From Polytrichum commune (taxonomy: Eukaryota > Streptophyta > Polytrichopsida > Polytrichales > Polytrichaceae): a DNA stretch of 64,000 nucleotides. The notes beneath the pieces were generated by a model, which was given only the letters and a program-made list of their open reading frames with translations, did not search any database and was not told the DNA's origin. Both the position numbers and the translations under genes were made by a program. The stretch is from positions 29,450,001-29,514,000 of the forward strand of contig OX485806.1 in NCBI GenBank assembly GCA_950295325.1, given 5' to 3'. Shown in pieces: positions 1-64,000 of the stretch; position 1 is the first letter of the stretch; each line of letters begins with the position of its first letter.

Positions 1-556
1 ACTTGCACCTCTCAATTTGCACTTCTGCATTCATTTGTATCTTGTGGTCCTGTCTGTAAGTGGAGCTTCATTTTATTCCTAACTCAATGTATGTACACAT
101 CCTTTATGTAACCCTTTATATCTGCTCCTAAACTAGCCTTCGGCTCTGATTAACTTGTCCCGGCTCTGATTAACTTGTCTACCAGGTTCGATTAATTGCC
201 TCAATCCCAGGCTACCATGAAGGTCGACATTTGGCCAAATGGGGACACATGAAGCCTCGCTTCATCCAGGTTTGTGAATCTTTCCAAAATTGATTTTGCT
301 TTTTTCATCTTTTCTGCTTTACCGACCCTAGGCATTTTGGACTCTCTGTACTTTTGGGAATTTTCCATCTCATCACCATGGTTCCTTTTCACTTGATGCC
401 TTCAAATGCTGATTTTTAGTGTTGGTTGTATTGACTTAGTGTAGCACGAGTCAATGCTGCTTCACACTCTTAAGGTAGAGGTTGGAGTCTTGTTTTGGAA
501 AACTAAGAATCTAGTTTATGAATCTTGAGTGTGTGATTTGTTTCTGAAATCCTCAG
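1..556. other. No supported gene; left edge
   Basis: No reading frame here could be tied to a known family. An exon-like stretch near 188-268 is bounded by AG and GT and reads open, but I could not match it to the PA200 gene whose exons follow. If the CACTA transposon extends to the left, this stretch lies inside it. Confidence 0.4.
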
Positions 557-1879
557 ACGGTAACCCTATGAAGGACTTGGATTAAAGATGCACCACTTGG
601 ACTCTATTACTACACTTGTACGCTGCTGTCGTCACTACTTCCAACCTGATTCAACAATTGAAATTTGGTCTGAATTCCGGTATGTTCTCTATGTAGAAAG
701 AATGAACCACATTCTGCCCTCAAACAAAGTGAGATGTTGCTATCATGCGAACAACTTAGATTGTTGTGGTCTTGTAGATGGGTGCCAAATACCTAATTAA
801 TCACATCTCCATACTAACGGATGCCACCCATTGCTTTACAGATTGTACGTTAAGGCTTTTATTGAATTTGATGTGACAACATTCATTACCATTCTGGTTG
901 TTGTGGGATGTACTAGTTCTGCAACATGAAAAATCTCATTCAAAACTGTATGCCATCCGTACATTTTCATGGCGGTGATTATATCTTGAACTGATGTTGC
1001 TACAGATAGTGGGATTGTTGGTTGAGACCAGTCACTATTGTGTTTGTTGTTCTTGTTAGATCCTTGCTTAATCCTAGACAGCATCTATCATCAACGCAAC
1101 ATATTTCCACAAACTCCAAGAGCCTGTGTTTTCTTATTTATTGAATATTTTTTCAGACGTAAAAAGAGCCTCTTTAGGTTATTGAAATGTCATTGAGCAT
1201 TGATTTGGATGCCTTTATTTGTAACTATTGTCTTTTTCAAGGACAAATCAAATTCAGATAGTGCATTGCAACATCTATTTCTTGCCTAGACCATTTTGTG
1301 GTTTGTGGTTTGCGTTATCCCTTTAGAAGTAGAGAAGAATATCTCATTTGTAGGTTGTTCCTTTCTGCAGACCTGCCCTTGATGACGTGGTACATAACTC
1401 ATCTTTGGAAGCTATGGGTTTCATCACACTCTTCATGCCTCCAACTGTGATGGAGGCAGTAGAACATGGACTAAATAAATCCCCAAGGTATGCAGAGAGC
1501 CACTTGTAGCTTACAGGCTTTTGAGTGTTAGGAGTGGGAGGTTTTACCCAGATCCCCCCTGGATTAGTCCTAGTGTGGATGAAATTGTACAATCCTTAGA
1601 TGCTCAGGAGTACCCTGAAAGATGTTGTTTAGGAGGACAAGTTTTTGGTGACATAACATCTCTGGGTATGCAACATCTTATAATCTGCTTGGGTTTATGA
1701 CTGTCTACAGTGCTTGGATATCTGAGTGCTTTAGCCTCTGGGCAGCACTTCCCAATTGTCGGTATTGGAATCTACAGTGGGCTTCTCTTATTGCACGCTG
1801 CATCAAGCACTCAAGAAGCTCTTTTGATTGGGAGCCTTTCTTGCCCACTCTCTTCACGAATTTTGTGCGCTCCTTTGAG
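557..1879 (+). pseudogene. PA200: PA200 / PSME4 proteasome activator fragment
   Basis: PA200 caps the 20S proteasome. Three exon-like blocks match the plant protein in order. Block 557-679 reads ITTLVRCCRHYFQ then IEIWSEFR. Block 1371-1487 reads VVHNSSLEAMGFITLFMP. Block 1711-1879 reads ALPNCRYWNLQWASLIARCI then DWEPFLPTLFTNF. The blocks have plausible GT-AG edges (donor at 680, acceptors before 1371 and 1711). The full protein is about 1800 residues, so this is a small piece. The first block has an in-frame TAA just after its likely acceptor, and the end of the second block does not match the family. I infer a dead fragment. It ends about 90 bp before an exon of an unrelated WD40 gene, which suggests capture by a transposon. 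Identification is from remembered family sequence, not a search. Confidence 0.72.
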
Positions 1880-1965
1880 GTAATTCACATCCAGAGAAGG
1901 TATTCCTGATGACATCAATATTGTGTTTCTCTTTTGACATGGCACTTGTGATGATATATGCACAG

Positions 1966-3051
1966 GTCAGCAGATGCTTCTGTAAGGTTGTTTGATCACC
2001 GCAAAATTTCAGCTAGTGGTCAAGGAGTTCCTATTGAGCAATTTGAAGGGCATTCTGCTGCTGTACTGTGTGTCCAGGTATACTCAATTGCATCAGCAGT
2101 AATTAAATTATTTCACTTGTATAAATTTATCAGCACTTGCACACATAGTTAACTGGAATTTGTAATTTGTCATTGTATAGCACCCTTATTTGCAAGTAAA
2201 GATCCTTGTCATGGAAAATGTGATGTTCTCCCACAGTGCATTTGGAAATTGCAAAATGTTGGGTATAAAAAACAAAATAAGGAATGTCAGCTGAATATTG
2301 GAAGTAACTGCTTGACAAAACTCTCAACCTTTAAACTCCAACTGCCTTATACTACTTGGAGTCGTGAGGTTAAAAAATTTGTATGTCCGCAAATGTATAT
2401 GAAGAAGCCATGATCAATGAAAGTTTCCGAGCTAATCTTGAGTTGCTTCAACTTATTAAAGTCCACTGATGGTGAGCCATAAGAAGGCCACTAGGCACCC
2501 CAATTATGTTGACTGTTGAGTCTAGAATGGTTGACAATTTTTGAGCACAGGGTCGAATCTCTTTCAAACACAGGTCTCTTTGGTGTCCAATCTTCAATCT
2601 GCACCTACCCACACACCACTCAAACATAGGTGTCCGATTAACCAAATCAGGCCCACTTATCTTAATGAATGACCTTGTGGATTGCAATGTGCAGTGGTGT
2701 CCTGACAGAGCATCCGTTTTCGGAAGCTGTGCTAAGGATGGATTGCTTAATGTTTGGGACTATGAGAAGGTTAGAGTTTTTTGCCTTATTTTAGTTTGTC
2801 TCCAGTTGGTCCTTCTGTGAGTTCTCACATTTCGAGTCCCAGTTAGCTGCACCTTTGAGATTGCACGCTGGTTTGTGAAGAGTCAAGTTTGAATAACTAT
2901 GTCCCTCGTCACTTCAATATTAAATCGAAATCTTGTCAAGTAGTTTCTAATGTTGTCTAATATTACAGGTGGGCAAGACACTTGATACAAGTAAATTTAA
3001 GCAACCAGTGAAGGTGCCTTACGGACTTTTCTTTCAACATACAGGGCACAG
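1966..3051 (+). pseudogene. FVE: FVE/MSI4-like WD40 gene fragment
   Basis: FVE/MSI4 is a WD40 chromatin protein of the MSI/RbAp48 family that acts in histone deacetylase and flowering control. Three exons splice in phase. Exon 1966-2077 reads SADASVRLFDHRK then FEGHSAAVLCVQ. Exon 2695-2769 reads WCPDRASVFGSCAKDGLLNV then WDYEK. Exon 2969-3051 reads VPYGLFFQHTGHR. These match consecutive C-terminal blades of FVE. The upstream blades and the last exon (normally DKVVDFHW onward) are absent; none is seen between 3052 and the transposase at 4457. The coding blocks are clean, so the copy is either young or recently constrained. I infer a truncated fragment carried with the PA200 piece rather than a working gene. 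Confidence 0.78.
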
Positions 3052-3511
3052 GTGTGCAGTGTGGATACTTCACTTCCATGCCTCAAGTGAATTATATTCA
3101 TGGAACTCTTAATTATTGCATTTGATAGATCACCGTAGACTGTTGTTTGGCTTAACACTATATAGAGTGTTGATAGGTGATTACTATGTTGGATTCAATA
3201 TGGGCTTCTAGATAGAGAGGACGTCATAGGACACTTGGTGATTTATGATAAGTCATGAAGAGCACTCTATTCAATTGAATATGAATGGGAAGTTGTGGGA
3301 AGTTGTGGGAAGTTGCATCACATGTGAGCTTTTGATGAGTATTTATGATATGTGTGATTCTTGGCAGCTAGTGGTAAGTGGAATAAAGAATAAGAGTAAT
3401 GGATACATATTTGCATCGTATGACTGCTAGCAATCAACCAAGGGTCGAATTCTGTAAACATGTGGTCGCAACCCTTGCTCCCTTCTTCATTCCTTTTTGC
3501 TGAAGGATGAT
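3052..3511. other. Spacer without recognised gene
   Basis: AT-rich spacer. It holds a short palindrome (CACTATATAGAGTG near 3156-3169) and a 10 bp tandem repeat (gggaagttgt near 3289-3310). I see no coding signal and no copy of the missing last FVE exon. Confidence 0.5.
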
Positions 3512-4130
3512 CTGACCAGGGTCAGTCATACTTTTGGTTTATGTGACGGTGCGAAGTCACATAAAAAGTCAGCACATAGAGAGTTCAGTAGTTAGCAGTT
3601 TGGTTCATGTAACTGACGGCAGTGACATGATATGTAGTTGACTTGATATGTTGAATATGTAGTCTGACATGATATGTAGTTGACTTGATATGTAGTTGAC
3701 TTGATATGCTGAATAAAATTGCAATACCTATATTGTTCTCCACATACAAAAGTTGTTGGTCATTGAACTGGCTGAAGTACTATGAGTTCAGCAACTAACA
3801 ATACATTTAACATTGACAATGGACTTGATTTATATTTTTTGATTTCAGTGGGATTTTTATGCACGTGCCTAATTGTTGAAGCATTTGAGACACTTGACTG
3901 CGCGATTTCATGAACTCGTGTCATAGGTTGTTTATAGACTTCATATCTATTGGTATTTTATTATAGTTGGCAAATTTAACTATTATAGTATATCAATTTG
4001 TGGAGGATGTTGTTACTCTGAATTATTAGTCAGTCACATGAACCAAACTTCTCACTACTGAACTGGCTATATGAAGAAGGATTGTGACTTTGTACAATCA
4101 CAAAAACCAAACTTATGACTGACCTAGGTG
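3512..4130. mobile_element. MITE-like element with about 105 bp inverted ends
   Basis: Positions 3512-3618 and 4030-4127 are inverted copies of each other. Both ends carry GGTCAGTCATA, a TTTGGTTT block, GTCACA, GTTCAGTAGT and GTTTGGTTCATGT in the same order. I judge them roughly 70-75 percent alike by eye. The 400 bp middle has no ORF but repeats the words GTAGTTGACTTGATATG and TGACATGATATG. No convincing target-site duplication was seen, so the superfamily is open. AGTCA-type words are also common in the CACTA transposon to the right. The segment could therefore be a foldback part of that element's left subterminal region rather than a separate MITE. Confidence 0.65.
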
Positions 4131-4456
4131 AGTCTTGCAAGCTAGGGCGTCCATAAGTTGGATGATCCTGAAGCAGATATAGACTTTAAAGACTGCCACC
4201 AAAATCCTTCCAGTCTGAAGTTCTCTTTTAAGCTTACATGAAGGGGGGGGGGGAGTACGTGTGGCAGTGAGTCTAGTATTCTAGATATTGGTAGCAGTCA
4301 TTTGGTGAACTTGATGGTTAAACTGAGAGTTCTGGCATAACCAGTCAAGATCCATGTTGTGAAATTGTAGTGTGATTAGGGTTTTTAGTTCCCACGCTCA
4401 ATTCCGCGTGGTTTTCTGAACAGGAGCAAGTGGCATTGACCGCCTTACATTGACAA

Positions 4457-7400
4457 ATGGCTAGGCGTGGAGCGACGGGGGCAAGCGACCTCCACCTCTG
4501 GGAACTAGAGGAGAGAGAGGCAGATAGATTGGGGCTAACGCATTACCGTTGCCCATGCAGGAACTATATGGGAGGTCGTTGCATCAGTAGGGGAACCATT
4601 CGCAAGCATCTCAGAACCATCGGAAGAGACCCTCAATTCACTGTGCCTATTTTGGTATGTCTACATAACTACTAGGAGAACAGCTGAAATATGACTAGAA
4701 CAGTTCAATATGGCATGGCCAACATTACTGGTTTTTATTAGAATTTGTGACTAGGTCTAGTCACATATGACTGATTCTAATCAAGGTTGACTGTCATAAG
4801 TAACATCCCACCAAAACTAGTCATGCATTCTCACTAAATCCAGTCATATCGGACACGCAATCAGGTAATGTTCCAGTGCTAAAATACTTTCAACTATTAA
4901 TTCCGGGGGTGTGCTATGTTCAGGCTGGACTCGTGGATGCGGAACAGGACCTTGTTGAAGAGGAAGTTAGGGAAAGCCCTCATCAGCTGGACAACAACAA
5001 TGGGGGCATGGACGCAATAAGAATGATCATGGAGTGCCTCTCTAGATACGATAACCTCGAGGACGAAGACCGTGAGGATTGTAGAAGAACAGACGATGTG
5101 GAGGAGGACGACGCAATCCCCGGGGAGGAAGGGGATTGCACGGCATATTTAATGGAGGAATTACTTGCGCATGCCCGAACTCCCCTCTTTGCAGGTGCCA
5201 CAACAAGTCGCTTGGTCGCAACTCTGCTGCTCCTCAATTGCTTTGCGGTGTTTGGAGTATCGAATGCATTTGCTGATGAACTACTTCAACTGCTGCATAT
5301 TCTCCTTCCAAGCGACAATTACCTACCCCGTTCCCACTATGAAGCCCGGAAGTATGTGGTGAAGCTAGGACTGTCCTATAACAACATTCATGCATGCCGC
5401 AATGGATGTTGCCTATTCAGGAAGGAGTTGCAGGATGCGAAGTCCTGTCCAAAGTGCAACGCCCCGAGATACAAGTCGGAGTCCAGCCCAATCCCATCCA
5501 AAATCCTACGCCACTTTCCGTTGATTCCCCGTCTGAAGCGCATGTACCGGTGCAAAAGATTGGCGGAACTTAACAAATGGCATGCCAATCAGAAGAAGGA
5601 GGGTATTAATGTGGAATGCGTCCCCGACTCGAAGGCCTGGAAGCATATTGATTCGTTGGATGCCAACTTTACAGATGAGCATAGGAACATACGCTTGGGG
5701 ATGGCATTGGACGGTGTGAATCCGTTCGGAAACCAGTCGCTCAGTCACTCGACATGGCCGGTCCTTCTGGTGAACTATAATTTGCCTGCATGGCTAGTGA
5801 CAAAGCCATTTTTCATCATGCTTGCATTGCTTATTCCAGGTATTGCTTACACTCAGAACTGATGACTGCATCTAGTAACCAGCATGGTAATAGTGTGACT
5901 GTGAATAGTGCAATTTCTGAAACCAGTCACTGGTTCCAGTATCTACACTCAGAATTGTTGACTGCATCTAGTAACGAGCATGGTAAGAAGGTTTACTATA
6001 ATTTGTCTGCATGACTAGTGACAAAGCCATTTTTCATCATGCTTGCATTGCTTATTCCAGGTCGCGAGAGCGTGACCTCGGAGAACATCGATGTGTACCT
6101 TACTCCATTGATTGAAGAGCTCTTGGAACTTTGGAAAGGGGTACCAGCCATAGATGTGTCTGAAGAGCCCCCAAGACAACATTTTAAACTACGGGCTCTA
6201 CTTCTTTGGTGCATTCACGACTTCCCTGCGTACGGACTCACATCTGGCCAAGTCACAAAAGGGTATAGAGCGTGTACCGAGTGTGGGCCAGATGTTACAA
6301 CTCGGCGGTCAAAGGCTCTCGGAAAAAATGTATATTTAGGTCACCGCCGGTATCTCAGTAGATGGCATCCATATCGTAGGCTCAGGCATTCATTTGATGG
6401 TCAACAGGAGTACCGACCTCCCCCTCCAATTCTAACAGGATGCGACATCAAGGGCTATGCACAAGAAAGATTGTCCTTCCTGCAAGAGTCACAGGGAAGA
6501 AGAGGTGGAGGAGAAGGCGACCCCATTCAGCGCACCGGAGTGAAGCGGCTCTCCGCTCTGTACAAGCTTCCGTATTGGCAGGTACTTAGCGCATTCACAG
6601 GTTCCAGTAACTGACATTTAGAATTGTTGACTAAATCTAGTAACAAACACGCTTATCTGGTTGAATGTGAATAGTGCAATTTCTGAAATCAATCACTGGT
6701 TCCAGTAACTGACATTTAGAATTGTTGACTGAATCTAGTAACAAACACGCTTATCTGGTTGAATGTGAATAGTGCAATTTTTGAAATCAATCACTGGTTC
6801 CAGTAACTGATAGTTAGAATTGTTGATTGATTCTAGTAACAAATACGGTTAGCAGGTTGAATGTGAATAGTGCAATTTCTGAAATCAATCACTGGTTCCA
6901 GTATGTTCAGTTATAATTGTTGACTGACTCTAGTAACCTGGTTGGTAAGAAGAGTGACTGTGAATAGTGCAATTTCTGAAATCCATGACTGCCAGTATGG
7001 ATGAAACAAAATATGGACGTATATATTTTTAATGAATGCTTAAGAGTCTTTGTCGAAAGTGAGTAAATCTGAAGCTGGAATGCTTTGCTGGGATTTCTGG
7101 CAGGACCTCCTCATTAGACATCTTTTGGATCCCATGCACTGCGAAAAAAACATCTGCGAGAACGTGATGAAAACAATTTGGGGAGTCCGTGACACTTTGA
7201 AGGCCCGGCTAGACTTAAAAGAGGCCAACATTCGACCATATTTGCACCCTCTTCCAGGAAGGAAACCTGGGTCTGTCGTACTTCCAACAGCTCCATATGT
7301 ACTATCGAAAGAAGAGAAGGCAAAATTCATAGACATTATCCGCAATTTGAAGACTCCTACGAACTACGCTGGCCAACTTGCAAAATGCATTGCGTCGGAT

Positions 7401-9181
7401 GGGGACTTGAAGGGGCTGAAATCTCATGACTACCATGTCTTAATGCAACAATTGCTCCCCTTGTGTTTGCGCACTCTCTTAGACAGGGATACGCGGGTGG
7501 CAATAATGCGGCTTAGCCGGGTGTTTGTACGATTGTGCGCAAAATCCGTAGATCCCTCGTCCATGGAACAGTTATTGGAGTACACAGCTGAGACTCTATG
7601 CATGCTAGAGATGGTTTTTCCACCTTCATTCTTTGATGTCATGTCGCACCTCCCCATTCACCTGGTGCAGCAGTTGGATATATGTGGTCCCGTACACACC
7701 CGATGGATGTATCCTATTGAGCGGTACCTGAAGAGACTGAAGGGCTATGTTAGGCAACGAGCAAAACCTGAGGGATCCATGGCGAGGGGGTACACAATAG
7801 AGGAGGCGTTAGGATTTTGCACAGAGTACATGCAAGACTGTGAGCTAACACGCAGAAGGACTTGGGACGATGAGGAGGAAGTAGGGGCCAAGAGTGAGGA
7901 CGCGGAGGGTACAGGTCGATATCGACTCTTAACATCAGAGCTGAGGGCACGGATTCACGAGTTTGTTCTCACGAATGCTGAGCCTCTACAGTCATACAGA
8001 GAGTAAGCATCACATGTTTTAGTCATGCACTCTGTCTAGAAGGGACAATGTGACTCTATAGTCAACAAAGGTCTATTGCGTACTAATTCCAGTCATCATA
8101 TTGCAACACATGACTAACAGATAGTAAGCATCACATGTTTTAGTCATGCACTCTGTCTAGAAGGGACAATATGACTCTATAGTCAACAAAGGTCTATTGC
8201 GTACTAATTTCAGTCATCATATTGCAACACATGACTAGGGAATTAGATGTTGATGACGTTTACATTTATCTGCCGGCTGTTTTTGTTATGTAAAAAAATT
8301 TCCATCCACTGTGGCTTCCAATCAGACGTCACTACTTGGAGATGGAAGCGCGGCACAGAATGTGTGCAGAGATACGTCGTCGATCACGGGGCAGAAAAGC
8401 AGAGTATCCAGCAATTGCAAGGAATGAGCAGTTTTCTGAGTGGTTTCCTATCGCGGTGCAACGGGATGTGGCAGCAGGCACAGAGGTCCATGAAGATATT
8501 CTTGGCCTTGTCCTACCACCTTCATGCGAGGCAAAATCGTATCGCAGCATGTATGCATACGGGAACCATATACGTGTGCGAGGAGCAGAGGGCCACTTGT
8601 CAACGTGCGACAGCGGAGTAGCTGCAACATTCTCACAATTTTGTCGTTCCAGCAGAAAGGACAAGAATCACAGGCTTGCAAACGTGGAGTACGTGGGGTG
8701 GGTCGAAGAGATTATTGGGGTTGACTATGGGAAGTTCGAAATACTCCTACTGTATTGTAAGTGGGTCCGCGCCACGTGGATTGGGCCACGGGCAACTATG
8801 AAAAGAGATGAGTACGGTTTCACTCTCGTGAACATTGACCGTACCATTCCGTACTCATCAGATTCGTTTGCGTTTCCTCTTCATGCTCAACAGGTCTTCT
8901 TTGTTGACGATGTGGCACATCCTGGATGGAAGGTAGTTCTACGCAAAGAAGCACGAAGTGTGAGAGTGACTTCCATGGCTGAAGGAAGACCAGATCTACA
9001 CTGCCTAAGCTTATGCGACGATGTTGTAACTCAGGGATTGATGGCACATCATGTCGCTGATGATGCCGTAGCAATGCCACCTATTTTATCAAGTTCCAGG
9101 GAGCTTTCTAGCAACGAGGTGCAGCTTGCTATGCAAATGGAGGATACAGAGGCAGACTACAATGATGAATCACCACAGTAG
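4457..9181 (+). CDS. CACTA transposase (tnp2 family), five exons
   Basis: Proposed exons are 4457-4654, 4924-5839, 6061-6581, 7104-8002 and 8326-9181. All junctions are GT-AG and all phases agree, giving an open frame of 1129 codons plus stop. Exon 1 holds a transposase-associated domain (HYRCPCRN then RKHLRTIG). Exons 2-4 hold the tnp2 core (MALDGVNPF, NYNLPAWL, LIPG, LLDPMHCEKN). Exon 4 continues into DUF4218 (HTRWMYPIERYLKRLKGYVR). Exon 5 holds DUF4216 (KFEILLLYCKW, HAQQVFFVDD). The protein cuts and pastes CACTA elements; family membership is known, activity is inferred. The start at 4457 is the first ATG with the zinc-binding Cys pattern downstream. Three introns are built from tandem duplications (see those entries). 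I see no break, so it could be functional. Confidence 0.85.
5776..6060 (+). repeat. Duplicated exon end forming an intron
   Basis: About 65 bp of transposase exon 2 (5776-5841, ending in TTATTCCAGGT) recur almost unchanged at 5997-6062. The first copy supplies the donor (CAG/GTATTGC at 5839/5840). The second supplies the acceptor (TTATTCCAG at 6060). The intron 5840-6060 is thus the DNA between the two copies plus the second copy. That second copy has TGA where the first has TGG, which is harmless if spliced out. The middle holds two related words (GACTGCATCTAGTAAC) like those in the element's other introns. Confidence 0.85.
6594..6990 (+). repeat. About 104 bp tandem repeat in a transposase intron
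   Basis: The intron between exons 3 and 4 (6582-7103) contains about four copies of a 104 bp unit. The unit starts near GGTTCCAGTAACTGACATTT and contains GTGAATAGTGCAATTTCTGA. The unit words also appear in the 5840-6060 intron. Repeated CTAGTAAC/AGTCA words look like CACTA subterminal motifs. Confidence 0.8.
8003..8240 (+). repeat. 120 bp direct duplication in the last transposase intron
   Basis: The segment starting GTAAGCATCACATGTTTTAG at 8003 is repeated almost identically from 8123. The two copies differ at only a few bases, so the duplication is recent. Each copy starts with a perfect donor-like GTAAGC. The real donor is likely the first, since it joins in phase with the acceptor at 8325. 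Confidence 0.85.
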
Positions 9182-10125
9182 GACTGTAGGAGCCCAACTA
9201 CTATCTGTAGAATTTTGGTACAGCAAAAGAGTACTCACAGAGATTGCACAGTTAACAAATTAAAGTTGTATGGACAAAGGGGGTTCATTACCAATATAAG
9301 TAAAGGAAATTGTGTCTGTGACTATGTTATATCGCAGTCATGACTGAATCCAGTAAAGAAAACTGTCCACATGACTACGTTATTTTGCAAACACTTTGGC
9401 ATCTCAAAAAAGTATGGGAAGGTGATCAATAACGGCTTTGTTGTGAGCATGGGAATTCTGTAGCCTGGTTAAGCATACACGGCAATGTCGTGCATCTGAA
9501 AAGAAAGTGGGAAGATATTCCAAGTGGAATCATGATTTCTGGACGCCCAAGCCAATTACTTACTAATTTTTGAAGGTGTGTTTAGTTCTTGTTTCTATGA
9601 TGGGGTGCCTCTAAAATGACACGTGATCATGTTTGCGCGCAGACATGGTAGTGTTGAATAGACGAGCTATTATGTAAGTGAAGATTATAGACCTACTTCT
9701 ATATCACAACACTCACCCATGGAGCCAACGACTAGAGGACTTCAAAATCATCTGATTGAAATATATGACAACTATTAGTCAGTTCATTTACTACAGGAAG
9801 TCATGTAGTCACCCAAACCAACTCTCTTACTACAGTAAGACATACATAACGCATTAGCATTAGCATGACTACACATAGTGAGCACATTAGCATGACTACA
9901 CATAGTGAGCACTCATAGCATGACTCTGGGAACCGGGCAGGAGAACATATGTCCCGTTCCCGTAGACGTTTGCACCCAGGTCCTCAAAAATATGACTACG
10001 TATATGACTAGACCATGACTGGACCCTCTTAGGACTGATTTTAGACTAAACCAATGACTGAGGTGACTACATAGTCATATGCCCTTAGTCACATCCGGTC
10101 ACATTGGGCTGGTTTTCTTGTAGTG
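9182..10125. other. CACTA 3' subterminal region
   Basis: Non-coding. Rich in short AGTCA/TGACT words in both orientations, for example a doubled GACTACACATAGTGAGCAC near 9879-9910 and repeated CATGACTA. The last 13 bases are the CACTA terminus. This fits the expected binding region for a transposase accessory protein; binding itself is inferred. Confidence 0.7.
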
Positions 10126-10858
10126 AGAGAGGCAACTCTAAGAGAATATAGCCTGGAAACAACTACTTGACTTACCTAGTATAAGGCTAATGGTATGAAT
10201 GCAAGCAATGGGCATCCTTAGTAGCAAGCTATAAGCTGCAAAAGACAATGTCATCCCGGGCGTGATAAGTTGTTTGATTAGAGTAAGACTTTACCAAAGG
10301 CAATTCAATTTGAAACTAAAGTAGTCTAAGGCTTTACCAAATGGATATAGCCTAGTTATTGATGCATTGATTTTCACATAATCTTATGGATAGTCGTTGT
10401 GAGAAGATACCAGATAAACTGAAGATGAAGATGATGATTTCAATCTTGAAAGTATGGCCAAATGATTGTAAGTTAAACTAAGAGGAATTAAATATGAGAT
10501 TATTGCAAGACATCATTCATGACATTTAAAGACGATGTGGTATTCAAAAGACATTACCCCGGACTTTGTCTTGACAATTTGTCAAGTTTTTGAGCTTCAG
10601 GATGGAATTAGAGTGATAGAAGTCCACACACACCTAGGACGGAAATCACCCAGGACGGAAGAAACACAATAAACTATAAAAGTGTGAGTTAAGCCTAATA
10701 AATAAAGAAGGAACGAGAGAGTAAAAGACCTAGATTGTTATAATAAACCTTAATTAAATGTGACATTAACCCTTATAAATACTAGCTCAACCTTCCCTGT
10801 GATCTAGTTCCTTGGGTTATTTGTTTGAGTATTTAGTGATAACAAAATCCTAACTACA
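10126..10858 (+). mobile_element. LTR-like repeat, right part (same family as 61435-63229)
   Basis: This aligns along its length with 62480-63227: shared blocks include GCTGCAAAAGA, GAAGATGAAGATGATGATT, AAAGACGATGTGGT, GACATTACCCCGGACTT and GTGACATTAACCCTTATA. A TATA-like CTTATAAATA lies at 10772-10781, about 80 bp before the end, and both copies stop at CTACA. That is how a plant LTR ends, so a solo LTR is my best guess, though no primer-binding site is seen. The left part is cut off exactly at the CACTA end (10125). It is an old, partial copy without coding capacity. Confidence 0.65.
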
Positions 10859-12249
10859 ATATACATCTAGCATGCTCATTTTGTCAGTTTGTTCATCTCA
10901 AAATCATATGAAGCTTGCAACTTTCCCCTAATCTACATTCCAAGTAATTCATCTATAATGAACATACTCACAAAATGACCAAGGGTATTTTATAGTTTAA
11001 ATCGTATGGATGTGATCTTTTGAGAATGCCTTGGAACTTCTCTTGTGTTCTCAATTAGCCTTGGAATTTTTACTTCACAAAATAGAATTTTAGAAAATGA
11101 TTCTACCCCTCATTCTTTTGAGGGATTATAAATTTGAGGTTAAATATGGAAAAATGTTTGAAGTGAGAGACATTCATGGCAAAACCTTTAAGAAAAATCT
11201 GTAGCCGAAGGGTTTGGTCCGACATGGGGATGTGAGCCTGCTCCCAAATTAGTAACCCTTGATCATGCGACATGATGAATGCAGGGGGGATAAGGGGGTT
11301 GCTAAATGATGGACGGGAGGGCCTAACCTCTGTAATGTCACCTTCTGTAATGTCACTCCCTCTCTTATATCTCAAAACCCATGGAACATATGTTTCCAGT
11401 TTAAATCTCCCTCCTTGTTATCATGTTTTCCTTCCATATATTATGGGTTTTGACATTAACATAATCCACCAAAGAATTCAAACCACACGCTTGCATGCAT
11501 TACGTTGTCATTATTGTCATTATTGTCATTATTGCAATGTTGACTTCGTGTTATTTTATAATGTCACATACTACACTAATTGTCTATTATCACGCATCCA
11601 TCTTAGTGTCACATACCTCCTTAATATCACGTGCACGTTGGTTGCCACATGCATGATATTGTGGAGGCTAGAGTGTTCATGTTAGGCCCCTTAGCTAAAG
11701 TTCCATAAGGGACTATTGGCACAAATATAGGGGGTTGTAGGGTTTAGGTCAAAAAAACCACCCTAGACCAATGTCCCGCATATTGCTTGGGTTTTGGGTG
11801 CACCTTCACCACATATTGCGCATCTATGGTGGAAAGCTTCATCCTATCCATGCCAATTTTGATGTTAAGATTTGTTGCAACTTGCCCTCAAGTATATCAC
11901 AAGCAAGGAAGTTCAATATTGGCATCAAACTTTGGATATGATGGATAATTTTATTCTTTGCATACGACTTAGTCCACACATCTTCAAAGCCATGGCAGTC
12001 ATCATAAAAAGCAGTGGATGAGTGGTGGCAGGAGCAGAGGAGATCAGGGGAGGAGGGTTACATCGGTCAAATCCGACGGTCGAGAAAGCACATGCAACGT
12101 GGCCTCACCAAAAGCCAGAAGCTGCTTTCATCGCCCATAGACTTCTTCTCGATGATGACGGATAGCCCCAAATTAATGTGGACCCCACCTTTAAATTATT
12201 CCGAAGAACCTAGTTATAGGGGGTCTAAATAGTCCCTTCAAATAATGCA
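10859..12249. other. Intergenic DNA without recognised gene
   Basis: AT-rich. A short TTATTGTCA triplication lies at about 11504-11535. The open frames here are short and show no domain, splice pattern or codon signal that I would trust. Confidence 0.5.
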
Positions 12250-14065
12250 CCAAATGTGTGGGCGAGTGCCAATAATATTTGGTTACAAGATCATGCTCAT
12301 GTCCTAGCATCTCAAGTGAACGAGCATACTCATGATTTAGCAACCCTTGAACATCCAATCTTCAAGAATGGAATGGAGGACAAAGAAGAGGAAATGAAAC
12401 AAGATATGTCATGAGATGATCAATGTGGTCATTTCTTATTTGACATATTGTGAAGAATGTAATGTGAGCATGCTCGAGTCCGTCTACTCATAATTTAGCA
12501 ACCCCTAATTATGTAATCAAGAAGAATGGGATGAAACAATAAATGAGAAGGAAAATAAAACAAATCACATCTAGAACAATAAAATTAATTTGTTTTGCCT
12601 TACTCAAGATATCAAACAGGTGGCTAACGATTCACTCTTGACATGCGCCCATAACGCACACATTGATTTGTTCTTGTTGTTGGATGGTAGTAGAGCGTAT
12701 TCTCCAACCAATTCATTAACAAGTCTCAACCAACCAAAAGGAAGAGAATGTATGCGAGCATGTTCAAGTCAATATGCTCATGATTTAGCAACCCCAAATT
12801 TTGCAATTAGGAAGAATGGAATGGTGGAGAAAGAAGAGGAAAATGAAACAAGGCACGTCTTGAGATGATCGAATTAGTGGTTCTTAATCAAGATATCATC
12901 AAGATTGTTATGCGAGCATGCTTCAATGTGCTCATGATTTAGCAACCATGGATCATGAAATCAAGAAGAATGGAATGGCAAGAAACAAGGTGGAAAATGA
13001 AAGAAGTGACATCTTGAGATGATCGAATCATTCCCTTCAATCTTAATCAAGATATCGCATGGACGGTGGACAATTTCTTCTTAATGTGTACATGTGCCCT
13101 ACATTTTGGTTCATTGTTATGCTTGGATGGTGGCAAAGTATGTGCATCCACAAATACACAAGCATGTTTCAACCAAAAGCAAGAAATGAACAGAATAGGG
13201 TCTCTAGAGAATGTGCCTTGTGTGAGCATGCTCTTGTCAATCTATTCATGATTTAGCAACCCCTGAACACACAATCATGAAGAAGGTGAACGGGAAAATG
13301 AACAAGGTATGTCTTGAGATGATCAAATTGATCATATCTTAATTGAGTTATTGTGAAAAATGCGATGTGAGCATGCTCATGTTAGTGTGCTCATGCAACC
13401 CCGGGATCATGCAATCAAGAAGAATGGAATGGAACAATAAATGAGATGGAAAATAAAACAAGTTACATTTTTAAGCGATCATATATTTTCATTTTGTGTT
13501 AATCAAGATATTGCACAAGTGGTTGAGATCCGCTCTTGACATGCGCCCATGATGGGCAGTTTGATCCATTGCTGTGGTTGAATTGTGGCAAAGTATATGC
13601 TCCCACCAATTCACAAGCAGATCTCAACCAACCAAAAGGAAGAGAACAGAATAAAGATTGTTTTCTGTGTGAGCATGCTCAAGTCAATATGCTCATGATT
13701 TGCAACCCTCAAACATGCAATCAAGAAGAATGGAATGGAGAGGGAAGACAAGAAAATTGAAACAAGGTAAGTATCGAGATAGTCAAATTGGTAGTTACTT
13801 CAATCAAATATCCTGAAGAATGTTATGAGAGCCTGCTCATGATTTAGCAACTCCTGATCATGCAGTTAAGAAGAATGGAATGTAGGGAAATGAGGAGGAA
13901 AATGGAACAAGTTACATCTGGAGATGATTGGATCATTCTGTTTCTCCTCAATCGAGATATCGAGCGGGCGGTTGACGATTTGCTCTCGATGTGCGCCCAT
14001 GATGCACAGTTTGATCCGATGTTGTGGCTGGACGATGGCAAAGTGTATGCTCCCACCAATTCACA
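12250..14065. repeat. Tandem array of about 450 bp units, four copies
   Basis: The anchor CATGCGCCCAT (or close) recurs near 12642, 13087, 13539 and 13990, a spacing of about 450 bp. Within each unit the word ATTTAGCAACC with AAGAATGGAATGG recurs twice, about 150 and 300 bp apart, so the unit is itself an old two-part duplication. Other shared words are AGCATGCTCA and TTGAGATGATC. Copies are diverged. The array ends inside the 3' end of the coiled-coil ORF on the minus strand. Confidence 0.8.
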
Positions 14066-14553
14066 GCTCTCAACTTTAATTTGAGCTCCACGTTCTGCTT
14101 TGCCAAACTTTCAAGAACAATCTTCTGGAACTTTTGAATCTCCACTTCAGCCTCCAAGCTTTCCAGCTTCTGAATCAAGTGGGATGCATCAAACTGCTTC
14201 AGCCTCTCCACTTCCGCCTCCAGAGCTTTCACCTTGCCCTCAAACACATCCAAAGGCTGAGACTTCAATTGCATTTCAAGTTGGCCTACCCTCTTTCGGA
14301 GACCCACAATGCACTCCACATGTGTAGCATTCTCTCTCATCAGGTGGTCTACTTGTGCTTGTATCTTTGCAGGTTTCTTCGCAGCTATGGTGAAGCCTTT
14401 TGGGTTAGGCAAGAGTGTTCTGTGTGGAGAAACTTGTGCTGTGATGGCATGTCGTGGTTCATGGTGTGGACTCACTGGCCGTGCTGTCATTAGCCTCCTT
14501 GCTGCTTTCTGTTGCCACAGGCATGATGAGCACGTTGAAGTAATGTTATGCAT
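13948..14553 (-). CDS. Coiled-coil protein, 201 aa, unknown family
   Basis: The frame starts at 14553 and runs into the last 450 bp repeat unit. Residues about 65-165 are a strong heptad coiled coil (VGQLEMQLKS, VKALEAEVERLKQ, IQKLESLEAEVEIQK). The N-terminus is Ser/Thr/Arg rich. The last 30 residues come from repeat DNA. A GT after codon RA near 14080 could be a donor, so the true 3' end may differ. The start lies where the 160 bp satellite begins, so the gene may have an upstream exon (possibly 16454-16660). I do not recognise the family. It could be an exon of a larger gene. Confidence 0.4.
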   Translation of the reverse strand: MHNITSTCSSCLWQQKAARRLMTARPVSPHHEPRHAITAQVSPHRTLLPNPKGFTIAAKKPAKIQAQVDHLMRENATHVECIVGLRKRVGQLEMQLKSQPLDVFEGKVKALEAEVERLKQFDASHLIQKLESLEAEVEIQKFQKIVLESLAKQNVELKLKLRAVNWWEHTLCHRPATTSDQTVHHGRTSRANRQPPARYLD

Positions 14554-14559
14554 TGTACA

Positions 14560-16285
14560 TGATGCTCCAAATCCTGTTAAACCCTAATTGCATATTGAGT
14601 GGTAAAAATATGAAAGATTGGCAGAGATTTGATGCTTTGTAAATCCATGTCAAGTGATAATATGTCCTGATTGCATACATAGTAATATGAAATATGAAAG
14701 ATAATCAGAGACTTGATGCTTTCTAAACCCATGTCAAGCTCTCTGTCCCAGTAATCTATATGCTCCGTACTCAACAAACATAAGCTCCAAAACCATAAGC
14801 GAAATGCTGTCCAATCCTAATTAAATCCAGAGTGATATGAAACATGAAAAAATTTCAGAGACTTGATGCTTTCTCAACCCATGTCAAGCTCGCAATCTCT
14901 GTCCCAGTCCTAGTCCAGTAATCTACATACTCCGAACTCAACAAATATAAGCTTCAAAACCATAAACAAAATGCTGTCAAATCCTAATCAGATCCGCAGT
15001 GATATGAAACATGAAAGATTTGTAGATGCTTTGCAGATCCACGTCAAGCTCCCAATCTCAGTAATCTAAATTCTCCAGACTCAACAATCATAAGATTCAA
15101 AGCCTTAGCCAGAAATCCTGTTCTATAGCCACAGGCATGAGCAAGTCAAACTAAAATGTGTGATCTACATGATGCTCCGAACTCAACATACAGAAGCTTC
15201 GAAACCCCACCGAAATCCTGTTAAATCCTTATTGCCTCCAGAGTGATAGGAAACATGACAGATTTGCACGGACTTGATGCTTGCAAACCCATGTCAAGCT
15301 CCCAGTCTCCAGTCCCAGTCCCAGTAATTTACATACTTCAAACTTAAAACACGTAGGCTTAAAAACCATAACCGAAATTCTGACAAACCCTGATTACATC
15401 CAAAGTAATATGAAACATAAAAGATTCTCACGAACTCGACGCTTTGAAAACCCATGTCAGGCTCCCAGTCTCCTGTCCCAGTCTCAGTCCAATCTACATG
15501 ATCCGAACTCAACAAATATAAGCTTCAAAACCATAACGGAATTCCTGTCAAACCCTAATTGCATCCGCTGTGATATGAAACATAAAAGATTTACATAGAC
15601 TTGATGCTTTGTAAATTCATGTGAAGCTCCCAGTCTCCTGTCTTAGTAATCTACATACTCCGAACTCAACAAACATAAACTTCAAAACCATAACCGATAT
15701 GCTGTCAAATCCTGATTGCATCTGGAGTAATATGAAACATATAAGGTTTGCAGAGCCTTGATGCTTTGTAAACCCATATCAAGCCCCCATTCTCCACTCC
15801 CTGTCCCAGTCCAACTAATCTACATACTCCGAACTCAAAAATGTATAAGCTCCAAAACCATAACCAAAATCCTGTCAAACCCTAATTGCATCCGGAGTGA
15901 TATGCAACATGAATATTTGCAGAGACTTGATGCTTTGAAATCAAACTCCCAGTCTCCTGTCCCGATCCCAATAATCTACATACTCTGAACCCAACAATTG
16001 TAAGCTTCAAAATCTTTGCCGAAATGTTATTAAAATCCTTATTGCATCCGGAGTGATATGAAACATGATAGATTTGCAAAGAGTTGATACTTTGTAAACC
16101 TATACCAAGCTCCCAGTTTCCTGCCCCAGTCCCAGTAATCTACATTCTCCGAACTCAACAAACTTAAGCTCAAAAACCACAACCGAAATGCTGCCAAATC
16201 CTTATTGCATCCGGAGTGATATGAAACATGAAAGATTTGCAGAGACTTGATGCTTTGAAAATCCATGTGAAGCTCCCAGTCTCCA
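14560..16285. repeat. About 160 bp satellite array, about 11 copies
   Basis: The words ACTTGATGCTTTG, CTCCCAGTCTCC, CTACATACTCCGAACTCAAC and CATCCGGAGTGATATGAAAC recur every 157-170 bp from the left end to 16285. Copies are moderately diverged. The unit length is close to a nucleosome repeat, but eleven copies in a gene region argue against a centromere. The array sits between the coiled-coil ORF and a well-formed minus-strand exon, so it could be an expanded intron. Confidence 0.85.
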
Positions 16286-16453
16286 TTAATGTTGGGATGT
16301 GTACAATCTTGCGTTGACCTTCAGTGAGTCAAGACTCAAGATCGATCATATATTCATGAAGAATAAAATGAGGATTAAATTATAACATCCGGAGGTAAAG
16401 GTCATGTCAGGCAGGAATGCAAGAAGAGGAACTAAGTTATGGATATAGCTCAC

Positions 16454-16660
16454 CTTCTGTTCCTTCAAATTGCAACGCTGATCTCGTGTTTTGATCTGGC
16501 CAAGTTGAGTGAATGTTTTGGAGGTGGTGCAGCTTTCTTGTTGCTTCTCCAGGAATCGCTCTTGCCGTTTGGAAGCATTCGTTTCAACCTTGCCCTCTTT
16601 TCGATCAATAAACATGCCATGAGATCGTTTCATCTTTGTTTTCACAATAGATTGATCAGC
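16454..16660 (-). CDS. Internal exon of an unknown gene
   Basis: On the minus strand a strong acceptor (TTTCTGTCTCCTGCAG) precedes the segment and a donor (GTGAGC) follows it. Between them 207 nt read open as exactly 69 codons, phase 0 to phase 0. The peptide is basic and polar (GMFIDRKEGKVETNASKR, ERFLEKQQESCTTSK) and suggests a charged helical region. No family recognised. It may belong with the coiled-coil ORF at 13948-14553, with the satellite array as intron, or be a stray exon. Confidence 0.4.
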
Positions 16661-18088
16661 CTGCAGGAGACAGAAACAACATAAGAAGAAGATGACGAAC
16701 AACGATTATCATTTGTCAAGAAGTATAACTATTACCAATGTGAAACCACATTGTAACTACTGAAATCAACAATGTAGATATCTATTCTAAGAGCAGAAAA
16801 TGTCCCTAATGTTTTGAGTAACAACACGACACTAATACTATCCTTCAGTACAGAAATTAATAGTTTTCAATTCAAAGTTAGGGTTCATACAAAAAGTCAG
16901 AAGTGTGAAGTAGAGAGTCTCCCAATAACCACAAAAATTGGAGATGTGCATTAACTAAGCCCGAGGCAGAGTGCTGGGTCTAGGTAAGACTTCCATGAAT
17001 TTTCAAAGCACATATCTCAAGAACATCGTGTCCACCGGAGCCTGTAACACTAATAGCACATCCTGAATTCAACTTGTGCGATTAACAAGGAGAGTGCGAT
17101 TTGCTAAGACTCTTGGATTTACCGCTCAATTTCACATGAGGGGGCAGCGATTGTTCAGGTGCACATGTCATTTGTTTCATTTATGTATGTGTCTGAGTTA
17201 GGATGTGTAGATCAAACCTTTCACATTTGCAGACTATCCTGTAAATTGTGTCAAAACTCCAGGAAGCATTTCGGTGCTCAACCCGTGAATGAATCCTCCA
17301 CTGGAATGAGTCCCTAATATTGATGATGACCAGACAATAACAATAGTGCTTCCGGATGTTATGATGACTTCAAAAGCAGTTGATTTGCAGTTCCAAACGA
17401 TGATGGAAGGCTAATTATGTATTTCGGGGTTGATGAATCTGCATAAGCATTCATGTTCAGCAAGTGTTAGTAGGTATTTAGACATGGAGTTCGATCTCCC
17501 TGCAATCCGTATATATATTTGCATTCAAGTCAAATATCAGTAAGTGATCATTGTAGGACTCTTCTGCAATGTGCACACCTTATTGTCATCGAACGTCTTG
17601 TCCACAATTTAATTTCTTCATGCAAAGCCCAACCGTGACAGCCATATGTTGACACTTGTCATACAAACTCGGAGCCCTAATTTCATAACTACCTCTTTAG
17701 TGGGGGTCCAGAGCAAAGCTTGAAACTCAGACCCAAACTTTGCCCTAAATTTACATTGACAAAAGGCTTATGATATATTCAAACAAACTTCTGATGCATC
17801 CTCTTGAAAAGTTTGATGATGGGAACATACGTGTATGCATAATTTGCTTATATGAAAAATTTGTTGGACACTTAAACTTCAAGAGAATACAAAAATACAA
17901 GGCATGGCATGACTACACTTCACTTGAGATAAGATATTGACTGTCATTGACTGACAATAATCAAATCGTTCTGCTCACATGAAGCAACCGATGTTCAGAT
18001 GAGGCTGCCCACTGAAATCGTATAAAGAAAGATAGTCCAAGGGCAAGGAAATTAAACCAACCTAATTTTGGCGGTGAGGGATCATGTA
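16661..18088. other. Intergenic DNA without recognised gene
   Basis: No domain-bearing frame or exon pair was found on either strand. The right part is presumably the promoter of the gene starting at 18089; no clear TATA element stood out. Confidence 0.45.
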
Positions 18089-20166
18089 ATGGGAGGTACC
18101 AAGAATGGAAAGGATGTGGCTCAAGCAGTGATAGAGGTAGCCTGGACAACTCTTAACCAACAAGAAGAAATGGAATTGAAGAATCTCTTGGCCACGGAGC
18201 AGCTTGAGCATCAGATATTAGGAGAACGGTTTCTCGTTTACAAAAAGATTGTGGAGGAACAGTTGGAGACGGGTGTTCAAAATCAAAATCTAGTAGACAC
18301 GACTGACCGATCTCATTTGGCATCTGAGGCATGTGAATCATCATGCATGGAGATTATTCCTACAACACCTGATCATGTATGCATGAATCATAGCTTCAAC
18401 TCTTCTCCACTTCATTCCTTTGTGATTTGGGAATCTTGGGAAATTAGGTTCCAATATAAATCTAAGCATCGGATCCCAAATTTAATGTCAATGTCTTTGA
18501 TTTAAACAATTGCAATCAACAATTCGTCAAAAAGGGCGAGAGTATAACACGCACATGATAAGTTAACCCTAAATATTTGGTCGTAATATGTCAAAGACTC
18601 GTCTATTTCTTTCGCAAGGCTTCGAAAAGTTGGAACAGAATTAAACACTGGAATCGTCAGGCTTGCAGTGTGCGATGGTCCTCAAGATAATAATAAAGTC
18701 TAAATACATATGGATGGTGAATGTCTTGGTGGTAGGATATGTGTGATCGGCTTCAAGACAAATTGGCGTCACCTGAGTTCCTCGAACAGCTTACTACCAA
18801 AGACAACCCACCTTTGAGCAATGTATTTCCTACTGCAGGTACGGTCCCTACTTATTCTTGGTCACACAAAAACAATGTTGTTTTTCCTTAATTGATACTT
18901 ATGTGGTCACTCTTCTTGATCAAAGACTTATCTTAGATTGGTATATGGCAGGGCTTGTAGTTATAAATGGTCACCAGAACGACATCATGTTTTACGATGA
19001 GATTATATTATGTGCTCAAAATATGATACCTAGCCATTAAACGATTGATAGTTAACACAATCGGGGATGTCTATGTGATCAGTCAAAGAGAAAACAATCT
19101 TCACTTTGACCTCATACCTTCTGCACCCCAACTCCGATCCTGAAAGTTGGAAAATGACAAATATTCGTAATTCGTAATTGCTAACCGCACGAGACTATTC
19201 CTATCCAACAGCAAAATTGTCCGTGGAGTTGGAAGTGTCACAACAGGACCATATACCTCAAAAGAATCTATGGCACATGATCCATCAAAACATTGAACTT
19301 TCACCATATCTTTTCTGTGGTTATGGAAGAAAAACAGTAGCTGGAGGCGCATGGTTGTTGTTACCAGACAACACTCCCTTGACTAAAGAAGAGCAGGATG
19401 GACTTGGAACGAGTGAAGGCTACGTAGTGATTACTGACGAGGATATCGTAGAGGGTGTTGCCGCCTTTGTTGCTAAATTAATATCCACCATCCCTCAAAG
19501 CAAAGTATGTCAAAATCAAGACCTCCCCCAGTGGACATTTTTGAAGTTCCATGAATTATCATACCGAATCCATGATGCATCTTTGGTAGTTGAACAATTT
19601 TGCAATCTTCTCAGGGATTTATTCATAAGTGTAACCTGATTGATCATGTAGATTGAATATGCTCTAAATTTGGTGCTTGTTGCTTTCAAAGGATCATTAA
19701 AATGTTATAGTCCATTCAATATAGATTTTCAGGAATTTCAATGGTCATTTCTGTCTCTGACAAGTGAATATTTGGGTCCCCGCAGAATATGACCCCTGAG
19801 GATCTCCAACAAGGTCCTCAACACACAACCTGCAAAATGCTTGTCTATGTTTTCTCTTATTTGGAATTTCATATTGAAAGTTTAGGCCAATACATGAATA
19901 CATGTGCATTTCTGTCCCAAGTGGCATGCTCACCAAAAGGGCTGTAATATTTTCAAAAGAATCTCATGTATATTTCTGGAGTTATCAAGGTAGACAGACA
20001 CTCACTATTTTAGCTGTTGAAAAACATCCAAAGCAGTGCATGTATTTGCGCAGGCATCACAACAACTTTTTCAGAACTCCAGAAGGCAGGCAAACTACGA
20101 CGTTTGTGGAAATGCGTGCATATACTTCATAAGACAGCATCATGGGGATCTACAGCCCTTGAGTAA
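18089..20166 (+). CDS. Conserved plant protein of unknown function
   Basis: Exons fit as 18089-18376 (96 codons), 18736-18838, 19212-19504 and about 20075-20166, with GT-AG edges. The first three join in phase. Exon 1 is helical and acidic (NQQEEMELKNLLATEQLEH). Exon 2 reads CDRLQDKLASPEFLEQL. Exon 3 carries the most conserved part (FCGYGRKTVAGGAWLLLP, GLGTSEGYVVITDEDIVEGV, AAFVAKLIS). Exon 4 reads GKLRRLWKCVHILHKTASWG. I remember this combination from uncharacterised plant proteins but cannot name the family or role. Exon 4 needs a different entry phase from exon 3, so one small exon between 19505 and 20074 is probably missing from this model. The end is uncertain because GAG TAA could also be a GTAAGC donor. 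Confidence 0.65.
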
Positions 20167-21596
20167 GCAATCATAAAGTTTTTGGACAATTTTTTAGAGA
20201 AAGAGTTATGATAAAACATGTGTCAATTGTTTGCTGATCGGTGTCAAACATTCTGCTTGTGTACGACACCCTACAAGCATCTCTGATGCACCCAGACGAT
20301 GACTTGTTACTATAATAGCAACAAAATTGATCACAGGGTGGATTTGGATGGGTGTGCCAGGTTGTACAGAAATCCTATAATCTTGCAGGCAGCTGGAATT
20401 GCAGTGTATACTTCATGTTCAATCATACTGTCCCTCTTCCCATAACAATCTTGTCCAGCATAACCAAGTCAAAAGGTAGGCCAAGGTATATTTACCTATT
20501 GAAAAGATGAGAAATATTCAATAATGTAAGGATGCGGTCACCCTAAACCACAAGGCATGGGAGTTTTACGCCTCTCATTGAACAGTTATAGTGGAGTGGT
20601 ATAAGCTTACATAAGGCTCGTAGTTGAGAATCCACACCAAAAAGACCCATTCTACACAATGAGACAGGATTAAGTGCTCAAAATGTATATTTAGTTCAAC
20701 AAAAATTGGGAGGGCATATGTGATCACCAGCTTGGGTTATAGCTTCACTGTGACTCATTATAGCTTTTGCATCCGAACTTCGATTATGAAACTCGAAATG
20801 GAAAACCATTTCGATGACAACACAGCCAAAATTGTCTGTGGGTTCGGAAGTACCTTATTCCATCCCCAACTTCAGTACTGTCAATTGAAAAATTACCCAA
20901 ACTATGGCGAATTACAAGTGGAAATGATGTTAAACCAATCAGAGTCTGAAGTTTGGTGACACTGGGGCACAATGGGAGGAATCTGAACATGGCAAACTCA
21001 AAAACTTTATGATTGTCTTTGAACAAAGGCATTGAGCTCTATTCCCTTTTGCATCAAATACCTAGTACCAAGCAATGACTAGTCAACAAAATGAGACAGC
21101 AAGTGGGATCTCTAACCCAAACATTTCAGTCACAAGCTTAAAACTTATGGTCCTCTTTCTGTCGCTTACCACTATGTCACAAAATAAGCAATACTTCTCA
21201 AATTCATCTCCACAATGGAAGTACACTGAGCCAGATCATCTATTACACAGCTTGTATTGGATGTGCAGAACTGAAAATTACCTTGAAAATCCCAGATATC
21301 TGTTCACGAATAAAAGCAAATAGACTAAAAATTCTAGATCACAAGAGCCAGTGACTAAATCATCAGAACTGAGAAACTACATGTGTAACATTCATTTTAT
21401 TATTCTACAAATATGAGAATAAATTAACAAACTCAAACATGCCAGACAGAGCCCAACGCAATTGTAGGCTTGTAATACTTCCTCTTGAACAACCAGTGCT
21501 AAGCAATGTAACAAATACATTACCACTAACAAATACCTAGTATGACTATCTTGAACAGATGAGCCGAAGCAAAGAAGGGAAGAGAAAGTAATAAGT
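20167..21596. other. Intergenic region between two genes
   Basis: Apart from the partial duplication at 20660-20960 no gene is seen. A segment near 20387-20440 has an acceptor-like TCTTGCAG followed by an open stretch, which could be a further exon of the upstream gene. The last about 200 bp should be the 3' UTR of the V-ATPase gene, which ends at 21597 on the minus strand. Confidence 0.4.
20660..20960 (+). repeat. Diverged partial copy of 18990-19240
   Basis: The order of words (GTGCTCAAAAT, TATGTGATCA, TTCACTGTGACTC, AAATTGTCTGTGG, GGAAGT) mirrors intron 2 and the first part of exon 3 of the gene at 18089-20166. It looks like a local duplication that has lost coding potential. It is also possible that both are remnants of a dispersed repeat. 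Confidence 0.45.
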
Positions 21597-23820
21597 TTAG
21601 TCAGCTCGTGATTGTCCAGCTCGGGAAGACAGGATGATGCCGACAATGAGTCCGTACAATGCAAGCGCCTCAGCGAAAATAAGGATAAGAATCATACCCA
21701 CGAAAAGCTTAGGCTGCTGTGCGTTGGCTCTGCAGCAGACAACACCTCAAAACCATCAGGACCACCTCATCAAGAGTAGTGGAAAACAGCAGACATTTTC
21801 TACTCCAGTAAAAACATTTGTTCATTTCATTACTCATACTTATATACACTTTGAACCACAACCCGACTGTATATGGTACTTATTGTCACATACTCTATTT
21901 GCGAAGGGTTGCACTAAACTACCTACAGACCAAGAAATGTCATATCTGATGATAGTCACCATGACACTATTTGTCAATATAAGTAACATTTTTCAGTGAA
22001 TAATGTTTCACGGTATGACATATAGAGCATATGGGACGATAGATTTACATTATAGTATGCAAGAGAAAGATATTATTTAACATATATGCCAAATATCATG
22101 TGGATACACTACTGGTCAACTGTATAACCATTAATGTAACCTAGGGATAGGCCTCATATTAGGGTAAGTGACACTAAGTACCAGTGCAATTACCTAATAA
22201 TTATTTCTCAGTGGTTCCAAATTTATAACTAGTGGAATAGGCAGAAATACATACCTCACTCCAGCATCTCCAACAATTCCAATGGCCATTCCTGCGGAGA
22301 GACCAGCCAAACCACAAGACAAACCAGAGGAAAGATGGGCATAGCCATCAAACACATAGTAGGGCTTTGACTTAGGGTTGATTCCAGTGCTGATAATAAC
22401 AGCAATAATGAGACCATAAATACCCAACACTCCTGCCATAACAACTGGCACAATAGATTTCATCACAAGCTCTGGTCGCATGACACCCATGGAGGCAACT
22501 CCCACTCCACTCTTGGCTGTTCCATAGGCAGCTCCCATACCTGTAATGAGAAAGGCGACATTCAGATTATAGGTGTCTAATATGTGTCAAAAACATATCC
22601 CTCCTCTGGACAACCATTTGTAACTGTAAATACGATCCAAGTTCCTGTGATGTAGTGAATTTCACTAACTCATTTCAATTCCACGAATGTACTCTGGAAT
22701 GTGAGTGACCATGATTAGGACTTGTCGTACCAATCCGGACCAATCCTAACCATGCATTCAGAACATGTTACATGACGATCACAAACTACTTGTCAATAAA
22801 ACTACGCAGGGGCGCATAAATCTGGAGAGTTGATCCTGTAAACATGAAAAAAATGCATAAATTCAACAAAGATGACATTCTTTGAGAACATTCTTTGTGA
22901 ACTCCAAGAATATACTCTGGAAGATTGGCTACCAGGGTTAGGACTTGTCATGCTAGTCGAGACCAGCTCTAGCCATGCATTCAGAACATGTTGAATGATG
23001 CTTCCAAACTGTGAAACAATCGCCTAATGAGCAACTAGCTGAATATCACAGGGGCACATAAATCTGGAGGAGATTCAGTTTCAACAAACGTGCAAATCAA
23101 GTAAGTAGACTCTAAATGTCAGAGTAAACAAACAAAGATAACAGTCTCTAACAACACAAAAAATGCTGTACTGGATCATAACATCACAAACACACAGGAT
23201 TCAACTTTTGCAATATCTCCTTCTGAAATTCCAGAGAAGTAGAGTGGACTGAATTGAGCTGGTAAAATCCGATCACATCACCACTTCACCTATATTATAG
23301 ATTAGTTGTAAAACAATACAAAATCTACGGACAAAACTGACATATAACTGCCACCGCCCTCCCATACCAGATTCCCATATCCTAGTAACTTGTCACTTAA
23401 ATCACTCATTATTATAACTACTTATACGAAAGTGTCATGCACGCAACTCGATGAGGGAATGTCCAATATCCAAGGATCACAATAACAAACTCAGTTACGC
23501 GACAAAAGGGACTAAAACCGATCACTGAAACCACTTAAGGCATCATCCACACCAATAATCCCAACTGCCTAACCCTACATGAAAGTCCCCTAACCTTCCT
23601 GACCTAATAATGCACAAGGATGCCATTTCGCAAGAAAGAAATCATCCAAAACAACATATCTCACACACTTACACATAGGAAGGAAATCAATTCAGAAGTT
23701 ACTCAAAAAAGACAGATCGATTTGCAAAGACCTACATGAGAACACTAAAGCGGCAGCGGCTCCAATGAAGCCGAAGAAGGGTGCGATTTCATCCCCAGAA
23801 AACGCCGAGGTGGTCGACAT
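21597..23820 (-). CDS. VHA-c: V-type H+-ATPase 16 kDa proteolipid, subunit c
   Basis: Subunit c forms the proton-carrying membrane ring of the vacuolar ATPase. Minus-strand exons are 23820-23736, 22540-22255 and 21729-21597. They join in phase to 167 codons plus stop, the normal length. Exon 1 gives [20 protein letters not shown]. Exon 2 gives [20 protein letters not shown] and the middle helices ([19 protein letters not shown]). Exon 3 gives [20 protein letters not shown] with the proton-binding Glu at residue 144, and the C-terminus SRAGQSRAD. Four membrane helices are evident. The start is the family's conserved one. The introns are long (525 and 1195 bp); the 525 bp one contains a copy of a dispersed repeat. 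The gene looks intact and should be housekeeping. Confidence 0.97.
21835..22195 (+). repeat. Dispersed repeat copy in V-ATPase intron
   Basis: It shares, in order, GTCACA..ACTATTTGC, GACACTATT.GTCAA, AGTATGCAAGAG.AAGATATTATT, CATTAATGTAACCTAG and AGGGTAAGTGACACTA with 24365-24870, where the copy is longer. No ORF or terminal repeat was seen, so the class is unknown. Confidence 0.65.
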
Positions 23821-24364
23821 GGTGTCCAAACGGCGGGGGAGAAACGTCGGCTTCCGTAAACCGGCCGCTGCCCACAAAACCCACAAGGTGGAATCGAAGC
23901 TCAGAGCTCCAAATTGCGCTGCGACGTAGATCTGAAGACGGGAAACGGAGAGGAGAGGTAGACGGTGAAGGAGAAGGGGGGCGAGGGGGGAGGCTTCATG
24001 AGAGGTGGGGCCTTACTAGTAACTTAAGTCACGCCTGGCTCTCACTAAGGAACGCCAGGTGGCGGAATGCCGTTTGCTGTATTTCTTTGTTCTTGTAAAA
24101 GAAAGAAAGTTTCTTTACAACCAAAAACAAGATCGACGGTGAAACGAAACTGAGGTATCTGATCGAACGGTAGTGGTAAGAGAGCGTGGCTGGTGGACTG
24201 AGCGTTGTGTGTCGGAGTGATGTTCATCCAGATGTATACGTCTACGGATGGATGTATCATCCACTTGATGCCAGGTAAAGTGCCTCATAGTAAGGTAGAC
24301 GGGTCCTTAAATGGTTACTTCTTTCCTATTAAGGTAGATGGGTCTCAAATGATTACTTTTTCCT

Positions 24365-24900
24365 ATTACACCATTTATGGTATTCAATGTCACACACACT
24401 ATTTGCAAAGGGCCTATAGATGCCTAGAGTGTAACGTCCGTTAATTGCCAATTATGACACTATTCGTCAACACACTATAACTTTTTTAAGTGAAAGTTTA
24501 TTTACATTATGACAATTAAAGTAGCACATTGTGATACTTGACATAATAATGTTACGTTTTAGTATGCAAGAGGAAGATATTATTGAGCATACTAACAGCA
24601 AATTTGGCGTGTTTACATTTTCGTATGCAACCTAGGAAGATACTTTCAAGCATACTAATGTTACATGTCATTTGTGTACACTTTAATTAGTTTGTAGACC
24701 ATTGTGTAACATAGGAATACACCTCATAATGATATTGAACATACATACTCATACCAAGATATCAATAAGTGCAGTTGAATGCCAAGTGTCATGAGGTGAC
24801 ATTGATTATAATGAAGTTGTTGATCATTAATGTAACCTAGCATCTGCGTCAAAATAGGGTAAGTGACACTATTACACATGTGCCACTAAATATCATAAAC
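24365..24900 (+). repeat. Second, longer copy of the same dispersed repeat
   Basis: Matches the copy in the V-ATPase intron but carries extra internal sequence, including a doubled GTATGCAAG/CATACTAA block at about 24555-24660. It lies about 0.5 kb upstream of the V-ATPase start. Confidence 0.6.
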
Positions 24901-25130
24901 AGTGTAGTCCACTTCTCCTAGGACATGAAGCATGTGATCGGTACGAGATGCTTAGCAAATCCATATCAAGGTCGTCGTCACTTTCCTCAATCTTACTAGA
25001 GTGCATATGAATATCGTATTCATTGTCAAAGCAAAGATTTTTCATGCTCATATAGGTTTCATGTTGACTGTTGAGCTTAGAATAGTTATCATATTTTACG
25101 CACGTAGTCCCAATCTCATGTGAGCACATA
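24895..25130. repeat. Old dispersed repeat, copy 1
   Basis: Contains CTAGGACATGAAGCATGTGA, then GATGCTTAGCAAATC, then TATGAATATCGTATTC. A related series stands at 27178-27330 (CTAGGATATGAAACACTTGA, GCGGTTAGTAAATC, ATATGGATATCTCATT). Short pieces of the first block recur near 25375 and 33398. Class unknown. Confidence 0.45.
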
Positions 25131-28100
25131 TATTTATGGTAGCATAGAGGGCTCCCTATTCCATCTTTACACGTGCCAAAATGTAGTTTCCACGTGGGAT
25201 ACAAAGTGGGTCCTAGCGAATGTGAGCATGACATGTGACATATTTTTTAGGGGAAATATTTTGTGTCAAAACAAGGAGCCCTCTACTGTATATGTTCATG
25301 GAACCACACCAAATCACATGCTACTCAATATATAAGTGTCAAATTAAAGATAAGTGATTGAATTAGGCACATCTATTTCAAACCACTTCTCCTGGGACAT
25401 TAAGCACAGGAAGAGTATGACATTAGTAGCAAAGCCATTTTCGCATCTCTTGGCATGACATAATGGATTGACCGTATTTGAACCAACATATAATGTTTTC
25501 CCTTGAAACATCCACACTACCTCCAAACATGCACTCAAAACTTACCCGAAAGTGGAAGATATGTATGCAAAACATCACCTCCCGACCAAAAATCAAGTTG
25601 GATTTGAGAATCTAACTTTTTAATGTATTAGGATGTTTGCAATATGAGACTTTGTGCATAATATAAGAGGAGCCTCACAAAGTGGGCTCCCCCGCCCCTT
25701 TCCGTCCCTCAATCACTCTCGCTAGTTATTGGTTTTGAATTGATTTCTATAGGATATTGTATCAAGCGGTGTGGCTTAAACCCATGATCTTGACCAAAAT
25801 CCAATGGAAATTCCCATGTCACTAGGCGATGTGAATTGGGGGGTGTCATGGGCAAATCACATCCAACCCATCCATTCATAGAGCCCCATCGTACGGTCTA
25901 TGAACTGCTCATGCAAGTCTAAAACCATTCCAATGGATGAAAATGGCGGCTGAAAAAACAATGTTTGCAAGATGAAAGGTTGATTGTTCATCCCATCGTA
26001 TGAGAGCATTTGTGTGTGATTTTGAAGGTTCCCATGAGGTTCTCATCCAACCAGTTAAATTTCATTTCATTTCAAGGTCGGTCATCAAAAGGGGCTTGGA
26101 GTTGATGGCTAGTAGCCTTGGTTCTACCTTTTAGAAGGCGGAGGTAGGAGTTTGATCCCCCCCCCCCTTGGCATCATCTCCTCCGCAAGACCTTTTAATG
26201 AAGGACTTAGTTTGAAAATTTTCATTCAAGATTTGTGAGTGGATGGAGGTGGAGACTTCATCCAACGTGAAGTTTTTTAAGCTCTATGCGAAGGGAAGAG
26301 AAATGAGAAGTTGGGGCAGCATACGAGCCTTTAGAAGTTGCGTCGGATCGCAATCGACGGCTGAGATCTTTCTAGCCCCCGACCACACGGGAGGTGTTCA
26401 CAACGCCGCAATGACTTTATAGATAAATATGAAAACCCTTGTGGGACTCTACAAAACCAACATATGGTAATTGGATGTGTTTCCCCTAGTTGTGTCTAAT
26501 TGGTTAGCACTCTTGGTTCATTTTGAATTGTTATGTTAACTTGGGTGATATTACACTAATCAATCCTATTAGTGTGCGTAAAATATTATTTGTGACAATA
26601 AATAATGTGGTTCACACTAAATTTTTTAGTCAAGGTGGAATTAACTTGGGTCCAAGGTCCTAGTTGTCCCCTAAGTCTCCTTTGTGAAGACTTATGACCA
26701 ACACATTGAATATCAATTTTAGGACAAAAGTAGCACAAAATCAAACGATCATCCACATTAATCTTCTGTAAAGACACTTAGTGTGGCCATGCTATTTTTA
26801 GACTATAAAGTTAGCATGGATTGAGAATTAACATGGCCCACACTAATTCTCAACATGAGAATCAACATGGGCTCTAGGAGATTACCATGACCCATAGTAA
26901 TAGGACTATTTAGGGTACCTAGCATGGACACAATGTATTAGGTAGTTATCCCCATGGGTTTTGTGTGCTATTCTCTTTGTTGCAATGTGTGCCTACTTCT
27001 ATACGAAACCGAGTTTTTTCCTCATATTTGCTACCTTGGATGCAAAGACGTTTCACCTAAATTCTCATTTTGTCTAAGATATAGTGATGACATGTGTCTA
27101 CTTAATGTGGGGAATCCCATACTATCTATCGATCTTGATCAACCACGTTTGAAATGGTTACTTTCTCCAAACTAGCCAACTTCTTCTAGGATATGAAACA
27201 CTTGATTAGTATGAGGCGGTTAGTAAATCTAAATAGAGGCAATAGTTTTTATTCCCAAGCAGTTCAGGAGCACATATGGATATCTCATTTGTTATCAAAG
27301 TGAAGACTCTCGTGTGCACCAGGAGAAACCACCTCTATAGAAATTGGCATACATGTGTGAGAACCAAGTATTTGTTTAAGGGCTATTTATCTTAAGTCTT
27401 CAAGAAAAAACTGAACCCTATAATTATAAAAATTCCTCCTTATCACCAATGAACAACACCTTATTTTATAAATAGAAATTAGGGGTTATTTTGAAACTAA
27501 ATGTAGTGTATTCATGAATTCTTGCTAAAAATGTGTGCTTTTGAAATAAATATTCAATTAGAGCTTAAATTTCAACCAACACAACATATTATTAAACATG
27601 GATGGCTAACATTGTTTATGATTCCCATGCATTAACATAAAACCAAAAATAATTAAAAAAATATGATCTATATGCAAAACATGAAACTCGTACTTGAATA
27701 AATCATAAAGAACTAGTCACTCAATCATGCAATAAATATTACACTAGTATTTTTCTAATCGACCCTTTGTGCAAATAAAGTAGTTCAAAATTTCACGGCT
27801 TCTTTCAACCCTACAATGATTCTCCCATCTCCTTGCAAAAGCCTCACAATAAATATTATTGCAATTAGGTTTAATATGTCCATGTTCATTTGGGTGTTCC
27901 AAAACCAGTGTGCTCATTTGGACACGAAAAATAATTGTTGCTAGGGGGAGAAGTTGTCATTCTTCTCAAAAAAAAATTTAAAAAATGTCCCTCATAAGTT
28001 TGTTGTTATTTCACTCCAATTGCTTCTCACAAATGTAAGTGGGTCAAAAAAACAAAAACAAAAACAAAACACACACACACACACACACAAATAGATTTGC

Positions 28101-29339
28101 ATCCACTTCTCTCATATGTCTCCAAAATATTTAACGTGTGAATAATATGACATTACAAATGATACCATATAAAGGCATAGCCATTTTTGTATGATTTTGG
28201 AGCTCACATGAATGGTATATGAGAGCTGGGCATTGCTTGAGCAGATCTATGCTTACCTTCAAGCATAGTTCCCTCTTTTAACATCCTTTTGTTCAAAGGC
28301 CAAATCATTCCATAGCATATCTAATAAACCTTCCAAATCCCGGGAGGGTGGGTGGGACCATCCCTCTTGGCCAAATCATTGCAAAGTTACTTCTAAACAT
28401 TTACAACTATTTCCGCTTGGTATTTGTCTAAAACTTTTACTAACACCTTTGAGTATTCAAACTACTAAGGTTGTAAGCCATATTGCTCATAAGTAAAATA
28501 ATGCAATGTATGACATGTCCGATACATACTATTACATGGTCAAAGAGGTATATGTCTCTCAGTCAAGTATGTGTATACCAAACTCAAGTATGTACAAGCT
28601 TCAAGTGTCATTCACAAGTAAAAAATGCTTCACAGTAAGCATTGTACACATAATACTTTTGCATGAAGATAAGATACAAAACCTAGGATGGCCGTTCAAA
28701 ATGTGAAGGGTTTGCCTCACATGTGCCCATGCAACCAACCAACAAAAAATGAGGATTAGTCACGTACACGAGGTGAATATCAACAAAACCCAATTGTTAT
28801 CTATGTCACACAAATATAAACGGTAAAATCATATGGTTTGTATCAAAGAATGCTTAGAACAATCAAGTATTCTACCTGTTCCTTGGCCATTTGAGCTTCT
28901 AGTGGTACACTATTGAGGTGAGCGATGTACACCTTCCACCAATCTCCACTAGTTTACCCTAAATCAAGAAGTTACTTAAGGTAAACAACATAAGTGGTTT
29001 AACCTTCGAAAGGAGGCTCTCATGCTTCCTCTTACCTCATATGTGATTAGGTAAATGCTCATGTCCGTAGATCTTTAGTGTAAGATCCACGGCTATTATC
29101 AGTTAGGTAAAAGAAACTCCTGTGCCCTAGAACATTTAGTTCATTAGGGTTATGTTTTTCTACCCAATCTGTTCATCCAAGGCATGGTAAGAAGTAAGTA
29201 GAGAGAGAGAGAGAGAGAGAGAGCATTACCTCATTGTTCCTCTTGAAAACTCTCCTTCATCCAAGGGTGTTTCATATTTATTCAAGGGAGTGACTCCCCC
29301 TGGTGGGGCTTAGGGGAAAGTAACATGCTTAAGTGTTCA
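25131..29339. other. Gene-poor AT-rich DNA
   Basis: No gene could be supported. It contains the second copy of the 24895 repeat (27178-27330), a C12 run near 26157-26168, and an (AC)n microsatellite near 28069-28089. Open frames are short and without domains. Confidence 0.5.
29200..29223. repeat. (GA)n microsatellite
   Basis: About twelve AG units in a row, directly visible. Confidence 0.9.
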
Positions 29340-29560
29340 CTTAACACATTAATATTCAAACTTCATTGGCAAGAAAGTGGCATGCACTGATCACAAACAC
29401 TCATAATTTTCTTTAAATCTATGATAAATGAGCATAGAATTTAGTGTCACTCAGTTGCACCTTCAACCCTCAATAACTTTGAGATTTGGCTAAATTATGT
29501 ATGTGACTTGAATTAATTAGTACCACCCTCTAATTGGTGCATTTAGTGTAGTTACCTCAT
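29340..29560 (+). repeat. Dispersed repeat, inverted partner at 48270-48480
   Basis: In order it holds AATTTTCTTTAAATCTATG, TTTAGTGTCACTCA, AACTTTGAGATTTGGCTA, ATGTGACTTGAATT and TAATTGGTGCATTTAGTGTAG. The minus strand of 48270-48480 holds close versions of the same words. Copies are perhaps 75-80 percent alike by eye. No coding capacity seen. Confidence 0.65.
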
Positions 29561-30129
29561 CCTTGGCATCGTTACAAAAGTGATTGTAATTGTGCCTGAA
29601 ATAAACCAACTCCGACATGAGATTGTAACACTTGATCCATAGCTTAGCTCGATAAATTTGCGTCAAGTTTACATACTAGCCACATTAATTGTAGATCTAC
29701 ATTCAAATATAGTGTGGCCCTCACTAAACCAAATCTAAGTTATAGTGTAGTTATGATGTTCATGCTGTTTTTCACATCGACTTCTCAATTTGCTGAAGGG
29801 GGAAATGCTGTATGGTCCTATACCCGCGGGTTCGGATAAGGAGAACTACTTGACATCGAACGCGTTCCCTGTACCCAACATCCACGAGAACGCGATAAGT
29901 ACCACACGAACGTGATTGAGAACTCATGAGGGAACGTGGGGAACTTCGTCTCGCACCTCTGGATAAGCCCCCCTATCAACGCGTGCGGGTATCCTTTGTT
30001 GCGGCGAGGTGCGAGTCCTCTTTCACACAGGCTATCCGCACAAGCAATTTGTGCGTCTTGTGGGGAGGCGAGGTGGCCTGAGTTGAGATTCTTGTTTCGT
30101 GTCTGTGGCGGCATTGGGTTAGTGTAGCA
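29561..30129. other. Upstream region of the RPL18 gene
   Basis: No gene. GC content rises sharply from about 29815 towards the start codon at 30130, as is usual for the promoter and 5' UTR of a plastid-protein gene. No TATA box was evident. Confidence 0.4.
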
Positions 30130-32627
30130 ATGGCGGCAACAGCAATGGCCGCAGCGTCCATGGCGTCTCTATCTCTTCGAGGAGGCTCCTCGTTCCAGGA
30201 ATTCAATGGCCTGGCCCCATCATCCTCATTCCGTCCCTCCTTGGCAGTGCCTCCCACCCATCGCCCATGTGAGTCTCTCGATGAAATTTTCGTTTACCCT
30301 ACGCTTGTGTTTCTCGGTTTGATTGCAACGAACATACTACACATGCCGCTGATAGAGATGCATCTGGGGCCTTATCCATTTTCTTGTGCCTACCGTTACC
30401 AAATATCCAGGCTGAAAGAATTGGACCAATTCCGGGAATAGGCGCCAATTTTTCGTTTCTGAGGTTTATGGTACATCTGCATTTTGTCATCTTGCATTTT
30501 GTGTGTAGGGCATGAGAGTATGGGTGGGTGAGTGTTATTTGAGAATTAGGTTAAACCCCGAGCTTCTTTGGCTCAACTTGTTTATACCTCAGTTCATGGG
30601 GGGACTAGATGGCTCTCAAGAAGGCATAATTTTGTCACGGTTTTACCATTCCCTTTTACATTGTGGTCGGAGGCTAATGTGCGTTGGAATTCTTTCGGGT
30701 TTTGTGTGCTATGGCATTTTACAATTTGTAGATGTGGACAGTTGTGGAGGTGCCCTAGAATGTGTGTGACATACACTCGATTTTGTGAGCATGAAAGTTA
30801 ACGATTTAGTTGACGAAATTTGCTACTGCGTATTGCCTTCTCTGTACTATGGCATTTTACAAATTGTCAATGCACAAACTTGTAGAGTTGGTGCCCTAGA
30901 ATGTATGTTACATACACTCGAGATTGTGAGCATGAAAGCTATAGTTGACGAGATTTTACATGTCTGACGAGGATTGCAGCTGCTTTGAGGGAGCCATTGA
31001 GGATAGAAGCATCCAAGGAGCAAACCCGGAGGGAAACCATCAAGAACCGCCATAGACGTCTGAGGAAAAAGGTACGACTTCCATGTGTTGTCTGACGCGG
31101 GTTTGTGTTCTGAACAGATTCACTATGGAGGTTAGGTGGTTTGGAATGTATTCAAGCAAATCTGATTCTGATTATGAGTGATAAAGCCCGCGGGTACCCT
31201 GTGTTTTACTCTGTGCGCAAACTTGAAGAAACTTAATGGTTGTTCTCTGTCTACATTCAAATTTGAAAAGTGAATGGTAGTCTACAGTAGTTATTAAAAC
31301 AAGTTGAATTTCTGGTTCAGTCTTTACAAATCTCTTTCTTGGAGTAGGTTTTAGATTACTTCTCATAGTGTTTGAAAACCTAACCTAATTCTGTACTAGA
31401 AGCTGGTACAACACACGGTGGCTGGCTAGGGTGGCTGCATTTCAAACTTTTGTGAATGAAGCAGTCATACATCATGGTTTTGAATAAAACTATTTCATTG
31501 CCGAATGTCCCAATTATGTTAGCCACAGGGTGTAGTAAGAGGGAATAAGAAGCTCAATGACCAAAGATTGGGAGGGGATATTTACAGATTGTATGCCTCA
31601 GGATTAATTTTCTAAACAGCAAGTGGGTTTTGTGGGGTGCAGCTGAATGGGACAACAGAGAGGCCACGATTGGCTGTGTTCCGCTCCAACCAGCACCTGT
31701 ATGCCCAAGTCATTGATGATACTAAGCAGCAGACACTCGCTGCTGCATCTACGCTTACTAAGGAGATTAAGGAAGCTATTGAGATGTCAGCAGGTCCAAC
31801 AATTGTGAGTGTCCTCTTACCTCTTCCTTCTATTTGATATGCAATCATAAGATGCCTGTTTATCCCTAGCAATAATACATTGATCCTCCAACTCAACGTG
31901 ACTTTTGGTCGGGAGTTCATTGTGTTGCTGCATACAATGCCTTTCATGTTTGGTAAGTTTATAGTGCATTCTTGGAGGTAGTGTGGAGGTTTGAACAAAG
32001 AACATTCTGTATCAGCATGTTGAGGACCAACCTCATTTTAGCGAGCCAAGAGGTGCTAAAATGAGATTGGCCCTTAATGAACCGAACTAGGTTGCTCTTT
32101 GTTTAATTCAAACACTACCTCTGAGCATGATCTACAAGTGGAAAAAAATTCTTAGTATTGTATGTAAGACAACCAATGGAAAATCAGAGGGGATCAACTC
32201 CCATTGAGTTGAAATGCAACTCTAATTTAGATAAAGTTTGGTGGATTTGCTTACATGGCACACCATATAAGAGCCACATTGGCTGTGCATGCATAGTAAT
32301 GAGTGCCAGTTAGCTCAAGCAGACAGATTCTTACATGTAGATAAGTTAGTTGGCATCATTCCAAGAATGCAACCATCGTAGAGCAAGGGAATTTTGATGC
32401 AATTGATGAGGCAAGGTTTGTCAATTACTGATATGGCTGGAGCATTTGCATGTCTAACAGTAACCTTGTGTGTGCAGGAGGTTGCAAGGAAAGTAGGAGA
32501 GGCAATTGGAAAGGCATGTCTAGAAAAGGGTATAAGCAAGGTGGCCTTTGACAGGGGAGGCTTTGTCTACCATGGCCGCATCAAGGCCTTGGCCGATGCT
32601 GCACGAGAAGCCGGCTTAGAGTTTTAG
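30130..32627 (+). CDS. RPL18: Plastid 50S ribosomal protein L18 (uL18c), nuclear-encoded
   Basis: uL18 binds 5S rRNA in the large ribosomal subunit; this is the plastid form. Exons 30130-30268, 30980-31071, 31643-31804 and 32478-32627 join in phase to 180 codons plus stop. The first about 47 residues are Ala/Ser rich without acidic residues ([20 protein letters not shown]), a plausible chloroplast transit peptide. Mature motifs are [49 protein letters not shown] and the C-terminal [20 protein letters not shown] then REAGLEF. All introns are GT-AG. The start ATG gives the transit peptide; the next ATG (codon 6) would also do. It looks intact. Confidence 0.96.
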
Positions 32628-34622
32628 GAAGTAGTCACCAGTTTTAACCGATGTCTTCAAAATCCTGTATGGTATCTGATTATTATTTTCATTGCAAAGG
32701 TTTTTCAAATTGAACTGTATACCTTACAGTTCCTGAGCGGCTTCTTAGCTATTGCATATGTATGTTGAGTGTATGTTTGTGTGACGAGCTGTATATTCTC
32801 TCACAACAGGGTCAGAAGGCAAAATTTGTTCATTATCAAGATTGTTCTGACAACTGAATGTATTGAGGTATTTGAAAATGAGATATGAATAATCCATCAG
32901 CCATTATCCTTTACCAATGCGACCAATTACCTTTTCTTGTGTGGCAATAGATGGACTTACCAGCTTCTCATGTACTTCTGTGAGCTGAAATGCATTTTCC
33001 TTTTGATTCGACTTGTGTCTTTACATCTAATGCCTTATCCGACCATAATCTGGTTGTGAGTTCACTCTGACCCCTTTGATATTAGTTTCGGATGGTTTCT
33101 TGATTGTTTCAACTATTCCTTTCGTTCATGTTCAAGTTTGTTATGTTATGCCATGTGGGTAATTTTGATTCAACAGAGTTAGTTATTTTTGGATTAATTC
33201 AAATATGGAGTTTGCTCTCAACTGGTTTATAATGTAACACAAACCAAAACTTGACATTTGTCACCTCCGCAATTTAGGGGTAGCATATCCTAAACATGAT
33301 TTTTGTCGATCCTTACGTGCACATGACTCTCAATTGATCTAAAAATTTGCATGACACTCAAATGCAATATATTCGATTTCTCTTCGCACCCACATTGTTC
33401 TCATAGGATACGAGACATGCAATTAGTACAAGATGGTTAGCGGGGTCGGACCCGCGAGATGAGGAACGGCTGAAGCTCCGCGAAATGTGGTGAAGGGGAG
33501 GAAGAATGGATCTGAGGAGCTAGCCGCAGAAAGTCACCCAAGAACTCTCTACCACATGAACAACGATCTTTGCAACTGAGATGGAGCATGGGGGACTAGT
33601 GGTGCGTTGGGGCGCCGTTCAAACAAGAAATGGAATGGTGAGCATGTTGGGTGCTCTTTTGCAAATCTGGATCTCAATCTGTTTGAAGTTTTAGCTCGTT
33701 GCATTACATTGAGGGTGTAGTTGCACCAAAATGCAAAAGATGTGTGTTGGCATAAAGATGTGTGTTGCATCAAAGCAAAAGGAGAATAGGCTGGGCTACT
33801 CTCTTCCACCATTACTTGGCTGCAACTAGCCCACCATGCTCACCACTCAAGACAAAGATCCAAACTCCTAGGCTACACCTCAGCCAGATCTGACTCACCC
33901 CAAACCACACAAGCAAGGCACATCAAATGTCTCAAACACACAGGCTTGCACATTCTTACACTATTCCTGCAATTGTCTTTATTCCACAATTTGGCACACA
34001 ACTCTGTTATAAATCTATCTATATTTCCAAAACCACTATACTAACCATGTACAACATAGTCATGTCATCTTGTGCAACAACAGAGCAGCCCCTAAGCGCG
34101 AAGGTTGTCAACACCGAGGCCAAGAAACGCCCAATGATCCACACGAACCTGCAGGACCCAACAAATGACACGATGAGGATGTATCAACCAATGCCACTCA
34201 AACCGAGGGCTCAACACCAAAACGGCCAACCCACAACCCAACATCAAGCAAGACAAACAAAGGTAAGATCTATAAGCTTTACAAAATTGTACAGGTCCCA
34301 CTGCAGCCAACAAATCATGCAGACGCTCTGGCTCAAAACCAACATTGGAAGAAAAGTCAGAGCAACACACACACATACCAAGACCAGCAAGGATGCAACT
34401 GCGCACAAAATAGACTCAGCAACCGCAATGCAGCACACCTGCAACCAGCACCCCAGCAAGATCAGGAAGGCATCACAGGTAAGACAGAAGACCACCTGCG
34501 CAGAGATTGATCTGGACGAGAGGAAAGCGGCCAAAACCGATTCAGTTCGCGGCGAAGTCGACTCAAACTCACCGCCCACGCTTCGAAGAGAGAGAAGTGG
34601 TGGAAAGGCTGGATTAGAGAAA
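32628..34622. other. Intergenic DNA; composition shift from about 33.9 kb
   Basis: 32628 to about 33000 should be the RPL18 3' UTR. No gene is recognised beyond. From about 33900 the + strand turns rich in A and C and poor in T, like the sense strand of the LINE to the right. A 234-codon open frame at 33927-34628 falls here, in the same frame as the TBL fragment and separated from it by one TGA. It shows no domain and its openness may just reflect scarce T. Confidence 0.4.
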
Positions 34623-34628
34623 AAATGA

Positions 34629-35697
34629 ACTAAGGTTGACGGCACAAACAATGCCACTAGTAGTGATGATATATCGAAGGACGATTCCACTCAACAACTG
34701 CCAGTAAAGACAAGGAAGACAGAGCTCGACGTGGACGAGGTCTCGGAGATGACAGGTGAAAGTGACCGAGTGGGGACAGCGAAAGAAACTATAAATCTCG
34801 ACATCGAAGGCACTGCGCCAGTCGCGAAGAAGAAAGGAAAATCAGCAACCACTAAATCAGAAGCGGAAGAAGATTCAGACGTCTCCAGAGAACCCAAGTC
34901 AGAAGCAGGGCCTACTCCGAAAGCTCACCGATCTGCCGACGATGTAAAGACCGACACCGAAACAGTCAAGGATTCTATCACCAAGTCTAGGAGTATTGCT
35001 AAGGTGGCTCCTAAAGACTCGGACCCTGATGAAACTACTACCGAAACTTTGGATGATGAGCTCGTCACGACAAAGAAAGATGCAGAGTTGCAGATCACAA
35101 CTACTAAATTAGACGAGTCCACCACCAAACGAGATGAGGAGCTTGAAGCTGTGAATGGGCCAGCCTTGGAGAAGGCCGAAGATGAATCGGACAAATCAGA
35201 AACAACCGCCCTCGCCTTAAAAGATAGAGTGTTGATCAACACATCAGAGTCGGACATCGCCAACGAGACATCGAAATTTAATGAAGAACCTGCTCCTGCA
35301 ACTGGATCTTCAGTTAGCACTTCATTAAACTCAACCAAACCTACAGCAACTGCAGCACCCACCCTGTTGAACAGCACGAAGAAATTGGAGGTGTCTGAAA
35401 GCGGTGTACATGCCAGCAGCAAATCTGCGGACGAAGAGGACATCAGTTCGGTGATGGAGAGTGATCTGAACAAGGAGGACGGGCCCATCCAACATGAGGT
35501 AGAGGCAAATAGTGCTGGAGCACCCAAAACCTGTGATTACCCCATGGGAAAATGGGTGCCTAACTCCAGCCGGCCGATCTACTCTGATAACAAGTGCAAG
35601 CTATGGCTGATCGCTCCCATCTCGAGCTGCCTCAACCACCACCTCGAACTGCTGTTCGAGAAGTACCGGTGGCAGCAAGAGGGCTGCGTTCTGCAAA
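34629..35697 (+). pseudogene. TBL-type O-acetyltransferase N-terminal fragment
   Basis: TBL proteins O-acetylate cell-wall polysaccharides in the Golgi. The frame starts with about 300 residues of low-complexity acidic and Thr/Ser-rich sequence (ETTTETLDDELVTTKKD). It then enters a PMR5N domain: CDYPMGKWVPNSSRPIYSDN, KCKLWLIAP, then FEKYRWQQEGCVL, with the four Cys and the GKW and YRWQ.EGC motifs in place. It stops being TBL-like right after EGCVL, near 35697. The catalytic PC-esterase part (GDS and DxxH motifs) is missing. The same open frame continues into LINE-like DNA. I infer a fragment cut by, or captured with, the LINE. No introns are seen within it. Confidence 0.7.
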
Positions 35698-36983
35698 ACA
35701 AAAGGAGGTTCGTCCAGACACTGAGCAACCAGACCACACCAACAAAACCAGGCGACACTTTAAACACTTCAAACACAAGAGAAGAAACCAACACCACAAA
35801 GGGCGAAATCACCAAGAGAAACGAGAGCCGCCACCACCGAAAACCTAACAGAGACCACAATGTTTCATTACTGTCCAAACACCCCCACGACAGAAAACAT
35901 CGACCAAATGCTGCCCCAACTAGCCACTATAAAGGTGAAACACACACTCACCCTCTCAATCACAACTGCTTACTACTATGCCCTCTCTCTATCTCTCCAT
36001 GCTCAAACTCGGCCAGCCCGGACCCCCTGCCCTCGCTGAACTCCCACTCTTCCTGCCACTCTCTCTGTAGTCCTACAACTAGTAATATTGAGTATACACA
36101 AATAGAAACACCCCTTAGTGACCACATAGAGAAGACCCTAGTATGGAGCAGCAGCCCAAGAACTGCACCATCGAAACACAACAGCAGAGGCCCCGGAGCT
36201 AGCAGGGAGGCACCCGCAGAGCGGCACCGAAGAAACAAGGACCCTGGTACCCACAAGGAAGCGGCCAAGGAGCTGCACCGAAGTCAGCGTGAACCCGACT
36301 CCGAAACCAAACCATCGCCAGCAAGAGGAGAAGCAGCCCTGGGACAGCCGACCCCGAAGCCGAGCAACACCGAACACCGAGAGCGCCAACACACCGAACT
36401 GCCGAGGAGCGGAGCTGCGAAGAGGAGGGGAGAGGAGACAAGCTCGGGAACGCCAACGAACAGACATAAGCAACCCAACAAACTGACCGTTACCAAGAAA
36501 GATAATTCAGGTTCTTCACAAAATGTTTTATTAGTTAGCACTTCCTGTTATACTGCCTATAACTCCCATTGTCCTAGGAATTTCTCTTACACTCCCTCAC
36601 AACATTTGGGGATGCTTATTTTGCAAGCATGCACCCATGCCCACCAAAAACATATGAATAAGGGATATGCCCAAAAATGCATGCAAACACTTAGGAAGGT
36701 AAATAGAAAATGTGTGTGTAAAAGCAACGTACAAGAAACTAATCTTTACCCTATCAACACCATAGTTAATACGTACTACACTCATATGCAAATACCTAGC
36801 ATGTATGACCACAACACCTCCTCTATAAAATATGTATGGACACACACTAGTAACGTACCAATAAATAATGGCCCAAAAAAACACACCCTTCTCTTCATAA
36901 AAAACTCCTATATGCATAAATGTTTGTATAACCACCTTACTCACACAAAACACCTCTCCTTCTCAAAAGTCATACTTCGCCCG

Positions 36984-37005
36984 GCCCCACAAATTAAGTT
37001 GTGGG
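36984..37005 (+). other. Hairpin in the LINE 5' region
   Basis: CCCCACAA and TTGTGGGG flank a 6 nt loop, a perfect 8 bp stem 84 nt before the ORF1 start. Its role is unknown. Confidence 0.6.
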
Positions 37006-37088
37006 GAGAAGCAGACCATGAGACTACAAGGAGATTCTATATGCCAAAAAACTTTAGAAAATTAACACAAAGTTTTTTCATTTTCAGA

Positions 37089-38718
37089 ATGTCTCAACGG
37101 GCCACAAACTCCAGCTCCTCTCAAAGATACAAAGAGAAACTCCTAGCCCTAGAAAATGATGCTGATGTTGAAATGTTTGTAACTCAAAAGCGCTCCTCCT
37201 CCTCTCAAGTCACCTCAAACCAAAAGAAGGCTAAGGGCAAATCAAACTCCGGTTTGAAACGCCCTCCCTTTTGGCTTGGGTACCAAGCTATGAATTGGAC
37301 TAATAGAGGAAAAGGACTCCCCATGGATAGCCATGTCCCGGTAGCTACTCTAGTAAAAAATGGGATGAGAGAGAAAGAAGCTAGAGAATGTCAATCCGTC
37401 ACATCCTCCTTCCCCTTTGTTACCCAAGAGGAATGGCCTAACTCTAGAGAGGACGGTAAAGTTGGACAACATTTCAACCTCACACAAATCCCATCAAATG
37501 TTGAGGTTGACAAGTTTGGCTTCTCATTCGATTACCAAATTGCAATTCTCTTTGAAATGGGAGAAATTGAATGGGAAAAAAGACACGGTCATGACGTTAG
37601 TAGAGTCAAGACTCAAAGAAATGAACATTGAGCTTGGGGATATCATAGGGGAACCTATTGCAATTATGTGTTACCACAAATCCACAAAGTGGAGTGGGGT
37701 AATCAAATTGCACTTGAAAACCCCCGAGATTGATGGGGTGGGACTCCTCCAAGGAACCCGCCCATTCATCCTCAAGCTTGATGATGAAAAGATCAAAAGA
37801 GGAAAAATATGCAAAACATATGACTCCCTAGCTTTGAACAACCTCTTATCAGTCAAAATTACAAGCGAGGAGCTAGAATCCAAAGAATGGTATGAGTTAT
37901 TTGAGAAAATCGTAGAAGAGAGTTTTTCAAGAGGAACGGAATACGAGATAACAAACATTCAAAAGAAAAAGGAAAACCTCTTTGCATGGGTAGTAGCCTC
38001 CTCCCCGGAACAAGCACAACGGATGAATGAGCATCAAATCACTTACAACCATGAGATACTAGACGGGAAGCTAGCGGACCGGACACACGCATCAAAGAAT
38101 GACATCGCAAGAAAGAATGCTCTCATTCTCATCGCCAAAAACCTCAACAAAGCTAAGAGCATAGAAGAGATAGAGAAAAGCATTGAAGCACACATGGGAC
38201 CAAAGAATACGGTCAACTTCTTCTTCAAACGTGATGACAAAAATGGCAAGCATCTTGGCTCATGCAACATCCAATGCCTTAATGCAATGGTATACAAAAC
38301 ATTTGCCAAGAAAACTGTGAAACTTCTTGGCAAACATGTAGAATTCACCCCCCACCCTAGGAGCCTTGATGGAGCAAACGCACCAAATGCAATTGAGCTC
38401 ACTAGACTAGGGTTTAGTGATGTGAACACTGCCCTTGCAAATACCATAGAAGCACTAGAAAACATCCCCGCAAAAGAGAACTCCCACAAAGACCTCATGA
38501 AAGAGATAGTTGGAATAAGAGAAGAAATTACCACCATGAAGGAAGAACTACGAAGTGAGCAACAACAAATTGCCGAGAAAGCCGCGGAAAAATCAACATC
38601 AACCCTCAACACACAAATGACACTCCTAAAAAGGCAACTTGCTACAACCATGCAAGCTCTAGACATGACAAGAGCTAGCTCCTCAGCCATTGAAGGCAAC
38701 ATGGACACGACAAACTAG
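37089..38718 (+). pseudogene. LINE copy 1 ORF1, RNA-binding protein
   Basis: ORF1 proteins of LINEs bind the element RNA. Starting at the ATG 37089 (MSQRATNSSSSQRYKEKLLA) the frame runs to about 37580. There, near a run of six A, it must shift to the frame that ends at 38718. Downstream it is continuous: GVIKLHLKTPEIDGVGLLQG, then NALILIAKNLNKAKSIEEIE to LLGKHVEFTPHPRS, which has the look of an RRM (beta-alpha-beta pattern). The C-terminus is a helical coiled coil (MKEEIVG-like, ITTMKEELRSEQQQIAEKAA). The whole is about 540 codons. The RRM call is by pattern only. The frame upstream of 37089 is also open back into the TBL fragment. Confidence 0.6.
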
Positions 38719-38889
38719 CTTGGTCAAACAATGCCACGGTAATAAACAAATCATTCCTACTAGTATCTATAGATATTATAAAATATACAAAAAAACCCAA
38801 AATAAGAACAAATATACAAACCCAAATAAAAAGTGTCAAAAGACACTACAAAATAAAACCACAACCCCTAAGCAAAAACAAAACCCAAC

Positions 38890-40260
38890 TAAAACGGGCT
38901 CGGCCTACCGGCCTCGCCCAAAAAAACAACAACAACAAAACAAACCACCCACTAATACTACCAAACAAACCCAATGACACGTCAAAAAAAAAAAAAATTT
39001 AAATGAAAATACAAAAACCCAAAAAATTAACAAAAATAATAACAAAAATTAAAACAATAAACAAACTAAACACATCAAAACCAACAAAACCCCCACCTTG
39101 GGCACCCCCCCCCCCCCAACAACATCAATACCATAATTGCCAATAGACTAATATACCTTCAAACTAAGCACACACTTCCCCACCCACACAAACACAAGAC
39201 ACTAATAAAGAACCCAACTAAACTACACAACATACTAACTTCACTACACAACACATCGGTAATAGAAAATTCATACCTACTAACAACTACAAACACCAAA
39301 GTCTAATATAAAAAACCCAAAAAAGTAAACACACCACAAACTAAAATAAAGAACGGTAAAATACACTACATAAATAATACCAAATACCCAAAGGTAAACA
39401 CCTACAAACTAAAACAAGCTTGGCCTACCGACTTCGCCCAAAAAAAAAACATACCACCCACTCATACCACTAAACAAACCCATCAACACATCAAATAGAA
39501 AAAAGAAGGAAAGAACAATTACACAAGAAACATACAAAATAAATAAACAACCCCAACACACCAAAACCAATAATACTTTCATAGTGGGCACCCCTCCTAA
39601 CAACAACAACAACAAAATCACCAACAAACCAATACACCTACAAACTAAGCACAAACCTCCCCAATCACACAAACACAAGATACTAACAAAGAATCCAACC
39701 AAAATACACAACAAACTAACTTTACCACACAACACAAGGGTAATAAAAAACTCTCACCTATTAATACCTACAAACACTAAAATCTACCCTAACAAACCCA
39801 AAATAGTAATAAAGCCACAAACAAAAATAAATAATGTCAAAATACACTACAAAAATAATACACAATACCTAAATAAAAATACTAACAAACTAAAACAAGC
39901 TCGGCCTCCCGGCCTCGCCAAAACAAATAAAAAGAAAAATGAAGAGAAAAGAAAAATAAGAAAAAACAACAAAATAAAAAGTTACAAAATAACCAAAACA
40001 CTAAGCAAACTTAACAACACACCAACACAAAGACATAAAAAAAACTACAACAACACAAACATATAAAAAACATCAAAAACAAACAAACAAACTACTCACA
40101 CAACAAACCTCAAAACCAATACGACTCTCACTCGGAACATCTCTCATAATAACAACAAAATCAAAACCACCAAGCAAATAAACAGAATAACACACCTACA
40201 GACTAAACATAGACACCACCACCCACACAAGCACAAAGTATTAATAAAAAACATAACCCA
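38890..40260 (+). repeat. Three about 500 bp direct repeats between ORF1 and ORF2
   Basis: The word TCGGCCTACCGGCCTCGCC (or close) occurs at about 38899, 39419 and 39901. In each copy it is followed about 240 bp later by a run of CAACAACAA and then ACAAACTAAGCAC..ACCCACACAAACACAAG. The third copy runs directly into ORF2 just before the 2A-like motif. The strand is nearly free of G and T, so few stops arise. The copies are diverged. Comparable tandem monomers occur in promoters of other LINEs; a promoter role here is a guess. Confidence 0.75.
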
Positions 40261-40261
40261 A

Positions 40262-40309
40262 CTAGACCTCCTCCTCTTAGGTGGAGACATCGAAACTAAC
40301 CTAGGTCCT
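40262..40309 (+). other. 2A-like peptide at ORF2 start
   Basis: The frame reads LDLLLLGGDIETNLGP and then M at 40310. The family consensus is a hydrophobic run followed by GDxExNPGP, at which ribosomes skip a peptide bond before the last Pro. Here the first Pro of NPGP is Leu. 2A-like sequences are known at the start of ORF2 in several metazoan non-LTR retrotransposons. With Leu at that site, activity may be weak or lost. No ATG lies upstream in this frame after the nearest stop. Confidence 0.75.
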
Positions 40310-41965
40310 ATGCCAGACATACTAAAGACACACCCACTTACCCACAAAAGACGCAGTAAAACCTACTTTATACCATGCACAATTAAACTCCACCCAGAAT
40401 ACCAACATCTAGCAACCCAATTCTCACCCATATTACGAAACACACACCCATACCACCAAGAAACAAACACCAAATACCCACACCTCTCCCTATACATATC
40501 CCAACAGCAAAACCACCCACCCCCACAAATACTATATGCACTCATCACCACAATCAACCCCTCATTAGAAACATGCAACAACAAGCTAGTACATACACCT
40601 ATGCCGGACTGGACAACAATACTCTTACAAAAAATGGCCACATTACAAAACCCACCCGAGAGACATATATCTACCCCGCACCCATACACACAATTCCTAA
40701 ACTCAAACCAAAACATAATTAACCCACCAAATACCATCCATAAGGAAATTTACAAATTTATCAACGAACACAACGAACCAATAACTCTCCAAACAATAAC
40801 CGACAAATTCCCATATCTACCAACTGAACTACTTGAAGAAGCAATAAAGTACAACGAACCACTATACGAATACTCCCACCCCCCCCCCCCACCACCGCCC
40901 GACATACCCACACGTCAAAATGAAGAAACACAAACAACTAGCCACACTACACACATTATTACCTGGAACACCTCATCCCTCAACACAACACTCCCAAGCC
41001 TCCAACACCTAATCCCTAACACGCCAGAAAACCCTGCAATAATTACAATACAAGAAACTAAAATAACCGCCACAAAATCCACCAAATATATACAAAACCA
41101 ATTCCCTAACTACAAATTAATATTTAACAACACACACACACTAACTAGATGCATGCAACAAAGATGGCCATACACCCCTACAAGAGGGGGACTCCTCACA
41201 CTCATAGATAAAAAATATGCATATCCAGGCAACATAACCAAAATCCCTACCCCAGCAGGAATATCACCATACTTACAGATAATAAGAATCAACAATGAAC
41301 CCCTACAACCATGGCTAATCATACATCTGTATATGCCCTCACATACAGAAGACACCCAATATATACCAATAATCCAACAAAATATAACCCAACAAATCAC
41401 AACACATCCAAATCACACATACATAATGTGCGGGGACTTCAACAGAGACATTGCCCTAATAGGCAGACATAATGAATTAAACACCACCCCACCCCAAGCA
41501 GAAGATATAGAATGGCGTACATATACAGACAACCTCCAACTAACTTACATTCCAACAAACAGTCCATACACTAGACAGGGCGGCCCAAACTACAACCAAA
41601 CTAGTCTAATCGATGGATACTACATCAAATCATCAAATAATTCTTTATATACTTCAACTACCAACCATGACCATAACCTAAACTCAGACCACTCACCTGT
41701 CACATTACATATACCACCAAATACACTACTAGCAAGGCCCACACCAACAACAATAATAGACCCACTAAGGATCCTGAACCCCATCCCGGAAGAAAACATT
41801 GAAAAATTCAATACAGAATTCTTTGAAGAAAATGCACTCCAAATAAATGATCTCACCTCAACACTAATGAACGAACAACTAACTAACACCCAATGGCAAA
41901 TAGTCGTGCAACCAATTAGACCATCTAATACAAAAAATATCAGACAAAATACAAGATACTTGTAG
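40310..41965 (+). pseudogene. LINE copy 1 ORF2: AP-type endonuclease part
   Basis: An N-terminal extension of about 200 residues with a Pro run (40879-40901) precedes an apurinic-type endonuclease that nicks target DNA. Motifs in order: HIITWNTSSLN, ITIQETKI, RGGLLTLI, YMPSHTEDTQY, CGDFNRDIAL, SLIDGYYI and NSDHSPVTLHI. All the expected catalytic positions (N, E, D/N, D, SDH) appear present. The frame is lost near 41915 and continues in another frame through 42350, where the copy also has a TGA near 42200 in place of the Trp seen in copy 2. A 25-base A run lies at about 42329-42353. Confidence 0.85.
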
Positions 41966-42391
41966 GGCACCACCTCTCCCAACACTAACCAATCGTACAG
42001 CTCTACAAGGAGGTTTTCTACCAAGAAAACTTCAAAAAAAATGGAAAAAACACCTATCTACTTACCACCTAATTAGGAAAGCAATATACATCACAAATAA
42101 CTCTCAAAATTGGCAATCACACCCAATCATAGAAGAATTAAATACACATACTCATGTCAACATCCCGACACCCCTGGACCAAGATCAAAATCACCAAGAA
42201 TGAATTAAAACATTAGCAGACTTAGCCAAAACTGCAAACATACAAGCCCGGAAAATCACTACAAAATACACCCAAGACTGTATCAAAAAAGCCATATCAA
42301 AATACAGACAACTATATGAAAAAAGCCAAAAAAAAAAAAAAAAAAAAAAAAAATCTTCAAAAACCATGAAGCACCACCATTAGACTGTATA

Positions 42392-43722
42392 ATGGATAGA
42401 AATAATAATATATTAACCAACCCTGAGGACATACCCAACGAACTGTACACACAACAATCAATTAGCAATAGACCCACGGTCCCAACATGTTACTTCCAAC
42501 CCAAACACTCACCACAATGCACATGTGGAGTTAGACAATACCCATGGCACGACCTAGATGGATTTGTTATAGACAAAAAGGGCAATCCACAAACTCCACT
42601 ACACGAATACCTAGACCACGAAACATATGACTTGTGTCTAAAACATTTAGTCAATAACAAAACCCCAGGCCTAGACAAAATCCCAAATATAATTCTAAAA
42701 AACATGCCCGAAAGCTTCCACAAACTACTATTTAAGTTCTTCACCCACTGCTACAAACAAAAACAAATACCATCCTCATGGAGAACGAGCTTAACCATAC
42801 TACTATACAAAAAGGCAACCCATCACAATTATCAAACCATAGACCCATAGCACTAGCAAACACAATATACAAACTATTTACTAGTACCCTAACACTAATA
42901 CTAGCAACATACGGAGAAAAACACCAAATACTCCACGATAGCCAAGAAGGATTTAGAGCAAAAAAAAACACGTCTAGACAATTACAACTACTAATAGCAA
43001 CCTTAGAAGATGTCAGATTCACAAATCAAAACATATATTTACTATACATAGATTTTAAAAATGCATTCGGCTCCCTAGATCATGCAAGACTACTTGCCGT
43101 AATGAAAGACCTCGGATATCCAACAAACGTAGCAACATTAGTTGGGAATATATACTCTCAATCAACTACTATATTTTCAGGCGAATACTTTGGAAAAACA
43201 AAACCAATACCAATACAAAGAGGCACCCTACAAGGAGACACACTAAGTCCATATTTATTTCTCATATTTTTAGAACCACTGTTACGATGGTTGCAAAGAA
43301 GTAAAAATGGATATACATTTGGTACATCCAAATTAACCATAAGCTCCGCAGCATATGCAGACGACCTCGCAACTATCTCAAATAACCTCCAATCACTACA
43401 AACCCAACTAGAAAAATTAGATAAATATTGCAAATGGGCAGGTATGGATTTAGGAGTACCAAAATGCGCCATTACAGGATGCCCCAACAAATCCAAAACT
43501 AAACCTGAAACCTTTAAAACTCATATCCAAAACCAAAACATATCCTACAGGAATCAACCAATACCGGTCCTACACCAAAATGAACCCTACGTATACTTAG
43601 GTATTCAACTAGTACCTTCACTAAAATGGAAACTTCAAACACACATCACTACAAAGAAAGTAATAGACCAATGCAAACAACTAGCAAATTGCCCAGCCAC
43701 AATCAAACAAAAAATAAAATGA
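42392..43722 (+). pseudogene. LINE copy 1 ORF2: reverse transcriptase
   Basis: Non-LTR RT motifs in order: LVNNKTPGLDKIPNIILKN, a frame change near 42830, then LSNHRPIALANTIYKLF, QEGFRAKKNTSRQL, YIDFKNAFGSLDHARLL (motif A), QRGTLQGDTLSPYLF (motif B), AAYADDLATIS (motif C) and YLGIQLVPSLKW. The next frame (43626-44843) continues with a domain shared by copy 2: VIRAGIAYNFYAVPYSLPTI, then RIKQQDCIRSPTTRILFL. RT copies the element RNA at the nicked target. Confidence 0.93.
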
Positions 43723-45879
43723 TCGACACAGTCATAAGAGCAGGTATAGCATACAACTTCTATGCGGTACCCTACTCCCTACCAACCATCAAAAAACTCG
43801 ACAAAAAAATCACAGGCATCCAAAAAACCATATGTGGATTACCAAAATGCACAGCAAATGTAATATCTCAACTACCACATGAATTATTTGGACTAGAAGC
43901 ATTCTCACTAAAAAATGCATATTTACGATGCATTAGCGAACAACTCCGAAACGCCCTTAACGATCCCGGCAGACTAGGCATAATATACAAAGGACTCATA
44001 CAACATATCTTAGCCAAACACGGAGGGGCAGAAGAAATCCCGAGAATAAAACAGCAGGATTGTATTAGATCACCAACTACACGAATATTATTCCTATTAA
44101 AGAAAGCTGGAGGAATTCACCTGAAAAGCACGAACGAAAAATTCCAACTCCATATGACAGAATTAGAAAGGGAATGGCGGGCGCAAACTCTAACAGAATT
44201 ACCACACCTCAACCCCGAACTATCACTCAAACTATTACACAAACTATTAATACAAAACATATACACAATTAAACATATCACCCTCCCTAACGGAACACAT
44301 CTTATGACACCAGATAACTTTAAAATATATTACAAAACCCCAACCAGACTAGAAAAAAGTGCACTACATATAGCAGAACAACTGTTCTACCACACGAACT
44401 GCACACCAAACTGCCATAATCAATGTACAATACACCCACCACCCCAAACACTCAAAATAAAATACATCTCAGACAACCAAAGCCTAATACCGAGAACACC
44501 AATCAACCCATCCCAACTCCTAACCACACAACACCCACACCACTCAAACCCACCTACTAACATCACGAAACAGCCGCACAAATTCCCTATAAATATAATA
44601 TTAGAACACAAAATAAAAATTTCAAAAGACAAATACAAAATAACTAAAAACTATAACACATACTTATGTCAATGGACACTCCAAAACAACGAAACATACA
44701 ACAAATGGATGCCACAACAAGATCTCTTTCCTTTTAACCATCCAACAGTTATTGCACACAACATTACACTGTTAACAACATATTACACAAAAACACAACA
44801 CGAACATTACAAAAACATCATCAACACACATTTTTCCCCATAACAAAATAGAGACTTAAGATTCATCCCCCCACCTACAAATATCCCACTAACACAAATA
44901 TTCATAAAAGAATGTAACCCAGAAAAGAACATCATTACCAATAAAGATACCATATAAGTAAATAATGAACAAACTCACATATATGAAGACACTGGAAAAC
45001 ACCTCATCACTATACCAACTACTAGAATTAAATGGCTGTGGCAACAATACAACAAAGCAAGCTATAGCACACATGGATTAGTACCACAAACACAAACATT
45101 CGAGAAAGAAGTAGTCTGGCTATACCAAAGATACAAGAATAAAATCCCCAAAAGCGACCCAATAAAAACAGTACAACATACTCTACCAACTAGCATAACC
45201 AACTCTATCATCAGCACCTTTAATATTTCCCACTCCTATTTTTCCTCACCAGTAACATGCTCAACACAAATCAAAAAAATTTACTCCCCCTTCGTAAGGG
45301 ATAAGGTTTTTGGATCATTAGGAACCACCTTCCAATACAAATGGGAAGGTATAGGCTATGCTCACCCACATAATGAGGAAACAACTCAACAAGCAATCCA
45401 CTGGGCAAGGCTGGCAGCCAAAAATGACCCAAACACCATCACTATAATAGTAACTCCAAACATAAATTGGTACCAAGATCTCTCAACATGCACCGGACCA
45501 TTCCCAGACACTCACGTCATCACCCACTTTGCGGCAAATACAATAACATACGAAGAACCAACAATCCCCCAAGAACTACATAAACCAAAAACAGAACCGC
45601 TTGCAATACAAATCTTATGTATTTACCACCAAAGCCACCCTATTGGCACATCCCATCAACTAAATACAATAAAAGTTGTACTTGAAAACCTACAAATCCC
45701 ACAATACCACAAACAAAATGCCCCACCCACCCCACCCACCCCGTCTAATACGCAAGTCAACAAAAGTAAAAAATGGAATAAACTCAGATACCCACCTACA
45801 GCCTACCAAACCACAACAAACACACCACCACTCCCAAACTTCACAACAAATACCACACTCAAAATCCAACCACAGTACA

Positions 45880-46315
45880 GCTACTATACCGACGGATCCT
45901 TCATACCTCCCATACGAACTGATAGCGGACATTGGAAAAAAGAAAAAGCCGGATATGGTATATACAACTCAACTAAAGCAGATATGCAAATCTCGAAAAG
46001 ACTACCGGGGTTACAAACGAGCTTCCGAGCAGAACTAATGGCCATCCACAAAACTCTCAAACTAATATCTACCAAATACCCAAACGAACCAGCACACATA
46101 TTTACAGATTGCCTAAATTGCCTATATAATCTAAACACACACATTAAACACCCAACTATACATAACAACCATGCGGACAAAACAATACTAACAAGTATGG
46201 TAGAAATATTAAAAACACAAACCAACCTACCATATTCTATAAAGTCAAAGCACATACCAACATTAAAGGAAATGAACAAGCAGACAAACTAGCCAAAATA
46301 GGAGCCAAAAAAAGA
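45880..46315 (+). pseudogene. LINE copy 1 ORF2: RNase H
   Basis: Motifs: YYTDGSFI (first Asp), KAGYGIYN, FRAELMAIHKTLKLI (Glu), AHIFTDCLNCLYNL (second Asp) and, in a shifted frame near 46245-46300, KVKAHTNIKGNEQADKLAK with the final His and Asp. RNase H removes the RNA strand after reverse transcription. All four catalytic acidic residues are visible. At least two frame changes fall inside. Confidence 0.88.
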
Positions 46316-46417
46316 TACTCCACCGCCTCCAAATCATACGAATTCGCACACACCACACCATTCTACTTCCAAAAAGACATATGGCCAGGTCCTATAAAAC
46401 GACCAGATAAAGGTCCT

Positions 46418-47338
46418 GTGAGATGCCTACAAACATATCTAACCAAACATGACCAAAAGAATAACATTGAAATCATGACAACTCAATTCCCTAACATCAG
46501 CAAATGGACTATGAACCCAGACATTGATAACGAACTATCCAATGTTTTTTGGTACAACCCTATGATTACAGATGCACAGAAAACTAATATACTAAAATTC
46601 CGCACTGGCCAATACATGGGCAATGCAAGGAAACAATTATTTTTTGGAAGAGAAAGATTCCCCTCAATAACATGCCCTATTTGTAACTCTGCAGATGCGG
46701 ACACATGGCTCCACGTATTGCTGAAATGCAACCACCATCATATTCACGCCATAAGAGTCAAAAGACATAACAAAGCAGTATGGAAGTTACGAAAACTAAT
46801 CCTATCATCACAGAAATCAAGATGCTATACCCTCATGAACGCAGGAACATTTAATAATAAACCACATGAAAACACAGTACCCCCATGGTTATTAGCATGC
46901 TCATGTGAACAACATAGGTGCCACTGTAACGCTAGATTAAAACCAGATATTCTCTGCGTAAAAGGTCACCCGTACAATAATGACCCACCATCTAACCCAT
47001 CAGACAGCCTCACAATACAATTCATTGAATTTACATACTGTAACGACAGATTCCCACAAGAAACAATCACAAACAAAATCCATAAATACCAACCTCTACT
47101 AAATAACATCATCGACTTAGGATGGAAAGTCGACCCACTCATAGTCATAACAGCAGGAGCTAGAGGCACTACACACACCCCATCAATGAAACTCCTTGAA
47201 ACAAACCTCAAGATACCAGAAGCTACCATTAAACATACATTTAAAGAAATCAACACCATCGCTATACAACATGCCGGATCAATTATTTTACATAAAAGAA
47301 AAATAGAAAATAACCAACCCTTACCCATCGATCAGTGA
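46418..47338 (+). pseudogene. LINE copy 1 ORF2: CCHC knuckle and restriction-like endonuclease-like C-terminus
   Basis: One open frame of 306 codons to the stop. A CCHC knuckle (TCPICN, DTWLHVLLKC) is followed by IRVKRHNKAVWKLRKLI, as in R2-type elements where CCHC precedes an RHD/RHN helix. Then come LKPDILCVKG, LTIQFIEFTYC, ITNKIHKYQPL and WKVDPLIVITAGARG. The order KPD, acidic residue in a beta strand, K..KY, and a hydrophobic strand ending GARG is the layout of restriction-like endonucleases of early-branching LINEs. Copy 2 keeps the same residues. The domain call is from pattern; catalysis is not shown. Confidence 0.7.
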
Positions 47339-47377
47339 ATAAACTAAAACTAACAAGGAGGAAAGGGAAAAGGAAAC

Positions 47378-47700
47378 ATAATAATAATAATAATAATAAT
47401 ATATGAATTCTATTTATTTTCATAATAATAATAATAACTATTATTATCATTATCATTACCAGCAAAATAATAATTTTATTTATAATACAGGTCTAGCTCA
47501 AAGTGAACACTTGTCTCAGGAAGAAGGGATAGGGCCGGCTGGTTTTCAAACAAACTTTCCTACCTATGATAAAATCACTAGCAACACCAAGTCATGTATA
47601 CCAATATAACGCTCAAACAAGCTCGATGGGAATCGAACCCGGACCGTATAAATGGTAGCACAAACGTTCCAACCAACCTTGGAACCATGACTTGGCGCCC
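47378..47700 (-). mobile_element. tRNA-derived SINE-like insert in the LINE 3' UTR
   Basis: Read on the minus strand from 47700, a tRNA-like head holds an A-box-like TGGTTCCAAGGTTGG and, about 55 nt on, a strong B box (GGTTCGATTCC). A body of about 130 nt follows, and the tail is a run of TTATTATT/ATAATG. The insert separates the ORF2 stop from the LINE's conserved 3' part. The TTA-rich tail resembles the tail of LINE copy 2, which hints that this LINE family mobilises it. No target duplication could be set with confidence. Confidence 0.5.
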
Positions 47701-47739
47701 TCAAACAAAAACCAACACCAATATATACCCTTAAGAATA

Positions 47740-47912
47740 ATCAACACCATTAAGGTTACTAGTACTTACCTTAGTTACTAAAGTGTCTATTCCCGAAAGG
47801 GGAGAGTAGTCTTGATACAATGGCCCTTTGTCCTGTGGGCTTTGGCTCATTGTCGAGACGAACAGACACTCTATTCACGCCGGCCCTTTGAAAGAAGGGT
47901 AGGTGTTCATAT
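47740..47912 (+). other. Structured 3' end of LINE copy 1
   Basis: AGTGTCT (47781-47787) can pair with AGACACT (47874-47880), enclosing a CCC-GAAA-GGG hairpin (47792-47801). A terminal hairpin follows (GCCCTT..AAGGGT, 47883-47901). Copy 2 has the same plan with different bases in the terminal stem. Such 3' structures are typically what the LINE RT recognises. Confidence 0.65.
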
Positions 47913-50203
47913 CTATCTATCTGCAATATATTCTAAACATCTACTATTGGAATTTTTAGTTGGACATGTGTTGTGGGTGCAAATCCATGTGGAAGGTGCA
48001 CAATTGTAGAACGCTACCTCAAATTGCAAAGCTTCCCAAAAAAATCACAAAATAATGGTCTCAAGATTTGTGGCCTAATTTGAGTGGGTATATTGCCCCT
48101 TCTTTGAACAAGGGTAACATTTTGTCATTTGGAGATGATTTGAGTGAAGGTTCAATCAAATAACAAACTCCTAATTTAATTTTTACTTTGTTGCTCCTCA
48201 ATACCACTATTGACATTCCTATTATAATCTCCTACATAATAGAACTTCAACATTTAAAATTTGGACAATGACTACACTAAATATACCAATTAGCGAGGGC
48301 AGTACAAATTCAAGTCACATGCACAATCTAGCCAAATCTCAAAGTTACCAAGGGCTAAGGTTGCTATTGAGTGACACTCAAATTCATGAGTATGGTAAAG
48401 TGTATGCTCGTTTACCATAAATTTCAAGAAAATTAGTGCGTGCTTGTGATTAGTGCGCGCCGCATGCTTGTCAATTAATAATGCCAAGTGCCGATACTTT
48501 CATGCCAAGTGGTGGTAGTTTAAGTGAATAGTACCAAGTGCGAAGATGAACAATGCTTCCTAATCTTAAATTTAAGATCTTTTGGTGGCATTAATTCATA
48601 GCATAAAGGAATTTAGTATCACCACTAATTTCCCACTCTCACTAATTGGTATATTTCATGTTGTCACCTCTAACCTACAATTATCTATATGGTTATATTT
48701 GTCAAAAAGCTTTGGATCTTCAGCTACAATTGCGGAAATTGAGGTCATATTTTTTTGGACACAGTTGAGGGAAATTGGGCGTGGGAAGTTAGGGGTTAAA
48801 GTTGTTGTTTTGGGAGGAAGTCTAGATGACATGACCAATTTTGCTGCTATTTCAGCATTTAGAGGAAATTGTCTCTTTATTAAGCTCAAGGTATTTTGTG
48901 GACGGTTTAAAGTATTCTGGGTGTGGTATTGAGGTGGGTGTCAAGTAGATTCGACAAGGTGGGATGAATTCCAATGCAAAAACGTAAATCCAGCAATTAT
49001 CAAACATACCACCTGTGGTCCAGCTGATTGGTGATTTATTTGTTGATCAAGAAGAAATGGGAAAGATAGTTATAAGAGTGCATGGAACACAATTTACTCC
49101 CTTAAATTGGCCACTGTTGTGCTGGTATACCAGTTATTCTACCTTTGTCAAGTTTGTTGCGATTGATCAGACACAATACAGGTTGAGTTGGAATCAGAGA
49201 ATTATATAAGTAGAGCACCTAAGTCCTCCTCCGATGATCTTTAGAAGGTCTTCAGATGGCCTTTAGATAAAATACGATTCATAGCAGTTGCAAAAACCTT
49301 AGCATATGTCTTGTTTTCAAGTTGGCAGAAGTCACTGACATTATCATTCGACAATCTGTGAAGACACGTCTGATGTATCTCTGAATTCATATCAAAGCAG
49401 CAAGCATCCTCATGTGCGGCAGCAATGCAGTGAGCTAAAATGAGTGTGCAGTTAAAATTTGAGATGATGCCTTGGCCTTGAGGAGAAGGAAGAGTAGGAA
49501 GAGATGCAAATTTGAGATGATGCCTTGTCTCAAATTTGCAGTATCCACAAAGTGAAGGATACCAGCATTGAGCTATTGCTCTAGCTGACTTCCAGTTGAT
49601 AATGAATATCTGTGGTTGTAGCACTGGAACTTTCCTATGAGTGATGCATGAAATTGAGGCGTTGGACAAAACCTCAATACCCAATTACTTACATTTTTCT
49701 AACATATAACTGTAACTATCTTGTGCAACATATCCTTCACAACATACAGCAAGGTTGGAATTGTTAAAATTAAATTTCACATGAAGTGATTGAAGATAGA
49801 TAGGACTACAACAAAGCAGAATTCGGTACAACAATTCACAAGAAGCCCGATGCAACACTAGAATTTGTTCAATTTGAAGCCGAATTGCATGGGTGGTGCA
49901 CATCCTCAAATTTGTACATCTGAGAAGCCCTTTCTGGCCACAGGGGATTAAGGATGGCAATGACAGGGTCGGGGTTACTGAAAACCCCAACACACCATCA
50001 CATGACAAGAGGATGATGACCTTTCGCTGAATCGAGCGCTATGACTAATTCTTCCCAATTCTATGTATGCGTACATGTAGAGTACAGATTCAGATGACCA
50101 ATGACAGATATTCTTACCATCACAAGAGGTTACCTATCATTGGAAAATGCGATGAAACCCTTAGTATCACAAAATAACTAAACTACCTGCATCACTACTA
50201 CCA
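47913..50203. other. Intergenic, with inverted partner of the 29.3 kb repeat
   Basis: 48270-48480 on the minus strand matches 29340-29560. The remainder holds no supported gene. A 147-codon minus frame at 49241-49684 and a 107-codon one at 49685-50008 lie downstream of the thioredoxin gene; neither has a recognisable domain and they may be its 3' UTR or chance. Confidence 0.45.
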
Positions 50204-50896
50204 TCATGACGATGATGTCGCCACGGCAGCGGCATTGTCATTTTGACTGGTGAGGAAAATATTGCCCACCCCGACAGGCGGGCCTATACTACACCTATCC
50301 GTGTTATGTTGCGCAATTGCGTCTTTTAATTTCTGCAGCTTCGAGAGGGAACATGAGAACGCTTCCAACCGGCCCTCCGCACCCCTGTAGAAATGAAAAT
50401 AAGGCAACACCTTAATACCCAAGCTCTTACACATGGCCTTATTCTCCTCGAAGTTCACCTTGATAAACTCCACATTCCCATACTCCCCCGCCAATTTGCA
50501 CAGCTTCGGGTACAAAGCACGACACGACCCGCACCACGACGCGTAAAACTCCACCACCACAAGCTTGTCTCCCGCGTTCGCCAACGCGTCCACAAATTCC
50601 TGTGTAGAATGCACGTCGTTGAAATTAGGCCCACCGTCTTTCTCCCACCACCGAACGCCGTCACTCGCCTCCCGAGCTGCCCTGACGAGCGGCCGCTGCG
50701 AATTGGTGTACTTCTTCTTCGACCCCTTCACCGCTGCGAAATTGCGCATAGACGAAGGAATTAGGGCAATTGAGGTCGCGCTCCGCAAACCCCAGGCCAC
50801 CGGTGGAGTGGATGTGCAACGAGAGGTAGTTGGCCGTGATGCGAGGTTGGTTGCCGCCATGGCCGTGGCACTGGAAGCGTGCATCGCCATAGCCAC
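50204..50896 (-). CDS. ACHT: ACHT-type plastid thioredoxin
   Basis: Single-exon gene of 230 codons. ACHT proteins are atypical Cys/His-rich thioredoxins of the chloroplast that pass oxidising signals to targets such as 2-Cys peroxiredoxin. Residues 1 to about 70 are rich in Ala, Ser, Thr and Arg (transit peptide). The thioredoxin fold spans about 82-190: VRWWEKDGGPNFNDV, LVVVEFYASWCGSC with the redox pair at 122 and 125, FIKVNFEENKAMCKSLGIKV, LPYFHFYRGAEGRLEAFSCS. The active site WCGSC, rather than WCGPC, is typical of ACHT1/2. The start is the first of two close ATG codons. The gene appears intact. Confidence 0.95.
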   Translation of the reverse strand: MAMAMHASSATAMAATNLASRPTTSRCTSTPPVAWGLRSATSIALIPSSMRNFAAVKGSKKKYTNSQRPLVRAAREASDGVRWWEKDGGPNFNDVHSTQEFVDALANAGDKLVVVEFYASWCGSCRALYPKLCKLAGEYGNVEFIKVNFEENKAMCKSLGIKVLPYFHFYRGAEGRLEAFSCSLSKLQKLKDAIAQHNTDRCSIGPPVGVGNIFLTSQNDNAAAVATSSS

Positions 50897-50949
50897 CCGA
50901 GAATCTGCAAACCCCAGCCTGCAATCCTGCGACCAAACCCTAAGTTAGA

Positions 50950-51799
50950 CCATGCGCATGGGGAGCGAATTGCTTCAGAGGCTTGGGTTGGGCGATTGGG
51001 GCACGCTCAATTCCCAGCTCTTCTGGCTCAGCTTTTGGCTTACGTGTCGTCGTCTGGTAGGGCCACGAGGGATCCTCGCTTCCGAAACTACGGTGATTTG
51101 GCAACCTCTAACTTAACTCAACTACCGCTAACTTAGTGTACCTATAACTTCACTTTATTTCGGTTTGGTTTACATTAGGGCCGTAAGAAAAACATGGTAC
51201 ACAATTTGTTGTGGTTATGGTTCGCCATGGCCAAGAGAAAAATACGCAACGTAGTGTAAAGTGGAGTTAGATCAAGGTGTAGTGTTTTTAATTCAAGATA
51301 AACAAAATTAGGAAGAAAATATTTGAAAATATTTTTTTCTTAAATTAATTTGTATTTATAATATGAATTTTTATGACATGATTGGTTTTATTTTCTACTT
51401 AAGTAACATGTTTGAGTTCTCTTGTGCAAAATATATTAGACGACCAACAAGCATTGTCCATTTCTTGGCATGTAAGATTTCATGTCATTTTCATGTCTAT
51501 TCTTGACATGGACACTTCTATTCGAGGGGAAGGCTTTGAGAGCGCTACACGAATAGCGCCCTCTCAGCCGGCCACGTCCCCATGGATGAAATACATCCTG
51601 GTTAGAAATACATCCTCTGTCAACTCTCGTTCTTAGGGTTGCGATCGATGCACACAAGGAGGAGCGATTGATTGCAATAGCATCCATGCCTTGATTCTAC
51701 TACAGTTTCGCTTCCAACGATGCACAAGTAAGGCATAACCGTGAAGGACGGATGAGTGAGTAAAGGAGTTGGGATCAAGAGATGCAATGGATCAAGTGT
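50950..51799. other. Intergenic, no recognised gene
   Basis: The left part should be the ACHT promoter. I see no coding signal or repeat with a partner elsewhere in the window. Confidence 0.45.
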
Positions 51800-52851
51800 T
51801 TACGCATCCTTACAGGTGGAGATCGTGCATGTTGTTTGTATCGGAGCTTAGGCCTAATGGATTGTCCGACGTAAACCCTGCTCGTGATCCCATAAGACAT
51901 GGAGAAAGAATGTGAAAATGTGAAATACGAAATGAGAGGAGTTAAAACATATGATGCATGAATTTGCGAATATATATAATGTGGGAAACATATGCAATGT
52001 GGACATACAAGTTTATTGAAGTGGGAAGTTGAAAACTTACGTATTGGTAATTGTGTATACAAATTTCAAGTGCGCCTCCCGTTTTTTGGACGAGATTGGC
52101 TAGGTGTTGTGCTTGATGAAGTGGTTGTAGTATTTGTAGGTTGCAGTATAGAAATTGCAAGTGGTGTAGAAAGTTGGTCAGGAACTTTGTTGTCATGATC
52201 GGGGATTTCCCAGGGGTTGGAATCTAGGCCCAATTTGCCTTGCCTCCAATGTTGCAACAAAGCCTTTGCTTGATTGAAGGTCATATTAGTGACACCCTTG
52301 CACCTTTTCAGATGTACGCATTTCTACAAGGAATTTGCTATAACGGACACTTCATTGTGGTCGGATACGACCTTCAATCAAGCAAAGGCTTTGTTGCAGC
52401 ATTGGAGGCAAGGCAAATTGGGCCTATATTCCAACTCCTAGGAAATCCCCGATCATGACAACAAAGTTCTTGACCAACTTCCTACACCACCTGCAACTTC
52501 TACACTGCAACCTACAAATACTACAACCACTTCATCAAGCACAACACCTAGCCAAAGCTCGTACAAAAAACAGGAGGCGCACTTGAACTTTGTATACACA
52601 ATTACCAATACGTAAGTTTCCAACTTCCCACTTCAATAAACTCGCATGTCCACATTGCATATGTTTCCCACATTATATATTCGAAAATTCATGCATCATA
52701 TATTTTAACTCCTCTCATTTCGTATTTCACATTTTCACATTCTTTCTCCATGTCTTACAGGATCACAGGCAGGGTTTACATTGGACAATCCATTAGGCGT
52801 AAGCTCCAATACAAACAACATGCACGATCTCCACCTGTAAGGATGCATAAA
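51800..52851. repeat. 1.05 kb palindrome with about 487 bp arms
   Basis: 51800-52286 and 52365-52851 are inverted copies, about 90 percent alike by eye, around a 78 bp spacer. Each arm is one copy of a small GIY-YIG nuclease gene pointing away from the spacer. Only the right arm continues into the rest of the gene. The small differences between arms show that the duplication is not brand new. Confidence 0.9.
52041..52284 (-). pseudogene. GIY-YIG nuclease gene, left copy, truncated
   Basis: It starts MTFNQAKALLQHWRQGKLGL at 52284, passes a Thr/Ser-rich linker (TNTTTTSSSTTPSQS) and keeps the donor after 52041. Compared with the right copy the first exon is one base shorter, which breaks the frame before the FVYTI motif. 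The acceptor has changed from CAG to TGG. The second exon (on 51800-51891) stops matching after VRM, so the catalytic Glu half is missing. It is a broken 5' piece, but it retains the start codon that the right copy lacks. Confidence 0.75.
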
Positions 52852-52989
52852 GATGTGCTCCAGTATGGCCCATTTGAATCCAACTTCAAACTAGATATAG
52901 TTCATACAACCGACCAACAATACCATGTAGATCATATGGAGAAAACTTTAATAAAAAAAATATCAAAGTCAACTAGGTTTAAGTTATAA
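52367..52989 (+). pseudogene. GIY-YIG nuclease gene, right copy
   Basis: Two exons, 52367-52611 and 52761-52989, join across GTAAGT and TTACAG to read FVYTITNTITGRVYIGQS. That contains both GIY-YIG strands (YTI and YIG). Downstream follow RKLQYKQHARSPPVRM, KDVLQYGPFESNFKLDIV and HMEKTLIKKIS with the expected Arg, His and Glu. The nuclease would cut DNA; such domains occur in Penelope-like retroelements, homing endonucleases and repair proteins. The full frame would be about 157 codons. Here the start ATG is ACG, and an in-frame TAG replaces the Trp seen in the left copy, so this copy is probably dead unless a downstream or upstream start is used. Confidence 0.75.
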
Positions 52990-53938
52990 TATTTTGGTTG
53001 GACGTTGGACGTCCTTTGTTAGATCCGTTGTATTGGATAACTAGAAGAAGCAAAAACGCCTCAAACATTGCGGATATATGTTCTATGCAATAAAGTTTTT
53101 TTTCCCCTATTTTCCATTGATGGTCCATTGTGGCAAAGGTTTTACTCAACATATCATCAACTCACAATAATCAAACTTTTTTTCATTTTTTTCATTTTTT
53201 TCATTTTCATTTTTTTAGTTTTCATTTCTTCTGTTCTAAAATGCTTTTTGTCTTCAGTCACAAAAAATTCATGGGGTTGAAATTCTAATGGATTCTTATC
53301 TGTAGCACCGCCAGTTCAAACCATGTGATGGAAGAATGCAGGGATTGTTTATCTGTTATGAGATTTTATGCGACCTCCTTTAAGTATGAGAAAGATTGAT
53401 TTTATGATTATGTCAATGTAGTTAAACTTGTCATATGCATTCTTAATATGATTATAAGAATCATATTTATATCTCAAGTGGTAACACCCGAACTTAAAGA
53501 AGAAAGACTCAAGAACATGCATAATCTACATTAGTACTCACTACTAAGTTCGTAAATGGTGTAGTTAACTTGTTTTCATGATCAATTTTGAATGTGACCA
53601 CTCTCTTCTAGCACATATTCCTTCAGTTGGTTGCTTCCATGTAGGTGTTTTGAACTTCTATTTGCTTCTTATGTGAAGCAACAACGGTTCAACCCACTAT
53701 ATAGAAGAATGTAGGGGTCGTTTCTTCGTTATGAGATTTTATGCCACCCCCTCATTTGTTTGTAAATGGTGCAATAAACCTATTTTCACGAATTAAACAT
53801 GAATGTATCTTTTGTCTTACATCATTTGGGTTGTGTGTATGACTATAGTCGTTCCAACATTCTCTTGTTTTTTGGTGAAGTAACTCCAACTCCATTCACA
53901 AGCCTTTCAATAATTCACCATCATGAGGAGTTCGTGTT
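52990..53938. other. Intergenic with a short direct duplication
   Basis: The block GAAGAATG.AGGG.T.GTTT followed by GTTATGAGATTTTATGC occurs at about 53315-53375 and again at about 53685-53745, each preceded by TTCAA.CCA. A T-rich tract lies at 53180-53220. No gene recognised. Confidence 0.5.
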
Positions 53939-53942
53939 TTAA

Positions 53943-54307
53943 GGTTGGTTCACCCGGGGTCCCAAGTCCCAATTCACTAGAGGTCAATCTGTGCAATCTT
54001 AGTGTTGAGAGCATGGAAGTTGGGACTTACCACTTCACACGGGGTCCCAAGTCCTAACTCCTAAGTATGACATGGATGCCTACATGGCAACACTTTTTGG
54101 AGGTGAGACTTGGGACTTCTGTTGAGAGTTGGGTTGAGCAAAAAGCCAGATTCAAGCCTCAACACAAGTTCTGTCAATATTTTGCATAAAATAATCAAGA
54201 TCTGACTTGAATGATAATTAAACATACTTTAATAGTTTCTTGTCTCCATGTTGGCACTTGCTAACAAGAGTGGGACTTGGCACTTGGGACCCCATGTGAA
54301 CCGGCCC
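53943..54307. mobile_element. 365 bp MITE-like element
   Basis: The left end GGTTGGTTCACCCGGGGTCC and the right end (read inward on the minus strand) GGGCCGGTTCACATGGGGTC are inverted repeats of about 27 bp. TTAA stands directly on both sides (53939-53942 and 54308-54311). A Harbinger/Tourist-type origin (3 bp TWA duplication) or a TTAA-type one would both fit. Inside, the phrase GGGGTCCCAAGTCCTAACTC repeats the end sequence, so the element is partly self-similar. Confidence 0.7.
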
Positions 54308-54311
54308 TTAA

Positions 54312-56034
54312 TGAATAATTTATGATGTGCATGTTGTCTGCAATCACAAAATCCTTTGGCCATTAGCATCCTTGTAGTTGCGATTCTTAGATTAGTTTCT
54401 TATGGGAAGCAACAACATTTCATACATGAAAGTTGGTTCATAATCATACCTATATATACATTGTTCAAATTATTCTAAATTTGAAACTAGGTCTATTCAA
54501 CCTAACATTCATGTTTATCAAAATATTGTACATTCCTATACCAATACCAATCCTCACATATATGCACGAACAATTTTCATTCTTTGGTGATTATAACTGT
54601 ATCAAGTGAATTTAACATGTACTCAATCCCTGCATTGTAACTGCTTTCTTATATTTCATTTACATTCATTCAAATTAGGTAGAAAATCGTGAGCCTTCCC
54701 CTGGCCCTAGTGGCTCGTTTTGGTGAATTTGTGTGAAACAAAGTGGGACTGTCACTTAGGTGTCAACCAGTGAGAGAGTTTTGAGAGCGATGGTCATGGT
54801 ATTGGTAAGTAATGTAAACTTGTCCTTAGAGTCCGGTTTATGTGAAGGTTTGGGTGCTTGAAGATTTAGGGTTTTCTTGAATTGGGCGAAGAAGATAAAT
54901 AGAGTTCTCTTCAAAGTCTTGTAAAAACTCAACTTTTGGTAAGGAGTTTCGCCCCACTTTTGATCATTTATAATGTTTAAGGAGTATTCAAGTGGTGTCA
55001 AAACACCACTTGTGAATAACTATGATGTACATACATCCTGGAGCTATACTCAAATTTTGTTGTGTGAAACCTACCCTCTAGTATTCATCAAATTTCATGA
55101 AAAGCGGGATATAAACCCAACATTTCAAAATTGCAATATGACACTTTCACTTATTTGAGTTATGTTTGCCCTTCTTTTCAAGTAAAACAAGCTCGAAGTG
55201 AACCTCATAATAATGTTATGAGAAGTGGATTCATGATTGTTGTACTCCCTTTTTTGTCCCCTTTCAATTCATAGACAAACTCTCAACATGTGAATGTGTT
55301 TTCCCAACAAAATGACTATGTATTCATGAAGGTATCAATTCTTAATCCTCGGTTTAGCTTGTACCTAAAGAAGAATCACGGAGTATATTGTCCTCATTCA
55401 CAACGCATAATAATAATAATAATAACCTAAACACCTCCCTTAATTAACATTCCTTACCCTAAAGTTTGTCTTTTATTTGTATGTCATGGATTTGCTTGAC
55501 AACGTATCTTGCTTTGTATGATGCGTGAAGACATTGTTGAAGTTATTTGATGCTACTTTATTGGATTCCAATGAATGTCACTTACATTATTGTGAATTTA
55601 GGCATTTTTTTAATGTTTTTTTTGGCACACTCAACGAAAATAATTTCCTAGGAATTTAGGCACCTTTAAAATTAATTTTTTTTGCCCAAGCTGCTAGAGA
55701 GCTACAGTGTTGAACGTGTGGGAACACAAACATTCAAACATTGGTGTAGTGTAATGTCATCAATGTTACATTGACCATGAAGGTAACATTACCTAGGATA
55801 ACCCCAAGGCATTAACCCCAAGGCAACCTAGATGGGCAGGTGTTGACAGACTAATTTACATATGTGCATATTCATGACCACCATAGTAGACTAAACTTGG
55901 AGTTAGTAGACTTTAAATTTGAAAAGTGGCCCCTTTAGAGCTAAGCATTATATGTAAACCAACCAACTTTACAACATTACATAGACATCAAGACACATAA
56001 AACGGGTCCACACAATATAATCATAAGCTATAGT
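54312..56034. other. Intergenic, no recognised gene
   Basis: AT-rich DNA with a short (ATA)n run near 55408-55425. No domain-bearing frame found. Confidence 0.45.
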
Positions 56035-56035
56035 A

Positions 56036-56036
56036 G

Positions 56037-56093
<57 letters not shown>
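56036..56093. repeat. (TTA)n tail of LINE copy 2
   Basis: About 19 AAT units abut the 3' terminal hairpin of the minus-strand LINE. A simple-repeat tail of this kind is usual at the 3' end of LINEs lacking poly(A). Confidence 0.8.
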
Positions 56094-56094
<1 letters not shown>

Positions 56095-56095
<1 letters not shown>

Positions 56096-56294
56096 TTCGG
56101 TCTCCGAAGGAGACCGACGTGAATTAAGTGTCTGTTCGATCTACCTTCAATCCCAAGCCCACAGGACAGAGGTATGAAGGAGAAGATCTACTCCCCCCTT
56201 TCGAGAGTAGACACTTTAGACACAAGAAACCAGTAATGTAAACTACGCCTAATATAATACCCCTTGCCCCTTACCCTAACTTTTAAGTTCTGAG
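56095..56294 (-). other. 3' UTR of LINE copy 2
   Basis: On the minus strand AAGTGTCT pairs with AGACACTT (plus-strand 56206-56214 and 56126-56133) around a CTACTC..GAGTAG hairpin with a GAAA-containing loop. The end is a perfect hairpin GGTCTCC-TTC-GGAGACC (56099-56115) before the TTA tail. Layout equals that of copy 1. Confidence 0.7.
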
Positions 56295-57030
56295 TTATAG
56301 GGGGTCTGGATTTTGGGGGAGTGGTTGGTGGTTTTCAATTCTCCTTTTATGGAGGAGAATAGACATAGCATATTGTATTGCAATGGTGTTAATATTTTTG
56401 AAAGTATTTTTGATGGTGGCCATAGGTATTTTGAAGTTGGTCTCTAGTGCTTTCATAGATGGGATGTGGGCAGTCGCTCTGGCACCAGCAGTGATGACAA
56501 TAAGTGGTTCGATTTTCCATCCTTTGGAAGCAATGCTAGCAATTAGTGGGCTGTATTTGTTATTTTTTGCTTCAATTGCTTCTGGGGAGAATATGTCCTT
56601 GCAGTATGTGAATTCAATGAATTGTATGGTAAGGTTAGGGTCGACATCGCTGGGAGGGGCATTTTGATATGGTAGTCCTTTAACACAAAGGATATCAGGT
56701 CTAAATCTTGCGTTGCAGTGACATCTTTGTGTACTACATGTGCAGGGGAGTAGCTAATTGGGGACTGTGTTTTCTTGGGGGTTGTTATTGAAGGTGCCAG
56801 CATTCATGAGAGTAAAGCATCGGGATTTTTCTGATGAGATTAGGAGCTTCCTAATTTCTGCGATTGCTTTGTTATGTCTTTTAACTCTAAGTGAGTGTAT
56901 ATGTTGGTGTTTACATGTAAGTAATACATGTATCCATGTATTTGGTTCATTTGAGTTGCATATGGGGCACGTGATAGTGGGAAATCTTTGGTGGCCAAAA
57001 AACATTTATTTTCTTGCATTACCCATGTAG
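56295..57030 (-). pseudogene. LINE copy 2 ORF2: CCHC and restriction-like endonuclease-like end
   Basis: CCHC: TCPICNSNEPNTWIHVLLTC, then LRVKRHNKAIAEIRKLL. Nuclease-like part: RFRPDILCVKG, LTIQFIEFTYCKDIF, KNNKYSPLIASI, WKIEPLIVITAGARAT. The residues kept in both copies (PD, E of EFTYC, K..KY, GAR) are those expected to matter in a restriction-like fold. Ends at TAA, plus-strand 56295-56297. At least one stop and one frame change occur. Confidence 0.72.
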
Positions 57031-57055
57031 GTTCCTGTGCGGAATTTGATGAGGC

Positions 57056-57370
57056 CATGGAGGCTAGTGTGGTTTGGTCTGGGTGACTATTATGAAGTGT
57101 GGGGTGTTTAATTTGAGTGTTAAGTAGGTATAATACATTTAGACTGTCTGTGAATATAAATGCGGGTTCGTTGGGATATTGTGTGTTGATAATGCTTAAT
57201 GTTTCGTGTATAGCAATCATTTCTGCTCGTAATATGTTTTGATGTCCATGTAATCTATTGGCGATGTTTAGCCCTTTGGGGCTGTAGATACCGTATCCAA
57301 CTTTTTCTCTTCTCCATTCCCCAGGGGCTATTTCTTTGGGTTTCATAAAGGAACCATCGGTGTAGTAGCT
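57056..57370 (-). pseudogene. LINE copy 2 ORF2: RNase H, 3' part missing
   Basis: Motifs YYTDGSFMKP, KVGYGIYSPKG, ILRAEMIAIHETLSII and AFIFTDSLNVLYLL are present. The last motif (KVKAH..NEQAD in copy 1) is gone, lost with the deletion that joins TTLASM directly to the segment before the CCHC. Upstream in the same frame (to about 57772) is the linker. Confidence 0.82.
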
Positions 57371-58836
57371 GAATTGGGGGTGGAATTTTAGTGGTAGGTT
57401 TGTTTGGTAGTTTGGGAGTTGTGGGGTGGGGATGTTATTGTTTGGGGGTATATTTGGGTAGTTTGATTTAGACCATTTTTTACTAGAGTTCACTGTGATG
57501 TTTGAAGGGGTGGGTGGTGCAATTTGGGTGTGGCTTTGTAATATTTGGAGATTGTCTGCTATGTCCTTTAGTAATTTCATTTGTTCATAGGTGCCTATGT
57601 TATTGTTTTGGTGGTGGATACAAAATATTTGTAGGGTAGACGGTTCTTTTCTTGTAATATTGAATTCGGGAGGTATTGTGGGTTCTTCATATGCAATCGT
57701 ATCGGTTGCAAAGTGGCAATGATGTGTGTGTCCAGGAATGGACCTATGTGCGGGTTTGGGTTTTTGTACCAATCGGTATCCGGAGATATAAGTATAGTGA
57801 TTGTATATGGATCATTTTGGGCCGCCATGCGAGCCTAGTGAATGGCTTGTTGTAAGTCTGTTGCGTTGTGGGGGTGAGCATATCCTATTCCTTGCCATTT
57901 GTGGTCAAATGCTTTCCCTAAGGATCCAAATATTATGTCACGCGAGAATGGCGAGTAGAATTGGGTGAGTTGCGTGGGGCATGTCACTGGAGATGAGAAG
58001 TATGATTGGTTGATATTGAATGTGGTTATTAGGAGATCTTATATTGGGGTTGGTATTGTATATTGGGCACGTTTGAGTGGGTCATTTTTCGGAATTCGGT
58101 ATTTGTATCTTTGATATAACCAAACAATTTCGGTTTCGAAAGATTGGGTGGGCGGTTCTAGACCATGTGTGGTATTTTTTGCCAATTGATATTGTTTCCA
58201 TAACCACATTAGTCTAGTTTTCGGGGTGGTGATAAGGTGCCTACCATTATCTTCGTATATGTGAACGACGTCAAATTGTATTTGGATAGTATCGGAGTTG
58301 GTTTCAATGTCATTTTTTGGGTTACATTCATTAATAGAGATATGTGCTAGTGGAATTATTGTGGTAGGTATGACATATCTCGTGTCTCTTTGTTGTTCTG
58401 TGGAGAAGTAAGCAGTAATAATGTTTGAGAAGTGTTTGTGTTGTCTTTCCATGTAGTAGTGGGTAAGTAGGACGGTGTTGTGGTTGCATGTGTTAGTATC
58501 GCAATAGGGGTATAGATCCCTTGGAGTTTGTCATTTGTTGTATGTGTGGTTATTTGTTGTAGTCCATTGACATAGGTATGACGTGACTGTTCTTTTTATT
58601 CCGTTATGGTCGGTAGATTGTTTTTGTTTGTGATCAAGTATTTTGTATATGGGATATTGTCGGGGATCCTTAAGTATGTTGTTGGAGGGAGGGGGTAGAG
58701 GGAGGATGGGAGGGTTTGTGGGGTGTATGGGGGGAGTCGGTAGGTGAGGTAGAATGTTGTGGTGTCTTAGTATATATTTGTCTTTAAGGGATCTGGGTGG
58801 ATGGTGTCGTTGGCATGGTAGGGGGCATTCGTGATT

Positions 58837-60900
58837 TCAGAGAGGTTGGCAAAATAGTTGATTAGCGATGTTTAGTGCACTTTGGATGAATTTGGAAGTG
58901 GTGGAGTGGTAGATTTTGAATTCATCTAGGTTCATTAGTGTGGTGCCATTAGGCATGGTAATTTGGTCTAGTGTTGTTATATTATGTATGAGCAATTTGT
59001 ATAATAGTTTAAGTGAGGTGTTGGGATTTAGACCCTGTAGCATTTGTGCTTCTTGCATCCACGCGTTTTCGAGTGGGGATGGGTGTAGAAGGAAGTTGTT
59101 TATTGTACTTTTAAGGTGGACTCCGGCTTCATGCTTGAGCAGAAATAATGTTCTAGTGATAGGTGATCTAACACAGTGGTGGTATTTAATACGGGTAATT
59201 TCTTTAGAACCTCCGTATTTGACAAATATAAATTTTGCCAATTCGGCCTTTATCGTTAAGGGCGTTTTGTAGTTGCTCTCCAATACACCGTAGGTAGGCA
59301 TTTTGTAGTGAAAATGCTTCAATTTTAAATAGGTTGTGGGGGAGTTGTGGAGGACTTGTGTAACAATATTAGATGTGCATTTGGGTATTCCGCATATTAT
59401 TTTATGGAGTGCGATGATCTTTTTGTCAAGTTTTTTTATGGCTGGTATGGGGTATGGTACTGCATAAAAACTATATGCTATTCCAGCGCGTATGACTGTA
59501 TCAACCATGTTGATTTTTTGTTTCATAGTAGCTGGGCATGCTACGAGGGCTTGACATTGTTTGATTACTTTAGCTGTAGTGGTATTTATTTGTGTTTTCC
59601 ACTTGAGTGATAGTGCAACATTTATTCCTAGGTGTGTATAGGGTTCGTGTTGGTTTAGGACTGGTATAGGTTGGTTTCTATAGTTTATGTTGGTGGATTG
59701 GATTAGGGCCTTGAAGGTTGTGGGGTTAAGTTTAGATTTGTTTGGGCATCCAGTTACTACTATTTTGATATTCCTAGGTTCATTCATGCCCATTCGCAGA
59801 ATTTGTCTAGTTTATTTAATTGTGTTTGTAGTGTATCTAGTTTGTTGGCGATTGCTGCAAGGTCGTCTGCATATGTTGCTGATGAGATTTTAACTCTGGA
59901 CGTACCGAAAGTATATCCATTGTTTCCTTGTTGTAGCCATCTAAGTAGGGGTTCTAGAAATATGATGAATAAGTATGGGCTAAGGGTATTGCCTTGTATT
60001 GTACCTCTTTGGATGTGGATTGGTATGGTTTTTCCGAAGTGTTCGCTAGTAAATATGGTTGAAGATTGTGAGTATATGTTTTCTATGAGGTTTATTGAGT
60101 CATTGGGGTAACCCAGGTCTTTCATTATGGCTAAGAGTCTAGGGTGGTCAATGGAGCCAAAGGCGTTTTTGAAGTCAATGTAAAAAATATATATATGTTA
60201 GTTTGTGAGTCTTGGATCTTCAAGCGCTGCAATTAGTATTTGGATTTGTCTGGAGGTGTTTATTTCTGCTTTGAACCCTTCTTGGCTATCGTGTAATATA
60301 TGGTATCTTTCTCCGTATGTTGATAGGATAGATGTTAGTGTACTTGTGTAAAGTTTATATATGGTGTTAGTTAGTGCAATAGATCTGTGATTTGTTAGCT
60401 GGGATGGGTTACATTTTTTATATAATAAAATTGTTAGGCTAGTTTTCCATGATGCGGGAATTTGTTTTTGTTTATAGCAGTGCTTAAAGAATAGGAAAAG
60501 TAATTTGTGAAAGCGCGGAGGTATATTTTTTAGGATTGAATTGGGAATTTTGTCTGGACCTAGGGCTTTGTTATTACTTAGGTTTTTAAGACAGAAGTCG
60601 TAGGTTTCTTGATCAAAGTATATGTGTAAGGGGATTTGGGGTTCTCCTCGTTTGTCAATTGTGTATCCTTCTAAGTCGTACTATGGGTATTGTCTGACTC
60701 CACATGTACAGTGTAGTGGATATGTATTTTGATGGTGGCATGTGGGGACTGTTGGGCGGTCACTGATGGATTGTTGTGCGTAACTTTCTGATGCAATGTC
60801 TTCAGGGTTGGTTAATATGTTGTTTTGTCTATCAATGATGGAGTCAATAGGTAAGGTTTCAGTGTTTTTGAAGACTTTTCTGTTTATTTTCTTGGGATTT
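58837..60900 (-). pseudogene. LINE copy 2 ORF2: reverse transcriptase and post-RT domain
   Basis: RT motifs: QRGTIQGNTLSPYLFIIFLE (B), SATYADDLAAIAN (C), IDFKNAFGSIDHPR near 60140-60185 (A), with QEGFKAEINTSRQIQI near 60240-60285. The post-RT part reads YTHLGINVALSLKW, VIRAGIAYSFYAVPYPIPAI, RIKYHHCVRSPITRTLFL. The sequence upstream, 60884-61427, is a 180-codon open frame (LIRKAIYIAQHDPRWQVHP) matching the region before the RT in copy 1. Confidence 0.88.
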
Positions 60901-61434
60901 TTTCATACATTTGGCGGTATTTCGATACGGCTTTTAAAATGCAGTCTCTAGTATATTTTGTGGTGATTTTTCTAGCTTCTTTATTTGCAGTTTTTGCGAT
61001 GGTCGCTATTGTATTAATCCATTTATCAGGGGATGCTGCTGTAGCAGGTGGGTGCGAGATGTTGACGTGTTGGTGGTTTCGGATATCGTTTAGGATGGGG
61101 TGCACTTGCCAGCGTGGGTCATGTTGTGCTATGTAAATGGCTTTCCTGATGAGGTGATATGTGTTGAGGTGTCTTTTCCATTCTCTAGCTAGTTTGCGTA
61201 GTAGAAAACCACCTTGTTGCAATGTTCTGGTTGTAAGGTTGGGTAGTGGGTCTGCTTTGTAGGTTTTTTCAATTGTTTCTGAGATTTTGTTTATAATGTA
61301 GTCTTGTGATGTACAGGCATCTTGCCATTGATCAGATGTTAAGTGTTGGTGGTTTTCTAGTAGTGTGGTAAATACTTTAAGTTGAGTGGAGTTTTCTTCA
61401 AAGAATGTTATGTTCAATTGTAAACGCAATTTTT

Positions 61435-63229
61435 GGGCTATCGCCTAGCTAGAGAGCTACCATTTTCAAATGAGTGACAATTAGCGGCAATAGTCGTTTA
61501 AAGGCAAATCACCAGTGTGAAACGAGGGCGATAGTCGCTCCTAGACGGTTGCAACCGCCTTCACCTCCCCCGCCGATAAGGAGGAGGCTGACCATCGCCA
61601 AGACAGGCTATTTACCATTGTAGAATTTGACGTGGTCTCAAGATAGGAATAGGCTGATAGAAAGTTCATGCTCTCAGTGATTGAGGCTGAACGGTTGGCA
61701 ATAGACAACGCCAAGCAAGAGGTTGGCAGCACTAGGAACAGATGTGAGAGCTGAGTGATTCGGACTCGCAGAGAACTTGGAACTTTGACATTGAGCAGTA
61801 AACTGATTGAGAGCAATTGTCGTAATAATTATGGAGTGACATTTTGATTGTAATTTCGGTGTTTGAATATGAGTATTGTCTTGTGTGATTTTTGGCAATA
61901 GTTGTGAGCGTTGGAATAGACATATCATCCGCCAAGAGGGCGAGGAAGAAAGAAGCAATGTCTGTGTAATAGCAATGGCCGAAGTCGGACTATGGCCATT
62001 GTCTTGTGAGTGAGTCATGTCAATGAAGCAAAGGCTGATTGCCGAGAAAGAAAGGCAATAGCCTAGTGGAAGAAGGAAGAGTCGGAGTCTGAATATGGCC
62101 ATAGACAAGAGAGAGACTTCTCTCAGCCTGGTGCACAGGTTAAAGACTATTTGCCTGAGAGAAGGACAAAGAAGCGTTGGCAATTAGGCAGTGAGTGGTA
62201 GAGTCTTGGAAGTCTGTAACTTCCGTGAGACTAGGCCTGGGCGATAGGCTATGTTAAGGGAAGTCATGAGAGAAGTCCGTGAGGGTAAATAGTCGAGGTT
62301 AAGGCCATTGCCTGCTCGGACAGAGAGCCGAAGCATCGAGGAAGAGCTATCGCCTGAGTCCCTTGGCTATCGCCCGTTTGTTACAGAGAGACTATGAGTG
62401 AGAGTTGAGAGAGGAATGTCCTGTAGGGCCATAGGTTTAGCAGGTGTCGTCCCTGAGAGAGAAGAAAGAAAGAGAACAGAGAGGCCGCTCGTGGGAGCAT
62501 AGCCAAAGGCCTACTCTAAGACATTACCTGGCGTGTAGCCGTTGCAGTGACTGCAGAGACGAGACGAGTTATTCGCAAGCGTGAGCTGCAAAAGATATTA
62601 CCATCTCATGAAAAAGAGATTGACTACTTAGTGTAAGACATTACCAAAGGCTAATACTTTCAAGCTTAAAATGTAATTAGGCCTTAATTAAGGAATATCG
62701 CCTACATTGTTGATGCATTGATCATATATAATGCTGTGGGGATTTGTGTGGACAAGTTGCCAAATCAGTTGAAGATGAAGATGATGATTACAGTCTTGTG
62801 AAGATTGCCTGGATGACTGTAAGTCAAATTAAGATGAATTAATTTGAAATTATTGCAAAGCTCAATTCTTGTTATGCAAAGACGATGTGGTTACAAAAAG
62901 ACATTACCCCGGACTTCGGTCCTGACGAATTGCCAAGGACTACTTGCCAAGCTTTTGAGCTTCACGACTGAAATAGGTCAAAGAAATAGAGTGATAGAAA
63001 CTTTCCCTAAAGATAGGACAGAATAACTTTTGACGGAGGAAGCACAAGGAACCATAAGAGTGGGGAATAAGTGGAATTAAGAAGGAATGAAGGAAGAAAG
63101 ATCCTATGTTGTTATTATAGTCCTTAAATCCAATGTGACATTAACCCTTATAGACACTATCTCAGTCTTCCTGGAGACTTTGTTCCCTGGGTTTTGTTGT
63201 TTTGAGCCATAGCAAAAACTTACTACATA
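61435..63229 (+). mobile_element. 1.8 kb LTR-like repeat inserted in LINE copy 2
   Basis: The LINE reading ENLEK stops at the right edge and RLQLNITFFEEN resumes at the left edge, so the insert is bounded tightly. AATTTTT stands on both sides (61428-61434 and 63230-63236) as a 7 bp direct repeat. The right 750 bp match 10126-10858. It has a TATA-like CCCTTATA about 80 bp from the right end and ends near CTACA. No coding capacity, no obvious inverted ends; probably a solo LTR or other non-coding element, younger than the LINE. Confidence 0.7.
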
Positions 63230-63242
63230 AATTTTTCTAGGT

Positions 63243-64000
63243 TTTCAAGTGGTATCGGGTTCAGTATTCTAGTTGGTGAGGTGTTTATAGGGGATGGGGG
63301 TCTGGCTATAAGTGTGTTGTGTGGGATGTGTAATGTGACTGGATATTGATCTGAATTTAGATTTATGTTTGTATTTGTAGTGGAGGTAAATTTGATATTG
63401 TCTGGGGAGTGAATGTAGAAACCATCTATTAGGCTTGTTGATGTGTAGTTGTAGCCACCTTGTCTGGAGATACTAGTGTTGGTTTGAATATATTCTAAGT
63501 TGAGAGATGTGGTGAAGTTTTTCCATTGGAAGTCTTCTTCTTGTGGGGGGGTGTTAGTGTTGTTATTTTGTCTGCCCTGAGTGCAATATCTCTGTTAAAG
63601 TCACCACATAGTGTGTATATGTGATTGGGGTGTATAGTGATTTCGTTAGTGATTTCGTTTTTAAGGTTTGGGATAAGACATGTGTCTTCTAAGTGCGTGG
63701 GCATATACATGTGTATGATTAGCCAAGGTATTAGTGGGTGGTTATTTATTTTTATTATTTATAAATATGGGGAGATGTTTGCTGGTGTGGGAATTTTGGT
63801 GACATTCCCCAAGAATGCATATTTATGATGGATAAGTGTGAGTAGGCCATCTCTTCCAGGAGTGTAAAGCATTATTTTTTGTATGCACGTTGTGAGTGCT
63901 TGTGTGTTGTTAAAAATGAGTTTGAATTCCGGAAATATATTTTGTATATATTTTGTAGATTTGTTTGCAGTTAGTTTGGTTTCTTGGATATGTATGATTG
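63243..64000 (-). pseudogene. LINE copy 2 ORF2: AP-type endonuclease, partial
   Basis: Minus-strand motifs: HIQETKLTANKSTKYIQN, LLTLIHHKYAFLGNVTKIPT, WLIIHMYMPTHLEDT, LCGDFNRDIAL, TSLIDGFYIHS, ending RILNPIPLENLEK at the insert. It matches copy 1 position by position with moderate divergence. The first endonuclease motif is beyond the window. At least one stop (in the SPYL region) and one frame change are present. Confidence 0.85.

Follow-up and report, generated by a model that had tools for sequence, protein, structure and literature searches.

The window, the whole 64-kb stretch of DNA analysed here, probably carries two old pseudogene copies of a Dualen/RandI-type dual-endonuclease LINE in a plant, an element that also encodes a PCIF1/CAPAM-like domain. 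Copy A lies on the + strand at approximately 40067-47902 and copy B on the - strand at 63998-56037. The domain order common to both is AP-endonuclease (APE), reverse transcriptase (RT), RNase H, CCHC-RHN, and a KPD/E-x-T/K..KY/GARG block, and it is kept at 61% identity over 1921 codons. The element exceeds the interval originally delimited (40310-47338), reaching 5' to a 2A-like peptide and 3' to a structured 3' UTR near 47902.

Two diverged copies of the element

The features of the two copies are listed below, with the evidence for each in parentheses.

Copy A
37417..38715, +, possible ORF1, 433 aa (open frame; tied to the element by strand and position only)
38705..40267, +, three tandem units of ~500 bp each, 5' of ORF2 (self-blast)
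40262..40309, +, 2A-like peptide LDLLLLGGDIETNLGP
40958..41701, +, AP-endonuclease-like domain (Pfam PF14529, 8.6e-7; PF03372, 1.8e-5)
42808..43608, +, reverse transcriptase (Pfam RVT_1, 2.5e-29)
44976..45581, +, PCIF1/CAPAM-like domain (Pfam PF12237, 7.8e-10)
45876..46306, +, RNase H, spanning a frameshift (Pfam PF00075, 8.3e-7; end in the other frame, 0.0013)
46673..46777, +, putative CCHC + RHN zinc-finger module (aligned with R2 9nl2 930-977, sub-threshold alone; four-way alignment)
46937..47335, +, putative restriction-like endonuclease block (aligned with R2Tg 9dou 1301-1369, sub-threshold alone)
47776..47902, +, structured 3' UTR end (z -3.03)

Copy B
63226..63998, -, AP-endonuclease-like domain, running to the window edge (SDQ replaces SDH)
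59787..60902, -, reverse transcriptase with in-frame stops (Pfam RVT_1, 6e-17 for 59787-60197)
57598..58347, -, PCIF1/CAPAM-like domain with in-frame stops (Pfam PF12237)
57080..57715, -, RNase H, C-terminal end absent (Pfam PF00075, 2.1e-5, slightly below cut-off)
56298..57005, -, putative CCHC-RHN + restriction-like block with one in-frame stop (motifs, four-way alignment)
56095..56222, -, structured 3' UTR end (z -4.30)
56037..56094, -, (TTA)n tail, 19 repeats (Tandem Repeats Finder; sequence)

Both copies are old, diverged pseudogenes. The coding region of copy A was traced across six frame pieces with internal stops and is thus not the single ORF2 first described. Copy B contains stops and is interrupted by ~1.8 kb of foreign DNA at ~61420-63229, as seen by self-comparison of the window; it has no counterpart of copy A 46191-46594, which accounts for the absent RNase H end. 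The claim that both copies keep the pattern holds for domain order, but copy B has SDQ in place of SDH and a truncated RNase H.

The motifs originally quoted for copy A were all found where they had been placed. These are ITIQETKI (41042-41065), CGDFNRD (41429-41449), and SDHSP (41684-41698) in the APE; QGDTLSP (43216-43251) and YADDLA (43354-43371) in the RT; CPICNS (46673-46690) and KRHN (46760-46777) in the zinc finger; and KPDI (46937-46957), FIEFTYC (47021-47041), K..KY (47081-47098), and GARG (47150-47167) in the C-terminal block. For the N-terminal APE, the RT, and the RNase H of copy A, Pfam matches above cut-off agreed with the assignment, and the RNase H keeps all of its D, E, D, H, and D residues (45882-46297). 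The APE of copy B was recognized by 65% identity to copy A over 228 codons (Pfam E 0.039 for one piece). The earlier domain list for copy A had omitted the PCIF1-like domain, and an NCBIfam scan returned nothing further.

When the copies were compared over the 1921 codons, pN was well under pS in every domain. With pS close to saturation, pN/pS was 0.238/0.671 (ratio 0.35) for the APE, 0.162/0.687 (0.24) for the RT, 0.217/0.768 (0.28) for the PCIF1-like domain, and 0.192/0.759 (0.25, over 247 codons) for the restriction-like block, and the ratio for RNase H was 0.34. Ratios between domains were 0.48 after the RT, 0.49 for the 'mid' segment, and 0.48 between the PCIF1-like domain and RNase H; the APE-RT linker (0.39) was barely higher than the APE. 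Low pN in both nuclease regions argues against either nuclease being a relic and suggests that this plant element needed both for a long time.

The restriction-like block and the reverse transcriptase

The C-terminal block appears to be related to the restriction-like endonuclease (RLE) of R2, a relationship supported by controls and not by a database match. As in R2 (PDB 9nl2, 9nl3, 9dou, 8gh6), CCHC-RHN is followed by KPD, acidic-x-T, K..(K)Y, and GARG. On scoring with an R2 profile, the copy A block ranked first of 20,002, and the four-way alignment contained 27 identical columns against a mean of 15.8 and a maximum of 25 in 200 controls. The R2-type module that had been predicted is thus favored by motif order, profile rank, and column controls, but R2 was not recovered when the PDB was searched with nothing but the C-terminal region, and the copy B block scored 4.7 bits with the R2 profile, under at least seven shuffles. 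The proposed HMM-HMM comparison with R2 was similarly divided, giving an hhalign P of 0.0043 but a probability of 8%. None of 200,000 shuffles matched a motif expression for the block, a result that is no test because the expression was devised after viewing the sequences and in its full form misses one of two R2s. AlphaFold models were poor for both the restriction-like region (mean pLDDT 36.9) and the PCIF1 plus RNase H region (34.6).

In PDB searches, the best match of the copy A RT was an R2 (9nl2, 4.7e-30), which outscored the best L1 (5.5e-21); Bombyx R2 (8gh6, 2.4e-18) scored worse than L1. Collections were also searched for relatives of this RT. An RT pattern gave two stretches in the genome contig collection; one (L001) was rejected as a chance match, and the other (L002), on an unrelated contig located by this pattern only, is real and encodes an RT followed by a PCIF1-like domain in one open frame. 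By eye, L002 also has a PHD-like cysteine cluster, for which Pfam gave no match. In the MAG containing L002, neither the restriction-like block nor the 3' UTR model described below found a counterpart. The phage collection gave no RT match, RT matches in nine of 72,556 plasmid records were prokaryotic RTs wherever annotation exists, and the viral contigs gave no confirmed relative in protein and alignment scans and no match to the RT patterns. The RT tree that had been proposed as a check was run against R2 and human L1: copies A and B and L002 formed their own clade (98/98) outside both, and this tree is compatible with more than one order of branching among the three lineages.

The PCIF1/CAPAM-like domain

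A domain resembling PCIF1/CAPAM sits between RT and RNase H. In copy B, PF12237 scored 6.4e-6 (below cut-off) in a 67-aa piece and 7.3e-10 (above cut-off) with X at the stops. A PDB search with copies A and B and L002 together returned CAPAM/PCIF1 as the two best matches (9.3e-4 and 2e-3); searches with the region of copy A alone, or with the pieces of A and B, did not find PCIF1. Alignment of the region to PCIF1 with hhalign gave a P of 9e-7 over 48 columns. These sequence comparisons show the domain to be homologous to PCIF1/CAPAM, the mRNA-cap m6Am methyltransferase. Eleven columns were identical across five PCIF1 rows including L002, a count equaled in 10 of 200 controls and not significant.

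The element matches the start of the methyltransferase core of PCIF1/CAPAM (PDB 6irv, 6irx), with LP..., SP..C, and FGS.G, as well as a G-x-x/P-PP-x-x-SF segment. This PP..SF segment adjoins the core in the element, whereas in PCIF1 it lies some 225-255 residues away, and the element's domain, unlike PCIF1, is embedded in a retrotransposon polyprotein. The PCIF1 motif NPPF aligns with HPHN in copies A and B (within YAHPHN, 45357-45374 and 57865-57882, respectively) and with HPIY in L002, a pairing that depends on the multiple alignment, since PCIF1 is matched most strongly upstream of NPPF. NPPF is needed for PCIF1 catalysis (PMC10544176). The element's domain seems to be without this catalytic motif, and because of this apparent loss it most likely does not methylate.

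Among the literature matches listed, none describes a PCIF1 domain in a LINE, although other papers may differ. Such a domain would tie retrotransposition to mRNA-cap biology, and it suggests a way, open to experiment, in which LINEs might select full-length RNA.

Element ends, affinities, and a proposed mechanism

Upstream of ORF2, the direct repeats of the tandem units are spaced 520 and 481 nt apart, and the units are possibly 5'-UTR monomers. No Pfam family matched the possible ORF1 at an E-value under 0.08, and because its base skew is unlike that of ORF2, it may be part of a different element. The peptide LDLLLLGGDIETNLGP, which we take to be 2A-like from the general 2A pattern, has leucine in place of the first proline of NPGP; its counterpart in copy B falls beyond the window.

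At the other end, the 3' RNA of both copies folds into a common structure in which 12 of 34 pairs are doubly compensated and none is broken. A search of the window, L001, and L002 with a model of this 3' UTR matched only its own two sites. In viral contigs, a 14-base 3' UTR pattern matched at least 120 stretches, which we attribute to chance because none of 80 loci fits the 3' UTR model. The covarying end could be used to look for SINE partners. In copy B, the (TTA)n tail agrees with the (ATT)n tails that PMC3747384 tabulates for RandI of green algae; no such tail follows the structured end of copy A. One 12-base match (47922, 33363) was considered as a target-site duplication of copy A and rejected, as it would place a PMR5N exon inside the element. 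This exon (Pfam 1.2e-8) adjoins copy A and, PMR5N not being known outside plants, points to a plant setting, to which the thioredoxin and CACTA-type transposase domains in the window also belong; a streptophyte alga is an unlikely alternative host.

Dualen/RandI elements are known from green algae and have been reported from cryptophytes too, and Kojima and Fujiwara reportedly counted a cysteine protease among the Dualen domains in 2005; the Pfam scan of copy A, which leaves several stretches unassigned, found no cysteine protease or peptidase. R2 is not known to have APE or RNase H and is specific to rDNA. Dualen is defined by APE plus RLE (PMC4640811, PMC3636483), RNase H is listed for Dualen/RandI (PMC4640811), Dualen is cited in support of an origin of AP-endonuclease LINEs from the restriction-like type through nuclease replacement (PMC4640811), and, as of 2015, Dualen is listed from green algae only (PMC4438587). 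No land-plant Dualen was reported among the literature matches listed; other papers may differ. The element resembles Dualen/RandI in combining APE, RLE, RT, and RNase H and in the ATT-type tail of copy B. It differs in its plant genome, its 2A-like peptide, the undetected cysteine protease, and the PCIF1-like domain, absent from the Dualen descriptions as far as these sources give them. Its APE sets it apart from the R2 clade (RLE without APE), and its R2-type block from the L1, RTE, and I groups (APE only). Unlike R2, whose solved structures include its best RT match (9nl2), it has both of these domains, APE and an RNase H. Rfam at gathering thresholds found nothing in the window, hence no rRNA, and a tRNA scan was likewise empty. 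The original prediction of a Dualen-like lineage in a land plant is partly supported, by the presence of APE, an R2-related block, and RNase H in one element with two copies, by the ATT-type tail of copy B, by an RT lying outside the one L1 in the tree, and by the PMR5N exon; the PDB matches of the RT are mixed.

Against this reading, LINEs with two endonucleases and a PCIF1-like domain could form a deep, still unnamed clade of their own, the element's likeness to Dualen being architectural only. The well-supported RT clade, which the tree does not firmly place with respect to R2 or L1, would fit such a clade, as would the PCIF1-like domain and the PHD-like cluster of L002, neither of them a known Dualen domain, and the cysteine protease that Pfam does not find in copy A. 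We nevertheless think it unlikely, for APE, RT, RNase H, RLE, and an ATT-type tail make up the Dualen/RandI set in PMC3747384, PMC4640811, and PMC3636483, and Dualen sequences may have a PCIF1-like domain that went unnoticed.

Much less probable still is an APE-type LINE with RNase H, from the I group or plant L1, that ends in a zinc knuckle and has no second nuclease. It would account for the failure of the C-terminal region alone to find R2, the unconfirmed nuclease fold, and the poor R2-profile score of copy B, but not for CCHC, RHN, KPD, E-x-T, K..KY, and GARG in R2 order in both copies, the low pN/pS of the block, or an RT for which the best R2 outscores L1. Plant L1s with archaeal-type RNase H similarly combine APE, RT, and RNase H; they were rejected as an explanation because the element's RNase H retains its histidine (KVKAH) and an R2-type block is present, and the element further differs from them in its PCIF1-like domain and in a copy B tail that is not poly(A). 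We give almost no credence to chance nesting, in which an R2-like LINE or PCIF1 fragment inserted beside an APE-type LINE. Copy A is broken and other mobile elements occur in the window, but copies only 61% identical share the same order and L002 has RT and the PCIF1-like domain in a single open frame, which already contradicts nesting save for a nested ancestor common to A, B, and L002.

For the Dualen/RandI-type element, a mechanism can be proposed. An element protein would recognize its own RNA by the folded 3' UTR, and one of the nucleases (the restriction-like enzyme and its zinc finger being the probable candidate) would nick the target and prime reverse transcription, during which slippage would leave (TTA)n. 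The other nuclease would cut the second strand (which nuclease makes which cut is a guess), and RNase H would remove the RNA. Binding of the element RNA at its capped 5' end may be the task of the PCIF1-like domain, favoring full-length templates, which is likewise a guess. More speculatively, and with considerable doubt on our part, an old dual-endonuclease LINE lineage present in distant eukaryotes may have captured a PCIF1/CAPAM-like domain that lost its methyltransferase motif and was maintained by selection to read the capped 5' end of the element's own RNA, a conserved folded 3' UTR marking the other end. If true, the element would inspect its template RNA at either end.

Organization of copies A and B

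The window contains two diverged pseudogene copies of one LINE, A and B, on opposite strands.

40067 to 47335, + strand: ORF2 of copy A, traced via six frame pieces, internal stops present
63998 (window edge) to 56037 (tail), - strand: copy B, interrupted at about 61420-63229

The 3' UTR of copy A ends near 47902, and the counterpart of A 46191-46594 is missing from copy B. DNA identity between A and B was 67.7, 71.0, and 69.2% in three long blastn blocks, and protein identity was 61% over 1921 aligned codons. Domain order is the same in A and B, and the pattern first noticed from the sequence alone is kept in both copies. In copy A, Pfam matches above cut-off were found for the AP-endonuclease (APE; PF14529, 8.6e-7, and PF03372, 1.8e-5), the RT (PF00078, 2.5e-29), and RNase H (PF00075, 8.3e-7). 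For copy B, the RT piece was above cut-off (6e-17), the RNase H piece was below it (2.1e-5), and two APE pieces reached 0.039 at best against an APE family. The RNase H of A retains all of D, E, D, H, and D and thus, by keeping the histidine, differs from the archaeal-like RNase H type of plant L1, described as carrying an arginine-for-histidine change (PMC4640811).

Approximately 1.8 kb of foreign DNA (61420-63229) splits copy B; long terminal repeats were looked for in this insert and none were found. Upstream of ORF2 of A, 38705-40267 comprises three C/A-rich, promoter-monomer-like tandem units of ~500 bp, and 40262-40309, directly before the ORF2 ATG, encodes a 2A-like ribosome-skipping peptide, GDIETNLGP, with proline changed to leucine. 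The coding strands (38000-47300, +; 56000-64000, -) are strikingly G-poor and A/C-rich, in contrast to most of the window, with GC skew down to about -0.6. A PMR5N exon (PF14416, 1.2e-8) lies upstream of copy A at about 35529-35687; A may sit inside an intron of this gene or may have broken it. The window also holds a thioredoxin ORF with a leader that looks plastid-like by eye, and CACTA-type transposon remnants at 4876-9181 with Transposase_21, DUF4218, and DUF4216, three domains typical of CACTA elements. From these contents we take the host to be a plant, in all likelihood a land plant whose genome is large.

Restriction-like block and classification of the element

The original prediction placed an R2-type nuclease module at the C-terminus, formed by CCHC-RHN and the KPD, E-x-T, K..KY, GARG block that follows it. 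PDB searches with this restriction-like region alone did not find R2. When RT plus restriction-like region was searched and the alignments of the best 5 of 10 PDB matches were examined, extra colinear stretches appeared for each of the three R2 chains (9nl2, 9nl3, and 9dou) and were absent for both L1 chains. Conditional E values for the CCHC-RHN stretch were 0.0087, 0.12, and 0.17 against the three R2 chains, and those for the K..KY..GARG..H stretch were 0.012 and 0.016 against 9nl3 and 9dou, none being significant alone. A profile of the whole module, built from two R2 sequences, was scored on A and B together with 20,000 shuffles; among these 20,002 sequences A ranked first with 18.1 bits (top shuffle, 14.9), whereas B, with 4.7 bits, fell under at least seven shuffles. 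The four-way alignment of A, B, and both R2s had 27 identical columns, whereas 200 column-shuffled controls averaged 15.8 and never exceeded 25. The HMM-HMM comparison of the block with R2 (hhalign) was divided, with a favorable P of 0.0043 but a probability of only 8%. Taking these results together with a rough pN/pS of 0.192/0.759 between A and B over 247 codons, we accept the block as homologous to the R2-type nuclease and as a predicted nuclease.

pN/pS between copies A and B
APE: 0.238/0.671
APE-RT linker (hardly different from APE): 0.263/0.677
RT: 0.162/0.687
Post-RT stretch: 0.314/0.660
'Mid' stretch: 0.336/0.691
PCIF1-like domain: 0.217/0.768
PCIF1-RNase H linker: 0.283/0.593
RNase H (98 codons): 0.254/0.758

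These ratios are rough because synonymous change is saturated or nearly so, with dS not finite in three domains; still, they argue for long-lasting constraint on the PCIF1-like domain and on each of the two nuclease regions.

In PDB, the element's RT matched R2 chains 9nl2 (4.7e-30), 9nl3 (3.1e-28), and 9dou (5.9e-28) more strongly than human L1 (best, 5.5e-21), and Bombyx R2 chains 8gh6 (2.4e-18) and 8ibw (4.2e-17) more weakly than human L1. An eight-sequence RT tree comprised A, B, L002 (a related LINE-type contig from outside the window), two R2, human L1, and two group II intron RTs. On this sampling, A, B, and L002 formed one clade (98/98) and R2 another (100/100), but branch order among element, R2, and L1 was not fixed. 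Dualen/RandI elements are defined by APE plus a restriction-like endonuclease (PMC4640811, PMC3636483), and on this architecture, rather than on RT phylogeny, the element is called Dualen-type. Dualen/RandI is described as green-algal only as of 2015 (PMC4438587) and as present in all Chlamydomonas relatives compared (PMC8226300); with the exception of Guillardia theta, every cryptophyte examined shows an expansion (PMC12747079). Among the matches listed, mostly non-subscription literature, there was no report of Dualen/RandI in land plants or of PCIF1 in a LINE; repeat tables may list some.

A PCIF1-like domain between RT and RNase H

An unexpected Pfam match above cut-off in copy A was PCIF1_WW (PF12237, 7.8e-10), the family of the mRNA-cap m6Am methyltransferase PCIF1/CAPAM. 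The corresponding piece of copy B was below cut-off (6.4e-6) and rose above it when stops were replaced by X (7.3e-10). When prokaryotic genome contigs were scanned for DNA that could encode the RT motif QGDTLSP(F/Y)LF, one of the two matching stretches was L002, a 5,085-base contig (L002:1-5085) within a public Clostridiales MAG. Because its ORF is LINE-type, we read L002 as probably a eukaryotic contaminant contig in a bacterial MAG. A single open frame of L002 encodes three parts: an RT with 35% of 496 residues identical to A (9.7e-79), a stretch rich in cysteines that looks PHD-like by eye and is matched by no Pfam family, and a PCIF1-like region with 26% identity in 136 residues (1.4e-6), where PF12237 scored 4.1e-7 to 9.4e-6, below cut-off.

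When A, B, and L002 were combined into one profile, CAPAM/PCIF1 gave the top two of 15 PDB matches up to E 10 (9.3e-4 and 2e-3; third match, 0.13), a PP-x-x-SF segment matching separately and weakly. Comparison of the three with human and zebrafish PCIF1 chains by hhalign gave P 9e-7 and a probability of 91% over 48 columns. A, B, and two PCIF1 rows shared 26 identical columns (200 controls: mean 14.2, maximum 22); with L002 added, the 11 columns identical in all five rows were equalled or exceeded in 10 of 200 controls and were not significant. The catalytic NPPF of PCIF1, absent from the aligned rows of A, B, and L002, stands in the multiple alignment opposite HPHN in both window copies and opposite HPIY in L002. 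Since the stretch that matches strongly is located upstream of NPPF, this pairing is likely, not certain. NPPF mutants of PCIF1 are reported as inactive, and Drosophila PCIF1 is cited as catalytically dead (PMC10544176), which offers a precedent for a non-catalytic role of the element's domain.

3' end and proposed mechanism

Each copy has a 3' UTR end that folds better than shuffles, with z -3.03 for A (matched by 1 of 200 shuffles) and z -4.30 for B (0 of 200). Their common structure has 34 pairs in 128 columns, with 12 pairs doubly changed yet paired and none broken; 0 of 500 shuffles were as good, and slides of 1 to 3 columns gave 0 to 2 such pairs, in a test biased in its favor by deriving the structure from the same two sequences. 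Double changes on this scale would be hard to get by another origin. Copy B has (TTA)19 directly after the structure; a (TTA)n run was sought there in copy A and is missing. For green-algal RandI, the eight families tabulated in PMC3747384 have (ATT)n or (CTATTT)n tails, and SINE partners are listed.

We propose that the element would move by target-primed reverse transcription, with its own 3' RNA specifically recognized and labor divided between the two nucleases. The PCIF1-like domain may have given up cap methylation and taken on cap binding; of these proposals, this one is the least certain and also the most interesting.

The 3' UTR of copy A carries a reverse-oriented insert at 47378-47770 that by eye looks tRNA-like and SINE-like, and for which blastn found no second copy within the window. 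Its TTA-rich end resembles the tail of copy B, and it may be a SINE mobilized by such a LINE.
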